Source of the DNA: a virus
IMG/VR virus record: IMGVR_UViG_3300032322_001039
Span: 1-41,100 of that record
Direction: 5' to 3' (one strand)
Length of the DNA stretch: 41,100 nt
Shown here: positions 1 through 41,100 of the stretch, piece by piece
Position numbering within the stretch: position 1 is the first letter of the stretch
Layout: each line of letters begins with the position of its first letter
The notes under the pieces: model-generated
Seen by the model: the letters and a program-made list of their open reading frames with translations, nothing else
Told to the model about the DNA's origin: nothing
The model's database searches: none
Translations under genes and position numbers: made by a program

Positions 1-141
1 ATCCATGTTGATGTTGGCATAGAAGACTTTGTTCGTGACAAGGAAAGTGTAGATGACGCATTTGAGCGAGTCTACGCATATGTAGAAAAGAAGTTGGTTG
101 AAAAGGTACAGGACATAGAGGAAGATCTGAATGGCAAGTAA
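1..141 (+). CDS. C-terminal fragment of an unidentified protein
   Basis: The frame is open from the first base of the window and stops at TAA 139-141, so only the last 46 residues of a gene that begins upstream are seen. The fragment is charged and probably helical, ending in EEDLNGK. It overlaps the start of the next gene by 11 bases, as is usual for translationally coupled phage genes. No family could be recognised from this tail alone. Its position just before the helicase suggests a replication-module protein (inference). Confidence 0.7.
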   Translation: MHVDVGIEDFVRDKESVDDAFERVYAYVEKKLVEKVQDIEEDLNGK

Positions 142-466
142 GTCCTTCAAGTTAGAGTTTGCCGTGATTGGCAGGTACGAAGCCATGTATCTTGAAAAGT
201 ATGGAAGCAAAGTCGAGATCAACAAATACAAGGAAAAGTGGGCGGTCTCTTCTCTCATAGAAGACTTTGGATACGACACGGTTCTCCAGTGCCTTGAGTA
301 TTATTTCAAGACAGATAAGGATGGACATCCACTATCCTACTTTTTCTTTAACTTCGAACAACTTAAGAGTATCATGAGCGAGAAGATGCGAGACGACGAA
401 CTGAGAGCAGAACGCCGCCGCAAGACACAAGAATTGGCTAGGGAGTATTTGAATGGCGTACAGTGA
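131..466 (+). CDS. Hypothetical protein directly upstream of the DnaB-type helicase
   Basis: 111 residues, charged, with an Arg/Lys/Glu-rich C-terminal helix (residues about 85-105) that overlaps the helicase start by 14 bases. No signal peptide, cysteine cluster or recognised motif is visible. Small proteins in this position in other phages are sometimes helicase loaders, but nothing in the sequence proves that here. The start ATG overlaps the end of the preceding frame, and the two are probably translationally coupled. Confidence 0.8.
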   Translation: MASKSFKLEFAVIGRYEAMYLEKYGSKVEINKYKEKWAVSSLIEDFGYDTVLQCLEYYFKTDKDGHPLSYFFFNFEQLKSIMSEKMRDDELRAERRRKTQELAREYLNGVQ

Positions 467-1670
467 TGAAGTAGAAGTTATCTCTGCGCTGTGTAAAAAT
501 AAGGATATCCACACCATGTATGATAATGGTGCAGACCATCTTATTACGCACTGTGCTGATGTTTGGGGCTTTATCAAAGACTACTACTCTCAGACCAAGC
601 AGGTTCCAGATTCAGACTTGGTTGCTACTAGATTTAGAGATTTTGATCCAGTCGATGCTGGCCCCACAATCTATCACATTGACAAACTGCGGTCGTCGTA
701 TCTTGATGAATCTATGCGTAATGCTGTGCGAACTGCCGCTACGCTTCTGCAAAATAATGAATCAGCACGGGCGCTACAAGAACTTACTAGCAGTATTTCT
801 TCTATTGCCAGGGTTACTTCAAAGGCCCGCGATATCGATGTAACTGATATTGATGATGCAGTCTCCTACTTTGAAAAACTAAAGGAGTCTGCTGAGAATG
901 GATGCGTCGGTATCAAGACCAATATCGCAGCATTTGATGCCTGCCTTCCAATGGGAATATCCAAGGGACAGTTGGGTGTCTTGCTTGCATACCCAGCAAT
1001 TGGTAAATCTTGGCTTGCACTTTACTTTGCTGTGCAGGCTTGGCGTGTAGGTAGAACACCTATGATTATCAGTCTTGAGATGACTGAGCATGAGGTTCGT
1101 AATAGAGTTTTCACCATTCTTGGCAATGGAAGATTTTCTCACCGTGCAATGAGTGCTGGCAGGCTGGATGAAAGTGACTTTCGTGATTGGGCAGACCGCG
1201 AACTCAAGAATAAGCCACCATTTAAAATCATCTCAAATGAGATTGGCTCAGAGACAACGCCGAATCTTATTGCCTCAAAGATTGAGCAATACAAGCCAGA
1301 TATAGTATTCATTGACTACCTACAGTTGATGAGTGACAACGCTGGCACTACCAGTAATGAGACTGTAAAGATTAAGAATCTTTCTAGAGAACTTAAGATG
1401 CTCGCTATAACTCAGGAGATTCCAGTTATTGCAATTGCGTCTGCCACCCCAGACGACGCATCTGACTTGGAATCTGTTCCACAGTTGGGTCAGGTGGCGT
1501 GGTCAAAGCAGATTGCCTACGATGCAGACTTCGTTCTTGCTCTTGGCAGGAAACAGAATAGTGACGCTATTGAGGTTGCATTTAGGAAGAATAGAAATGG
1601 CTTTCTGGGAGACTTCATTCTAGTAGCAGACTTTGACTCTGGCAGATTCAAGGAATACAACGACCTATAA
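453..1670 (+). CDS. dnaB: Replicative DNA helicase, DnaB family
   Basis: 405 residues with an N-terminal helical region (1-145) and a RecA-like ATPase domain. The Walker A loop is at 179-186 (AYPAIGKS; the usual first Gly is Ala), and Walker B is at 283-292 (DIVFIDYLQL), the DYLQL signature of the DnaB family. It should unwind the phage replication fork 5' to 3' as a hexamer and recruit the primase encoded next. It is a little shorter than bacterial DnaB (about 450-470 residues), as in many phage versions. The start overlaps the upstream gene by 14 bases. The gene closes a replication operon, since a promoter-like box follows its stop. Confidence 0.93.
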   Translation: MAYSDEVEVISALCKNKDIHTMYDNGADHLITHCADVWGFIKDYYSQTKQVPDSDLVATRFRDFDPVDAGPTIYHIDKLRSSYLDESMRNAVRTAATLLQNNESARALQELTSSISSIARVTSKARDIDVTDIDDAVSYFEKLKESAENGCVGIKTNIAAFDACLPMGISKGQLGVLLAYPAIGKSWLALYFAVQAWRVGRTPMIISLEMTEHEVRNRVFTILGNGRFSHRAMSAGRLDESDFRDWADRELKNKPPFKIISNEIGSETTPNLIASKIEQYKPDIVFIDYLQLMSDNAGTTSNETVKIKNLSRELKMLAITQEIPVIAIASATPDDASDLESVPQLGQVAWSKQIAYDADFVLALGRKQNSDAIEVAFRKNRNGFLGDFILVADFDSGRFKEYNDL

Positions 1671-1672
1671 GT

Positions 1673-1681
1673 TGCTATAAT
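1673..1681 (+). promoter_or_regulatory. Extended -10 promoter (TGcTATAAT), leaderless spacing
   Basis: TTGCTATAAT lies between the helicase stop and the next gene and matches the extended -10 consensus TGnTATAAT exactly. No good -35 box is seen. Exactly six bases separate the box from the GTG at 1688, so transcription would begin on the start codon, giving a leaderless mRNA, which is common in actinobacteria. The same box recurs upstream of several other genes in the window. Confidence 0.5.
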
Positions 1682-1687
1682 AACCAT

Positions 1688-1996
1688 GTGGATAATCTTT
1701 TTGTTGGACATAAAAGAATAGTAATGTTTCAAATCGATGGACAAATCGATACGGACTCAAACATTCCATCAATCCGACAAAGATATGAAAAACACTTGGT
1801 TGATGTTATGAACTCAAAAGGCTATGTGCCGCACTTTGACATAGAGCCTGCGTTCAGTCTACAATATGATAAAGGCGTGTATAGTTTTCTACTATCCATG
1901 TATGGGATTTACATAGGAAAGGCAAAGGCCAAATGTTTTCACGGCGTTTCACTAAACAATCTAATACCAAAGAGTTCTACTCAGACGAACAAATAG
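1688..1996 (+). CDS. Hypothetical protein upstream of primase
   Basis: 102 residues from GTG 1688, with an alternative ATG at 1724. GTG is preferred because the -10 box at 1676-1681 sits at leaderless spacing and neither start has a clear ribosome binding site. The sequence contains an acidic, aromatic central part and no recognised motif. Its 3' end overlaps the primase by 64 bases in another frame. Family unknown. Confidence 0.65.
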   Translation: MDNLFVGHKRIVMFQIDGQIDTDSNIPSIRQRYEKHLVDVMNSKGYVPHFDIEPAFSLQYDKGVYSFLLSMYGIYIGKAKAKCFHGVSLNNLIPKSSTQTNK

Positions 1997-2886
1997 CATC
2001 AGTTCTACGTTCGTGCGATGTTCGCGTGGGCGGCGAGATTGATACACACTATTTGATCTTCTGTCCATTTCACTACAATGTAAATACTCCTGCATGTGAA
2101 ATAGACAAGACTAGTGGGCTATACATTTGCTTCTCATGCGGAGAAAGCGGCAGCCTGACAGATCTAGTTATGAAGACAACCAAGAGAAACTTCTTTGAGG
2201 CATCACGGGTAATTCATTCTGCATCTGCCACCACCGACATACTAAGCGTGGTGAATATGGAACTGAGCAAACTTCCAGATGACCAACTAGAGGAATTTGA
2301 CTCATCAATCATTCTCAGACTTCATGAAAGTCTTTTAGATAACCAAAAAGCCATAGATTATTTTCGGGGTAGAAAGATCTATATGGAGGCGGTTATGGAA
2401 ATGAAGTTGGGTTATTCTGCCAAGCAGAACATGGTTACCGTTCCTATTCAAGATCAGTACGGAATGTACGTTGGAATGGTGGCCAGGTCTATTGAGGGCA
2501 AGTCGTTTAAGAACTCAACTAATTTGCCACGCAAGCATGTTCTTTTCAATCTAAATAGATCTAAGTTAAACGATATTGTAGTTGTAGAATCTACCTTCGA
2601 TAGCATCCGTCTTTGGCAACTTGGAATTCCGTCCGTGGCAACTCTTGGATCTAATATATCAGGAAATCAGATTCTTCTGTTAAATAAGTATGCTAATAAG
2701 ATTATGCTTTGCCCAGACAAAGATAGTGCTGGACAAAAGATGGTAACAAAAGTTAGTGAAAAACTGACTAACAAGCAAATAACTATTATGGATGTCGGAG
2801 AGGCTAAAGACATAGGAGACTTATCCGATTCAGAAATTATGACGCTCTGGAAAAATGCTTGTTCCAATAACGAAATATCGGTATAA
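1933..2886 (+). CDS. dnaG: DNA primase, DnaG-type (zinc finger plus TOPRIM)
   Basis: 317 residues. The N-terminal CHC2-type zinc site is visible as C44, H47, C66 and C69 (CPFH ... CFSC). A TOPRIM domain follows, with its glutamate E219 in IVVVES and the acidic pair D262/D264 in PDKDSAG. Together they predict synthesis of RNA primers for lagging-strand replication with the DnaB-type helicase encoded upstream. The protein is about half the length of bacterial DnaG and lacks an obvious helicase-interaction domain, as in many phage primases. The start lies inside the preceding ORF. Confidence 0.9.
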   Translation: MFSRRFTKQSNTKEFYSDEQIASVLRSCDVRVGGEIDTHYLIFCPFHYNVNTPACEIDKTSGLYICFSCGESGSLTDLVMKTTKRNFFEASRVIHSASATTDILSVVNMELSKLPDDQLEEFDSSIILRLHESLLDNQKAIDYFRGRKIYMEAVMEMKLGYSAKQNMVTVPIQDQYGMYVGMVARSIEGKSFKNSTNLPRKHVLFNLNRSKLNDIVVVESTFDSIRLWQLGIPSVATLGSNISGNQILLLNKYANKIMLCPDKDSAGQKMVTKVSEKLTNKQITIMDVGEAKDIGDLSDSEIMTLWKNACSNNEISV

Positions 2887-2887
2887 T
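2882..2887 (+). promoter_or_regulatory. Possible -10 box (TATAAT) before the ssDNA-binding protein gene
   Basis: TATAAT overlaps the primase stop codon. It lacks the TG extension. A weak TTGTTC lies 17 bases upstream as a possible -35. The downstream gene has a strong ribosome binding site (AGGAGGA, about 2920-2926) and a 40-odd-base leader, compatible with a promoter here. Confidence 0.35.
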
Positions 2888-2932
2888 TAATCAACCGACC
2901 CATCTACAGGGTCAAATATCAGGAGGAATATT

Positions 2933-3589
2933 ATGGGAGTTATTACAGGTTTAGCGGGTATTAAGAAGAAGATGGAGCGTCCAGTAATTTCTGATACGCC
3001 CCGTGCAAGGTGGCTAAAGGTTGAAGATGGACAGAGCGTAAAGATTCGCTTTATTAATGAAATTGATCCAGATTCCCCAAGTTATGACCCAAAGCGTGGT
3101 CTCGCAATTGTTGTTGCAGAGCACACCAATCCAAAGGATTATCGCCGCAAGGCTGTCTGCACCCTAGATGATGAGGGTCGCTGCTTCGGATGTGAGATGC
3201 ATCGTAAAGATCCAAAGGCTGGCTGGAAGTCTCGCCTACGATTTTACTGCAATGTTCTAGTGGATGATAACTCTGGAGAGCAATACACAGCAGTTTGGTC
3301 ACAGGGAGTAAGTTCCAAGTCTCCCACTACAACAATGCTTATTGAGTATGCAGCAGACACAAACTCAATCACGAACCTCACATGGAGGCTAAAGCGTTCT
3401 GGAACTGGTACACAAACCAGTTACGCACTGATTCCGCTTGCTACAGACAGTGAGAAGTTTGACTGGTCCGCAATTGAACCCTATGAACTGGACAAGGTTG
3501 CAATCAGGAATATTTCTTATCCAGACCAAGAGGCTTTTTACATGGGCCTTGATGTAGATACAACAACATCTACCGCCGTTGAGTGGTAA
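2933..3589 (+). CDS. Putative single-stranded DNA-binding protein
   Basis: 218 residues with a very good ribosome binding site (AGGAGGA ending 7 bases before ATG). The protein has a basic N-terminus, an OB-fold-like central part (SVKIRFINEI ... RFYCNVLVDD) and a possible zinc pair (C-x2-C in RCFGCEMHRK). It ends in an acidic, Thr-rich tail, similar in outline to phage ssDNA-binding proteins such as T4 gp32. It lies between primase and polymerase, and the strong Shine-Dalgarno suits an abundant protein. The function is inferred from overall pattern and context, not from a decisive motif. Confidence 0.65.
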   Translation: MGVITGLAGIKKKMERPVISDTPRARWLKVEDGQSVKIRFINEIDPDSPSYDPKRGLAIVVAEHTNPKDYRRKAVCTLDDEGRCFGCEMHRKDPKAGWKSRLRFYCNVLVDDNSGEQYTAVWSQGVSSKSPTTTMLIEYAADTNSITNLTWRLKRSGTGTQTSYALIPLATDSEKFDWSAIEPYELDKVAIRNISYPDQEAFYMGLDVDTTTSTAVEW

Positions 3590-3605
3590 TTCTTGATCCT
3601 GTGGC

Positions 3606-3632
3606 GGGCGGTAGGATATACTCTTACCGCCC
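3606..3632 (+). repeat. 8-bp inverted repeat around a TATACT box upstream of dnaE
   Basis: GGGCGGTA (3606-3613) pairs perfectly with TACCGCCC (3625-3632) across an 11-base loop that contains GGATATACT, a possible -10 box. No U-tract follows, so it is not a classic terminator. It could be a terminator of the upstream operon without a U-tract, or an operator over a promoter. A ribosome binding site GGAGAGG follows, before ATG 3651. Confidence 0.5.
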
Positions 3633-3650
3633 ACTACTATTTGGAGAGGT

Positions 3651-6600
3651 ATGTTTCATAACCATCATTCACATTCTTATTACTCGCTTCTAGATGGATA
3701 CTCGTCCCCACTAGAACTTATGCAGCGCGCTGCCGAAATTGGCATGGGGGCAATGTCCATTACCGACCACGGCTCGCTGAGCGCACATAGAGAGTTGCTA
3801 AAGGCTGGCGCAGAAACTGGCGTTAAGCCCATTCTTGGCCTTGAAGCATATTTCACACCAGATAGATTAGATAAGAGATCCAAGAAGGATCGTACGCCAG
3901 ATGATCAGATCTACAACCACCTAATCATTCTTGCCAAAAACGACAATGGGCTGGCTAATCTTAGTAGGCTGTCTGAGATGGCTTGGAATGATGGTTTCTT
4001 CGTTAAGCCTCGCATGGACTTTGAATTGCTAGATAGGCATAATAAAGATCTCGTAGTTCTCTCTGGCTGCATGAATGGAATCATTGCTAAGGCAATTGAG
4101 AATGGAAATTGGGCTATGGCTAGACAACATGCCCTTTGGTTCAAGGAGGTGTTCGGTGATGATTTCTATATGGAGTTGCAGCCACACAATCCAGCAAGTC
4201 TGAATTTGGCTTTGCTAGAACTAGGAGACACACTTGGCATCAAGTCTACTGTGACATTGGATTGCCACTACGCATCTCCTAAGGATCGGGTGGCAGAGGA
4301 AATCATGCTTATCCTTGGGACACATCCCAAGATTCAGAAGGAGTCCTCATTCGAAGGCAGCAAGAAGTATGCAGATGTCATGGATAAACTTGACTATCTT
4401 TATGGAGAAAGAGGCATGTCCTTCAAAGACTTAGATATCTGGCTTATGGATTTTGCAGATGTCCGCACTCGTATGGAGGCTCAGGGAATCTATCGTGATG
4501 ATCTCTATGCCAACAGCATGGAAATATCGGATAAGGTTTCTCAATACGAGCAAAAAGAAAATCTAGATCTGCTTCCGGTCAACCATGAAAGTCCAGATGC
4601 AGAACTTGAAAGACTAGCAATTGCGGGTCTAAAGCAAAGAGGATTGCTGGATAAAGAAGAGTATCGTCAAAGACTTAACGACGAACTATCTATTATCAAA
4701 TCAAAGAACTTCTCTTCATACTTTATTATTGTGTCGAATATGATTGCCTGGGCAAAGCAAAATGGGATTCTTGTTGGCCCAGGAAGAGGGTCTTCGGCAG
4801 GAAGTCTGCTGTGTTATGCACTAGGCATCACAGAGGTAGATCCAATTGAATACGGACTACTATTCTTTCGATTCATCAATCCTGAACGAAACGACTTTCC
4901 TGATATTGACGTAGACTATGAAGATCGTCGTCGCGGAGAAGTGAAGCAGCACCTGATTGACAAATATCATAATGTTGCCTCAATTGCTACCTTCCTAACC
5001 TTTAAGGACAAGGGTGTTGTTCGTGACGTTGCTAGGGCACTTAATGTCCCACTAACAGACGTTAATAAGACTCTTAAGAATATCGAAACATGGGATGAGT
5101 TTATCGGTTCAGAGTCTACTAGAGAATTCAGAAAGAAGTATCCAGAAGTTGTAGACTACGCTGACAAGTTGCGAGGAAGAATCAGAGGCACTGGCGTCCA
5201 TGCCGCAGGCATTGTTACATCTAAGATAGAACTGAGTAATGTTGCTCCCATCGAAACTAGAAAAGACACTCAGGGTGATGGAAGAATCCCCGTTGTCGCG
5301 GTAGACATGGAGCAGGCGGCTGAAATTGGACTAATCAAGATCGATGCGCTTGGCCTGAAAACTCTGACGGTTATCAAGGACGCTCTAGATATTATTCGTA
5401 ACAGAACTGGCGAGGTGATTGATCTACAGAACCTAAAACTGGACGACCCAGAAGTGTTTGCTGATATATCTGCTGGTCATACGAAGGGTATATTCCAGGC
5501 TGAGGCCGCCCCATACACAAACCTTATTCTTAAGATGGGCATTAGCAACTTCAATGAACTTGCAGCCTCCAATGCCCTTGTTCGTCCAGGTGCAATGAAT
5601 ACAATTGGTGCAGACTATGTAAAAAGAAAGAAGGGGCGTCAGGCAGTCAAATACGTCCATCCTATTATGCAGCAATTTACACAAGATACATATGGCTGTA
5701 TTCTTTATCAGGAACAGGTCATGCAGGCGTGTGTTTATCTAGGCGGCATGACAATGGCAGAGGCAGACAAGGTTCGAAAAATTATTGGCAAGAAAAAGGA
5801 TGCCAAAGAGTTTGATCAGTTTAAGGACAAGTTCGTTGACGGCGCTTCTGAGCACATCAGCAGAGAGGCAGCAGAAAAACTATGGCACGACTTCGAAGCC
5901 CACGCGGGATATTCGTTTAATAAAAGCCATGCCGTTGCCTACTCTATGCTTAGTTACTGGACCGCATGGCTTAAGCACTACTACCCGCTTGAGTTCATGT
6001 ATTCCCTACTGAAGAATGAGTCGGACAAGGACACTAGAACTGAATACCTAATTGAGGCAAAGAGAATGGGAATTAGAATTCTTCTTCCACATGTTAATGA
6101 GTCAGAGATTGATTTTGCAATTTCTGGTAACTCTATTAGATTTGGCCTTGGGAATATCAAGTATGTGTCAGAGAACATCGCTAACAAGATCATGGAAAGT
6201 AGGCCATTTACATCCTATCAACAGTTTCTAGAGATTTCTTCAAGTAAGGGATCTGGCATCAACAGCCGCGCTGTAGCAGTCCTGAACAGAATTGGTGCGC
6301 TGGCATTTGATGACAATCCTCGCACTGGTGAGGAAAAGAATTATTTGTACGAGTACCTTAACGTGCCAGAATTTAATGCAGACATTCCAAGGTATCTTGA
6401 TGCCTACATTAAAACTCTAGATGACTATGATGAGCGTGGCTCTTTTATTATCCTTGCTATGGTAAAGTCCATTAAGCGTGGCCAAGGTTGGTCAAGAGTT
6501 GAGGTTGTAGACAAGACTGGAACCGCTGGCATTTTTCATGACGAAGATACACAGATTGAGTCTGGTAAGATGTATCTGTTTCTTGTAAGTAACAATAGAA

Positions 6601-6920
6601 TTGCGGAGTATGTTCTCCCAGAGGAACTGAAGAAGATAGACTCTGGATTTTCTAGATACATTACCGCTACCAATCTACCGCTAGTCGATGGAGAATATTT
6701 TGTAGTTTCTTTCTCTAGCAGAAAGACAAAGAAGGGTGACAACATGGCAAATGTTGTTTTTGCAGAAGAAGACAAAAACTTGATTTCTGCCGTTGCATTC
6801 CCTAAAATATATACACAGGCTCGTATGTCATTAAAGCCAGGATCTTCCACTAAGGTAGTGATGAAAGAACTTGATGATGGCACTATGGCAATCAACAGTA
6901 TCGAATGGAGAGATTCTTGA
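3651..6920 (+). CDS. dnaE: DNA polymerase III alpha subunit (DnaE type)
   Basis: 1089 residues, near the size of bacterial DnaE. An N-terminal PHP domain is visible (HSHSYYSLLDG at residues 6-16, ITDHGSL near 37). The palm carries the catalytic acidic cluster in PDIDVDYED (D418, D420, D422) and the third aspartate in IKIDALG (D565), followed by finger and C-terminal OB-fold regions. It should copy the phage genome with the helicase and primase above. C-family polymerases occur in several large phages in place of a family A or B enzyme. No separate proofreading exonuclease or sliding clamp is visible nearby. Start chosen at ATG 3651, 2 bases after GGAGAGG; the next methionine would remove the PHP motif. 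Confidence 0.95.
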   Translation: MFHNHHSHSYYSLLDGYSSPLELMQRAAEIGMGAMSITDHGSLSAHRELLKAGAETGVKPILGLEAYFTPDRLDKRSKKDRTPDDQIYNHLIILAKNDNGLANLSRLSEMAWNDGFFVKPRMDFELLDRHNKDLVVLSGCMNGIIAKAIENGNWAMARQHALWFKEVFGDDFYMELQPHNPASLNLALLELGDTLGIKSTVTLDCHYASPKDRVAEEIMLILGTHPKIQKESSFEGSKKYADVMDKLDYLYGERGMSFKDLDIWLMDFADVRTRMEAQGIYRDDLYANSMEISDKVSQYEQKENLDLLPVNHESPDAELERLAIAGLKQRGLLDKEEYRQRLNDELSIIKSKNFSSYFIIVSNMIAWAKQNGILVGPGRGSSAGSLLCYALGITEVDPIEYGLLFFRFINPERNDFPDIDVDYEDRRRGEVKQHLIDKYHNVASIATFLTFKDKGVVRDVARALNVPLTDVNKTLKNIETWDEFIGSESTREFRKKYPEVVDYADKLRGRIRGTGVHAAGIVTSKIELSNVAPIETRKDTQGDGRIPVVAVDMEQAAEIGLIKIDALGLKTLTVIKDALDIIRNRTGEVIDLQNLKLDDPEVFADISAGHTKGIFQAEAAPYTNLILKMGISNFNELAASNALVRPGAMNTIGADYVKRKKGRQAVKYVHPIMQQFTQDTYGCILYQEQVMQACVYLGGMTMAEADKVRKIIGKKKDAKEFDQFKDKFVDGASEHISREAAEKLWHDFEAHAGYSFNKSHAVAYSMLSYWTAWLKHYYPLEFMYSLLKNESDKDTRTEYLIEAKRMGIRILLPHVNESEIDFAISGNSIRFGLGNIKYVSENIANKIMESRPFTSYQQFLEISSSKGSGINSRAVAVLNRIGALAFDDNPRTGEEKNYLYEYLNVPEFNADIPRYLDAYIKTLDDYDERGSFIILAMVKSIKRGQGWSRVEVVDKTGTAGIFHDEDTQIESGKMYLFLVSNNRIAEYVLPEELKKIDSGFSRYITATNLPLVDGEYFVVSFSSRKTKKGDNMANVVFAEEDKNLISAVAFPKIYTQARMSLKPGSSTKVVMKELDDGTMAINSIEWRDS

Positions 6921-7258
6921 ACCTAGATAATTTAGCAGCAGAACTGCATCAAACAGCATTAGAAAAGGGATTTTGGGGGCCGCTAGAAACCCTGCGAGAG
7001 TCCGATGAAAGTTTTATCTTTTATGCAAAGCAAATCGCAATGATTCACTCAGAGGCCACCGAAGTTCTGGAGGCGCTGAGAAAAGACAAGGGTCAGTTGG
7101 CCGTGGTAGAAGAACTCGCAGATATCATTATCAGGGTTCTAGACCTATACAATGGACTATATAATGAAGGCGTAGTTACAGCATCGCTTCATAAGGTGCT
7201 AAGGAAGAAGGCTGGAGTTAATAAGGATAGGCCTCGCCTGCACGGTGTGCGTGGATGA
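6905..7258 (+). CDS. MazG-like nucleotide pyrophosphohydrolase
   Basis: 117 residues, all-alpha. The metal-binding signature ExxE ... ExxD of the MazG/dUTPase-like superfamily is visible as SEATEVLEAL followed by EELADIIIRV. Such enzymes hydrolyse (d)NTPs to monophosphates and may clean or rebalance the nucleotide pool or lower ppGpp in infected cells; the substrate cannot be told from sequence. The gene starts 16 bases inside the end of dnaE, so it is probably co-translated with the polymerase. Confidence 0.82.
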   Translation: MERFLNLDNLAAELHQTALEKGFWGPLETLRESDESFIFYAKQIAMIHSEATEVLEALRKDKGQLAVVEELADIIIRVLDLYNGLYNEGVVTASLHKVLRKKAGVNKDRPRLHGVRG

Positions 7259-7264
7259 TATAAT
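7256..7264 (+). promoter_or_regulatory. Extended -10-like box (TGaTATAAT)
   Basis: TGATATAAT directly abuts the ATG at 7265, so transcription from it would begin inside that ORF. If real it would serve the RecA gene 160 bases downstream, or imply a later start for the small ORF. It could also be chance, because TGA stop and ATG context generate similar strings. Confidence 0.3.
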
Positions 7265-7516
7265 ATGACAGTCAATGGATACTTCCTTCATGGCTCAGAC
7301 AACGAGATGCTAATGGTTATTAGAAGCCATGATGAAGATTTTATGATGTCAATTATTACAAAATTAAAAAAGAGCCGCGAGCCGCAGATAAAAGAGTTAG
7401 CAGAGACATTGGAGAATCATTTTTATGACAGAGATAGTGATGGAAGAAATACTAGCAAAACTAGATCCCAAAATAAGAAAACTAGTAGGTCCAGCGGATC
7501 AAGTAGAAATACATAA
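7265..7516 (+). CDS. Hypothetical protein overlapping the recA start
   Basis: 83 residues. The first 55 look like a normal small globular protein, while the last 28 (Ser/Arg/Lys-rich) are read from the same DNA as the RecA N-terminus in another frame. The 92-base overlap is unusually long for this genome. No motif is recognised and no good ribosome binding site is seen. Confidence 0.55.
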   Translation: MTVNGYFLHGSDNEMLMVIRSHDEDFMMSIITKLKKSREPQIKELAETLENHFYDRDSDGRNTSKTRSQNKKTSRSSGSSRNT

Positions 7517-8432
7517 GCAAAAGACACCAAGCCTATCTCTGAATGTTGCACTAAAGGGCGGCTTGGCATATGGTCGTCAAGTTCTTATCTGGGGCAACAA
7601 GAGTGCTGGCAAGTCCTCTTTTTGTCTACAAATTATTGCAGACGCGCAGAAGAATGGAAAAACATGTGCGTGGATCGATGCAGAACAGTCGTATTCTCCA
7701 GAATGGGCAGAGCGATTAGGAGTGGATTCGACAAAACTTATCTATTCCACAGCAAAAACTATTAATGACATGGTAGATATTGGGACACAACTAATTCAAT
7801 CTGGAGTAGACATTCTCGTTGTAGATTCTATTTCAGCCCTGCTTCCCGCGATCTACTTTGAAAAGGACGGCTCTGAACTAAAACAGTTACAGGACACTAA
7901 GCAAATAGGTGCCGAAGCAAAGGACATGACTCATGCCGTCAAGATGCTAAATTATGTCAATAACAACACTCTCCTTATTCTCATTTCTCAGCAGAGAAAT
8001 CAGTTCGGAACAATGCACGCCAGCCATATTCCAACAGGTGGAATGGCCGTCAAGTTTTTCTCGTCCACGATTATTAAGTTGTGGTCAAGCGAATCTGAGG
8101 CTTCATCAATTAAAGATCGTGTTGCGGTAGGAGATAAACTAATTGAGCAGAAGGTTGGCAGGCCAGTAAACTGGACTATCGACTACAACAAGACTGGTCC
8201 ACAGTTTATCACTGGATCATATGATTTTTATTTCCAGGGAAGCCACGTTGGAGTGGACCAAGTTGCGGACCTAGTTGATACTGCTGAAATGATGGGAGTG
8301 ATTGAGAGGGGTGGTGCATGGTATACGGTATTCGGTCAAAGAATCCAGGGCCGCGCCAATGTAATTGCAGCAGTGAGAGAAGATCTTGATCTCTACGACA
8401 AACTAAGTGAAGAGGTGTACGGAAAAGTATGA
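7425..8432 (+). CDS. recA: RecA-family recombinase
   Basis: 335 residues, typical for RecA. Walker A is GNKSAGKS at 57-64, the DAEQSY motif with the catalytic-type glutamate is near E87, and Walker B is in ILVVDSISALLP. The L2-type segment (QQRNQFGTM ... GGMAVKFFSS) is also visible. It should promote strand exchange in recombination-dependent replication and repair, alongside the resolvase and nucleases encoded downstream. Start at ATG 7425, with GGAG 10 bases upstream; ATG 7440 is an alternative. Confidence 0.93.
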   Translation: MTEIVMEEILAKLDPKIRKLVGPADQVEIHKQKTPSLSLNVALKGGLAYGRQVLIWGNKSAGKSSFCLQIIADAQKNGKTCAWIDAEQSYSPEWAERLGVDSTKLIYSTAKTINDMVDIGTQLIQSGVDILVVDSISALLPAIYFEKDGSELKQLQDTKQIGAEAKDMTHAVKMLNYVNNNTLLILISQQRNQFGTMHASHIPTGGMAVKFFSSTIIKLWSSESEASSIKDRVAVGDKLIEQKVGRPVNWTIDYNKTGPQFITGSYDFYFQGSHVGVDQVADLVDTAEMMGVIERGGAWYTVFGQRIQGRANVIAAVREDLDLYDKLSEEVYGKV

Positions 8433-8620
8433 TAGACCCAAAAGATTTCTTATCATCAAACAATACGCAAGAAGATGACGATCTCATTGATCTAGAAGGT
8501 TCTTTTTCATGTCCAGAACAAGGATGCTACGAATTAACTACTTTAGGTAAGTTTAACGAAAGAGAAAGAATCATAACATGGACATGCATTAATGGACACG
8601 CTGGAAGGGCGGGACTATGA
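8429..8620 (+). CDS. Small putative zinc-binding protein
   Basis: 63 residues overlapping the recA stop by 4 bases (ATGA). The acidic N-terminus is followed by C-x4-C and C-x3-H (SCPEQGCYEL ... WTCINGHAG), a layout expected of a small zinc ribbon. Role unknown. Context suggests replication or recombination. Confidence 0.75.
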   Translation: MIDPKDFLSSNNTQEDDDLIDLEGSFSCPEQGCYELTTLGKFNERERIITWTCINGHAGRAGL

Positions 8621-8910
8621 GCGAACGATCTGAGATAAAAAGAATCGGTGGCAAGGCTCACAAAAATTCTGGTCGTGGTCAATATACGAAGTCTGATGCA
8701 ACCTGGGAAAACTTTATTGTAGACGTTAAGGAATACTCAAAGTCTTATTCCATTAGTCAGTCAACTTGGTCAAAGATCGTAACGGACACCTTAAGAACCG
8801 ATAAGACTAAAGATCCAGCACTGCTTTTAGTTTTAGGTGGAAAGACTAGGTTGGCAGTTATAGAATGGTCTAAACTAGAAGAATTGGTAGAAAATGGAAA
8901 ACACGATTGA
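8617..8910 (+). CDS. Putative PD-(D/E)XK-type nuclease (Holliday-junction-resolvase-like)
   Basis: 97 residues. The segment NSGRGQYTKSDATWENFIVD, continuing into VKEYSKSYS, places an aspartate in KSDA and a D-x-K pair in VDVKE, the arrangement of small PD-(D/E)XK resolvases and endonuclease I-like proteins. A later hydrophobic strand (PALLLVLGG) fits the same fold. It would cut branched DNA during packaging or recombination. This is pattern recognition, not proof; a second resolvase-like gene (RuvC type) lies 1.4 kb downstream. The start overlaps the upstream stop by 4 bases. Confidence 0.75.
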   Translation: MSERSEIKRIGGKAHKNSGRGQYTKSDATWENFIVDVKEYSKSYSISQSTWSKIVTDTLRTDKTKDPALLLVLGGKTRLAVIEWSKLEELVENGKHD

Positions 8911-9226
8911 TTTAATTAATTCAATATCTGAATTCAACGAAGTACATGAATTTCTTAGTGATCCAGATATTGATGAGTGCCTTGCAATTATCGTAAAGAT
9001 TATGTCTAAGCCAGACGTGCCGCCCACGCAGGCGGTCGTCCTGATTGCTAAACTACAAGCCATGTCAGCGAAGTTTGGTATACTTGCAACATACTATTCA
9101 ACATTGGCAAAGGGATCTTCTGGAACTCCAAATAATGTAAAGAAGAATATCTATTACACAATGAAGGATTCAATAGACAAACTAGTGGATAGTTTGAAAT
9201 ATGTAGCAAGATTTAACTTAGGATAA
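8894..9226 (+). CDS. Hypothetical helical protein
   Basis: 110 residues with amphipathic, Ile/Leu-rich helices and no cysteines or recognised motif. It overlaps the gene before it by 17 bases and is followed after 2 bases by the Cas4-like nuclease, so it belongs to the recombination operon. A partner protein for the nuclease is possible but only by context. Confidence 0.8.
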   Translation: MENTIDLINSISEFNEVHEFLSDPDIDECLAIIVKIMSKPDVPPTQAVVLIAKLQAMSAKFGILATYYSTLAKGSSGTPNNVKKNIYYTMKDSIDKLVDSLKYVARFNLG

Positions 9227-9228
9227 AT

Positions 9229-10008
9229 ATGGCAAAGAATTTAATAGCATCATTAAGAAATAGACCGAAAGAAACAGAGTTAGATTCGGCTAAATTGGTT
9301 AAGATGATTTATCAATCTTACGAATCAAACAGGCCCGAAACAGAGTACAAGAAGAAGTCTTCTTTCGCGCCTAGCACACTTGGCTATGGCCACGGAACCT
9401 GCGCCAGATATTGGACTCTAGCATTTACTGGTGGAGACTTTACTCAACATACTCCAGCCCTGAATGTGGCATCAATGGACAGCGGAACGGATGCCCATAC
9501 ACGAATCCAGAAGGCTATGGAAAAGACTGGAATTCTAAAAGAGTGCGAAAGGGAAATAAGAAATAGCGATCCGCCAGTTCGTGGCTTTGCAGACGTTATC
9601 TTAGAGTTTAATGGCAAAGAAATAGTTGGCGAAATAAAGACAATCAAGGATCAGTATTTTATACAAAGACAACAAGAAATGCAGCCATCAAATAGCCACT
9701 TGCTACAGATTCTAATCTACATGAAAATAGAAAACATAGAAGAGGGATTTCTCTTATACGAGAATAAGAACTCTAATGAGTTAGTTGGAATACCAGTTGT
9801 GATGTCAGAGAAGAACAAGGAATATATTGAGTATGTATTCGAATGGATGCGCGAAGTATATGCTGCTTGGAAAGATAATGTTCACCTCAAGCGCGGATAT
9901 ACGAAATCTACTTGGCAATGCAAAGGCTGTCCAGTAATGAATATTTGCAACGAAATGGAACCTAAGGGCGTAAAGATCGACAACCTTAAGGTTGGCGTGG
10001 ATGAATAA
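9229..10008 (+). CDS. Cas4/RecB-like exonuclease with Fe-S cysteines
   Basis: 259 residues. PD-(D/E)XK nuclease motifs are visible: H90 in GTDAH, D122 in RGFADVI, E135-x-K137 in VGEIKT, and a Q-rich motif around 160 (HLLQILIYM). One N-terminal cysteine (C58) and three C-terminal ones (C231, C234, C240 in CKGCPVMNIC) match the 4Fe-4S arrangement of Cas4 and AddB. It probably resects DNA ends for RecA. No cas genes or CRISPR arrays are nearby, so a recombination role is more likely than spacer acquisition. Confidence 0.87.
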   Translation: MAKNLIASLRNRPKETELDSAKLVKMIYQSYESNRPETEYKKKSSFAPSTLGYGHGTCARYWTLAFTGGDFTQHTPALNVASMDSGTDAHTRIQKAMEKTGILKECEREIRNSDPPVRGFADVILEFNGKEIVGEIKTIKDQYFIQRQQEMQPSNSHLLQILIYMKIENIEEGFLLYENKNSNELVGIPVVMSEKNKEYIEYVFEWMREVYAAWKDNVHLKRGYTKSTWQCKGCPVMNICNEMEPKGVKIDNLKVGVDE

Positions 10009-10318
10009 TGAAAACTTTAAGGTCTGTGGATTCTGTGGCACAGAGTTTCAAAGCAAAAAGAAGAATCAAAAATATTGTGACAATATTTGTTGTCGTGGGG
10101 CAACGAATAAAAGAATTATGCAAAGATACTATGAAAATAAGGCAAGGCTGGCTGGCGTAAAAAGATGTTGCGTGAAATGCGAAAGGGCACTAAGTAGATA
10201 TAACTCTTCTAGTTTATGCGGTGCTTGCGAGAGAGCATCAAAAGACCACAATGAGAACAAGATACAGGAGATGATTGATGTCATCAATAACAAAGTTAAT
10301 AAGGCCAAAAGCAAATAG
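10001..10318 (+). CDS. Zinc-finger protein of unknown role
   Basis: About 105 residues from ATG 10001, which overlaps the nuclease gene by 8 bases; an in-frame TTG at 9992 is less likely. Two cysteine-rich units are visible: VCGFCGTEF ... KYCDNICC, and CCVKCERAL ... LCGACERA. They probably form two zinc knuckles joined by a basic helix. The C-terminal helix is Asn/Lys-rich. It may bind nucleic acid. Confidence 0.8.
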   Translation: MNNENFKVCGFCGTEFQSKKKNQKYCDNICCRGATNKRIMQRYYENKARLAGVKRCCVKCERALSRYNSSSLCGACERASKDHNENKIQEMIDVINNKVNKAKSK

Positions 10319-10847
10319 AGTTCTTGGTATCGACTCGTCTACCAACTCCGTGGCCTTCTGCGTATTTGATGGAAAACCAGTATCTTGGGGGAAAATTATC
10401 TTTAATGGGGCATCTATTTATGATAAAATTATTGATTCACACAAAAAAGTATATGCCAGTAAATCAATTTTAGAAGTAGATTATGTTTGCATTGAGTCTG
10501 CAATTATGGTTAAGTCACAGGATGTAGCAATAAGAATGGCAATGATTGTTGGAGCAACAATATCTAGTTTGGCAGACAACAAGGATATGATTGTTACGGT
10601 TCCGCCCAGCGCATGGCAGCCATTTATTGGTAACAAAAACTTCACAAAACAGGAAAAAGAGTTATTGAAAAATCAGTTTCCTGGCAAGACAGAATCATGG
10701 TATAGAAATAAAACTAGAGAGTTGAGGAAGCAAAGAACAATGGACTTCTTCAATAATAAGTATGATATTTCCGTCACCGACCATGATGTTGGTGACGCTA
10801 TGGGTATCGCATATTATGCATATAACAAGTTGGTGACAAATGGCTAA
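10278..10847 (+). CDS. RuvC-like Holliday junction resolvase
   Basis: 189 residues from ATG 10278, with GGAG 7 bases upstream. The RNase H fold acidic residues are visible: D19 in VLGIDSSTN, E73 in YVCIES, and a C-terminal DHDVGDAMGIA with D170 and D173. It should resolve four-way junctions made by RecA and clear branches before packaging. The start overlaps the zinc-finger gene by 41 bases. Confidence 0.85.
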   Translation: MSSITKLIRPKANRVLGIDSSTNSVAFCVFDGKPVSWGKIIFNGASIYDKIIDSHKKVYASKSILEVDYVCIESAIMVKSQDVAIRMAMIVGATISSLADNKDMIVTVPPSAWQPFIGNKNFTKQEKELLKNQFPGKTESWYRNKTRELRKQRTMDFFNNKYDISVTDHDVGDAMGIAYYAYNKLVTNG

Positions 10848-11007
10848 ACTATATCAAAGCAAGGCGTGGCTTACAAAGAGATATGTTGTTGATAAAAAGT
10901 CTCTTGAAGAAATTGCTAAAGAGTGTAATGTAAGCCATCAAACAATTTACAGATATCTGGTAGAATTTTCATTAATTAGAGATCTAAGAAAGTTAGGTAA
11001 AAGATGA
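10840..11007 (+). CDS. Small helix-turn-helix protein
   Basis: 55 residues, ATG overlapping the resolvase stop by 8 bases and TGA overlapping the next ATG (ATGA). A clear helix-turn-helix is visible at residues 21-43 (SLEEIAKECNVSHQTIYRYL), like the HTH of resolvases and sigma region 4. The rest is basic. It is likely a DNA-binding regulator or accessory factor. The coupled overlaps at both ends support a real gene. Confidence 0.8.
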   Translation: MAKLYQSKAWLTKRYVVDKKSLEEIAKECNVSHQTIYRYLVEFSLIRDLRKLGKR

Positions 11008-11357
11008 TTGAAGTGAGTCAGGACTCTATGTATCGGTATCCGCAATTTGATGCTGGTAATTCTGTAGATAAGCCAGAGATCGCTATTGTCCCACAGAATG
11101 AAACAGAAAAGAAAATTCGTGGTGTGTGCGACGACATGTCAGATATGCTGATAAAGAAGAATAGAGCATACGGCAATTCAGCCCTAGAGCCAGTAAGAAT
11201 ATTTTCTAAATCTGACAATGTTGAGCAACTGAAAGTTAGAATAGATGACAAGTTGAGCAGATTTGTGCGCGGCCACGCATATCCAGGCGATAATGATATT
11301 GACGACCTTATGGGTTATCTGGTATTATTGAAGATAGCAATTAATCAGGAAAAGTAA
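11004..11357 (+). CDS. Nucleotide modification associated domain 1 (DUF1599)-like protein
   Basis: 117 residues. The segment KKNRAYGNSAL ... VRIDDKLSRF ... DDLMGYLVLLKIA matches the all-alpha Nmad1/DUF1599 pattern found in phages and linked by others to nucleotide modification. It is distantly MazG-like. Together with the MazG-like protein and the deaminase it points to control of the nucleotide pool; whether the DNA carries modified bases is not visible. The first 35 residues are a variable extension. Confidence 0.75.
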   Translation: MIEVSQDSMYRYPQFDAGNSVDKPEIAIVPQNETEKKIRGVCDDMSDMLIKKNRAYGNSALEPVRIFSKSDNVEQLKVRIDDKLSRFVRGHAYPGDNDIDDLMGYLVLLKIAINQEK

Positions 11358-11530
11358 TGCCTATATATACATATTATTGCCCCGCCTGCGATATCGACTG
11401 TGAGAAAATGGTTGCTATGCAAAATAGAGATGGTGCCCTGTGCGATAACTGTGGCTACCGTTTGATTAGAGGAATAGATAGGCCAGGAATGGTTTGGTCA
11501 CCGACCCGCAACGGCGGGCACTCGGTTTAG
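11357..11530 (+). CDS. FmdB-type zinc ribbon protein
   Basis: 57 residues, with the ATG overlapping the previous stop (TAATG). It begins MPIYTYYCPAC and has the paired cysteines C8/C11 and C29/C32 of the FmdB-like zinc ribbon, followed by the conserved-looking RPGMVWSPTRNGGHS end. Function unknown in phages. It ends just before the promoter-like box at 11532. Confidence 0.8.
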   Translation: MPIYTYYCPACDIDCEKMVAMQNRDGALCDNCGYRLIRGIDRPGMVWSPTRNGGHSV

Positions 11531-11531
11531 G

Positions 11532-11540
11532 TGCTATAAT
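11532..11540 (+). promoter_or_regulatory. Extended -10 promoter (TGcTATAAT) before the packaging genes
   Basis: GGTGCTATAATG matches TGnTATAAT exactly and lies 15 bases before ATG 11556. A start about seven bases downstream would leave a short leader with GGTG near the ATG. No -35 is seen. It is well placed to drive the terminase operon. Confidence 0.5.
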
Positions 11541-11555
11541 GAATGTGGTGAAATA

Positions 11556-11846
11556 ATGGCTAATAAAAAGAAGTCTGGTGTAGTTACTGCTCCATATCAT
11601 TTTAATCAGCATATATCAGTTTTCTACCAAATGAAGCACGGCCAAGACGAGATTGAGATAGGCACACCTCTAAGATTCAAGTTTGAGCGCGGCGTGTTTA
11701 AGTTTATCAAAATGGTTCACAATGATGAAAAGAAGGTAACTTGGATAGACTGCCTGAGTCAAGATGGCATATATAGATCTTTCTACGTCTCTCAACTAAA
11801 GGGCGTGGTAAAGCCGAAGAAGAAGAGGAAAAAGAAGGTTGCCTGA
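11556..11846 (+). CDS. Hypothetical basic protein preceding terminase
   Basis: 96 residues with a beta-rich core (residues 15-80) and a very basic tail of Lys/Arg/Val (PKKKRKKKVA). The tail-coding sequence also provides the purine-rich ribosome binding site of the next gene. Possibly binds nucleic acid. Family not recognised. Confidence 0.8.
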   Translation: MANKKKSGVVTAPYHFNQHISVFYQMKHGQDEIEIGTPLRFKFERGVFKFIKMVHNDEKKVTWIDCLSQDGIYRSFYVSQLKGVVKPKKKRKKKVA

Positions 11847-12354
11847 ATTAGAGTTGGCAGATAGATGGGAAAGAATTAATAAGGTTGTTGAGGTATTTCT
11901 CAAGGGCACAACTAATCCCACACACATCGCCAGAGAAACTGGATTTAAGCGCACAGAAGTTCAAGAATACCTTAACGAGTGGCGTTCGGTTGTTCATAGC
12001 GATAAATTAATTCAAAATCGTGCAAGGGAGGCGCTTGCTGGTGCAGATAATCACTACTCTATGCTCATTGCGGAAGCGTGGAAGGTTGTTGAGGAGGCAA
12101 ACCAAACTCAGGCATTGTCACACAAGACAGCCGCATTAAAACTTATTGCGGACATACAGCAGAAGCAAATTGACATGCTTCAAAAGGCTGGCCTGATTGA
12201 GAACAATGAAATCGCAGATCAGATTGTAGAAACTGAAAGAAAGCAAGAGATTCTTGTTGGCATTCTAAAAGAAGTAATTGCCGACTGTGATCATTGTAGA
12301 AAAGAAGTTTCTAAGAGACTTAGTTCGGTTACGGGCAAGGCTGAGGGCTACTAG
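11839..12354 (+). CDS. terS: Putative terminase small subunit
   Basis: 171 residues from TTG 11839, with AGAAGG just upstream. The N-terminal region contains a helix-turn-helix (TNPTHIARETGFKRTEVQEY, residues about 25-45), followed by a long helical oligomerisation-type domain. A Cys/His pair near the end (CDHCRKE) is unusual. Position immediately before the large subunit, with a 1-base overlap, supports the role: recognising the packaging site and loading the motor. Confidence 0.75.
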   Translation: MPELELADRWERINKVVEVFLKGTTNPTHIARETGFKRTEVQEYLNEWRSVVHSDKLIQNRAREALAGADNHYSMLIAEAWKVVEEANQTQALSHKTAALKLIADIQQKQIDMLQKAGLIENNEIADQIVETERKQEILVGILKEVIADCDHCRKEVSKRLSSVTGKAEGY

Positions 12355-14138
12355 TGTTTGATGATTTCTTGCAAGCACTTGATGGAGATGAATTCGATGA
12401 GATTCCAGTATCCATAGAAGAGTTTACTACTAGCGATAGATATCTAAGCCTGCCGCCTCTTTCAGAATATCAATATCAATGTATCAAGGCCATGACGCAG
12501 ATCTATAAGAAAGATACTCTAGTCACAGTTTTTGGAGAAGAGGACGGTCTAAAAAGATACAAGCAAACTTGCAATGAGGTAATCCTGCAACTTGGCAAGG
12601 GGTCTGGCAAGGATTATATGTCAACTGTTGCCGTGGCCTACTTGGTATATCTATTGCTCTGCCTCAAAGATCCTGCTAAATATTATGGCAAGCCCCCTGG
12701 TGACGCTATCGATATTATTAATATCGCCATCAATGCTGACCAGGCTAAGAATGTTTTCTTCAAAGGATTTCGCAAGCGTATCGAAGACTCTCCTTGGTTT
12801 CAGGGAAAGTACAGCGTTACTGCACAGGCGGTGGCATTTGATAAATCAGTAACCTGTCACTCTGGACACTCAGAAAGAGAGTCATGGGAGGGCTACAACG
12901 TAATCTGTGTGATTCTTGACGAGATCTCTGGCTTTAGCATGGAGTCTACAACTGGTAACGACCAGTCCAAAACAGCACAAGCAATTTATGACATGTATAG
13001 GGCTTCAGTAGATTCTAGATTCCCAGATTATGGAAAAGTTATACTGCTTTCATTCCCACGATTTAAGGGAGATTTTATTCAGCAGAGATACGATTCTGTT
13101 ATAGCAGACAAAGATGTCATAATCAGGGAGCATGAGTTTAAAATTGATGAAGAGTTGGACGACTCAATACAGGAAAATAAATTTACAATTCAGTGGGAAG
13201 AAGAGACTATTAATGCCTATAGATTTCCAAGGATGTTTGCATTAAAAAGACCTACATGGGAGGTCAATCCAACTAGAACAATTGATGATTTCAAAAGATC
13301 ATTCTTTACAAATCCTGTAGATGCTCTATCTCGTTTTGCCTGTATGCCGCCAGAGTCAGTAGATGCTTTCTTCAAATCTAGAGATAAGATAGAAACATGC
13401 TTTAATCAGACTTACAACGGCGTAGATGAATTCGGACGGTTCTACGATTTCTTCAAGCCGCAGGAAGACAAGGAGTATTTCATCCATGTTGACCTTGCAC
13501 AAAAGCATGACCACTGTGCTGTCGCTATGGCACACATCGACAGATGGGTGCATATTAAATCGTTCTTAAATCACGAAGTGGTTAGCCCCGTTGCTATGGT
13601 AGATTGTGTCAGATGGTGGACACCAACCGCAGATAAATCAGTAGACTTCTCAGAGGTTAAGCAATTCATAGTTGATCTTAGAAGTCGTGGGTTTAATATT
13701 AAAAAGGCGACATTCGACAGATGGCAATCTCACGATATCCAGTCTGAACTAAGAATGATTGGAATTAATACAGAAACTCTTTCCGTTGGCAAAAAGCATT
13801 ATGATGACATGGCCATGCTTGTTGGAGAAGAAAGAATTGTCGGCCCAAGAATCCAACTCCTGATAGATGAACTCTTGCAACTAAGAATTATTCGTGATAA
13901 GGTTGACCATCCAAGAAAGGGTTCTAAAGACCTTTCTGACGCTGTATGTGGCGCTCTTTATAATTCAATTATTGGCACGAAGAGAGAGGCCAAGGAAGTT
14001 GAGATTGAGGTCCACACATATAAGCAACTAATTAGAGATAAAAGGATTGAGCAGGCCAACGCCCCCAATCCTGACAATATTATTAGGCCGATGGTAATGA
14101 ATGATCCTAAAAATGATTGGCATATAGGGATGATCTAA
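12354..14138 (+). CDS. terL: Terminase large subunit (packaging ATPase/nuclease)
   Basis: 594 residues from GTG 12354. The ATPase domain has Walker A GKGSGKD at 81-87 and Walker B VICVILDE with D189/E190. The RNase H-like nuclease domain begins with FIHVDLAQKHD (D380), followed by TFDRWQS and a C-terminal DLSDAVCGAL acidic motif. It translocates DNA into proheads and cuts concatemers. The small subunit precedes it and an HNH nuclease follows; the capsid genes usually found beside it are absent, so the packaging genes are split from the head genes. Confidence 0.94.
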   Translation: MFDDFLQALDGDEFDEIPVSIEEFTTSDRYLSLPPLSEYQYQCIKAMTQIYKKDTLVTVFGEEDGLKRYKQTCNEVILQLGKGSGKDYMSTVAVAYLVYLLLCLKDPAKYYGKPPGDAIDIINIAINADQAKNVFFKGFRKRIEDSPWFQGKYSVTAQAVAFDKSVTCHSGHSERESWEGYNVICVILDEISGFSMESTTGNDQSKTAQAIYDMYRASVDSRFPDYGKVILLSFPRFKGDFIQQRYDSVIADKDVIIREHEFKIDEELDDSIQENKFTIQWEEETINAYRFPRMFALKRPTWEVNPTRTIDDFKRSFFTNPVDALSRFACMPPESVDAFFKSRDKIETCFNQTYNGVDEFGRFYDFFKPQEDKEYFIHVDLAQKHDHCAVAMAHIDRWVHIKSFLNHEVVSPVAMVDCVRWWTPTADKSVDFSEVKQFIVDLRSRGFNIKKATFDRWQSHDIQSELRMIGINTETLSVGKKHYDDMAMLVGEERIVGPRIQLLIDELLQLRIIRDKVDHPRKGSKDLSDAVCGALYNSIIGTKREAKEVEIEVHTYKQLIRDKRIEQANAPNPDNIIRPMVMNDPKNDWHIGMI

Positions 14139-14617
14139 TGATTGAAATAACTTGGCAGGGCAAACAGGAAGCAATACAGATGCTAATAGAAAGAGACGGC
14201 GATCTATGCTTTATCTGTAAAAACAAATTTGGCAAGAAAGAAAAAAGAACATTAGATCACTGGGTTCCACTTTCTAAGGGTGGGACGTGGAATATTTCTA
14301 ATCTAAGATTAGCACATAAGCAATGTAATCTATGGAAGGGTGACAGAATGCCACTTCCAGATGGAACTGTTCCAGACCCACCTCCCAGATCAAATTTTGT
14401 AGACCGTAAAAGGGTTAGGAAACGTAGCCGCCCAAAAGTATGTAGCGTTTGTATGTCTGGTAGAATTCTTCTACCAGGAGAAAGGTGTGCGGTATGCCAC
14501 TCCGATCCGCAGCCTCGCGCATTTCCTGGCTGGGCCAAGCGTAAATCTAATGAATGTGATCACAAAATATATCACTGTTATGCTTGTGTTTTAGGTTTTG
14601 CTAGGAGGGCTAGTTAA
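14138..14617 (+). CDS. HNH endonuclease next to terminase
   Basis: 159 residues from ATG 14138 (TAATG overlap with terL; an in-frame upstream start inside terL is less likely). The HNH motif is clear: C24-x2-C27, D40-H41 (LDHWVPLSKGG), N52, N55, H60 and C63 (RLAHKQCNLWKG). The C-terminal half adds several more cysteines (CSVC, CAVC, C ... HCYAC), suggesting one or two extra zinc sites. HNH proteins beside terminase are required for packaging-linked cleavage in some phages such as HK97; a homing role is the alternative. Confidence 0.85.
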   Translation: MIEITWQGKQEAIQMLIERDGDLCFICKNKFGKKEKRTLDHWVPLSKGGTWNISNLRLAHKQCNLWKGDRMPLPDGTVPDPPPRSNFVDRKRVRKRSRPKVCSVCMSGRILLPGERCAVCHSDPQPRAFPGWAKRKSNECDHKIYHCYACVLGFARRAS

Positions 14618-14958
14618 TGGATCTTCCAGATAAAATTATTGATTGGCTGGTCCACAATGAATATATTGTGGAGGTGTCACAAAATATTCTTGGTGAGCCA
14701 GTGTATCGATTTACCAAAAAGTTTTACAAAGAACAGGAAGAGTTGGTCAAGCAAATCAGAATAACTGAGTCAGACCTAATCTCATCGCTGTGGTTTAAAA
14801 ACTTTATTGATGTTAGGATCACTGAAGATGGCCAAACATTAATTTATTTGACTGACAAGTCCGACCTATGGTATTCTTCTGATGAACTGTCGGAAGAAGA
14901 GAAATCGATGATGTATTTCATCTACACTATGGGCGGAGCAGTTGACAACAGATACTAG
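14617..14958 (+). CDS. Hypothetical protein, possibly winged-helix-like
   Basis: 113 residues, ATG sharing one base with the upstream stop (TAATG). It alternates short strands and helices (IIDWLVHNEYIVEV ... VYRFTKKFYKE) in a way that resembles small winged-helix proteins, but no definite family is recognised. It overlaps the RNA methyltransferase gene by 17 bases. Confidence 0.75.
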   Translation: MDLPDKIIDWLVHNEYIVEVSQNILGEPVYRFTKKFYKEQEELVKQIRITESDLISSLWFKNFIDVRITEDGQTLIYLTDKSDLWYSSDELSEEEKSMMYFIYTMGGAVDNRY

Positions 14959-15469
14959 AAATGTTTCAGATTTTTATAAGTACTGGCATGATGATGCAAT
15001 TCGTGCCAACCTAGACTCTAAGCGCAATGAGTTTATCGTGGTAGTAGAAAGAATAAATGGAGATTTTAATTTTTCGAATGTCGTAAGAAATTGTAATGCA
15101 TTTCTTGGGAAGAAGGTGATTCGTTGTGGAATCAAAAGATGGGACAAACGCGGGGCTGTTGGAACGCATCACTACGAGCATGTACATCATGCCGACAACA
15201 TTATGGACGTTCTTATCAGTCTTAGGAACGATGGTTATCGTATCGTTGCCATTGATAATGTGGGAGATGCAAAGGTAATCAATGAATATTCTTGGTCTCC
15301 TAAGTCTGTTATGGTTTTTGGCGAAGAGGGACGCGGCCTTTCGCATGAAGTACTAAACTTTGCTGACGATATAGTCTATATTCAACAATACGGATCTGTG
15401 AGATCTTTAAATGTTGGGACGGCATCTGGAATTGTGATGTATGACTATTGTTCGAAAGTGGTACAATAG
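14942..15469 (+). CDS. SPOUT (TrmH/SpoU-type) RNA 2'-O-methyltransferase
   Basis: 175 residues from TTG 14942; no ATG lies in frame near the N-terminus. The three knot-fold motifs are visible: NFSNVVRNCNAF (motif 1), VFGEEGRGLSHEVL (motif 2) and RSLNVGTASGIVMYDY (motif 3). Family members transfer a methyl group from SAM to ribose 2'-OH in tRNA or rRNA. It lies just before the tRNA cluster, so modification of the phage tRNAs is a reasonable guess. There is no N-terminal RNA-binding extension. Confidence 0.88.
   Translation: MTTDTRNVSDFYKYWHDDAIRANLDSKRNEFIVVVERINGDFNFSNVVRNCNAFLGKKVIRCGIKRWDKRGAVGTHHYEHVHHADNIMDVLISLRNDGYRIVAIDNVGDAKVINEYSWSPKSVMVFGEEGRGLSHEVLNFADDIVYIQQYGSVRSLNVGTASGIVMYDYCSKVVQ
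15459..15467 (+). promoter_or_regulatory. Extended -10 promoter (TGgTACAAT), leaderless spacing
   Basis: TGGTACAAT overlaps the stop of the methyltransferase gene. Six bases separate it from ATG 15474, the same spacing as the box at 1673-1681, so the mRNA would begin at or next to the start codon. No ribosome binding site is present, consistent with a leaderless transcript. Confidence 0.45.
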
Positions 15470-15473
15470 ACGT

Positions 15474-15854
15474 ATGGCAGAGACGTATACTCCAACTGAT
15501 GCAATGGTGGCTGCTGGCCGCCGCGCAATTAGATGGAAAGAAGAGGGTAAGGCAAAAGGCGCTGGAACCGCAGTAGGATGGACACGCGCACGCCAACTTG
15601 CTAACAAAGAACCACTGTCTCTTGACACAGTTAAGAGAATGTACTCTTATTTTTCCAGACATGAGGTTGATAAGCAAGGTCAGGGCTTTAGCCCTGGAGA
15701 AGAAGGTTATCCCTCCAATGGAAAAATTATGTGGGAGGCATGGGGCGGCGATGCTGGATTTTCATGGTCCAGAGCAATCGTAGAAAGAGCAAAGAGAATG
15801 GAAAAGATGTGGCAGGATTCTCCATTCGCCTTTAGAAAAGATAGCACAATATAG
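15474..15854 (+). CDS. Conserved phage protein of unknown function (RARQLAN/WGGDAG motif)
   Basis: 126 residues from ATG 15474 (an in-frame upstream ATG at 15441 lies inside the previous gene and is less likely). The conserved core TRARQLANKEPLSLDTVKRM ... FSRHEVDK ... WEAWGGDAGFSW is a motif set I associate with small phage proteins and with domains joined to capsid proteases; the biochemical role is not established to my knowledge. The promoter box just upstream suggests separate expression. Confidence 0.82.
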   Translation: MAETYTPTDAMVAAGRRAIRWKEEGKAKGAGTAVGWTRARQLANKEPLSLDTVKRMYSYFSRHEVDKQGQGFSPGEEGYPSNGKIMWEAWGGDAGFSWSRAIVERAKRMEKMWQDSPFAFRKDSTI

Positions 15855-15857
15855 GCC

Positions 15858-15939
15858 CCCATATGCTAGCATTCCTTATTTCAGTACGCTATAGTGCAGA
15901 TAAACCTTAGGATGGTGTAGTTACCCGCTAGCATATGGG
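15858..15939. repeat. Perfect 13-bp inverted repeat with 56-base loop
   Basis: CCCATATGCTAGC (15858-15870) and GCTAGCATATGGG (15927-15939) are perfect reverse complements and end three bases before the tRNA-Pro. The loop contains CGCTATAGT, a possible -10 box for the tRNA cluster. It may form a long hairpin in RNA, a processing signal, or a protein-binding site. It fills the whole gap between the upstream gene and the tRNA. Confidence 0.7.
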
Positions 15940-15942
15940 TCA

Positions 15943-16016
15943 CGGAATGTGGCGCAGTTTGGTAGCGCACTTGCTTTGGGAGCAAGGGGTCGAAGGTTCA
16001 AATCCTTTCATTCCGA
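15943..16016 (+). tRNA. tRNA-Pro (TGG)
   Basis: Acceptor CGGAATG/CATTCCG pairs over 7 bp. The D arm (GCGCAGTTTGGTAGCGC), anticodon stem-loop CTTGC-TTTGGGA-GCAAG with anticodon TGG, and T arm (GAAGG-TTCAAAT-CCTTT) all fit. CCA is not encoded. It reads CCA codons, and probably other CCN codons, depending on wobble modification. Confidence 0.95.
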
Positions 16017-16017
16017 C

Positions 16018-16110
16018 ATGAAAAATAAACTTTTGATACTATTTATCGGCGTGGTGTTTGGCTGGGCCTTTGCTGATAGATTTATGAGAGAAAATGGAAA
16101 TCCACACTAA
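16018..16110 (+). CDS. Tiny membrane protein (30 residues)
   Basis: ATG lies two bases after the tRNA-Pro 3' end. The protein is Lys-start then a hydrophobic segment (LLILFIGVVFGWAFA) and a short polar tail, so probably one membrane span or an uncleaved signal. It overlaps the next gene by 17 bases. No ribosome binding site is possible outside the tRNA, which lowers confidence. Confidence 0.45.
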   Translation: MKNKLLILFIGVVFGWAFADRFMRENGNPH

Positions 16111-16279
16111 CGATGAATGCCAAAAACATTGGCGAGAAATATTTGCATCTCAGATAGAGAGTACGATAAACTCTTACTACCCGCAAGAAAACGATCATGA
16201 TAGAGATAGAATAAGATGGTTTCTTGAGGGCCTACGTTATGCATCAATGATAATTCGGTGGGATGAGACAGAAGAATAG
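16094..16279 (+). CDS. Hypothetical small protein
   Basis: 61 residues, acidic, ending in WDETEE; its stop abuts the following tRNA-Gln. Weak GAGAGAAA lies just before the ATG. No recognised motif. Confidence 0.65.
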   Translation: MEIHTNDECQKHWREIFASQIESTINSYYPQENDHDRDRIRWFLEGLRYASMIIRWDETEE

Positions 16280-16350
16280 TGCGGGATTGTGTAATGGCAG
16301 CACGACAGTCTTTGGAACTGTTTGTCTAGGTTCGAATCCTAGTCCCGCAG
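16280..16350 (+). tRNA. tRNA-Gln (TTG)
   Basis: Acceptor TGCGGGA/TCCCGCA with discriminator G, anticodon stem-loop ACAGT-CTTTGGA-ACTGT with anticodon TTG, and T arm CTAGG-TTCGAAT-CCTAG. The U1-A72 pair and G73 match known tRNA-Gln. CCA is not encoded. It reads CAA and CAG. Confidence 0.95.
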
Positions 16351-16364
16351 CGTAATATCAACAA

Positions 16365-16373
16365 TGATAAAAT
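16365..16373 (+). promoter_or_regulatory. Extended -10 box (TGaTAAAAT)
   Basis: TGATAAAAT lies 23 bases before the GTG at 16397. The predicted leader contains a strong ribosome binding site AAGGAGG (16386-16392). It probably drives the small zinc-protein gene and perhaps the tRNAs behind it. Confidence 0.45.
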
Positions 16374-16396
16374 AGTCATATACACAAGGAGGTGCT

Positions 16397-16642
16397 GTGG
16401 AAACAGCAGTCATGCAGGCCGAAAAAACTGAAAAGCCCAGCCACGGAATTCTTACCAAACTGGATCGGTGTGATCATGGAAACTGTCCAGCACAAGCATT
16501 TGTATTAATTAAATTTGAAACTGGTAGTCTATATTTCTGCGGCCATCACTTTAATAAAGTAGAAGCCTCTATTTATGAAAAAGCCCTTGACATCATAGAC
16601 GAAAGGGATACAATTAACCCTAAGTCAGAATCATCTGCATGA
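16397..16642 (+). CDS. DUF7455-like small zinc-binding protein
   Basis: 81 residues from GTG 16397 with AAGGAGG upstream. The core LDRCDHGNCPAQAFVLIKFE ... LYFCGHHFNK has Cys/His ligands and the CGHH motif typical of a small protein family common in actinobacteria and their phages (DUF7455, as I recall). Function unknown. Its presence supports an actinobacterial host. It sits inside the tRNA cluster. Confidence 0.8.
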   Translation: METAVMQAEKTEKPSHGILTKLDRCDHGNCPAQAFVLIKFETGSLYFCGHHFNKVEASIYEKALDIIDERDTINPKSESSA

Positions 16643-16647
16643 TTCGA

Positions 16648-16722
16648 TGGGCGGTATCCTAGTCTGGTTTTGGAAGCGGTCTTATAAGCCGTGTATCGTG
16701 GGTTCAAATCCCACCCGCCCAA
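16648..16722 (+). tRNA. tRNA-Ile (TAT)
   Basis: Acceptor TGGGCGG/CCGCCCA, anticodon stem-loop GCGGT-CTTATAA-GCCGT with anticodon TAT, and T arm GTGGG-TTCAAAT-CCCAC. The next three bases are CCA, so the 3' end is encoded. It should read the ATA codon, which is frequent in this window and rare in GC-rich actinobacteria. The exact first base may be one off. Confidence 0.88.
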
Positions 16723-16726
16723 CCAA

Positions 16727-16799
16727 GCCCTTGTAACTCAGAGGATAGAGTAGTGGACTTCTAATCCATTAGTCGCTGGTTCGAATCCAGCCAAGGGCG
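16727..16799 (+). tRNA. tRNA-Arg (TCT)
   Basis: Acceptor GCCCTTG/CAAGGGC, anticodon stem-loop TGGA-CTTCTAA-TCCA with anticodon TCT, and T arm GCTGG-TTCGAAT-CCAGC. It reads AGA and AGG. AGA is used very often in the phage genes here. Confidence 0.95.
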
Positions 16800-16803
16800 C
16801 TAA

Positions 16804-16874
16804 GCGAACGTTGCATAATGGTAGTGCCTCTGCCTTCCAAGCAGACGGTGTGGGTTCGATTCCCATCGTTCGCT
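16804..16874 (+). tRNA. tRNA-Gly (TCC)
   Basis: Acceptor GCGAACG/CGTTCGC, anticodon stem-loop TCTGC-CTTCCAA-GCAGA with anticodon TCC, and T arm with GTTCGATTC. Discriminator T is followed by an encoded CCA. It reads GGA and GGG. Confidence 0.95.
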
Positions 16875-16878
16875 CCAA

Positions 16879-16952
16879 GCCTCAGTAACTCAGTTGGCCA
16901 GAGTAGCCGCCTTGTAAGCGGCAAGTCATCGGTTCGAATCCGATCTGAGGCT
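16879..16952 (+). tRNA. tRNA-Thr (TGT)
   Basis: Acceptor GCCTCAG/CTGAGGC, anticodon stem-loop CCGC-CTTGTAA-GCGG with anticodon TGT, and T arm ATCGG-TTCGAAT-CCGAT. It reads ACA. A T-rich stretch (CTTCTTTTTG, about 16963-16972) follows and may help end the tRNA transcript. Confidence 0.95.
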
Positions 16953-17030
16953 CGCACGGTCCTTCTTTTTGTTTGCCATCCGTTAATATTCGTGATATTC
17001 TATTAAGGTTGCCGCCAATAGGAGGTTAAC

Positions 17031-17630
17031 ATGACGACAAAAAACCGAATTGGAGTAGCAGTAGTAAGCACTATGACTTTAGTGTTTTCTCTGCTTACAC
17101 CAACGGCGTATGCTAAGTCTGCGCCTATGGCGGAAGGGTCAGCAAACGTTGCTGCTCTACCGTTTTTACCAACTTCCTCTGCTGAGGCACCGTCAGTCAA
17201 GGTGGAGAAAAAGAAGAAGGTAAAGAAGTGGAAGTGTAAGAACCAATTGGCCAACTGGCTTTATGGTGCGGGATTCCGTGGCCATAATCTCAGAGAAGCC
17301 TGGACCATCGCAATGAGGGAGAGTAATGGTACTAACCTTGGGCCTGGAATGTCTGGATTTAATGGACATGACTACGGCTTGTTCCAATTTAATCGTGGAG
17401 CATGGGGTGGTTCGTCTTGGTGGAACACAGCGAACTTGCTGACACCAGAATATAATGCGTCTATCGCATTTAAATTGAGTAGCGGAGGAAAGTCGTGGAT
17501 TCCTTGGGGCATGAGGGATCATGGGCAATTCGATACTCAAAGTTACGCGGGCATTTGGTCTAGCGATCAGTTTTATGCTTGGGTAATTGAACCATATCAG
17601 CGTTACTATGCCCAATATCCATGTAAGTAA
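17031..17630 (+). CDS. Secreted lysozyme/transglycosylase-like cell wall hydrolase
   Basis: 199 residues, ribosome binding site AGGAGG 5 bases upstream. A Sec signal peptide is clear: basic start, hydrophobic core VAVVSTMTLVFSLL, and cleavage after AYA (residue 28). A lysine-rich linker (59-68) leads to a transglycosylase-like domain with the probable catalytic Glu97 in AMRESNG and the GLFQF motif at 116-120. It resembles Rpf/lytic transglycosylase folds secreted by actinobacteria. It probably cuts peptidoglycan, as an exported endolysin or to remodel the wall of the infected cell. C69 and C198 could form a disulphide outside the cell. Confidence 0.85.
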   Translation: MTTKNRIGVAVVSTMTLVFSLLTPTAYAKSAPMAEGSANVAALPFLPTSSAEAPSVKVEKKKKVKKWKCKNQLANWLYGAGFRGHNLREAWTIAMRESNGTNLGPGMSGFNGHDYGLFQFNRGAWGGSSWWNTANLLTPEYNASIAFKLSSGGKSWIPWGMRDHGQFDTQSYAGIWSSDQFYAWVIEPYQRYYAQYPCK

Positions 17631-17640
17631 ATAGCAAGTC

Positions 17641-17686
17641 GGTGGCGAGGAAACACAATCAAATGTGCGGCAACACCCTCGCCATC
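17641..17686. repeat. 10-bp inverted repeat upstream of tRNA-Met
   Basis: GGTGGCGAGG (17641-17650) pairs with CCTCGCCATC (17677-17686) with one G-T pair across a 26-base loop; CACA/TGTG inside the loop could form a second small stem. It lies three bases before the tRNA. It has no T-run, so it may be a processing or stability element rather than a terminator. Confidence 0.55.
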
Positions 17687-17689
17687 TAA

Positions 17690-17761
17690 GCCTCTGTGGT
17701 GAAATGGCTATCACAAGGGACTCATATCCCCTTAGTTCAAGTTCGATTCTTGACGGAGGCA
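17690..17761 (+). tRNA. tRNA with CAT anticodon (Met elongator or Ile2)
   Basis: Acceptor GCCTCTG/CGGAGGC, anticodon loop CTCATAT with anticodon CAT, and T arm TCAAG-TTCGATT-CTTGA. The last anticodon-stem pair is an A-C mismatch. It does not have the initiator-type GGG/CCC anticodon stem. A CAT tRNA may be elongator Met, or Ile2 if its C34 is changed to lysidine; sequence alone does not settle this. Confidence 0.9.
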
Positions 17762-17762
17762 C

Positions 17763-17771
17763 TGGTACAAT
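17763..17771 (+). promoter_or_regulatory. Extended -10 promoter (TGgTACAAT)
   Basis: TGGTACAAT starts two bases after the tRNA end. A start about seven bases downstream gives a short leader with AGAAGGG (17783-17788) before ATG 17795. A second GGTACAAT abuts the ATG at 17789-17794. Confidence 0.5.
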
Positions 17772-17794
17772 ATGTGCAAACAGAAGGGTACAAT

Positions 17795-19000
17795 ATGCGG
17801 ATTGGTTTTGGGTCTACCGACTGGGGTGACCACGTTCAGGCTCAACCTGGCGGCTGTACACACATGCGCTGTATGATTCCTGCTCATGGCCTTAGACAAA
17901 TAGGCCATGAAGTTGGTGTGGGAGAAATAGGATGGAAAGACGGCGAGGGATTTGTAATAGTTCCCCCAGTAGAAAAACTTAAGTTTGGTAAGACTGGAAT
18001 TGTAACAACATATGACGAGCATTTTGATAAACTTGACGTAGTTGTCCTAAAGTTGTTTATGCATAAGGATTCAGAAAAATATATAACTAAGGCCAGAGAA
18101 TATGGTCAGACGGTAATCATTGATACAGACGATCATTTCGAACAACTGCCACCAGACAATATGGCATTTCACACCACTGATCCCAAGAACTCTCCAGACA
18201 ACAATAGGAACTTTCTTATCAACAATTATTCAAAGGTTGATGGCATTATCGCCAGCACAAAGTTTCTTGAGCAAAAATCTTTAAGACACAATAACAATGT
18301 TTACAGAGTGCCGAACTCACTGATTCCAGAAACTTTTTATTTCAGGCAAGACTTCTCTGGCTGGAATCCAACGATTGGCTGGGTAGGAATCATGTTATGG
18401 AGAGTCGAAGACATCAAGGAGGTCGGAGCGCCGCTAAAAACATTTCTAGAAAAATATGATCTTAAGTTTCATCATTCTGGTATTGTTCTAACGAGAGAGA
18501 AGTGGTTCGCTGAAGAGGCAGGATTTAATCCAGATAGAATGTCTGGATATGTCGGAGCAAGACCAGAATATTATGGCAACTTGTTTATGCCAATTGATAT
18601 TGGCATAGTGCCACTGACAAATAATCCGTTCAATGAGGCAAAGAGTTGTCTAAAGGGAATGGAGTATGCTTTGAGTGGAATCCCATTCGTTGCGTCGGAT
18701 ACTCAGGAATACCGCGATCTTGCAGAAATGGGATGTGGTAGGATAGCCAAGAAGCCGCGCGACTGGATTAGGCATTTAGAAGAACTTAGAGATCCAGAAG
18801 TTAGGAAGCAGGAAAGAATTAAGAATTACGAAGTGGTTGTAAAAAATCTAAGTCTGTTTATGATGAAGTATAAGTGGTCCGAAGCGATTGAACTGATTCA
18901 CATGAATGCACAAAAGAATAGAATTAAGCCAAAACCTAAGCCACAAATCACGGGGCAGAAAGGTTTCGACCCTAGCAAGTTTCTAGTCGCACAAAACTAA
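17795..19000 (+). CDS. GT-B fold glycosyltransferase (GT4-like)
   Basis: 401 residues from ATG 17795; longer readings start inside the tRNA and are rejected. The N-terminus MRIGFGSTDWGDHVQAQPGG resembles the donor-accepting opening of GT-B enzymes, and the C-terminal domain has the nucleotide-sugar motif region NEAKSCLKGMEYALSGIPFV followed by a DTQEYRDL segment. It should transfer a sugar from a nucleotide donor. It lies 6 kb away from the main sugar block, beside the tail genes, so it may glycosylate a virion protein. The last 49 bases overlap the 5' end of the tmRNA. Confidence 0.88.
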   Translation: MRIGFGSTDWGDHVQAQPGGCTHMRCMIPAHGLRQIGHEVGVGEIGWKDGEGFVIVPPVEKLKFGKTGIVTTYDEHFDKLDVVVLKLFMHKDSEKYITKAREYGQTVIIDTDDHFEQLPPDNMAFHTTDPKNSPDNNRNFLINNYSKVDGIIASTKFLEQKSLRHNNNVYRVPNSLIPETFYFRQDFSGWNPTIGWVGIMLWRVEDIKEVGAPLKTFLEKYDLKFHHSGIVLTREKWFAEEAGFNPDRMSGYVGARPEYYGNLFMPIDIGIVPLTNNPFNEAKSCLKGMEYALSGIPFVASDTQEYRDLAEMGCGRIAKKPRDWIRHLEELRDPEVRKQERIKNYEVVVKNLSLFMMKYKWSEAIELIHMNAQKNRIKPKPKPQITGQKGFDPSKFLVAQN

Positions 19001-19175
19001 CAAACATAATAAACGGCAACTCACAAAACGCCTTCGCACTAGCAGCATGATAGTGCCGCGCAGCAATCGCGTGGGAACAGAAGATTGCATTCGTAGTACA
19101 ATAGTAGTTATAGCAACACAACGTTAGGACTAGAAATAAATTAGCGGGACGGCGGTTCGATTCCGCCCTGCTCCA
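18952..19175 (+). ncRNA. ssrA: tmRNA (SsrA), short phage form
   Basis: The 5' end GGGGCAG pairs with CTGCTCC (19168-19174) and includes the G3-U70 pair recognised by alanyl-tRNA synthetase. GGTTTCGAC near the 5' end and GGGACGGCGGTTCGATTCCGCC at the 3' end are the conserved tRNA-like parts. The tag reading frame at 19015-19050 encodes GNSQNAFALAA and stops at TGA; ALAA at the end is the classic protease tag. At 224 nt it is much shorter than the usual 350-400 nt, so pseudoknots are probably lost. CCA is not encoded. Some actinobacteriophages are known to carry tmRNA. It would rescue stalled ribosomes and tag their products. Confidence 0.88.
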
Positions 19176-19186
19176 CAGGAGGAAAA

Positions 19187-19660
19187 ATGCCATACGATAT
19201 TAGACAAAACTACAGAGGTAAGTCTGGATATTCAGTTGTTGGTCCAGATGGAACCGTTCGTGGAACACATTCATCTCGCCGTGCGGCAATTGAGCAACAG
19301 CGCGCACTGTATGCTGCTGAGTCGGGAATGAAGAAGGATGCTGGGGAACTTTACGAACAGTTGACCCCAGACGAGAAAGAATTTCATGATGCACTCGCTG
19401 CGATTGCTGAGAAGTATGGAAAATTCGATGAAGATGGCAGCGGGATTTGGGCAGGATACGATCCACCAGAAAGAAATCCAGAAGCCGAAATTGGAGTTAA
19501 GTGTGGAAACTGCTCGTTCTATGAGGGCAATGGTATGTGTCACATCATAGCCTTCCAAGTAGAAGAAAATGGTAAGTGCCGTCTTGCAGCAATTCCAGAT
19601 GGTTATGTAAACTATAATGTCATGAAGAGAGACTTCTGGGGCGGCAGGTTTACTAACTAA
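19187..19660 (+). CDS. Hypothetical protein with cysteine-rich C-terminal domain
   Basis: 157 residues with AGGAGG just after the tmRNA. The N-terminal part (MPYDIRQNYRGKSGYSVVGP ... SRRAAIEQQRALYA) is a small basic domain. Residues about 105-140 carry C-x2-C ... C ... C (CGNCSFYEGNGMC ... GKCRLAAIP), similar to high-potential iron-sulfur-like domains seen in phage structural proteins. Role unknown. Confidence 0.78.
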   Translation: MPYDIRQNYRGKSGYSVVGPDGTVRGTHSSRRAAIEQQRALYAAESGMKKDAGELYEQLTPDEKEFHDALAAIAEKYGKFDEDGSGIWAGYDPPERNPEAEIGVKCGNCSFYEGNGMCHIIAFQVEENGKCRLAAIPDGYVNYNVMKRDFWGGRFTN

Positions 19661-19662
19661 TT

Positions 19663-19683
19663 GTGCTATAATTTTCATAGCAC
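19663..19683 (+). promoter_or_regulatory. Extended -10 promoter (TGcTATAAT) inside a 7-bp inverted repeat
   Basis: GTGCTAT (19663-19669) and ATAGCAC (19677-19683) form a perfect inverted repeat with a 7-base spacer, and the TGCTATAAT box (19664-19672) lies in it. The likely transcription start is at or near the second arm. It could be an operator over the tail-gene promoter. A ribosome binding site GGGAG (19698-19702) precedes the TTG start at 19712. Confidence 0.5.
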
Positions 19684-19711
19684 TTAATTTCTTTATAGGG
19701 AGTGGAATCCA

Positions 19712-21010
19712 TTGGCCAAAAGATTCCTGGTAGATCTTGATCTAAGCACTAACGAGTTGCAGAATGCTGTCATTCAGAACGCCTCTGCCGATCCATCTGG
19801 CATAGCAGGTAGAATTTATTTTAATGATGGTAGCGGATATCTAAGAGTTTATGATGGATCTACTTGGCAAAATCTTTCCACTGGAGGCGCTGCTGCCAAT
19901 GCTGTAGCCCTAACTGGAGATGTAACTGGAAGCGGTTCCGTTGTCAATAACGTTATTTCTATTGCTACAACCATCGCTGCTAACTCTGTGGCCCTTGGTA
20001 CAGACACAACTGGAAACTACGTTGCAGATGTAACTGCTAGTTCATACATCATAGTTTCTGGAACGCCAGGAGAAGGATGGTCGCCAGCAATCTCTGTTGA
20101 TGCCACAGATGCAAATACAGCATCTAAGGTTGTCGCAAGAGATGCTTCAGGCAATTTCTCTGCTGGAACAATTACTGCAACGCTTGCTGGCCTTGCCGCT
20201 AGTGCGACCATAGCAAATGGTGTCGCCACCAATTCTGTTGCACTAGGTGCAGATACAACAGGAAATTATGTTGCAGCACTCACTGCATCTACTGGTGTAA
20301 ATATTACTGGTGGAACTGGCGAGGGCGTCACTAATGTAATCTCTATTGGACAGCCAGTAGCAATCTCAGACTCTCCAACATTTGCTGGATTGACAGTCTC
20401 TGGAGACCTTGCGGTTAATGGTGCCGATATCACCACTACATCAACTGGCACTGCCACACTCTTTAATGCAAATGCAACTACCCTCAATATAGGTGGTGCC
20501 GCAACAACTATTTCAATAGGTGCCGCTACAGGGAATACGACTGTAAACAATAACCTGATTGTCTCTGGCAACCTAACAGTATCTGGATCAGTAACTACCC
20601 TCAACACGGAACAACTGATAGTTGAAGACAATATCATAGTTCTGAATTCAAACGTGACCACCGCCCCAACTCTAGATGCTGGGCTGGAAGTTGAAAGAGG
20701 AACATCGCTCAATGTTTCCGTTCTGTGGAATGAAAATGATGATCTATGGACGCTCACAAATGATGGAACTAACTATCATCAGATTACTAGAAAGAGCAGC
20801 CATGCAATTACTGGAAACAGTTCTTCAGCAGCATTCACGCTCACACATAATCTTGGAACTAGAGATGTGGCCGTAGATGTTTATGCAGATGGAGGCTCCT
20901 ATGATAGCGTAGAGGTTGATGTTGAAAGAACATCAACAAGTGCTATCACAATTAGATTCGCCACCGCACCTACCACGGGTACGAATTACAGAGCAGTTAT
21001 CGTAGGATAA
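19712..21010 (+). CDS. Tail fibre/appendage-type structural protein
   Basis: 432 residues from TTG 19712. The protein is low in charge and very rich in Ala, Thr, Ser, Val and Gly, with repeated segments; NSVALGTDTTGNYVADVTAS and NSVALGADTTGNYVAALTAS are near-copies about 83 residues apart. A later segment (NTEQLIVEDNIIVLNSN ... LEVERGT) is characteristic of long fibrous appendage proteins in aquatic phages. The N-terminus (FLVDLDLSTNELQNA) resembles virion-attachment regions of such proteins. Probably contacts the host surface. Confidence 0.82.
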   Translation: MAKRFLVDLDLSTNELQNAVIQNASADPSGIAGRIYFNDGSGYLRVYDGSTWQNLSTGGAAANAVALTGDVTGSGSVVNNVISIATTIAANSVALGTDTTGNYVADVTASSYIIVSGTPGEGWSPAISVDATDANTASKVVARDASGNFSAGTITATLAGLAASATIANGVATNSVALGADTTGNYVAALTASTGVNITGGTGEGVTNVISIGQPVAISDSPTFAGLTVSGDLAVNGADITTTSTGTATLFNANATTLNIGGAATTISIGAATGNTTVNNNLIVSGNLTVSGSVTTLNTEQLIVEDNIIVLNSNVTTAPTLDAGLEVERGTSLNVSVLWNENDDLWTLTNDGTNYHQITRKSSHAITGNSSSAAFTLTHNLGTRDVAVDVYADGGSYDSVEVDVERTSTSAITIRFATAPTTGTNYRAVIVG

Positions 21011-21013
21011 TCA

Positions 21014-23005
21014 ATGTCTAGAAGATTTTTAACGCCAGTTGGACTTCATAGTGCGACAAGCGACCCATCCTCAGCATCAATTGGTAATATGTACTTCAAT
21101 ACCGCATCCAATGTGTTGAGACTATATTTTAATTCTAAATGGAATAATTCAAGCACAACGGCATCGGTGATTAATGCTTCTGAGGGATATTATGGATCAT
21201 TCTACAGTGCATCGACACAAACTAATCCAGTTCCTAATATCAGAAGAGCAATGACTTTTACAAATACTGAAATATCAAATGGGGTAACTCTAACAACTGC
21301 ATCTACATTTACTATAGCAAATGCTGGGGTATACAATATACAGTTCTCAGCCCAGTTTGAGAAGACCGACTCTGGAACAGATGAGTTTGATGTTTGGCTG
21401 TACGAAAACGGAGAAGATATTCCTTGGACAAATACACGAATAACAACTCAGGGAAACAACACTAAAGTTGTTGCTGCATGGAATTGGCTGGTCTATGCTG
21501 AAGCCGGACATGATTATTCTATATTGTGGAGCAGTCCAGATGATGGTATACAACTTCTTGCTCAGCCAGAGCAGACTGGACCAACCAGACCAGGAATCCC
21601 CTCTATTATTTTAACTGTACAACAAGTAACATATGGCGTTCAAATAGCATCTGTTTCTTATGCTACGGTCTCAGCAAGTTCAACAATATCTTCTTCTGCT
21701 ACGGTCGCAAGTCATGCTAGCACGGCCTCTGCCATTGCAGGAAATCTGGTGTCGGGAAGAGTGGCCTCTGCAACATTCGCCGCCAGCGTGGATTGGGGAG
21801 GGGTAACAAGCAAGCCTACCTCTATAGCATCTGCCACCATATCATCTAGTGCAGTTATTGCCAACCATGCTAAAACTGCATCTTCCATTGCCGGATCTCT
21901 AGTAACTGGAACTGTTGCATCTGCCACCGTCGCATCCCACGCTGGAACGGCGTCAAGTATTAACGCCTCCCTAATCACTGGCACAACGCTCCCCGCAGCC
22001 ATCGTTAATTCCAGCCTGACCTCTTTAGGAACTTTGAGTAACCTAACTGTAAGTGGTAGCCTCAATGTAGATTCGGGAACACTTTTTGTAGATGCAACTA
22101 ATAATGAAGTAGGTATTCTTACAACGTCCCCAGCCTCTGCACTCCATGTTGTTGGAGGGGCGCTGGTCACTAGAAATCTTTCAGCAAGCGGCACTCTCTT
22201 TTCTGGCTCAGCAATTTTAGGAGGAACTAATGGGCTATATCTTGGGCTAGGAGATGCGACATACGCTGGAACAGCGAGCGGTGCAGCGATACAATTAGGA
22301 ACTACATCTGGCTCTAGAACAATTAGACTTTTCACTCCTAATTCATCTGGAAACAATGGCCTACGACTATTCATTTCCGATAGCAACACCTCTGTATGGT
22401 CAGACTTATTAATATCCCCAACATTTTCTGTTAGATCAAGTCAGTTAACTGCATCTACTGAGATTTTTGGTGTCAACACTTCTACTGGTCTTACTACTGC
22501 ATCAACATTTTCTATCACAGGAAACGCCTCTGTTGGTGGAATGTTAACATTCAAAGCAGTCGGTGGTCAGGAGGGTGGGGAGTTTACAATGGAAAGACCC
22601 CCTACGACTAGTTTATCTGCAAACATAGCAATTGATATCTTTTCAAACTTTTTTAGAATATTTGAAAATGCTGGAAATGCTAGAGGCGCCTTCCTTGATC
22701 TTACAAAACAAGGAAATAACGTTTCATCTGAGTTTTGGACTAGTGGAAATCTAATTAGAGGTGAACCGTCTCCAACTACATCATCTGTTGCTGGATTTTT
22801 CGTCATATCGGTCGTGCCTGGTACTAGTCTCAATGGATGTACAATTAATCCTAGAGGAACAGCATCTAGAATTATCATTCCTCAAGTTAACACTGGAATT
22901 AATGGAGTATCGTCCGCTGGCTTTATTAGATGCTATGTTGAAAATAATGCAGGAACTGCTCTTGCTATAGGCACTAGCGTTCCGCTATACTATCTAGCAT
23001 GGTAG
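21014..23005 (+). CDS. Tail fibre-type protein with C1q-like domain
   Basis: 663 residues. The first 50 residues (RRFLTPVGLHSATSDPSSAS) resemble the start of the preceding protein. Residues about 55-205 look like a C1q/TNF-type jelly roll (VTLTTASTFTIANAGVYNIQ, then the CGVY-like strand pattern, then YSILWSS). A long Ala/Ser/Thr-rich repeat region (205-330) follows, and a beta-rich C-terminal part. It starts 3 bases after the previous stop and likely forms trimers with receptor-binding function. Confidence 0.82.
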   Translation: MSRRFLTPVGLHSATSDPSSASIGNMYFNTASNVLRLYFNSKWNNSSTTASVINASEGYYGSFYSASTQTNPVPNIRRAMTFTNTEISNGVTLTTASTFTIANAGVYNIQFSAQFEKTDSGTDEFDVWLYENGEDIPWTNTRITTQGNNTKVVAAWNWLVYAEAGHDYSILWSSPDDGIQLLAQPEQTGPTRPGIPSIILTVQQVTYGVQIASVSYATVSASSTISSSATVASHASTASAIAGNLVSGRVASATFAASVDWGGVTSKPTSIASATISSSAVIANHAKTASSIAGSLVTGTVASATVASHAGTASSINASLITGTTLPAAIVNSSLTSLGTLSNLTVSGSLNVDSGTLFVDATNNEVGILTTSPASALHVVGGALVTRNLSASGTLFSGSAILGGTNGLYLGLGDATYAGTASGAAIQLGTTSGSRTIRLFTPNSSGNNGLRLFISDSNTSVWSDLLISPTFSVRSSQLTASTEIFGVNTSTGLTTASTFSITGNASVGGMLTFKAVGGQEGGEFTMERPPTTSLSANIAIDIFSNFFRIFENAGNARGAFLDLTKQGNNVSSEFWTSGNLIRGEPSPTTSSVAGFFVISVVPGTSLNGCTINPRGTASRIIIPQVNTGINGVSSAGFIRCYVENNAGTALAIGTSVPLYYLAW

Positions 23006-23022
23006 ACTATTGAAGGAGAATA

Positions 23023-23391
23023 ATGAATATCGTTGTTAACGGAACTGAAAAGTTTGACGACTACTCCACGTTTATGCGTGCAGTAGTAGTTGCCATTGAT
23101 GAAACTCTAACCCCAGAAGATAAGAAAATCAATCTTTATTCTGTTGGCGGGTACAAGACAAATCAATTTACCGCAGAGTTTATCAATAGATCTGAAAGGT
23201 TTCTAAAGCAAAAGGGAATCCGTCCAAGATTTTATATTATTCCTAAGAGAGAAGCCATAGAAAAGTTTGACGAATATGAGTTCGACATGGTACTATATCT
23301 ATCAGACAAGTCTGATAAGACAGGTCTTTTCGATCCGCTAGTTGGTGCCGCGAACAACCGTGGAACTGACGTAAGAGTATACAAGATCTAG
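23023..23391 (+). CDS. Hypothetical Rossmann-like small protein
   Basis: 122 residues, ribosome binding site AAGGAGA. Alternating strands and helices (NIVVNGTEKF ... INLYSVGG ... DMVLYLSDKSDKTG) recall the SLOG/DUF2493 group of nucleotide-binding proteins. The family assignment is tentative. Confidence 0.75.
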   Translation: MNIVVNGTEKFDDYSTFMRAVVVAIDETLTPEDKKINLYSVGGYKTNQFTAEFINRSERFLKQKGIRPRFYIIPKREAIEKFDEYEFDMVLYLSDKSDKTGLFDPLVGAANNRGTDVRVYKI

Positions 23392-23397
23392 GAGAAA

Positions 23398-23775
23398 TTG
23401 TGGCTATCAAAGGAGCAGGTCGCCGTATCTAAGCGCGACCAAGCATATCTTTCCATTGCATCATACCTCGCCAGCCAGTCTGAGTGTAGAATGAAGCATG
23501 GAGCAGTAATCGTCAGGGGTGGCAGAGTTTTGTCCACTGGCGTTAATAAAGAAAGAAATCATCCGATGATTGTTTCTAGTGAGCATATCAAGACGCACTG
23601 TTCTGTTCATGCAGAGGTAGATGCAATCAAGCGGGCTGGTGATGTTCGTGGCGCAACCATTTATGTCGCAAGAGTAAATAGGCGAGGCCAGGAACGTAAT
23701 AGCAGACCTTGTTGGAGATGCTATGAAGAAATTAAGCAATCGGGGATTAAGAAGATAATTTACACATCTGAATGA
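23398..23775 (+). CDS. Cytidine/deoxycytidylate deaminase-family protein
   Basis: 125 residues from TTG 23398. Zinc-site motifs are clear: H71-A-E73 in CSVHAEVDAI, and C105/C108 in RPCWRCYEEI. The family deaminates dCMP or cytidine, and phages use dCMP deaminase to make dUMP for thymidylate. No thymidylate synthase is visible in this window. The GGAGAAA upstream acts as ribosome binding site. Confidence 0.85.
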   Translation: MWLSKEQVAVSKRDQAYLSIASYLASQSECRMKHGAVIVRGGRVLSTGVNKERNHPMIVSSEHIKTHCSVHAEVDAIKRAGDVRGATIYVARVNRRGQERNSRPCWRCYEEIKQSGIKKIIYTSE

Positions 23776-23785
23776 GAGGCAAGAC

Positions 23786-24016
23786 ATGAATAACAATGTC
23801 TATGTTGATTACGATATGGCGCACAAGATTGTTGACTCCAGGCCCAATCTTTATTGGGACGGATGGACAATTGTAGAATGGCGCAGAGATAGCGAAGGCT
23901 TCTTCAATAAGAATGGAAGTTTTCGCAATGGCCAATGGGGTCGCACAATGAGGCGTATGGATGTCTCAAGCAGTGGCACATGGAAGGTTCCGGCAAAATA
24001 TGTCATGGACAAGTGA
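23786..24016 (+). CDS. Hypothetical small protein
   Basis: 76 residues, rich in Trp, Arg and Asn. Ribosome binding site AGAGGCA before ATG 23786. The last 17 bases overlap the WhiB gene. No motif recognised. Confidence 0.72.
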   Translation: MNNNVYVDYDMAHKIVDSRPNLYWDGWTIVEWRRDSEGFFNKNGSFRNGQWGRTMRRMDVSSSGTWKVPAKYVMDK

Positions 24017-24272
24017 GGCCCTTTGCGCTGGCTTAGACACAGAACAGTATTTTGATAAGTATGAGAATGATGTTACAATTGCGAATAAAGTAGATGAGTT
24101 ATGCTTGGGGTGCCCCGTGATGCAACAGTGTTTTGATTATGGTGTCTCAACAGAATCTTGGGGAGTTTGGGGAGGAGTATTTCTTGTCGATGGTAAGATA
24201 GATAACGCTAGAAATTCCCATAAAGATGTAAACGTTTGGTCGCAAATATCTAGAAAGATGGAAAGATGGTAG
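24000..24272 (+). CDS. whiB: WhiB-family Fe-S transcription factor
   Basis: 90 residues from ATG 24000 (the reading can be extended to 23961 but homologues begin near this Met). The four cluster cysteines are C9, C35, C38 and C44 (ALCAG, LCLGCPVMQQC), followed by the family's turn GVWGG at 55-59. The C-terminal tail is short and basic. WhiB proteins bind 4Fe-4S and interact with the housekeeping sigma factor; phage versions can act as repressors or modulators of host WhiB. The family is limited to actinobacteria and their phages. Confidence 0.92.
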   Translation: MSWTSEALCAGLDTEQYFDKYENDVTIANKVDELCLGCPVMQQCFDYGVSTESWGVWGGVFLVDGKIDNARNSHKDVNVWSQISRKMERW

Positions 24273-24514
24273 ATAAACTTTGCATCAAAATACTTAAGGA
24301 GATGAAGCCTCCGTATCCTGGCATTGTGGTAGATATCACTGAAAATCCAAGTTATATCGGATTACGAGTCTATGAAAATCAAATCATGTCTCTGTCAGAT
24401 GAAAAGAGATATGGTGTTATGATGTACCTCCATGAAATGCGTAAGGTTATTTTGCAATTTGGATATAAGTGTTTTTTCGAAGGAGCAAAGGGCGACCCGC
24501 CAAGGAGTATCTAA
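24266..24514 (+). CDS. Hypothetical protein
   Basis: 82 residues, overlapping the WhiB gene by 7 bases. Mixed alpha/beta with a helical segment MYLHEMRKVILQ. No motif recognised. Confidence 0.72.
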   Translation: MVDKLCIKILKEMKPPYPGIVVDITENPSYIGLRVYENQIMSLSDEKRYGVMMYLHEMRKVILQFGYKCFFEGAKGDPPRSI

Positions 24515-24687
24515 TGGAAATTGTCTGGATTGAGCATCAGAAGTGCTGGGGGTGGCTGATTCAAAGGGCCTCTTCCTATGTGCTGGTTCAATATGAATTA
24601 GATGGTGTTGAATACTCAGAAATATTAGATCCAGATGAAATAACTGAACCAAAAGATATGGGAATAAACTATGAATCTGATTCGTAA
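24514..24687 (+). CDS. Hypothetical beta-rich small protein
   Basis: 57 residues from ATG 24514, with AAGGAGT upstream and a TAATG overlap with the previous stop. Strand pattern WGWLIQRASSYVLVQYELDG suggests a small SH3-like or tudor-like barrel. Family not recognised. Confidence 0.72.
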   Translation: MEIVWIEHQKCWGWLIQRASSYVLVQYELDGVEYSEILDPDEITEPKDMGINYESDS

Positions 24688-24856
24688 GAAAGATCCAGTA
24701 TCTTACAAGCAGCCACAAGAAATGTACTGCTCTAACTACGACTGCTTATCTATGATAGCAAAATACAGCGAACTGTATGGTCTACTAGATGACTATGGTG
24801 TAGAATGTTCTCAATATTATTGTTTCGACTGCATAGTGAATGGAAACGTTGAATGA
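24671..24856 (+). CDS. Hypothetical small cysteine-containing protein
   Basis: 61 residues with spaced cysteines (YCSNYDC ... [10 protein letters not shown]), possibly a zinc site. It overlaps genes on both sides, and its end overlaps the gmd start by 4 bases. Confidence 0.7.
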
Positions 24857-25854
24857 AAAAGGCTTTGATAACTGGTATTACTGGTCAGGATGGGTCGTAC
24901 CTTGCCGAACTTCTTTTGGAAAAGGGCTATGAGGTTCATGGTATAAAGCGTCGTTCTTCATCGATTAATACTGAGCGCATTGATCATTTGTATGACAATC
25001 CCAGTCTAAAATTGCATTATGGGGATCTAACTGACACTAGCAATATTCAGTCTCTGGTTAGGGATATATATCCACATGAGATTTATAATCTTGGCGCTCA
25101 AAGCCACGTCCAGGTTTCTTTTGAGACTCCAGAATATACGGCCAATGCTGATGCTATGGGTACACTAAGAATTCTAGAAGCCATTCGACAGACCGATCCT
25201 ACTGATATTAGATTTTATCAGGCTGGAACATCTGAAATGTTCGGGGCCGCCCCTCCACCTCAAAGTGAATCTACTGCTTTTTATCCACGATCACCCTACG
25301 GCGTTGCAAAACTTTATGGATACTGGATAACTAAAAATTATCGTGAGGCATACAATATGTATGCTTGTAGCGGAATTTTGTTTAATCATGAATCTCCGCG
25401 TCGTGGCGAGACTTTTGTTACTAGAAAGATTGTTCGTGGACTCAAGAGGATGCACGACGGTGGCACAACTCCAATAGAACTTGGCAATCTATACGCTCTC
25501 AGAGATTGGGGACATGCCAAGGATTTTGTTGAGGCAATGTGGCTTATGCTACAGGGAGAAACTCCTGAGGACTACGTTATTGCCACAGGCACTCAGTATT
25601 CTGTCAAAGAGTTTGTTGAGGCTTGTGCCCCGTTCTTTAATATGAATATTGAATGGAGCGGAAGCGGAGTCGATGAGGTTGCCATAGACACTGTATCTGG
25701 AAAAACTGTGGTAAAGATTAATGAGCGTTATTTCAGACCAGCAGAAGTTGAGTCTCTGCTAGGAGATGCTTCCAGGGCACGACAAGAATTGGGCTGGAGT
25801 CCAAAGAATACTTTCTACGATCTAGTTAGAGATATGTGTGTCAATGAAATCTAA
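24853..25854 (+). CDS. gmd: GDP-mannose 4,6-dehydratase
   Basis: 333 residues, matching the family length of 320-375. The Rossmann glycine motif is [10 protein letters not shown] (G8, G11, G14). Catalytic residues are visible as T126-S127-E128 in AGTSEMFG and Y149/K153 in PYGVAK. The [15 protein letters not shown] segment is typical of Gmd. It converts GDP-D-mannose, supplied by the host, to GDP-4-keto-6-deoxy-D-mannose in the cytoplasm. It opens the overlapped sugar block; ATGA overlaps the upstream stop. Confidence 0.94.
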
Positions 25855-26644
25855 TTTGATTACTTACATTACAAACTGGGACAGAGTTAATGATGATGTT
25901 CTGCAAAAAGAAAAGTCTTTACTAGACAATAAAATAGATTATTTTGTCATGAATTCATCTTCAACTCAAAAAGATGAATGGCTAAACATCGGGACGAATG
26001 CCTGGTGCTATAGACAATTATATGAAATCTTTAAGCACGCTAAAGATCTTGACTATGAATTTATCTCTGTGTTGTTTGGAGATATTTACTGTCCAGATGG
26101 AACTACATTTTCTGACTATGTAAAAGAAACAAATAATAATATCAACACTCTTCCAGAGTGTTATGTGTATTCAACATCATTCACGCACGATGGATGGAGT
26201 TATCCGTCTACTGTCATTAGAATGTATGACGATGACGTATCCTATGTTTGTGGAGTGGACACACTGTACCTGACTGTACATAGGGAGATAGCACTAATAG
26301 TATATAAGTTCTTAAAGTATTTTGATAAGAAGCATGGTATAGATAATTTTTCTAGTGGGTGGGCAGTAGATGTTTTATGTTCGGCATTTTCTATCTACTA
26401 CGGAAAGAATGTCTTCAGGAATACATCTTCCATTCTAATACATTATGAAAATAGCGGATACGATGTGGGCAAGGCATATGGAGAAATGAGTCTGCTGATT
26501 AGTGAGGCAGTGTACTTCTGGGATGCCATTGGAAATAATGGGGCAGCGTTAAAGAGAATTATTGATATGATGTTCGAACAAAGAGTGTCCAGAGAACATA
26601 CATATGAAGATTTTTATGGAGTAACTAATGCAAACAAACAATAA
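25844..26644 (+). CDS. Unknown protein in the sugar block, possibly a glycosyltransferase
   Basis: 266 residues from ATG 25844 (GTG 25838 is an alternative). N-terminal [14 protein letters not shown] and later [13 protein letters not shown] look like a Rossmann-type strand-turn pattern, but I do not recognise a definite family. Flanking by gmd and fcl and overlaps at both ends make a role in glycan synthesis likely. Confidence 0.78.
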
Positions 26645-27557
26645 AATATTTGTCGCTGGTCACCGTGGACTAGTGGGTTCTGCGTTAATTAGGAAATTAC
26701 AATATAGTGGCTACACCAATATAGTCACAGTTGGTAAGAGTCAACTTGATCTTAGGAACCAGTCTGATGTTTCAGAATGGTTTGCAGCAGAGAGGCCAGA
26801 GTATGTTTTTTTGGCGGCGGCTAAGGTTGGAGGAATAAATTATAACAAAACCTATCCAGCCGAATTCATCTATGACAACCTACAGATTCAGAATAATGTC
26901 ATTCAGTCTTCTTATTTAAATGGATGCAAGAAATTAATGTTCCTTGGATCTGCTTGTATCTATCCTAAAGTAACACCACAGCCTATCAGAGAAGAATATC
27001 TTCTATCCGCTCCGCTTGAGCCTACCAATGAAGGGTATGCCTTGGCGAAGATAGCAGGACTGAGAATGTGTGAACTATACAATAGGCAGTACGGATTCAA
27101 TGCTATCTCTGTTATGCCAGCAAATCTTTATGGGACTAATGACAACTTCAATGTGGAACAGTGTCATGTTATTCCAGCAATGATTAGAAAATTCCATGAC
27201 GCAAAAATAAACAATAATGAATCGGTGACTCTTTTTGGCGACGGGTCTCCAACCAGAGAGTTTCTTCATGTAGATGATCTAGCAGACGCCCTGGTATTTC
27301 TTATGAATAATTTCAACAGTCCAGAGCATATCAACATTGGATCTGGAGACGAATATTCAATCATGCAGTTGGCAAATATCGTGAAGTATGTTGTTGGATA
27401 TTCTGGAGAAATAGAGTGGGATATATCGAAGCCCAATGGAACGCCTAGAAGAAAACTTGATATATCTAAACTTTCTATGCTAGGATGGAAGCCGCAGACA
27501 GATCTTTTTGTTGGCCTTAGACAAACATACGATTGGTTCTTGGAGAACGTGGCGTGA
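26628..27557 (+). CDS. fcl: GDP-L-fucose/GDP-L-colitose synthase (epimerase-reductase)
   Basis: 309 residues with the NADP motif GHRGLVGS (G11, G14, G17). Catalytic residues line up with E. coli Fcl plus one: S108 and C110 in GSACIYPK, Y137/K141 in YALAK, H180 in CHVIPAM. Fcl does C3/C5 epimerisation and C4 reduction of GDP-4-keto-6-deoxymannose to GDP-L-fucose. ColC, a close relative, does C5 epimerisation and C4 reduction in colitose synthesis. The ColD-like gene right behind makes both products possible. Confidence 0.9.
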   Translation: MQTNNKIFVAGHRGLVGSALIRKLQYSGYTNIVTVGKSQLDLRNQSDVSEWFAAERPEYVFLAAAKVGGINYNKTYPAEFIYDNLQIQNNVIQSSYLNGCKKLMFLGSACIYPKVTPQPIREEYLLSAPLEPTNEGYALAKIAGLRMCELYNRQYGFNAISVMPANLYGTNDNFNVEQCHVIPAMIRKFHDAKINNNESVTLFGDGSPTREFLHVDDLADALVFLMNNFNSPEHINIGSGDEYSIMQLANIVKYVVGYSGEIEWDISKPNGTPRRKLDISKLSMLGWKPQTDLFVGLRQTYDWFLENVA

Positions 27558-28726
27558 AATATAAGTGGCCCTTGATGAAGCAGACTATATCAGTCTTTGA
27601 TCGCATGAAGATGATTGGGTTCATTGCCACCACAAAACAATTTACTAACGGAAAGATGGTTCGCAAGTTTGAGAAAGAGTGGAGTAGGTGGCTAGGCGCA
27701 AAGTATTCCCTATTTGTTTCTTCTGGTAGCACGGCCAACTCTCTACTAGTTGAGGCTATAAAGGAAAAATATGGACTGTCTAATGATAAGGTTCTTGTTC
27801 CTGCCTGCACATGGGTAACCAATGTTGGACCAATTATTCAAAGCGGCTTGCAGCCAGTATTCTGTGACATCAATACATCGAACTTCTCGTTTCTTGAGGA
27901 AGATCTTTTAGCGATTAAAGAAGCGCATCCAGATATCAAAGTTATATTTGTGACGCATCTACTGGGCTTTCCAGCAAACAATGAGGTGTACCAAAAAGTA
28001 TTCCCCGACGCCATCATCATCGATGACGTATGTGAGTCGCATGGCTGCGTCGCACAAGATGGAAGTAAGATGGGATCGCAAAGTATCGGAGCCACATTTA
28101 GTTTCTACTTTGGGCATCACATGACTACTATCGAAGGCGGAATGGTGTGTACCAACGATAGAGAACTCTACAACATTATGAGGATGAAGAGAAGTCATGG
28201 CATGGCTAGAGAGTCTGAATACTTTGACCAATACGCGCAGATGTATCCAGATATAGATAGATCATTCTTATTTATGACTGATGGATATAACTTTAGAAAT
28301 CATGAAATTCCAGCCGTTCTTGGCATAGCACAACTCAAGAGACTAGATAAAATGATTCGTCGTAGGAGAGAAAACTACGAGCAATACTATGGCATTCTCA
28401 TGGAGAATACAAACAAGTTCCTTCCAGTCGGAAGAAATCCAGGCAATAGCAGTTTTTGTTTCCCATTTATCGCTAGGAATGTAGAGATCAAAAATAGGTT
28501 TAGAGAACTGCTGATACAATATGGGATTGAGTATAGGCCAGTTGTGAGTGGCAATCTTTTGCGCCATCCGTTTTTGTCTGATTATAGGATGGCACTTGAT
28601 AAAGAATCTTATAACGTTGATACAGTTCATGACCTTGGTATATATGTCGGCAATAATCATTTTCTAGATTACAGAGACATATATGTATTAGTAGATATCA
28701 TGAAGATGTTGGACAATGATCTTTAA
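27554..28726 (+). CDS. colD: ColD-like GDP-4-keto-6-deoxymannose 3-dehydratase (DegT-fold PLP enzyme)
   Basis: 390 residues from GTG 27554, which overlaps the fcl stop (GTGA) and has GGAG 8 bases upstream. The fold is DegT/DnrJ/EryC1, but the PLP-lysine position is His: SFYFGHHMTTIEGG, first His at residue 188. ColD (about 388 residues, catalytic His188 as I recall) and RfbH are the known members with His in place of Lys; they act as 3-dehydratases rather than aminotransferases. With Gmd and an Fcl/ColC-like enzyme beside it, the GDP substrate and ColD role are favoured over the CDP-sugar enzyme RfbH. Product after ColC would be GDP-L-colitose, a 3,6-dideoxy sugar. Confidence 0.85.
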   Translation: MKYKWPLMKQTISVFDRMKMIGFIATTKQFTNGKMVRKFEKEWSRWLGAKYSLFVSSGSTANSLLVEAIKEKYGLSNDKVLVPACTWVTNVGPIIQSGLQPVFCDINTSNFSFLEEDLLAIKEAHPDIKVIFVTHLLGFPANNEVYQKVFPDAIIIDDVCESHGCVAQDGSKMGSQSIGATFSFYFGHHMTTIEGGMVCTNDRELYNIMRMKRSHGMARESEYFDQYAQMYPDIDRSFLFMTDGYNFRNHEIPAVLGIAQLKRLDKMIRRRRENYEQYYGILMENTNKFLPVGRNPGNSSFCFPFIARNVEIKNRFRELLIQYGIEYRPVVSGNLLRHPFLSDYRMALDKESYNVDTVHDLGIYVGNNHFLDYRDIYVLVDIMKMLDNDL

Positions 28727-29558
28727 TCCGTTTGGTGGAGAAGGAAAGATTCCTACTGGAACGTATGTAGATCACACACATTCGTCTCCAAGGTATGACA
28801 CCTCAGACATAATTAATTTTGGCTGGGACTTCACCTATCGGTCAAATGATTCATTTTATATTGATGACGCTCTCAGGTCTGCCTTAAGTGATAGCAGTCA
28901 AGGAGAAAAATATGGGTGGCTGCTAGAAAGTAAGGCAATTATTCCAGATATATATAGCGACTTCGTTAAGAATATATCTGCATATATGAATACATTTAGT
29001 CTAGTATTCACAAGCGACTATGAAATATATTCTTTGCATGACAGAATTAAGTTTGTGCCAGCCAACACTTTATGGGTAAAGAATCCAAAGATATATAAGA
29101 AGTCTAAACTTGTTTCAATGATTAGTTCAAGCAACGCGCAGACTGACGGACATAGACTAAGGCTGTTCACTATGAATAAGTTTCAAAATCAAATAGATAT
29201 CTACGGCAGACACATAAATCCCATACCAATGAAAGAGTTTGGTCTTAAGCAATATATGTTTTCTATTGCGATTGAGAACTCTTCTTATCGAACATATTTT
29301 ACAGAGAAGATACTAGATTGCTTCGCTACTGGAACAATACCTATCTACTGGGGTGCTCCAGATATAGGAGATCATTTTAATAGTGACGGCATCATTTCTT
29401 TTCATGACTCGTTTGATATAAACATGCTATCAGAAGAACTTTACTATTCAAAAATAGATGCTGTAAAAGATAACTACGAAAGATCACTTGACTACGCAGT
29501 GCTAGAAAATTATATTTACAAAAACTATTTAAAGGAATCTCATGAAGAGAAAATATAA
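28716..29558 (+). CDS. GT10-type fucosyltransferase (copy 1)
   Basis: 280 residues. The C-terminal half carries the GT10 signature: YMFSIAIENS, then YFTEKILDCFATGTIPIYWG, then PDIGDHFNSDGII. GT10 enzymes transfer L-fucose from GDP-fucose. The donor here could be GDP-fucose or GDP-colitose. It overlaps the ColD-like gene by 11 bases and the second copy by 17. The N-terminal half is less conserved and probably binds the acceptor. Confidence 0.87.
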   Translation: MIFNPFGGEGKIPTGTYVDHTHSSPRYDTSDIINFGWDFTYRSNDSFYIDDALRSALSDSSQGEKYGWLLESKAIIPDIYSDFVKNISAYMNTFSLVFTSDYEIYSLHDRIKFVPANTLWVKNPKIYKKSKLVSMISSSNAQTDGHRLRLFTMNKFQNQIDIYGRHINPIPMKEFGLKQYMFSIAIENSSYRTYFTEKILDCFATGTIPIYWGAPDIGDHFNSDGIISFHDSFDINMLSEELYYSKIDAVKDNYERSLDYAVLENYIYKNYLKESHEEKI

Positions 29559-30336
29559 TATCTACGGCAGCGGCTGGTCGGAGACAGACGCAGCGAACGT
29601 TTCAAAAAATATAGATAGCATAGAGTGGGTGGTGGATGGTTCTGCTCAAGATAGTTTTTATCCAAACACCATGCTAAAACTGGTAGACGGCGATACTCAA
29701 AGTAGATATAAGTATGGATTGCTTAATGAGTCCATAGCAATCGATACAGTTTCTCATAATGAAATCAACAAATACATTGACGGTTTTGATTATATTTTCA
29801 CGCACAATAAAGAGTTCTATTCTCAAATTGATAAAGTAAAGTTTATCCCAGCGTCTGTATATTGGATAGAAAATCCAAAAATACATAAGAAAAATAAACT
29901 TGTATCCATGATATCTTCTAGCAAATTGTTATGCGAAGGACATAAGACTAGGCTTGCCTGGGTCGAAAGGCTACATGGAAAGTTAGATTTATTTGGTAGT
30001 GGATTTAATCCAATAGAAAAAAAGGAATATGGTTTAAATAAATACATGTTCTCAGTGGCCATAGAAAACGCTTGTTATGAAAGTTATTTCACTGAAAAGA
30101 TATTAGACTGCTTTGCCACTGGCACGATCCCAATATATTTGGGAACCCCAGACATTGGTGATTTTTTCAACCCAGATGGAATCATTTCTTTAGAAGAAGA
30201 TTTTGACGTGTCTATGCTAACCGAAGAACTATATTACTCTAAAATGGATGCTATCGTAGAAAACTTTGATAGAGTATTAAAATACAGAACAGTAGAAGAT
30301 TTTATATACGAGAACTACTTAAGGGATAAGGACTAG
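29542..30336 (+). CDS. GT10-type fucosyltransferase (copy 2)
   Basis: 264 residues, clearly a tandem paralogue of the previous gene: KKNKLVSMISSS and YFTEKILDCFATGTIPIY recur almost exactly. The N-terminal halves differ (this one starts MKRKYNIYGSGWSETDAANV), which fits acceptor change after duplication. The second-domain GTPDIGDFFNPDGII is retained, so both copies look active. Confidence 0.87.
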   Translation: MKRKYNIYGSGWSETDAANVSKNIDSIEWVVDGSAQDSFYPNTMLKLVDGDTQSRYKYGLLNESIAIDTVSHNEINKYIDGFDYIFTHNKEFYSQIDKVKFIPASVYWIENPKIHKKNKLVSMISSSKLLCEGHKTRLAWVERLHGKLDLFGSGFNPIEKKEYGLNKYMFSVAIENACYESYFTEKILDCFATGTIPIYLGTPDIGDFFNPDGIISLEEDFDVSMLTEELYYSKMDAIVENFDRVLKYRTVEDFIYENYLRDKD

Positions 30337-30337
30337 A

Positions 30338-30988
30338 GTGAAAGAGTTTATTGATTTTGCAAATAATAGAGAATGTTTTTCACAGTTAGGACAAGATCTC
30401 TTTGTCTTGTATATATTGAAAGAAAAACGTGGTGGCTACTTCGTTGAGTTTGGTGCTACAGATGGAATAAGTTTAAACAATACTAGACTTCTTGAGAAGA
30501 ACTATGGTTGGTCTGGCATACTATGTGAGCCATCTCCGTATTATGCAGAAATACTAAAGAACAGTGATAGGTCTGCACATATAGACGATAGATGTGTCTA
30601 TATAAATTCGGGCGAGGAAGTGGTATTTATTGATACCGATGCCCGTGGACTAGCAACTATAAAAAAGTACGCTGATGGAGACTCACACTCTGGTTCTCGC
30701 GCTGCTGGAATAGAATATTTTATACAGACAATAACTTTGGATGACCTACTAAATCAGTATGGTGCGCCACCAGTCATCGATTATATGTCCGTTGATACTG
30801 AGGGATCGGAGTTTGATATATTAAATTCTTTTAGTTTTTCTAGACACATTAACATAATGACAGTGGAGCATAACTATAGAGAAGATCGACAGAAAATAAA
30901 TGATGTTTTAACCAACAATGGTTTTGTTAGAATCTTTGAGGAAATATCAAGGTTCGATGATTGGTACATAAATAAGGAAATTTTGTGA
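30338..30988 (+). CDS. FkbM-family SAM-dependent methyltransferase
   Basis: 216 residues from GTG 30338. Motif I GGYFVEFGATDGISLNNT and post-motif CEPSPYY and DYMSVDTEGSEFDIL fit the FkbM family, which methylates hydroxyls on sugars and natural products. In this block it probably O-methylates a glycan sugar. No signal peptide. Confidence 0.85.
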   Translation: MKEFIDFANNRECFSQLGQDLFVLYILKEKRGGYFVEFGATDGISLNNTRLLEKNYGWSGILCEPSPYYAEILKNSDRSAHIDDRCVYINSGEEVVFIDTDARGLATIKKYADGDSHSGSRAAGIEYFIQTITLDDLLNQYGAPPVIDYMSVDTEGSEFDILNSFSFSRHINIMTVEHNYREDRQKINDVLTNNGFVRIFEEISRFDDWYINKEIL

Positions 30989-31734
30989 TAGTTATAGACA
31001 AGGGTCGGCATCCAATTCGTGGCTTCCTCTCCTACTATATAAGCATACTTACTTCATTTAGAAAACTTATATCGGAGGGCACAAGCCCAGAAGATATCCG
31101 TATTGATCCGTACATTTTTTATACCTACGGAGAGGCGTCTAACTGGTTTAAGAAAGACAGGATTGCATTCGCTTGCCTAGAAGATTCTATATTTTATTCA
31201 ACTGATAGTTGGAACATAGATCCTTGGCCGACCGATGATCAGTTGGATCTCATTCAATACAAAAAGTATTTTGATTACAATGACAAAACCTATAACTATA
31301 TTGATAGCAATCTTCCATCAATAAAAAACTCTGTTGGCATACACTTCAGAGGGACAGACCACTACCACACTGATCGCGTAGATTTAAGTGTTTATGTTGA
31401 TCGTACTAGAAAAGCAATGTATGATAATGGCTACAATACAATTTTTGTGGCGACAGATGAAGATGGTATTTTGGAAGAAATATATTCTTGCTTTCCAGAT
31501 GTAAATATTATTCACAATGAAACTATCAAGTCTTCTGGCGGAGTGTCCGTGTTCGATAAGGAAATGTCTCAGCAGGAGAAGATAGAGTCTGGTCGGCAGG
31601 TTTTACTAGATAGTCATTGTTTGGCAGAATGTGATATAGTTTTTGCTAAGTTATCTAATGTTAATTATTATTCAAGAATATTGAATCCTCAACTTAAAGT
31701 TACTTATCTAGATAAAGGATCTACTGTAAGATGA
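30985..31734 (+). CDS. NodZ/GT23-like or O-fucosyltransferase-like glycosyltransferase
   Basis: 249 residues from GTG 30985, overlapping the previous stop by 4 bases. SVGIHFRGTDHY matches the H-x-R-x-TD type motif that binds GDP-fucose in GT11, GT23, GT65 and GT68. IFVATDEDGILE matches the following strand with its nucleotide-binding end. Exact family not fixed. It would be the third fucosyltransferase-type enzyme of the block. Confidence 0.75.
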   Translation: MIVIDKGRHPIRGFLSYYISILTSFRKLISEGTSPEDIRIDPYIFYTYGEASNWFKKDRIAFACLEDSIFYSTDSWNIDPWPTDDQLDLIQYKKYFDYNDKTYNYIDSNLPSIKNSVGIHFRGTDHYHTDRVDLSVYVDRTRKAMYDNGYNTIFVATDEDGILEEIYSCFPDVNIIHNETIKSSGGVSVFDKEMSQQEKIESGRQVLLDSHCLAECDIVFAKLSNVNYYSRILNPQLKVTYLDKGSTVR

Positions 31735-32507
31735 CAATATATTTTAATTCTTTAGGCAATAATGGACATCTTGGTAATCAGATGTTTCAGTACGCCGCAC
31801 TAAGAGGAATTGCTCATAAGCGTGGACTAGACTGGAACATTCCACCCAAGTCTTTATTTGGAAAACGGTATCCACTACGAAGTAGCATCTACGAATGCTT
31901 TGAACTTCCATTTGTAAAGAATGGACATGTAGGGGTGAATATGGATGCCCAAACTATTTCGGAACGCCAACATTCTTACGACGAAACCCTTGTTGATCAG
32001 ATTCAAGACGGGAATAATATTGATGGATACTTTCAGTCACCAAAGTATTTTAATGAAATATCCTACATGATTAGAAGAGACTTCACATTTAAAAAAGATA
32101 TTCAAGACAGTGCAATCAATCCGCCGAAAGATTTTTGTGCCATGCATGTAAGAAGAACAGACTATGTTGGGAATAGCCTGCATCACACGAACCTAACAAG
32201 TTCTTATTACAAAGCAGCACTGGATATTTTAGATGCCAAAAATGTGATCGTGTTCTCTGATGACCAAGAGTGGTGTAGATCACATAAGTTTTTTGGAGAA
32301 TTTATTGTTTCAAGCAACAATGAGTATGTAGACTTGTATCTAATGCAAAATGCTAGTCAGCATATTATTGCAAACAGTTCTTTCAGTTGGTGGGGCGCTT
32401 GGTTATCTGAGTCTAAAGAAGTCGTTGCACCATCCAAATGGTTCGGTCCAGCACTAGAGCATTTAGATACAAGTGATTATTACTTAGAAGGATGGCATGT
32501 GGTATGA
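31731..32507 (+). CDS. GT11-type alpha-1,2-fucosyltransferase
   Basis: 258 residues. N-terminal GNNGHLGNQMFQYAALRGIA, the central MHVRRTDYVGN motif, and C-terminal NSSFSWWGAWLSE are hallmarks of GT11. The family uses GDP-L-fucose; a GT11 member of E. coli O55 is reported as a colitosyltransferase, so the donor here may be either. Start overlaps the previous gene by 4 bases. Confidence 0.92.
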   Translation: MTIYFNSLGNNGHLGNQMFQYAALRGIAHKRGLDWNIPPKSLFGKRYPLRSSIYECFELPFVKNGHVGVNMDAQTISERQHSYDETLVDQIQDGNNIDGYFQSPKYFNEISYMIRRDFTFKKDIQDSAINPPKDFCAMHVRRTDYVGNSLHHTNLTSSYYKAALDILDAKNVIVFSDDQEWCRSHKFFGEFIVSSNNEYVDLYLMQNASQHIIANSSFSWWGAWLSESKEVVAPSKWFGPALEHLDTSDYYLEGWHVV

Positions 32508-33115
32508 GTTTTAGTGACCATTTTGAACATGCATTTTGTGTAAATCTTGAGCGTAGACCAGATAGATGGAAGAGCGCCCAGAAACAGTTTGAAAGAATTG
32601 GCATTGAGGTAGAAAGAGTTGATGCGGTAGATGGGGATAAACTTCCCCCAGGAAACTTAAAGCCAGGAGCAATGGGATGCCGCGCTAGCCATCTTAATGT
32701 TTTTAACATGGCCGCAGAGCGTGGATTGTCATCGTTTCTTCTCCTAGAAGATGACGTTGTTTTTGATCCAGACTTCAATGAAAAGTTTAATAGTCAAGAG
32801 CCTCAAATACCAGATAACTTTGTGATGCTATATATTGGGACAAATAAGTTGTCTGGACATGCAAACAAAATATCTGATAATGTGTTTAGAATATTTAATG
32901 TTCTCGCTGCACACTGCGTAATATTTAAAGAGCCGTGCTACGAAGACATAATATCAAAATTGAGCGGAGCACCAATGTATCCATGCGATGTATCTTATGG
33001 AGAGTTACAAATTAATTATCCGTCATTTGCGATACACCCCTCCTTAGCATGGCAAAAAGAGGGATTCTCTGACATAGAAAAAGTTTATGTAGATTATGAT
33101 TTTATGAGGGACTGA
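32504..33115 (+). CDS. GT25-family glycosyltransferase
   Basis: 203 residues from ATG 32504 (ATGA overlap; an in-frame ATG at 32492 is less likely). VNLERRPDRW near the start and LLLEDDVVF in the middle are typical of GT25 enzymes of lipooligosaccharide synthesis, here in a phage. A galactosyl- or glucosyl-type donor would be usual for the family. Confidence 0.87.
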   Translation: MSFSDHFEHAFCVNLERRPDRWKSAQKQFERIGIEVERVDAVDGDKLPPGNLKPGAMGCRASHLNVFNMAAERGLSSFLLLEDDVVFDPDFNEKFNSQEPQIPDNFVMLYIGTNKLSGHANKISDNVFRIFNVLAAHCVIFKEPCYEDIISKLSGAPMYPCDVSYGELQINYPSFAIHPSLAWQKEGFSDIEKVYVDYDFMRD

Positions 33116-33723
33116 TGACAAAGTTTTCAATTATAGCAACTGATTATGAACCATATGTTCCAAGAGATAGAATGTTGGAGGGGCTTCGATCTCTAGCCGC
33201 GCAAACCTTTAAAGACTTCGAGTTGATCATTGTTCACGATGGCCCGAAGCCTTCTGGACCAGAAGAGTATGAGTCTGCTGGTACAGAGTTTACATATCTT
33301 GAAACTGATAAGCATTATGGTGTCTATGGAACGGATCAATTCTACGCTGGTTATGGATGGGGACATCACTCCAGAGATCTTGGTATGCGTCAGTCAGAGG
33401 GTGAATACATAATAAACTTTAATATCGACAACATCCTTTATCCGCAGGCGTTGCAGGCAATAGCCGACAAACTTGATAAAACAAAGGCTGACTGTCTTGT
33501 TTTTGCATGTAGTCATGAGAAGTTTGGTATCAAATATTTCTCTGGGATTCCACCCGTAATGGGCAAGGTTGATATGCTACAATGTGTCATTAGTAGATCT
33601 GCTTGGGAGTCAATTGGCTGGTGGTATAGATATGATCATTCAGCAGATGGATACATATTCCAAGAACTAGTAAAAAGATATGGATATATTCATATACCAG
33701 AAGTATTGGGAGAAAATAGATGA
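33115..33723 (+). CDS. GT2-like glycosyltransferase
   Basis: 202 residues, shorter than usual GT2 (250-300). N-terminal KFSIIATDYEPYVPRDRMLEG and TFKDFELIIVHDGP give the GT-A start, with an NIDN segment in the place of the DxD motif (INFNIDNILY). No membrane spans. It probably adds a sugar from an NDP donor. Confidence 0.82.
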   Translation: MTKFSIIATDYEPYVPRDRMLEGLRSLAAQTFKDFELIIVHDGPKPSGPEEYESAGTEFTYLETDKHYGVYGTDQFYAGYGWGHHSRDLGMRQSEGEYIINFNIDNILYPQALQAIADKLDKTKADCLVFACSHEKFGIKYFSGIPPVMGKVDMLQCVISRSAWESIGWWYRYDHSADGYIFQELVKRYGYIHIPEVLGENR

Positions 33724-34481
33724 TTTGTGAGGCTGCTAAAGTCTATCATCAAATTCAAACTATCGAACCAGATTCGGTCCCCATTATCATTCCCACATTT
33801 AATTTGGTGACATATGCAAAGTTTATGGTAGATCAACTAGAGGAACGCGGTCTGACCAACTTTATTATTTGCGATAATAAATCCACCTACCAGCCCATGA
33901 TTGATTTTCTAGATGGCCTGTCCTCTGAGGGCAAGAGGGTCGTTAGGTTTGATAATAACTGGGGACCTAGAATATTTGGAGAAAGCCCAGAGATACTTTC
34001 TGTTCTACCAGAATATTTTATCCTGACCGATCCAGATCTAGTATTTAATTCATCGTTGCCAAAGAATTTTATTTCCAAGATGAAAAGAATAATTGACACC
34101 TACAATGTATCAAAGGCTGGCTTTGCGATAGATATATTTGAAACAAAGGATAAGTTTTTCAATCACAATCAGGTCCATATCTGGGAGGGTTCTTACTGGC
34201 TCAATGAGATTAAGACATATCAGGAAAGAGATCCAGTATACATCGCCCCTATTGACACAACCTTTTGCCTCTTTAAGAAAAGTAGATTCATTCAGGAACT
34301 CAAGGCCAACAAAATGGGACTGACAGGAACTTCTGGTGTAAGAATTGCTGGAAGATTCACATGTGAGCATATGGGATGGTGGAAAGAGCAACCAGTACCA
34401 CAAGAAGAATTAGATTACTACCATGAGGTTCAGTCTTGGGCTTCTACCTATAATGAGAAAAAGAGGCTAGGGTATGTTTAG
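33720..34481 (+). CDS. GT-A fold glycosyltransferase-like protein
   Basis: 253 residues. VPIIIPTFNLVTYAKF at the N-terminus, FIICDNKSTYQPMI, and a DxD-like TDPDLVF point to a GT-A enzyme. A conserved-looking DTTFCLFKKS follows. Overlap with the genes on both sides is 4 and 8 bases. Donor unknown. Confidence 0.78.
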   Translation: MICEAAKVYHQIQTIEPDSVPIIIPTFNLVTYAKFMVDQLEERGLTNFIICDNKSTYQPMIDFLDGLSSEGKRVVRFDNNWGPRIFGESPEILSVLPEYFILTDPDLVFNSSLPKNFISKMKRIIDTYNVSKAGFAIDIFETKDKFFNHNQVHIWEGSYWLNEIKTYQERDPVYIAPIDTTFCLFKKSRFIQELKANKMGLTGTSGVRIAGRFTCEHMGWWKEQPVPQEELDYYHEVQSWASTYNEKKRLGYV

Positions 34482-35061
34482 TTTAGAAACTTTAATTGAA
34501 GAAATAAATTCAAGCGGCTCAGATAAGCAGACGAGTCATAACTACTGCGGTGCATACTATGAACTATTTGAGAGATTGAATTGTGATAATGTCCAATCAT
34601 TTCTAGAAATTGGCATTACAAATACCAGGCCAGAAAATAGTTCGCTACATGCTTGGGGTAGGCTTTTCCCCAGCGCCTCTGTTTATGGAATCGATATTGC
34701 AGCGTATAAGATATTTCAAAAGGACAACATCTATACTTACGAAGCAGATCAGTCATCAATTTTAGATTTATCAAACTTTATGAATGAGTTTAAATATCCT
34801 AAGTTTGATATCGTTCTAGATGATGGATCTCATGTTTTCCAGCACGCTAGGGCCACGTTTGAATATATGATTAGGCATCTTAAGAATGATGGACTATATA
34901 TGATTGAAGATGTCTCAAAGAGGCAGGAGTCCTGGCAGCAGACAATATTTGAATGGGATGCGTTTCTTTCTGGAAGAACCGACGTTGCCTACCGTATAAT
35001 CGATACTGTTCCAGAAAATACAGAAGACGATAGCATAGTGATTGGAATTTGGAAAGTATGA
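34474..35061 (+). CDS. Class I SAM-dependent methyltransferase (CmcI/MycE-like)
   Basis: 195 residues. Motif I is SFLEIGITNTRP, followed by VYGIDIA and DIVLDDGSHVFQH, a pattern seen in sugar O-methyltransferases and CmcI-like proteins. It is probably the second glycan O-methyltransferase of the block. Confidence 0.82.
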   Translation: MFSLETLIEEINSSGSDKQTSHNYCGAYYELFERLNCDNVQSFLEIGITNTRPENSSLHAWGRLFPSASVYGIDIAAYKIFQKDNIYTYEADQSSILDLSNFMNEFKYPKFDIVLDDGSHVFQHARATFEYMIRHLKNDGLYMIEDVSKRQESWQQTIFEWDAFLSGRTDVAYRIIDTVPENTEDDSIVIGIWKV

Positions 35062-36062
35062 AAAGAGTTTTGCTAACTGGGGCCAGCGGCTTCGTTGGTA
35101 GCCATGTGCTACGGCATCTGCTAGTGAATACTGATTGGGAAATAGTTTGCCTGTCTAGTTTTAGGCATCGTGGGATAACTGACCGCATACGAGTAGCGGT
35201 TGATGGATTAGATTATGACGACCGCGTTCATGTTCTCATCCATGATCTTTGTGCTCCAATCTCCCCCGTGCTTGATGCCAAGATCGGTCATATAGATTAT
35301 GTGATGAACGTAGCAAGCGAATCACATGTAGATAGATCTATTATTGAGCCAGGACCATTCGTGCAGAATAACGTTGCTTTGATTTGCAATATGCTTGATT
35401 GGGCAAAGATCAGAGACATAGAAAAGTTTTTGCATGTATCTACAGATGAAGTCTATGGGCCAGCACCACTAGATCACAACCATAAAGAATGGGAGACATA
35501 CTACCCATCTAATCCGTACAGTGCATCCAAGGCGGCACAAGAATCTATTGCCTTCTCGTATTGGCGAACATACGGCGTTCCTCTAATCATCACGAACACC
35601 ATGAACATCATCGGAGAAATGCAAGATCCAGAGAAGTTTGTTCCTATGATTATCAAGAAGGTGCTTGCAGGAGAGACTGTAACAATTCACAGTTCTCCTA
35701 CTGGTGAGTTGGGCAGCAGATACTATTTGCACGCCAGAAATCAGGCTGACGCTCTTGTTCACTGTCTTGGGCTGCCCACTCCGCTATACGGACAGAGTTC
35801 CGTGCCTGCCAAGTTTAATGTTGTTGGTAATCGTGAGGTCAATAATTTTGAAATGGCAGAAATGGTTGCATCTTATGTTGGCAAGCCACTACACTATGAA
35901 CTTGTAGACTTCCACTCAAGCCGCCCAGGACATGACTTGCGTTATGCCTTAGACGGTGATAAAATTGCTGCTACGGGCTGGAAGGCTCCGTTGTCGTTAG
36001 AAGAATCTTTAGAAAGAACGGTGAAGTGGACATTGGTACACCCAGAATGGCTGACGCTATGA
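35058..36062 (+). CDS. dTDP-glucose 4,6-dehydratase-like SDR enzyme
   Basis: 334 residues from ATG 35058 (ATGA overlap). Rossmann motif TGASGFVGSH (near residues 7-16), catalytic STDEVYG and YSASK are visible. This matches the extended SDR group that includes RmlB. It may make an additional 4-keto-6-deoxy donor or act as a 4-epimerase; no RmlA, C or D partner is seen, so the pathway end cannot be read. Confidence 0.85.
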   Translation: MKRVLLTGASGFVGSHVLRHLLVNTDWEIVCLSSFRHRGITDRIRVAVDGLDYDDRVHVLIHDLCAPISPVLDAKIGHIDYVMNVASESHVDRSIIEPGPFVQNNVALICNMLDWAKIRDIEKFLHVSTDEVYGPAPLDHNHKEWETYYPSNPYSASKAAQESIAFSYWRTYGVPLIITNTMNIIGEMQDPEKFVPMIIKKVLAGETVTIHSSPTGELGSRYYLHARNQADALVHCLGLPTPLYGQSSVPAKFNVVGNREVNNFEMAEMVASYVGKPLHYELVDFHSSRPGHDLRYALDGDKIAATGWKAPLSLEESLERTVKWTLVHPEWLTL

Positions 36063-36163
36063 GCGAGTGGTGGATTGATGAGGAAGAAGAAGAACTAGAC
36101 GAACTCATCAATGATCTACGCAAGCAAAAGAGAATTGTCAATCAAAAAAGATCAAATAGATAA
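36059..36163 (+). CDS. Very small acidic-basic protein
   Basis: 34 residues, ATGA overlap with the SDR gene. Sequence is Glu-rich in the first half (EEEEELDELIND) and Lys/Arg-rich in the second. It ends 18 bases before the next gene. Could be a real translation-coupled mini-protein. Confidence 0.5.
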   Translation: MSEWWIDEEEEELDELINDLRKQKRIVNQKRSNR

Positions 36164-36181
36164 TCATTCGGAGGAAATTTC

Positions 36182-36718
36182 ATGACCTGCGTTGTCGCTG
36201 CAACCGATGGGCACACGGTAATCATTGGTGGCGACTCATGTGCCGTCGATAACTCTACAATATCTGCTAGAGTTCATCCCAAAGTATTTAGAAAGGGTGA
36301 ACTGGCTATAGGGTATTGTCAGAGTTTTAGACTAGGACAGATTCTAGAATATATATTCTCTCCCCCGCCAGTTCCAAGAACCAAGGACGCAAACATGATG
36401 GAGTATATGGTTCGGTCTTTTGTTCCAGCCATGAAGAAGTGTCTAGAAGAAAACTGGTATCCATATCATGACGATGAAAAAGAAGATTGGTCAATCATCG
36501 TCGGTGTGAAGGGAAAGATCTTCTATGTTGAATCTGACTATCATGTTGGTCATGATATAAACAATTACTTTGCAATTGGTTCTGGCGGAGACTATGCTCT
36601 TGGCGCGATGTATGCAGTTAAGGACCAAGATCCTCGCGTTATGGTTCGCGTAGGTCTTGAGGCGGCTGTAGAATTTTCTCCGTTCGTAAAGAGACCGTTC
36701 AATTACGTTACTATTTAA
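36182..36718 (+). CDS. HslV/proteasome-like Ntn peptidase
   Basis: 178 residues, close to HslV (about 175). The ribosome binding site GGAGG (36170-36174) precedes ATG. Removal of Met would expose Thr2 as the Ntn nucleophile (TCVVAATDGHTVIIGGDS), and FAIGSGGDYALGAMYA matches the family's later core strand-helix. HslV works with the ATPase HslU, and proteasome subunits with other ATPases; none is seen here. It may act with a host unfoldase or alone. Confidence 0.83.
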   Translation: MTCVVAATDGHTVIIGGDSCAVDNSTISARVHPKVFRKGELAIGYCQSFRLGQILEYIFSPPPVPRTKDANMMEYMVRSFVPAMKKCLEENWYPYHDDEKEDWSIIVGVKGKIFYVESDYHVGHDINNYFAIGSGGDYALGAMYAVKDQDPRVMVRVGLEAAVEFSPFVKRPFNYVTI

Positions 36719-36727
36719 TGAGGCGCT

Positions 36728-36913
36728 ATGATTGATGCTAGAGGTATTCCAACTCCAGAATGTCCGATGTGTGGCAGTTGGCTCTTGACCGTCCAAGTAA
36801 CCTTCGATGAGGAATACAACATTTCTCAGTATTTGCTTGATGCTGAGTGCGCCATGTGTCATACTAAGGTTACGGCACCAACGCCGCTAGACCTACCAAG
36901 GGAGATATCATGA
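36728..36913 (+). CDS. Small zinc-ribbon protein
   Basis: 61 residues with two CxxC pairs (ECPMCGSW and ECAMCHTK), a clear zinc ribbon. Function unknown. Confidence 0.78.
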   Translation: MIDARGIPTPECPMCGSWLLTVQVTFDEEYNISQYLLDAECAMCHTKVTAPTPLDLPREIS

Positions 36914-36975
36914 ACGACAGCATTGATGACTACTTCGAAGAGAAGTTCCGCCAGATGAATGGCGATGATTTTTAA
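36910..36975 (+). CDS. Mini-ORF, 21 residues
   Basis: ATGA overlap with the previous stop and end directly at the next gene's TTG start. Sequence MNDSIDDYFEEKFRQMNGDDF, acidic. GGAG lies upstream (GGGAGATATC). Coding status is uncertain. Confidence 0.42.
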   Translation: MNDSIDDYFEEKFRQMNGDDF

Positions 36976-37224
36976 TTGCATGATATTGCATGGTGGTGGT
37001 CATGGCTTCTCATGGTCGTGGGCGTCACAGGACTCTGGCTCGCTGGTAGAAAATTGTGGTGGGCTTGGCTTATAGGAATCTTTTCTGAGATTCTATGGAT
37101 CATCTATGCGCTTGTAACACAGCAGTATGGATTTATTGCTTTCGCATTTGCGTACATGATAGTATTTTCTCGTAATGCAATTTCTTGGTATAAAGACAGA
37201 AACCACATCAAAGATAAGGAATAG
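36976..37224 (+). CDS. Small membrane protein, Trp-rich
   Basis: 82 residues from TTG 36976. Two to three hydrophobic spans (WWWSWLLMVVGVTGLWLA, LIGIFSEILWIIYALV, FIAFAFAYMIVF) end in a charged tail. It is similar in style to small phage membrane proteins; holin is a possibility but the lysozyme-like gene is 19 kb away. Confidence 0.75.
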   Translation: MHDIAWWWSWLLMVVGVTGLWLAGRKLWWAWLIGIFSEILWIIYALVTQQYGFIAFAFAYMIVFSRNAISWYKDRNHIKDKE

Positions 37225-37226
37225 TA

Positions 37227-37715
37227 ATGCAAGTATTTCTTCCCGATAGATCATTCAGAGTTTGCGCTGAGACCTTGGATAACAAGCGTTTGGTAAAACA
37301 ATTGCTAGAAGGCCGTCAAATTCTTTGTGCTTTGGCTGGAGAAACTAAGGGTTGGGTCAATCACCCTGCCACCAAAATGTTTGTTGGTCATGAAATCACG
37401 CTAGTAAAGTATCTTTTTTGGATTACCAGAGAAATGTCTCAGCGTGGCTATAAGTGGGAAAATAATTGGGCCGTGATTTCAAACCTATACCAGACAAAGT
37501 TTGAGCATTCTTCATCTCAGTTGCGTCCAGCGTGGATGCTAGATGATAGGTTTGACAAAGTTATTACAACTCATCGTGCTAATCTACATATCAAGGCTCC
37601 AGAACTATATCCACAATACGGACTAGAGACTGCCTTTTATAGAGACTATGTATGCTGCGAGGACTGTAATTACTATTGGCCCACGCATAGATTGGATAAT
37701 GCAGATGTCGCATAG
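37227..37715 (+). CDS. Pyrimidine dimer DNA glycosylase-like protein
   Basis: 162 residues. The segment MQVFLPDRSFRVCAETLDNKRL, then GWVNHPATKMFVGHE and LVKYLFW, resembles the small DNA glycosylase/DUF family (Pyr_excise/MSMEG_6728-like) found in actinobacteria and phages. T4 DenV-type function is suggested by annotation practice; catalytic Thr is not certain here. CCEDC near the end may bind zinc. Confidence 0.68.
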   Translation: MQVFLPDRSFRVCAETLDNKRLVKQLLEGRQILCALAGETKGWVNHPATKMFVGHEITLVKYLFWITREMSQRGYKWENNWAVISNLYQTKFEHSSSQLRPAWMLDDRFDKVITTHRANLHIKAPELYPQYGLETAFYRDYVCCEDCNYYWPTHRLDNADVA

Positions 37716-37926
37716 TGATAACTACTATTTTACGTTCGAAGAGTTTCTAGATCTATTGTCAATAGCATATCAAGATGCCCACGGCAAGCAAGATACAGGA
37801 ATCCGTTGGCACCCAGAAGATCTATACAATAACATATCAATTGTACTTGATGTGATGTGTAGCACTCTGTCTAATACTATTAATCTTAAGAGCAATCGTC
37901 AGATGTCTAGCATTCGGGTGCTATGA
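37705..37926 (+). CDS. Hypothetical protein
   Basis: 73 residues from ATG 37705 (ATG 37699 is an alternative); overlaps the previous stop. Helical with FTFEEFLDLLSIAYQDAH. No motif recognised. Confidence 0.68.
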   Translation: MSHSDNYYFTFEEFLDLLSIAYQDAHGKQDTGIRWHPEDLYNNISIVLDVMCSTLSNTINLKSNRQMSSIRVL

Positions 37927-38120
37927 TGACTAGACCGGAAGATGTTAGATGCATTGAGGCTATGGCAATCGCTATGGCAGAATATGACAAGGTTTCAGAT
38001 GAAAAAACCTGGAGAGATCTTGCTTCAGTAGCATATAATGCAATGATGAGACAAACACTGACAATGCATATGGAGCGTCATGGATCAGCACAACTACAAC
38101 AGCACTTGTATCAGCACTAG
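37923..38120 (+). CDS. Hypothetical small protein
   Basis: 65 residues, helical, ATGA-type overlap with the upstream gene. No motif recognised. Confidence 0.65.
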   Translation: MMTRPEDVRCIEAMAIAMAEYDKVSDEKTWRDLASVAYNAMMRQTLTMHMERHGSAQLQQHLYQH

Positions 38121-38292
38121 GCACCCAGAGTTCGACTGCCTGACAAAGTACGGTGTGAGTAGTAAAAAGTTCACAGCAATTCAATGGTGCGAGCCATGTA
38201 AGTTAAAGTACAAACAATATATAGACGATGGGAAAGTGATTTATGGAGAACCTAAGCAACGAGGAAAAAGAAAGACTGCTGAGAAGCCTTGA
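38080..38292 (+). CDS. Hypothetical small protein with cysteines
   Basis: 70 residues with GGAG 4 bases before the ATG. Cysteines in STCIST, FDCLTKYG and WCEPCKLK, followed by a basic tail. Possibly a zinc protein. It overlaps the genes on both sides by about 40 and 50 bases. Confidence 0.6.
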   Translation: MDQHNYNSTCISTRHPEFDCLTKYGVSSKKFTAIQWCEPCKLKYKQYIDDGKVIYGEPKQRGKRKTAEKP

Positions 38293-38434
38293 GTCCGCCG
38301 CGCAGGAACTGCGTAGGGCGGTCGGTGGTAAGGCAGGAGAGGGCGCAGAGAAGCGATACGGTATAGCGTATCTTGCATGTGTACGAGCAGGCATCAAGCC
38401 CGCCCTTCGTAGAAAGTATCGGTCTGGACTGTGA
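38243..38434 (+). CDS. Hypothetical helical small protein
   Basis: 63 residues, Arg/Ala/Leu-rich helices. Ends with a 4-base overlap (GTGA) with the next gene. It overlaps the preceding gene by 50 bases, so one of the two starts may be wrong. Confidence 0.58.
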   Translation: MENLSNEEKERLLRSLESAAQELRRAVGGKAGEGAEKRYGIAYLACVRAGIKPALRRKYRSGL

Positions 38435-39468
38435 AGGCTTACAGAGAATATTCACCGTGCTTTGACGACATTCTTCTTATCCCTCAATATTCTGACATTG
38501 ATAGTCGTCACGATGTAGATATCTCTACTAAGATTGGAGAGTCTGTTAGATCAATTAATCTTGGCCTGCCAATCGTTGCCGCTCCGATGGATACTGTCTG
38601 TGAAGTAGACATGGCCATTGCTATGCGTCGTAATGGTGGTCTTGGCATCATCCATAGGTATCTGTCTGTTGAGGAACAGAGTAATCAAGTTTGTCATACA
38701 AAAGATAGTGGATTCTTTGTAGGCGCTGCTGTTGGAGCAAAAGATCATGACTTTTATCGTGCCTTAGTTTTATGTGAGGCTGGCGCAGGATTGATTTTAG
38801 TAGATACTGCCAATGGTCACAGCGAATACGCAATCAAGGCGGTGGCCGCTCTTAGGAAATCTCTTGGTCATAGTATTCATATCATGACTGGCAATGTATC
38901 GACATACGATGGCTTCATGGCACTGGCAGATGCTGGTGCGGACTCTATTCGTGTTGGTATCGGCGGCGGTGGAATGTGTACGACCCGTATCGTAACTGGA
39001 CACGGTATGCCTACTCTATCATCAATTATAGATATTCGTGAGGCTCTTCCAAAGGGAACAGGCCCGTCCATTGTCGCTGATGGTGGAATTAAGAATTCAG
39101 GAGATGCTGTCAAGGCTCTCGCTGCTGGCGCTGACGCAGTTATGATTGGCTCTGCCCTTGCTGGCACACAGGAGACTCCTGGCGATCTAATTTTTGATGG
39201 GGATAAATCCTATAAGATGTTGCGTGGAATGGCCTCAGAATCGGCTCAGAAGGACTGGAGAGGATCTGTTTCGGTGGTAGAGGGTGCCCAGACTAGGGTA
39301 ACTTTTGCTGGCCCCGTACAGAACGTTCTAGACTCTTGGGCTGGTGGTATTAGAAGTGGTCTATCATATACTGGTGTTCGTAATCTAAATGACTTACATG
39401 CACATGCACAGTATGTAGGTATCTCTAGTGTTGCGGTTGCTGAGAATAAGCCACACGCTACGAGATAG
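38431..39468 (+). CDS. IMP dehydrogenase/GMP reductase-family protein
   Basis: 345 residues from GTG 38431. It is a TIM-barrel protein with CBS domains absent. The nucleotide-binding cysteine loop is GIGGGGMCTTRIVTGHGMPT with C183. ADGGIKNSGDAVKALAAGAD and GSALAGTQETPG are the phosphate-binding parts. CTTRIVTG looks more like IMP dehydrogenase than GMP reductase (usually CTTRKKTG), but the enzyme class is not certain. It would make XMP, the route to GTP and so to GDP-mannose for the sugar block. Confidence 0.88.
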   Translation: MKAYREYSPCFDDILLIPQYSDIDSRHDVDISTKIGESVRSINLGLPIVAAPMDTVCEVDMAIAMRRNGGLGIIHRYLSVEEQSNQVCHTKDSGFFVGAAVGAKDHDFYRALVLCEAGAGLILVDTANGHSEYAIKAVAALRKSLGHSIHIMTGNVSTYDGFMALADAGADSIRVGIGGGGMCTTRIVTGHGMPTLSSIIDIREALPKGTGPSIVADGGIKNSGDAVKALAAGADAVMIGSALAGTQETPGDLIFDGDKSYKMLRGMASESAQKDWRGSVSVVEGAQTRVTFAGPVQNVLDSWAGGIRSGLSYTGVRNLNDLHAHAQYVGISSVAVAENKPHATR

Positions 39469-39483
39469 GAAATGAGGTGAATT

Positions 39484-39657
39484 ATGAATATCAATAGTAT
39501 TGTCAGAAAATTAAAGTCTATGGTTGCTGCAAGCCATGATCCAGTTGCTAGCATTGATCAGACTCTGCGAGATTTTGAGGCAGCGATTCGTCTTGATGAA
39601 CGTTCCAAATACCATGAAGAAATGTCTCAAAAAATAGACTGGAGTAATGTAAAATAG
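39484..39657 (+). CDS. Hypothetical small protein
   Basis: 57 residues, with GAGGTGA upstream. Helical, charged. TAAAAT at 39650-39655 overlaps its end and could be the -10 for the next gene. Confidence 0.6.
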   Translation: MNINSIVRKLKSMVAASHDPVASIDQTLRDFEAAIRLDERSKYHEEMSQKIDWSNVK

Positions 39658-39685
39658 TATTTATTGTTCCTTGGAGGTGACATAT

Positions 39686-39958
39686 ATGTACATGATGAAG
39701 AGAGAGTTTTCACAAGAGCAGCGTCAAAGAATGGCACGCAGCGGTGCAGCCATGCCAGACGGCTCCTACCCAATCGCCAACAGAGAAGATCTCATGAACG
39801 CTATTCGTTCATGGGGGCGCGGTGGTGCTAGAGCAGACGTAAAGGCACACATTATCCGTAGAGCAAAAGAAATCAACGCTGAGTCCATGCTTCCAGAGGA
39901 ATGGATGAATCCAGATGCCAAGAAGTCTATTTGGTCTGGAGTTATTTTCCCAAGATAG
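39686..39958 (+). CDS. DUF6582-like conserved protein
   Basis: 90 residues from ATG 39686, with GGAGGTGA 5 bases upstream. The core MKREFSQEQRQRMARSGAAM, then PDGSYPI and VKAHIIRRAKEI, is a small conserved domain of phages and bacteria that I associate with DUF6582. Function not known. Confidence 0.78.
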   Translation: MYMMKREFSQEQRQRMARSGAAMPDGSYPIANREDLMNAIRSWGRGGARADVKAHIIRRAKEINAESMLPEEWMNPDAKKSIWSGVIFPR

Positions 39959-39966
39959 GATTCTAA

Positions 39967-40185
39967 ATGAACCACGATCCATTATGCCCAAATCAGCCAG
40001 AGCATTGGGACGGTCAGATTCTTTGGCCTGCCCAATGCTACTGTCATGTTATAACTGCTGTTCGTAATGATCAAAAGAAGAAGGATCAGTACGAGATTGA
40101 GCGGTCCTATTCGGTTGGCTACATGCGTGGTAGAACAGACACTATTGTCGAACTCAAATGGGAGAGATTAGATGATGGTAAGTGA
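39967..40185 (+). CDS. Hypothetical small protein with N-terminal Cys/His
   Basis: 72 residues. HDPLCPNQPEHWDGQ ... QCYCHVI near the N-terminus looks like a small zinc site (Cys, His, Cys, Cys), a layout common among actinophage proteins. Function unknown. Confidence 0.7.
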   Translation: MNHDPLCPNQPEHWDGQILWPAQCYCHVITAVRNDQKKKDQYEIERSYSVGYMRGRTDTIVELKWERLDDGK

Positions 40186-40309
40186 CAAAATTCGGGCGGT
40201 GGAATGTAACCATACCCTTCTCCCCATAGAAGTAATATATAACAATACAACCATACAAGAAGTAGGACAAAGATGTGTCTACTGTCAGTACGAGACAAGG
40301 ATTAAATAA
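40172..40309 (+). CDS. Hypothetical small zinc-like protein
   Basis: 45 residues from ATG 40172 (ATG 40175 alternative), overlapping the previous gene by 14 bases. Has C-x-H and CVYC (ECNH ... RCVYCQYE), a probable zinc ribbon. Its TAA ends one base before the next ATG. Confidence 0.6.
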   Translation: MMVSDKIRAVECNHTLLPIEVIYNNTTIQEVGQRCVYCQYETRIK

Positions 40310-40471
40310 ATGAACTTTAATGAGTGGATTGAAATAGGACTATCAAAAGGCTGGGCGGTGGGAGCATGTTACACCCATGATCTCCCTATTACTATAGAAG
40401 AAGAACAAGCCTTTGAAACAGGAGAAGATCCCTGTATACCTATGCTAAGAATATACGAACCTGAGGAATAA
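40310..40471 (+). CDS. Hypothetical small acidic protein
   Basis: 53 residues, last plus-strand gene of the window, starting right after the previous stop. Acidic C-terminus (EEEQAFETGEDPCIPML). No recognised motif. Confidence 0.58.
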   Translation: MNFNEWIEIGLSKGWAVGACYTHDLPITIEEEQAFETGEDPCIPMLRIYEPEE

Positions 40472-40608
40472 AGTCTTCTGATTTCTCAAAAGTCACATAT
40501 ATTTATGAAAATAGATACTAATTTGAGCCTGAATGTTAAATTATTGAGATATTGGGTGATATATCAGACCCCTTCGTAATACAAATTACATAGTCATTTA
40601 TATATCCA

Positions 40609-40626
40609 ACCACTATATATAGTGGT
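40609..40626. repeat. Perfect 18-bp palindrome
   Basis: ACCACTATATATAGTGGT equals its own reverse complement. It lies in the convergent gap between plus- and minus-strand genes. It may be an operator, or a hairpin that ends transcription from either side, though no T-run adjoins it. Confidence 0.7.
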
Positions 40627-40650
40627 ATGTATGACAAATGACCACAATTC

Positions 40651-40680
40651 CAGTGATTTTTTTTGAAGGGTTCGTAAAGG
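40651..40680 (-). repeat. 30-base strand-switch repeat, copy 1
   Basis: On the plus strand it begins CAGTGATTTTTTTTGAAGGG and ends TTCGTAAAGG. It shares CAGTGA, a T-run and TTCGTAA with two further copies downstream, with 18 bases from GTGA to TTCG in all three. A weaker relative (GGTGAT ... CCTTCGTAAT) lies at about 40555-40580. Confidence 0.7.
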
Positions 40681-40755
40681 TTTTTGCCAGAAAAGATATA
40701 AAAGTTACCGAAAAAATGAATAAAAATATAGATAATCAGGTGGATTTATAGACTA

Positions 40756-40830
40756 TTATTTTCGGGGTGGTGGAGGTTGCATCATCCCTAGTATAAGTAA
40801 TATACATATGATAATTAGGAAGAATTCCAT
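40756..40830 (-). CDS. Tiny minus-strand membrane protein, 24 residues
   Basis: MEFFLIIICILLILGMMQPP with a short Pro/Arg/Lys tail. One membrane span is very likely. ATG shares one base with the upstream minus-strand stop (TAATG), and GGAGG precedes it. It is too short for ordinary gene calling; the ribosome binding site and coupling support it. Confidence 0.55.
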   Translation of the reverse strand: MEFFLIIICILLILGMMQPPPPRK

Positions 40831-40916
40831 TAGTCCTCCGGGCCTTTAATGATTGTCCAAACTGCTATTGATGCAAGCAATCCTACAATTGCCAGCCAAA
40901 ATATTATTTGCTCCAT
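40830..40916 (-). CDS. Tiny minus-strand membrane protein, 28 residues
   Basis: MEQIIFWLAIVGLLASIAVW then TIIKGPED. One membrane span. TTGGAGAAAC provides the ribosome binding site just before ATG at 40916. The 30-base repeat copy 2 lies directly upstream of that site, in the expected leader. First gene of a possible two-gene minus-strand operon. Confidence 0.6.
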   Translation of the reverse strand: MEQIIFWLAIVGLLASIAVWTIIKGPED

Positions 40917-40931
40917 GTTTCTCCAAACTTT

Positions 40932-40961
40932 CAGTGATTTTTTTTGAAGCGTTCGTAATGT
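40932..40961 (-). repeat. 30-base strand-switch repeat, copy 2
   Basis: Matches copy 1 at nearly every base (CAGTGA, T-run, GAAGCGTTCGTAATG). On the minus strand it ends 15 bases before the ATG of the 28-residue membrane protein, just before its ribosome binding site, so it is probably in that leader. Confidence 0.7.
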
Positions 40962-41014
40962 ATTACAAAGTACAATTGTAAAATCCCGGGCAAACCACAA
41001 TTCTGTGGCCCTCT

Positions 41015-41023
41015 ATCATATCA
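41015..41023 (-). promoter_or_regulatory. Minus-strand extended -10 box (TGaTATGAT)
   Basis: Read on the minus strand, TGATATGAT lies about 100 bases before the membrane-protein ATG. The predicted leader would contain CCACAGAATTGTGG, a small hairpin (plus-strand 40994-41007), and repeat copy 2. Confidence 0.4.
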
Positions 41024-41051
41024 TCTGAAAATATCCGATGTCCAGAAATTT

Positions 41052-41081
41052 CAGTGACTTTTTTCATTGGGTTCGTAATGG
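41052..41081 (-). repeat. 30-base strand-switch repeat, copy 3
   Basis: CAGTGACTTTTTTCATTGGG then TTCGTAATGG on the plus strand. It keeps the ends of copies 1 and 2 while the middle has diverged. It lies upstream of the minus-strand -10 box and probably continues a series beyond the window. Confidence 0.65.
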
Positions 41082-41100
41082 ATTAAAAATAAATTTGTTA

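Follow-up and report, generated by a model that had tools for sequence, protein, structure and literature searches.

A tmRNA frees stalled ribosomes and marks the unfinished proteins on them with a peptide tag. The tmRNA of Escherichia coli, encoded by ssrA, is 363 nt long and has four pseudoknots, and PK1 was long regarded as the only one of them that tagging requires. Four pseudoknots are usual in the standard bacterial tmRNA (Rfam RF00023), not strictly required, and the evidence that PK1 is dispensable has so far come from engineered E. coli RNAs: an E. coli tmRNA with PK1 swapped for single-stranded RNA still tags efficiently (PMC4236655).

Among phages, tmRNA has been annotated in the Streptomyces phage Phredrick (OR553903; 268 nt, tag ANSNFALAA), and RF00023 scores 88 bits in two of the three Streptomyces phages searched (Phredrick and Faust, NC_070783), with no match in Coruscant. 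BE-cluster (Stanwilliamsviridae) phages, the group of Phredrick and Faust, are known to carry tmRNA (PMC5764925). A more extreme reduction is found in mycobacteriophage DS6A, where little remains beyond the tRNA-like domain (TLD; PMC4131195). Literature searches on phage tmRNA with pseudoknots, phage-encoded tmRNA and Stanwilliamsviridae found no paper.

The RNA described here lies on a 41.1-kb IMG/VR virus record, the whole of which (41,100 nt) is referred to as the window. Like its counterparts in Phredrick and Faust it is a one-piece phage tmRNA near a tRNA cluster, with a tag ending in ALAA, a pseudoknot after helix 5 with the loop GGAACAGAA, and a related terminase on the same genome. The Phredrick RNA differs in being 43 nt longer and in having a weakly scoring PK1 candidate before the tag (in a simple pseudoknot search, shuffles equal it in 10% of cases), and its neighboring ORF ends just before the tmRNA, whereas that of the window overlaps it. 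With the standard bacterial form the window RNA shares G3-U70, the T arm, helix 2, the resume codon context, the tag, and a helix 5 containing the stop, but one pseudoknot is recognized instead of four, PK1 is lacking, and CCA is not encoded. Like the RNA of DS6A it is a reduced phage tmRNA, yet it has a full tag frame, and as the tag is both present and conserved, a TLD-only inhibitor RNA of the DS6A type is ruled out. The engineered PK1-less E. coli RNA of Wower et al. 2009, as cited in PMC4236655, likewise has a single strand in place of PK1; that RNA is man-made, whereas the loss in the window is natural.

Identity and fold of the window tmRNA

ARAGORN calls a one-piece tmRNA at 18952-19176 on the + strand (as are its parts, the glycosyltransferase gene and the downstream gene described below), with the tag GNSQNAFALAA followed by two stops, and RF00023 matches 18952-19178 over its full model length with 49.2 bits (E 1.4e-16), barely above the cut-off of 47. 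An earlier note, made from the letters alone, had read a phage tmRNA here and proposed a covariance-model search; the two programs agree with it, as do 17 compensatory pairs across seven sequences. The encoded mature part is 224 nt (18952-19175), ending at the discriminator A at 19175, and the bases 3' of it belong to the ribosome-binding site CACAGGAGGAAAAATG of the next gene. In the acceptor stem, GGGGCAG (18952-18958) pairs with CUGCUCC (19168-19174) in all seven sequences, with one compensatory pair, and the G3-U70 alanine signature that the note had pointed out is invariant among them. The T arm GGCGG-UUCGAUU-CCGCC (19151-19167) has compensatory changes in three of its five pairs. The G3-U70 alanine acceptor stem, UUCGAC and the T arm of the RF00023 standard form are all present. 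The pieces run 5' TLD, tag, 3' TLD, and a permuted or two-piece tmRNA is ruled out, as no 3' acceptor piece is encoded upstream of the coding piece. By these features the RNA is a genuine member of the tmRNA family, a derived phage form that is apparently intact. It belongs with the standard one-piece tmRNAs of RF00023, and its transcription, processing, alanine charging, SmpB binding and tagging of proteins are predicted.

The fold was assessed on an alignment of seven sequences, the window and six alignable relatives, with a structure of 43 pairs. Pairing is found in 96.7% of the structure cells and 17 pairs are changed on both sides, compared with 0-2 in a control with partners slid by 1-3 columns. 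These compensatory changes occur in the acceptor, T arm, P2, P5, S1 and S2. The long helix 2 (P2), which links the tRNA-like and mRNA-like parts in RF00023, is present here in two parts, nt 21-24 with 190-193 and nt 28-37 with 177-186; the 5' strand lies at 18972-18988 and the 3' strand at 19128-19144, and six of the 14 pairs are compensatory. The tag frame ends within helix 5 (P5, GCACUA/UAGUGC, 19036-19056), where the loop carries the stop codon, and pair 87-103 of this helix is A-U, U-A, C-G or U-G across the members.

The tag frame (19015-19050) begins at nt 64 with the resume codon GGC and ends in TGA, with TAG following. The tag GNSQNAFALAA proposed by the earlier note is the one called by ARAGORN, and the family also has NNNQNAFALAA (L031), GNTQATFALAA, ANTQNNLALAA, GTNRQSFALAA and NNNINNYALAA (the more diverged L178), those of L031 and L178 being read by eye (ARAGORN missed both). 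The first part of the tag therefore drifts between members while the ALAA end is kept in all. Nucleotide 60, the A at position -4 relative to the resume codon, is described as the main determinant of frame (PMC2481249) and is invariant in all eight sequences. A tag with a hydrophobic degron end, a stop in helix 5 and the A at -4, the combination expected from that work, are thus found together.

Where PK1 would be expected there is instead an A-rich single strand of 26 nt (18989-19014); PK1 is absent from the window tmRNA. One candidate from a pseudoknot search, formed of CUAG/CUAG and AGUUU/AAACU, was rejected, as it uses the 5' strand of P2 and has no counterpart in L067 or L177. Just after helix 5, at the PK2 position, lies an H-type pseudoknot (19057-19088), in which S1 joins nt 106-110 to 118-121 and 123 with a one-base bulge, S2 joins nt 112-117 to 132-137, and the third loop is GAACAGAA. 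Compensatory changes occur in five of the six pairs of S2 and in one pair of S1 (C-G to U-A in L067), and the loop AACAGAA is invariant, including in Phredrick and in two longer relatives described below, L195 and L197. The claim that pseudoknots had been lost is thus right for PK1 and wrong at the PK2 position, where the covariation of S1 and S2 also leads us to reject a reading with no pseudoknots at all. This is the one pseudoknot recognized, against the typical four; none was recognized for PK3 or PK4 in the course of the analysis of the other folds, and an A/U-rich stretch runs from the pseudoknot back to helix 2.

Two less favorable readings of this RNA have to be weighed against such a pattern of conservation. 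It could be the decaying remnant of a once longer phage tmRNA that is neither made nor used any more, as its shortness, low covariance score, missing PK1 and absence from many close relatives might indicate; however, compensatory changes in all seven helices across the seven sequences and a tag intact in every member argue for continued selection, and we consider a relic very improbable. It could also be a decoy that binds SmpB and ribosomes, tags poorly without PK1 and so dampens host trans-translation, as proposed for DS6A. The absence of PK1 is in line with this, as is the inhibition of host tmRNA by TLD-only RNAs of the DS6A type (PMC4131195, PMC11915505). Yet a decoy needs no tag, while here every member has retained the tag frame, its stop, ALAA and the A at -4 as the letters between them change, and the engineered PK1-less RNA of PMC4236655 still tags; a decoy therefore seems improbable, if less so than a relic.

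Codons shared with a glycosyltransferase gene

The gene upstream of the tmRNA encodes a glycosyltransferase of 401 aa (phrog_7162, E 1.3e-26; 17795-19000), the last codons and stop of which lie inside the tmRNA. Alignment with relatives defines its start and tail, and translation probably begins at 17795 (MRIGFGST..., as in the relatives) and not at 17696; a tRNA-Met gene (17690-17762) lies inside the over-long form of this ORF. The overlap (18952-19000) reads GQKGFDPSKFLVAQN and a stop, the TAA at 18998-19000 corresponding to tmRNA nt 47-49. That the first 49 bases serve both genes, as had been noticed from the window, is exact there and conserved in seven members: in 7/7 the frame runs into the tmRNA in one common phase and reaches its stop at nt 49, despite a variable preceding linker. 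The overlapped peptide is GQKGFDPSKFL-V/A-A/T-Q/K-N/T, with I for the first K in one member. P-S-K-F-L is kept despite seven variable bases, with Ser as AGC, TCG or TCA and Leu as CTA or TTG, and several of the synonymous changes in the overlap also preserve helix 2 pairing. Given the changed positions, 3.2-4.5 synonymous codon changes are expected and 7 of 12 are found (P about 0.0005-0.004, from hand-listed events in seven related sequences), whereas most of these changes would alter the amino acid if either of the other two frames were read. This is moderate evidence, and it suggests that the overlapping codons are under selection and that the glycosyltransferase tail is translated.

The frame might still enter the tmRNA by accident, as passive read-through giving a tail without a role. 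The tail is not part of the conserved glycosyltransferase, its counterpart in relatives lacking the tmRNA is short and unrelated, and in L178, where the two genes also adjoin, the frame ends already at tmRNA nt 8, an overlap of 8 nt only. Against an accident stand the shared frame and stop in all seven members, the retention of P-S-K-F-L through different serine codons, and the codon test. We judge passive read-through the less probable alternative, though one with an appreciable chance of being right. The short overlap in L178 also indicates that the adjacency predates the long overlap or is found more widely. Genes other than the window's downstream gene directly follow the tmRNA in L033, L067 and L177, so the constant unit is the glycosyltransferase-tmRNA pair and not the downstream neighbor.

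The earlier note argued further that maturation of the tmRNA must cut the glycosyltransferase mRNA. This applies to transcripts that span both genes but not otherwise, and the relevance of a cut at the tmRNA 5' end hinges on the existence of a separate tmRNA promoter. A putative one lies just upstream (TTCACA-16-TAGAAT, 18897-18924), but such sites are about as many as in shuffles (7 against 7.9) and by eye this one is not conserved.

The window's downstream gene (19187-19660) encodes 157 aa with no assigned function, its ribosome-binding site directly following the tmRNA 3' end. A TAYAAT box is conserved within the family in the 3' portion of the RNA that is left unpaired, at 19097-19102 in the window (nt 146-151), at nt 148 in L067 and L177 and at nt 156 in L178 (family span nt 146-161); as speculation, it may be a promoter of the downstream gene or an element of the tmRNA. 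Relatives without the tmRNA have, by eye, a TATAAT-like box before the downstream gene at the same junction. Seven tRNA genes lie 1.2-3 kb upstream of the tmRNA. Between this cluster and the glycosyltransferase gene a lysozyme-like protein (SLT_3, PF18896) is encoded at 17031-17630, and genes are tightly packed across 15943-17762, with ORF starts touching tRNA ends and an ATG just after tRNA-Pro.

Relatives, descent and size

Relatives were gathered from viral contigs through the downstream protein, the terminase and DNA patterns. Identity to the window tmRNA is 97% in L030 and L064, 84% in L032, 83% in L031, L049 and L066, and 76% in L033 and L067, and L177 (alignable) and L178 are additional members. 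RF00023 gives 52.6-67.4 bits in L033, L067, L177 and L178 and 43.5-46.3 bits, just below 47, in four other relatives' records. In the relatives L034-L054 the glycosyltransferase and downstream genes are kept without a tmRNA at the same junction, and its absence from many close relatives implies that the tmRNA is dispensable to the phage.

The window tmRNA has no DNA similarity to isolated phages, tRNA-Pro being the only match in a 20-kb stretch. Compared with Streptomyces phages of the BE type (Stanwilliamsviridae), the window terminase shows ~61% identity. In L195 (260 nt, ANTQNAFALAA) and L197 (258 nt, GVTQNALALAA) the tag is almost that of the window, and the pseudoknot has the loop GGAACAGAA seen in the window and in Phredrick. 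By eye, both also retain a PK1-like fold ahead of the tag, for which there is enough space and complementarity. These two metagenomic contigs bridge the gap between the window family and the Streptomyces phage tmRNAs. On the simplest reading, PK1 was lost and the 3' half shortened in the lineage of the window, making its tmRNA, as judged from these comparisons, a derived, PK1-less form of the Stanwilliamsviridae type. Another phage tmRNA, L194:10431-10680, apparently lacks PK1 too; its tag GEYQLAA, of seven residues, is not related to the tags of the window family. As the resume codon here is likewise at nt 64, PK1 loss may have happened more than once.

The earlier note proposed a candidate for the smallest functional tmRNAs, a claim that does not survive comparison with bacterial metagenome-assembled genomes (MAGs), where shorter standard tmRNAs of 208-212 nt occur. 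Scanning of 84,980 species genomes with a pattern for tmRNA-shaped sequences ~202-232 nt long, the counts from which are lower bounds because the pattern demanded exact letters at conserved sites, gave a tmRNA of 208 nt (tag ANSELALAA), the sole full tmRNA found in that Gemmatimonadetes MAG (L170), one of 212 nt in an Aeromonadales MAG (L175) and one of 210 nt with an odd tag (L173). The L170 RNA, on a 92-kb bacterial contig, resembles that of the window in being very short, one-piece and well tagged, but with a PK1 candidate kept and no good pseudoknot downstream of the tag it is the opposite of the window RNA. The usual range of tmRNA is 230-400 nt according to a review (PMC3968760), and the window tmRNA is at the low end of size but not the smallest.

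Some matches from these searches are of separate note. L175 carries tmRNAs of 212 and 267 nt (2856-3067 and 3580-3846) with the same tag, ANDETYAVAA, 0.5 kb apart, possibly through duplication or island insertion. On a Nakamurella contig (L172:7095-7325), a stretch resembling a tmRNA 5' end precedes a tRNA gene, and the 3' end of that gene supplied the rest of the pattern; an insertion may have left a 5' fragment of a tmRNA there. The match in L155 was discarded, being elsewhere on the contig and not at a tmRNA. Three viral tmRNA-like stretches of 248-255 nt with conserved tmRNA ends (L183:4506-4753, L187:3809-4058 and L190:2412-2666) were not called by ARAGORN, which likewise missed L031 and L178, and short phage tmRNAs are thus probably under-counted.

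Predicted action and wider meaning

The explanation we favor, and hold to be probable, is a PK1-less phage tmRNA that uses host enzymes and whose 5' end doubles as glycosyltransferase codons. The general steps, covered by a review, are 5' end formation by RNase P, 3' trimming, charging by AlaRS, SmpB binding and tagging (PMC3968760). In the window, RNase P would cut the 5' end and host enzymes would trim the 3' end and add CCA, after which host AlaRS would charge the RNA through G3-U70. Host SmpB would be needed to carry it to stalled ribosomes, as no SmpB was found in the window or the other phage records searched (16 records, including Phredrick, Coruscant and Faust). Alanine and the tag would then be added, the ribosome released at UGA, and the tagged product directed by its ALAA end to host proteases of the ClpXP type. 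An older result, quoted in that review, that tagging requires PK1 (PMC3968760) counts against this explanation, while the E. coli result in PMC4236655 makes a natural PK1-less tmRNA plausible. The sequence, conserved structure, tag, overlap and relatives are matters of observation; that the RNA is transcribed, processed, charged and used for tagging, and that it might feed back on the glycosyltransferase, we infer.

Where a transcript runs across both genes, it could serve as the full glycosyltransferase message or, once cut, as tmRNA, and cutting would leave a non-stop glycosyltransferase mRNA that is itself a tmRNA substrate. A bolder proposal, which we think rather unlikely, is that the 5' quarter of this natural PK1-less tmRNA is an actively selected coding end that ties ribosome rescue to a phage sugar-transfer gene through a built-in switch or feedback. 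If true, each spanning transcript would yield either a complete glycosyltransferase mRNA or, after RNase P cleavage, a tmRNA, and cleavage would make a non-stop message that the same tmRNA would tag.

What makes this locus interesting is that PK1 was lost in nature and that the 5' end has a conserved second use; its size is no record. A natural lineage without PK1 but with a PK2-like knot provides a test of which folds trans-translation needs. In the overlap, a single stretch of RNA is shared with a protein gene, an uncommon arrangement that is conserved here and yields a simple, testable prediction about RNase P cutting.

Follow-up and report, generated by a model that had tools for sequence, protein, structure and literature searches.

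Colitose is a rare deoxy sugar on the surface of some gut bacteria, and GDP-mannose is a common host sugar. The lipopolysaccharides of some Gram-negative pathogens contain colitose and related 3,6-dideoxyhexoses, and ColD is told from E1 and SpnQ by the lack of a [2Fe-2S] cysteine motif (PMC8987622). The phage protein described here shares with ColD (WbdK) from E. coli O55 (PDB 2gms, 3b8x) the DegT/AAT fold, the length, a histidine (His188) in place of the PLP lysine, the absence of an iron-sulfur motif and conserved active-site positions, and with bacterial ColD loci in general the vicinity of Gmd and the gene order Gmd-reductase-ColD. It differs from the E. coli protein in sequence (about 30-33% identity), in carrying glycine instead of Ser187 and in belonging to a separate virus-associated clade, and its reductase partner is of the GDP-fucose synthase (GFS) lineage, unlike the ColC encoded beside bacterial ColD. 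E1/RfbH and SpnQ are likewise DegT-fold dehydratases with histidine for lysine, but have a [2Fe-2S] cluster, a reductase partner and CDP- or TDP-bound substrates. The route to GDP-3,6-dideoxyheptose in Campylobacter jejuni HS:5 also starts from a GDP sugar and proceeds via a 4,6-dehydratase and a PLP-dependent 3-dehydratase to epimerization and reduction; it differs in its heptose substrate, in having separate epimerase and reductase enzymes and in a dehydratase that is 62-67% identical to ColD (PMC10440746). Among phages, cyanophage S-SCSM1 has a GDP-fucose pathway with Gmd, Fcl and fucosyltransferases, but a 3-dehydratase was not reported for it (PMC9602691). Cyanophages ACG-2014f (NC_026927 gp223-226) and S-CAM7 (KU686212 225-228) encode Gmd, Fcl, a ColD-like protein and a GT11 in the same order as our phage, with a tail-fibre gene near the block; their ColD-like protein is 55% identical to the one studied here, while their hosts are cyanobacteria and the flanking transferases are different ones.

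The window, i.e., the whole stretch of 41,100 nucleotides that was analyzed, contains the following block:

24853-25854, plus strand: Gmd, GDP-mannose 4,6-dehydratase, step 1 (TIGR01472, 521.5 bits; GMDs in the PDB, E 1e-134)
25838-26644, plus strand: ORF of 268 amino acids between Gmd and Fcl (weak relatives in three loci)
26628-27557, plus strand: Fcl-type 5-epimerase/4-reductase of the GDP-fucose synthase lineage, proposed colitose synthase (NF047922; residues)
27554-28726, plus strand: predicted ColD-like, PMP-dependent GDP-4-keto-6-deoxymannose 3-dehydratase with His188 for the PLP lysine

All frames are intact, and Gmd lies above the equivalog cut-off of TIGR01472 (415 bits). The preliminary description of this DNA had presented the three enzyme genes as one overlapped block, which is correct as far as the overlaps are concerned; the trio is not uninterrupted, as Gmd and Fcl are split by the 268-residue ORF, for which no match was obtained in Pfam or NCBIfam. 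The gene for the DegT-fold protein starts with GTG at 27554, is preceded by GGAG about 8 nt upstream, overlaps the fcl stop codon in GTGA and encodes 390 amino acids; a longer reading from a TTG start (27533-28726) would yield 397. Overlap and length had both been put forward in favor of ColD, and neither discriminates on its own.

The 27554 protein matches PF01041 (fold-type I DegT/AAT) with 185 bits. Counted from the GTG start, residue 188 is the first histidine of SFYFGHHMTTIEGG, just as had been proposed, and histidine is kept at this position in all 83 viral relatives examined, so that its occurrence is not due to chance. A sequence search against solved structures returned E. coli ColD as the best match (E 5.5e-55, 190 bits), with lower scores for E1/RfbH (109 bits) and perosamine synthase (85 bits). 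ColD also came first when an AlphaFold model (pLDDT 94) was compared with known folds using Foldseek: the top 12 PDB folds were all ColD (TM 0.85-0.88), followed by perosamine synthase and E1. The comparison with ColD, RfbH and aminotransferases that had been suggested earlier thus came out for ColD in both sequence and fold. Ser57, Trp87, Asp158, Ser183, His188, Asn246, Arg248, Glu326 and Arg328 are invariant among the viral members and E. coli ColD. Ser187 of ColD is replaced by glycine in 82 of the 83 viral members; to our knowledge, this serine is not known to be essential for dehydratase activity. Taken together, His188, the lack of an iron-sulfur motif, the best match in both sequence and structure and the neighboring Gmd make ColD-type chemistry a well-supported prediction from sequence and model.

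The viral 27554-type proteins form a virus-associated clade whose identity is about 30-33% to E. coli ColD and does not exceed 40% for any clearly cellular protein. This clade is separate in a phylogenetic tree from which Rhizobiales ColDs were left out and in which E. coli ColD sits on a long branch. The genes for the closest cellular relatives (36-40% identity) adjoin heptose-type genes and not Gmd, and the substrate can therefore not be read from descent. Some phages encode Gmd beside ColD without any Fcl, which ties ColD to the product of Gmd. In addition, two contigs of Pacearchaeota MAGs carry a ColD-like domain and Gmd in a single open frame (776-783 amino acids), and the bacterial ColD loci L167-L170 (61-63% identity to E. 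coli ColD) show the order Gmd-ColC-ColD, as does the phage block for the corresponding functions. Two near relatives inside the viral clade (L087 and L088) were considered as hints to a bacterial origin and were discarded, as both are on short MAG contigs that are probably viral; L087 is apparently identical to the 15,998-base contig of an IMG/VR record (L273).

For the epimerase-reductase, the earlier label "Fcl/ColC-like" can be narrowed down to its first half. The protein scores 461 bits against NF047922, below the equivalog cut-off of 500, is 50% identical to E. coli GFS and 36% to ColC-like proteins, which stand apart from it in the tree. The GFS residues Ser107, Cys109, Tyr136, Lys140 and His179 are all kept, and Ser108 is replaced by alanine. 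A scan anchored on Fcl revealed a viral ColD in 23 of 30 loci and a second ColD lineage (34-36%) in 4. In the Fcl tree, a ColD-type gene lies alongside in every one of the 43 scorable rows of the window's clade, sometimes from a different ColD lineage, and the neighboring clade is mostly devoid of ColD; one locus without ColD downstream (L233) is outside the scored rows. The presence of ColD requires 8 label changes on this tree as compared to about 33 in shuffles. Six ColD-linked Fcls lie within the clade that mostly lacks ColD, and the pairing of Fcl and ColD is therefore not exclusive. The pocket of the window-clade enzymes shows S108A, an aromatic residue for Ala71 and T164A, all missing from fucose-only relatives. 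These exchanges were rejected as proof of colitose specificity: Ala71 is retained in every one of the ColC-like proteins and Ser108 in most of them, and descent alone may explain the differences.

The analysis establishes which genes are present, their catalytic residues, the fold and lineage of the proteins and the coupling of the genes in genomes, and on this basis we consider it probable (roughly 0.63) that the block encodes a GDP-L-colitose pathway of the phage, fed by host GDP-mannose. From the same gene evidence we infer the reactions, the identity of the sugar, the specificities and the acceptor. Gmd would convert host GDP-mannose to GDP-4-keto-6-deoxy-D-mannose. The 27554 protein, its PMP loaded through transamination from glutamate, would eliminate the C3 hydroxyl by means of His188 and release GDP-4-keto-3,6-dideoxymannose by hydrolysis, and the Fcl-type enzyme would then epimerize C5 and reduce C4 with NADPH, most likely yielding GDP-L-colitose.

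An E1/RfbH- or SpnQ-type dehydrase dependent on an iron-sulfur electron chain could be suspected because RfbH is the top-ranked NCBIfam model; its 165 bits are far below the cut-off of 423, however, ColD outscores E1 by sequence and by fold, and the four-cysteine [2Fe-2S] motif is absent from the protein, whose cysteines (85, 104, 160, 165, 199 and 302) are isolated without any C-x-C, so that we regard this function as extremely improbable. An aminotransferase of the GDP-perosamine type hardly comes into question either, despite the common fold family, the "aminotransferase" annotation of cyanophage homologues and a phage locus (L275) in which a lysine-type DegT protein follows Gmd and Fcl. 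Every viral member has histidine for lysine, and there is no lysine among residues 176-205 that could act as the nearby catalytic base named beforehand as a contrary sign. The reverse exchange in ColD was reportedly made to render the enzyme similar to aminotransferases; a variant with H188K and S187N is PDB 3gr9, judging by its entry title. Action on a GDP-heptose intermediate leading to a 3,6-dideoxyheptose, as in C. jejuni HS:5, is suggested by the HddA-like kinase and GmhA-like isomerase genes linked with the sister cellular clade and by the closeness of the C. jejuni C3-dehydratases to ColD (PMC10440746). It appears highly improbable, as no heptose genes were found among the scanned ORFs of the window, Gmd exceeds the cut-off for GDP-mannose dehydratases, and the substrate loop has the ColD pattern ExRPxVxGNLL in place of the FRRGxxGGGN of the sister clade.

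More weight attaches to a branch point, at which Fcl would form GDP-L-fucose and the ColD-like enzyme would channel some of what Gmd makes into a 3,6-dideoxy sugar. The phage would then produce both fucose and a 3,6-dideoxyhexose, be it colitose or another one, for use by different transferases. The complete set of catalytic residues in an Fcl of GFS lineage, the ColD-linked Fcls in the clade mostly without ColD and the two GT10s, one GT11 and NodZ-like gene, which would suit several donors, are all in line with it. Against it stand the Fcls of the window's clade, which practically never occur without ColD, and their altered pockets, with the reservation that descent alone may account for the latter; we consider a branch point unlikely. 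The preference for colitose over fucose expressed in the preliminary description is thus favored by the genomic pairing of Fcl and ColD and stays unproven because the reductase belongs to the GDP-fucose synthase lineage.

Downstream of the block, and upstream in the case of the candidate acceptors, the proposed GDP-L-colitose pathway is accompanied by the following genes:

28716-29558, plus strand: GT10-type (alpha-1,3-fucosyltransferase-like), candidate colitosyl- or fucosyltransferase (PF00852, 46 bits; 2nzw, E 1e-10)
29542-30336, plus strand: second GT10-type transferase (PF00852, 41 bits)
30338-30988, plus strand: FkbM-type methyltransferase, possible sugar O-methylation (PF05050, 68.8 bits)
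30985-31734, plus strand: possible NodZ/FUT8-like (GT23-type) fucosyltransferase (weak PDB matches: NodZ, E 0.015; alpha-1,6-FucT, E 0.5)
31731-32507, plus strand: GT11-type (alpha-1,2-fucosyltransferase-like) transferase (PF01531, 75 bits)
32492-33115, plus strand: GT25-type glycosyltransferase (PF01755, 57 bits)
33115-33723, plus strand: GT2-type glycosyltransferase (PF00535, 39 bits)
19712-21010 and 21014-23005, plus strand: two virion/tail-fibre-like proteins rich in Ser/Thr (25-27%, by composition)

The GT10, GT11 and NodZ-like transferases would attach colitose; the most likely target is a glycan of the virion (tail fibre), the alternative being the host surface. Candidate glycan acceptors are the two Ser/Thr-rich proteins, the first of which (19712-21010) also matches phrog_356 (minor tail) and phrog_2647 (head decoration). 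The families GT10, GT11 and NodZ are best known for fucose, which counts against colitose. For the 30985-31734 protein, a viral scan found no relatives, and an AlphaFold model calculated without alignment was unusable (pLDDT 37). If colitose is indeed made, mass spectrometry should reveal a dideoxyhexose of +130.06 Da on virion or host glycans.

The assignment to an actinophage is supported, as the phage carries a WhiB gene (PF02467, 46 bits), its DNA polymerase is nearest to those of Streptomyces phages and WhiB is present in 10 of 33 related contigs. As to the statement that such a route is undescribed in actinophages, our literature search, which covered few subscription journals and no preprints, yielded no paper on colitose synthesis by phages; the block as such is not new, since cyanophages ACG-2014f and S-CAM7 carry it, deposited under other annotations, and it occurs in many IMG/VR contigs, its gene set being common to many aquatic phages. 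The phage block, which cyanophages carry as well, would be a variant of a known pathway. A broader reading, which we hold to be less likely than not, is a virus-specific colitose pathway common to the tailed phages of aquatic actinobacteria and cyanobacteria, with a GFS-lineage enzyme re-specialized for the 3-deoxy substrate and with the sugar decorating the phages' own virions; in that case, 3,6-dideoxyhexoses would be a common viral glycan beyond the Gram-negative O-antigen. If the colitose pathway is real, viruses including actinobacterial phages would supply their own rare sugar within infected cells. The ColD-like genes of cyanophages are annotated as "aminotransferase" or "putative CDP-4-keto-6-deoxy-D-glucose-3-dehydrase", and for many of them the former label would then have to be corrected.

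The sugar gene block of the window includes these three genes:

24853-25854: Gmd, 521.5 bits, passing the NCBIfam equivalog cut-off of 415 for GDP-mannose 4,6-dehydratase
26628-27557: Fcl-type protein, 461 bits, below the cut-off of 500 for GDP-L-fucose synthase
27554-28726: DegT protein, 390 amino acids in the preferred reading from a GTG start at 27554

The GTG start lies in a GTGA overlap with fcl and is preceded by GGAG about 8 nt upstream. Two GT10 genes, genes for an FkbM methyltransferase and for a protein with a weak match to NodZ (E 0.015), and GT11, GT25 and GT2 genes are located 3' of the DegT gene. From gmd through the GT2 gene every frame is intact, and the GC content of this region is slightly lower than that of the window (38% vs. 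41%). The block and its His188 had been correctly recognized in the preliminary description: beyond the intact frames and the overlap, His188 aligns with His188 of ColD, and a histidine is found here in 83 of 83 viral homologues examined, while ColD Ser187 is replaced by glycine in 82 of them (ColD residues in this comparison carry native numbers plus 2).

The earlier reading of the DegT protein as a 3-dehydratase is well supported. Among solved structures, E. coli ColD is its best match (190 bits), followed by E1/RfbH (109 bits) and perosamine synthase (85 bits), and eight members aligned, among them E. coli ColD and diverse viral ones, all share S57, W87, D158, S183, N246, R248, E326 and R328. 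An AlphaFold2 model (47-row alignment; pLDDT 94.2, pTM 0.92) retrieved ColD chains as its first 12 PDB matches (TM 0.85-0.88), with GDP-perosamine synthase and E1 ranking next. The four-cysteine Fe-S motif that marks E1 and SpnQ is absent from the protein sequence. Histidine, conserved residues, fold and lack of this motif together make the reviewed ColD mechanism, i.e., Schiff base formation with PMP, histidine-driven loss of the C3 hydroxyl, hydrolysis and regeneration of PMP by glutamate (PMC8987622), the best model for this predicted 3-dehydratase.

Its substrate should be the product of Gmd, as judged from gene adjacency in viral, Pacearchaeota and Rhizobiales loci. In most viral loci gmd is directly upstream of fcl-colD, and in a second viral arrangement (e.g., contigs L010, L018 and L051) directly upstream of colD without fcl. 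In two Pacearchaeota MAG contigs (L106, around 6843-9056; L107, 6548-8878), Gmd and a ColD-like domain share one open reading frame of 776-783 residues, and in L107 an fcl-like gene comes next; Rhizobiales loci with a 61-63% identical ColD have the order gmd-colC-colD. In L051 (8965-12265) and similar loci (L010, L018, L027) the arrangement without Fcl is Gmd-ColD-SDR; the SDR of L051 retains Cys109 and carries lysine in place of His179, a combination reminiscent of GDP-mannose 3,5-epimerase, so the last steps to the sugar may differ in other phages.

Whether the window's route ends in fucose or colitose depends on Fcl. Fcl shares 50% identity with E. coli GDP-fucose synthase, against 36% with the ColC-like proteins encoded in the Rhizobiales loci, and so is a GDP-fucose synthase by descent. 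The company it keeps argues for colitose. An Fcl-anchored scan blind to ColD covered 30 loci: 23 had the viral ColD next to Fcl, four had a neighboring ColD of a different lineage (34-36% identical) and three had none (L195-L197). In a wider scan (80 Fcls, tree of 104 rows), ColD accompanied Fcl in all 43 scorable rows of the window's clade; two further rows were left out of the score as too short on one side (L233, with no ColD downstream, and L234). The neighboring clade mostly lacks ColD (23 without, six with, five unscored). Retention of a ColD despite changes in its lineage is a strong circumstantial argument that such Fcls work with the 3-deoxy substrate, and clade-specific exchanges beside catalytic residues (S108A, A71 to an aromatic residue, T164A) fit this without proving it. 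Colitose, the end-product originally put ahead of fucose, is therefore retained as the most likely predicted outcome on the basis of genomic pairing, although Fcl is of fucose synthase descent. A second phage ColD lineage (L171, L172, L176, L199, L201, L206), 33-36% identical to the window's enzyme, sits upstream, not downstream, of close relatives of the window's Fcl. In phage locus L275, near 5929, a DegT protein of the Lys type (FFGNKTITAGEGG) comes after Gmd-Fcl and may mark a GDP-perosamine route at the equivalent position.

IMG/VR holds 184 stretches related to the DegT protein, the best 80 of which are 53-65% identical. Among 84,980 bacterial and archaeal species (one genome each), best matches reach at most 40%, except for two contigs, L087 (55%) and L088 (52%); both fall inside the viral clade in the tree and L087 is equal in length to IMG/VR record L273, so they are probably viral. 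Being fast maximum-likelihood reconstructions in which some branches are long, the trees call for cautious reading. Among cellular sequences the closest large clade, with motifs FSFYYAHHMSTIEGG and FRRGxxGGGN, usually lacks gmd within 8 kb; in the loci scanned, its neighbors are genes for HddA-like kinases, GmhA-like isomerases or Fcl-like proteins, which suggests chemistry on GDP-heptose of the kind demonstrated for C. jejuni (PMC10440746). The His-type DegT proteins of a large cellular clade (L089-L166; AHHMSTIEGG), with HddA-like, GmhA-like and Fcl-like neighbors, are candidate GDP-heptose 3-dehydratases of marine and gut bacteria. Given their lineage relative to cellular relatives, the viral enzymes are not simple recent copies of a known ColD.

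The window is a linear IMG/VR virus record (41,100 bases) and probably a fragment. It encodes a DnaB-type helicase, a primase, a DnaE-like polymerase, a UvsX-like recombinase, a weakly supported terminase, seven tRNAs and one tmRNA. Its host is likely actinobacterial, since a WhiB gene is present (23961-24272; PF02467, 46.3 bits), described as a key marker of actinophages, among them phages of freshwater Nanopelagicales (PMC10202952), and a DNA polymerase best matches those of Streptomyces phages (55% identity). In the preliminary description a 3,6-dideoxyhexose was not known to be described for actinophages; the pathway is not unique to this phage: many uncultured phages also carry the block, and cyanophage copies, deposited under other names, are direct evidence of spread beyond actinophages. 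WhiB occurs in 10 of 33 related viral contigs tested, so the block is common to several actinophages and probably extends beyond them.

As to the putative use of the sugar, virion decoration is favored, at about even odds with host-surface modification; DNA modification is less likely. About 1.9 kb separates the block from the upstream genes for two Ser/Thr-rich virion-like proteins (25-27% Ser+Thr), tail-fibre genes are near the cyanophage blocks, and virion glycosylation is known for mycobacteriophages, as cited in PMC12619734.

Elsewhere in the window, a further nucleotide-sugar epimerase/dehydratase (35049-36062; phrog_540, 277 bits) is 96% identical in the relative L005, and a protein of the IMP dehydrogenase/GMP reductase family (38431-39468; PF00478, 339 bits) is possibly linked to guanine nucleotide supply. 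The phage also encodes a pyrimidine-dimer DNA glycosylase (37227-37715; PF03013, 72.6 bits) and a SpoU-type rRNA methylase (14942-15469; PF00588, 97.5 bits). The tmRNA gene (18952-19176; tag GNSQNAFALAA) overlaps a glycosyltransferase-like ORF (17696-19000; phrog_7162) at the end of the latter.
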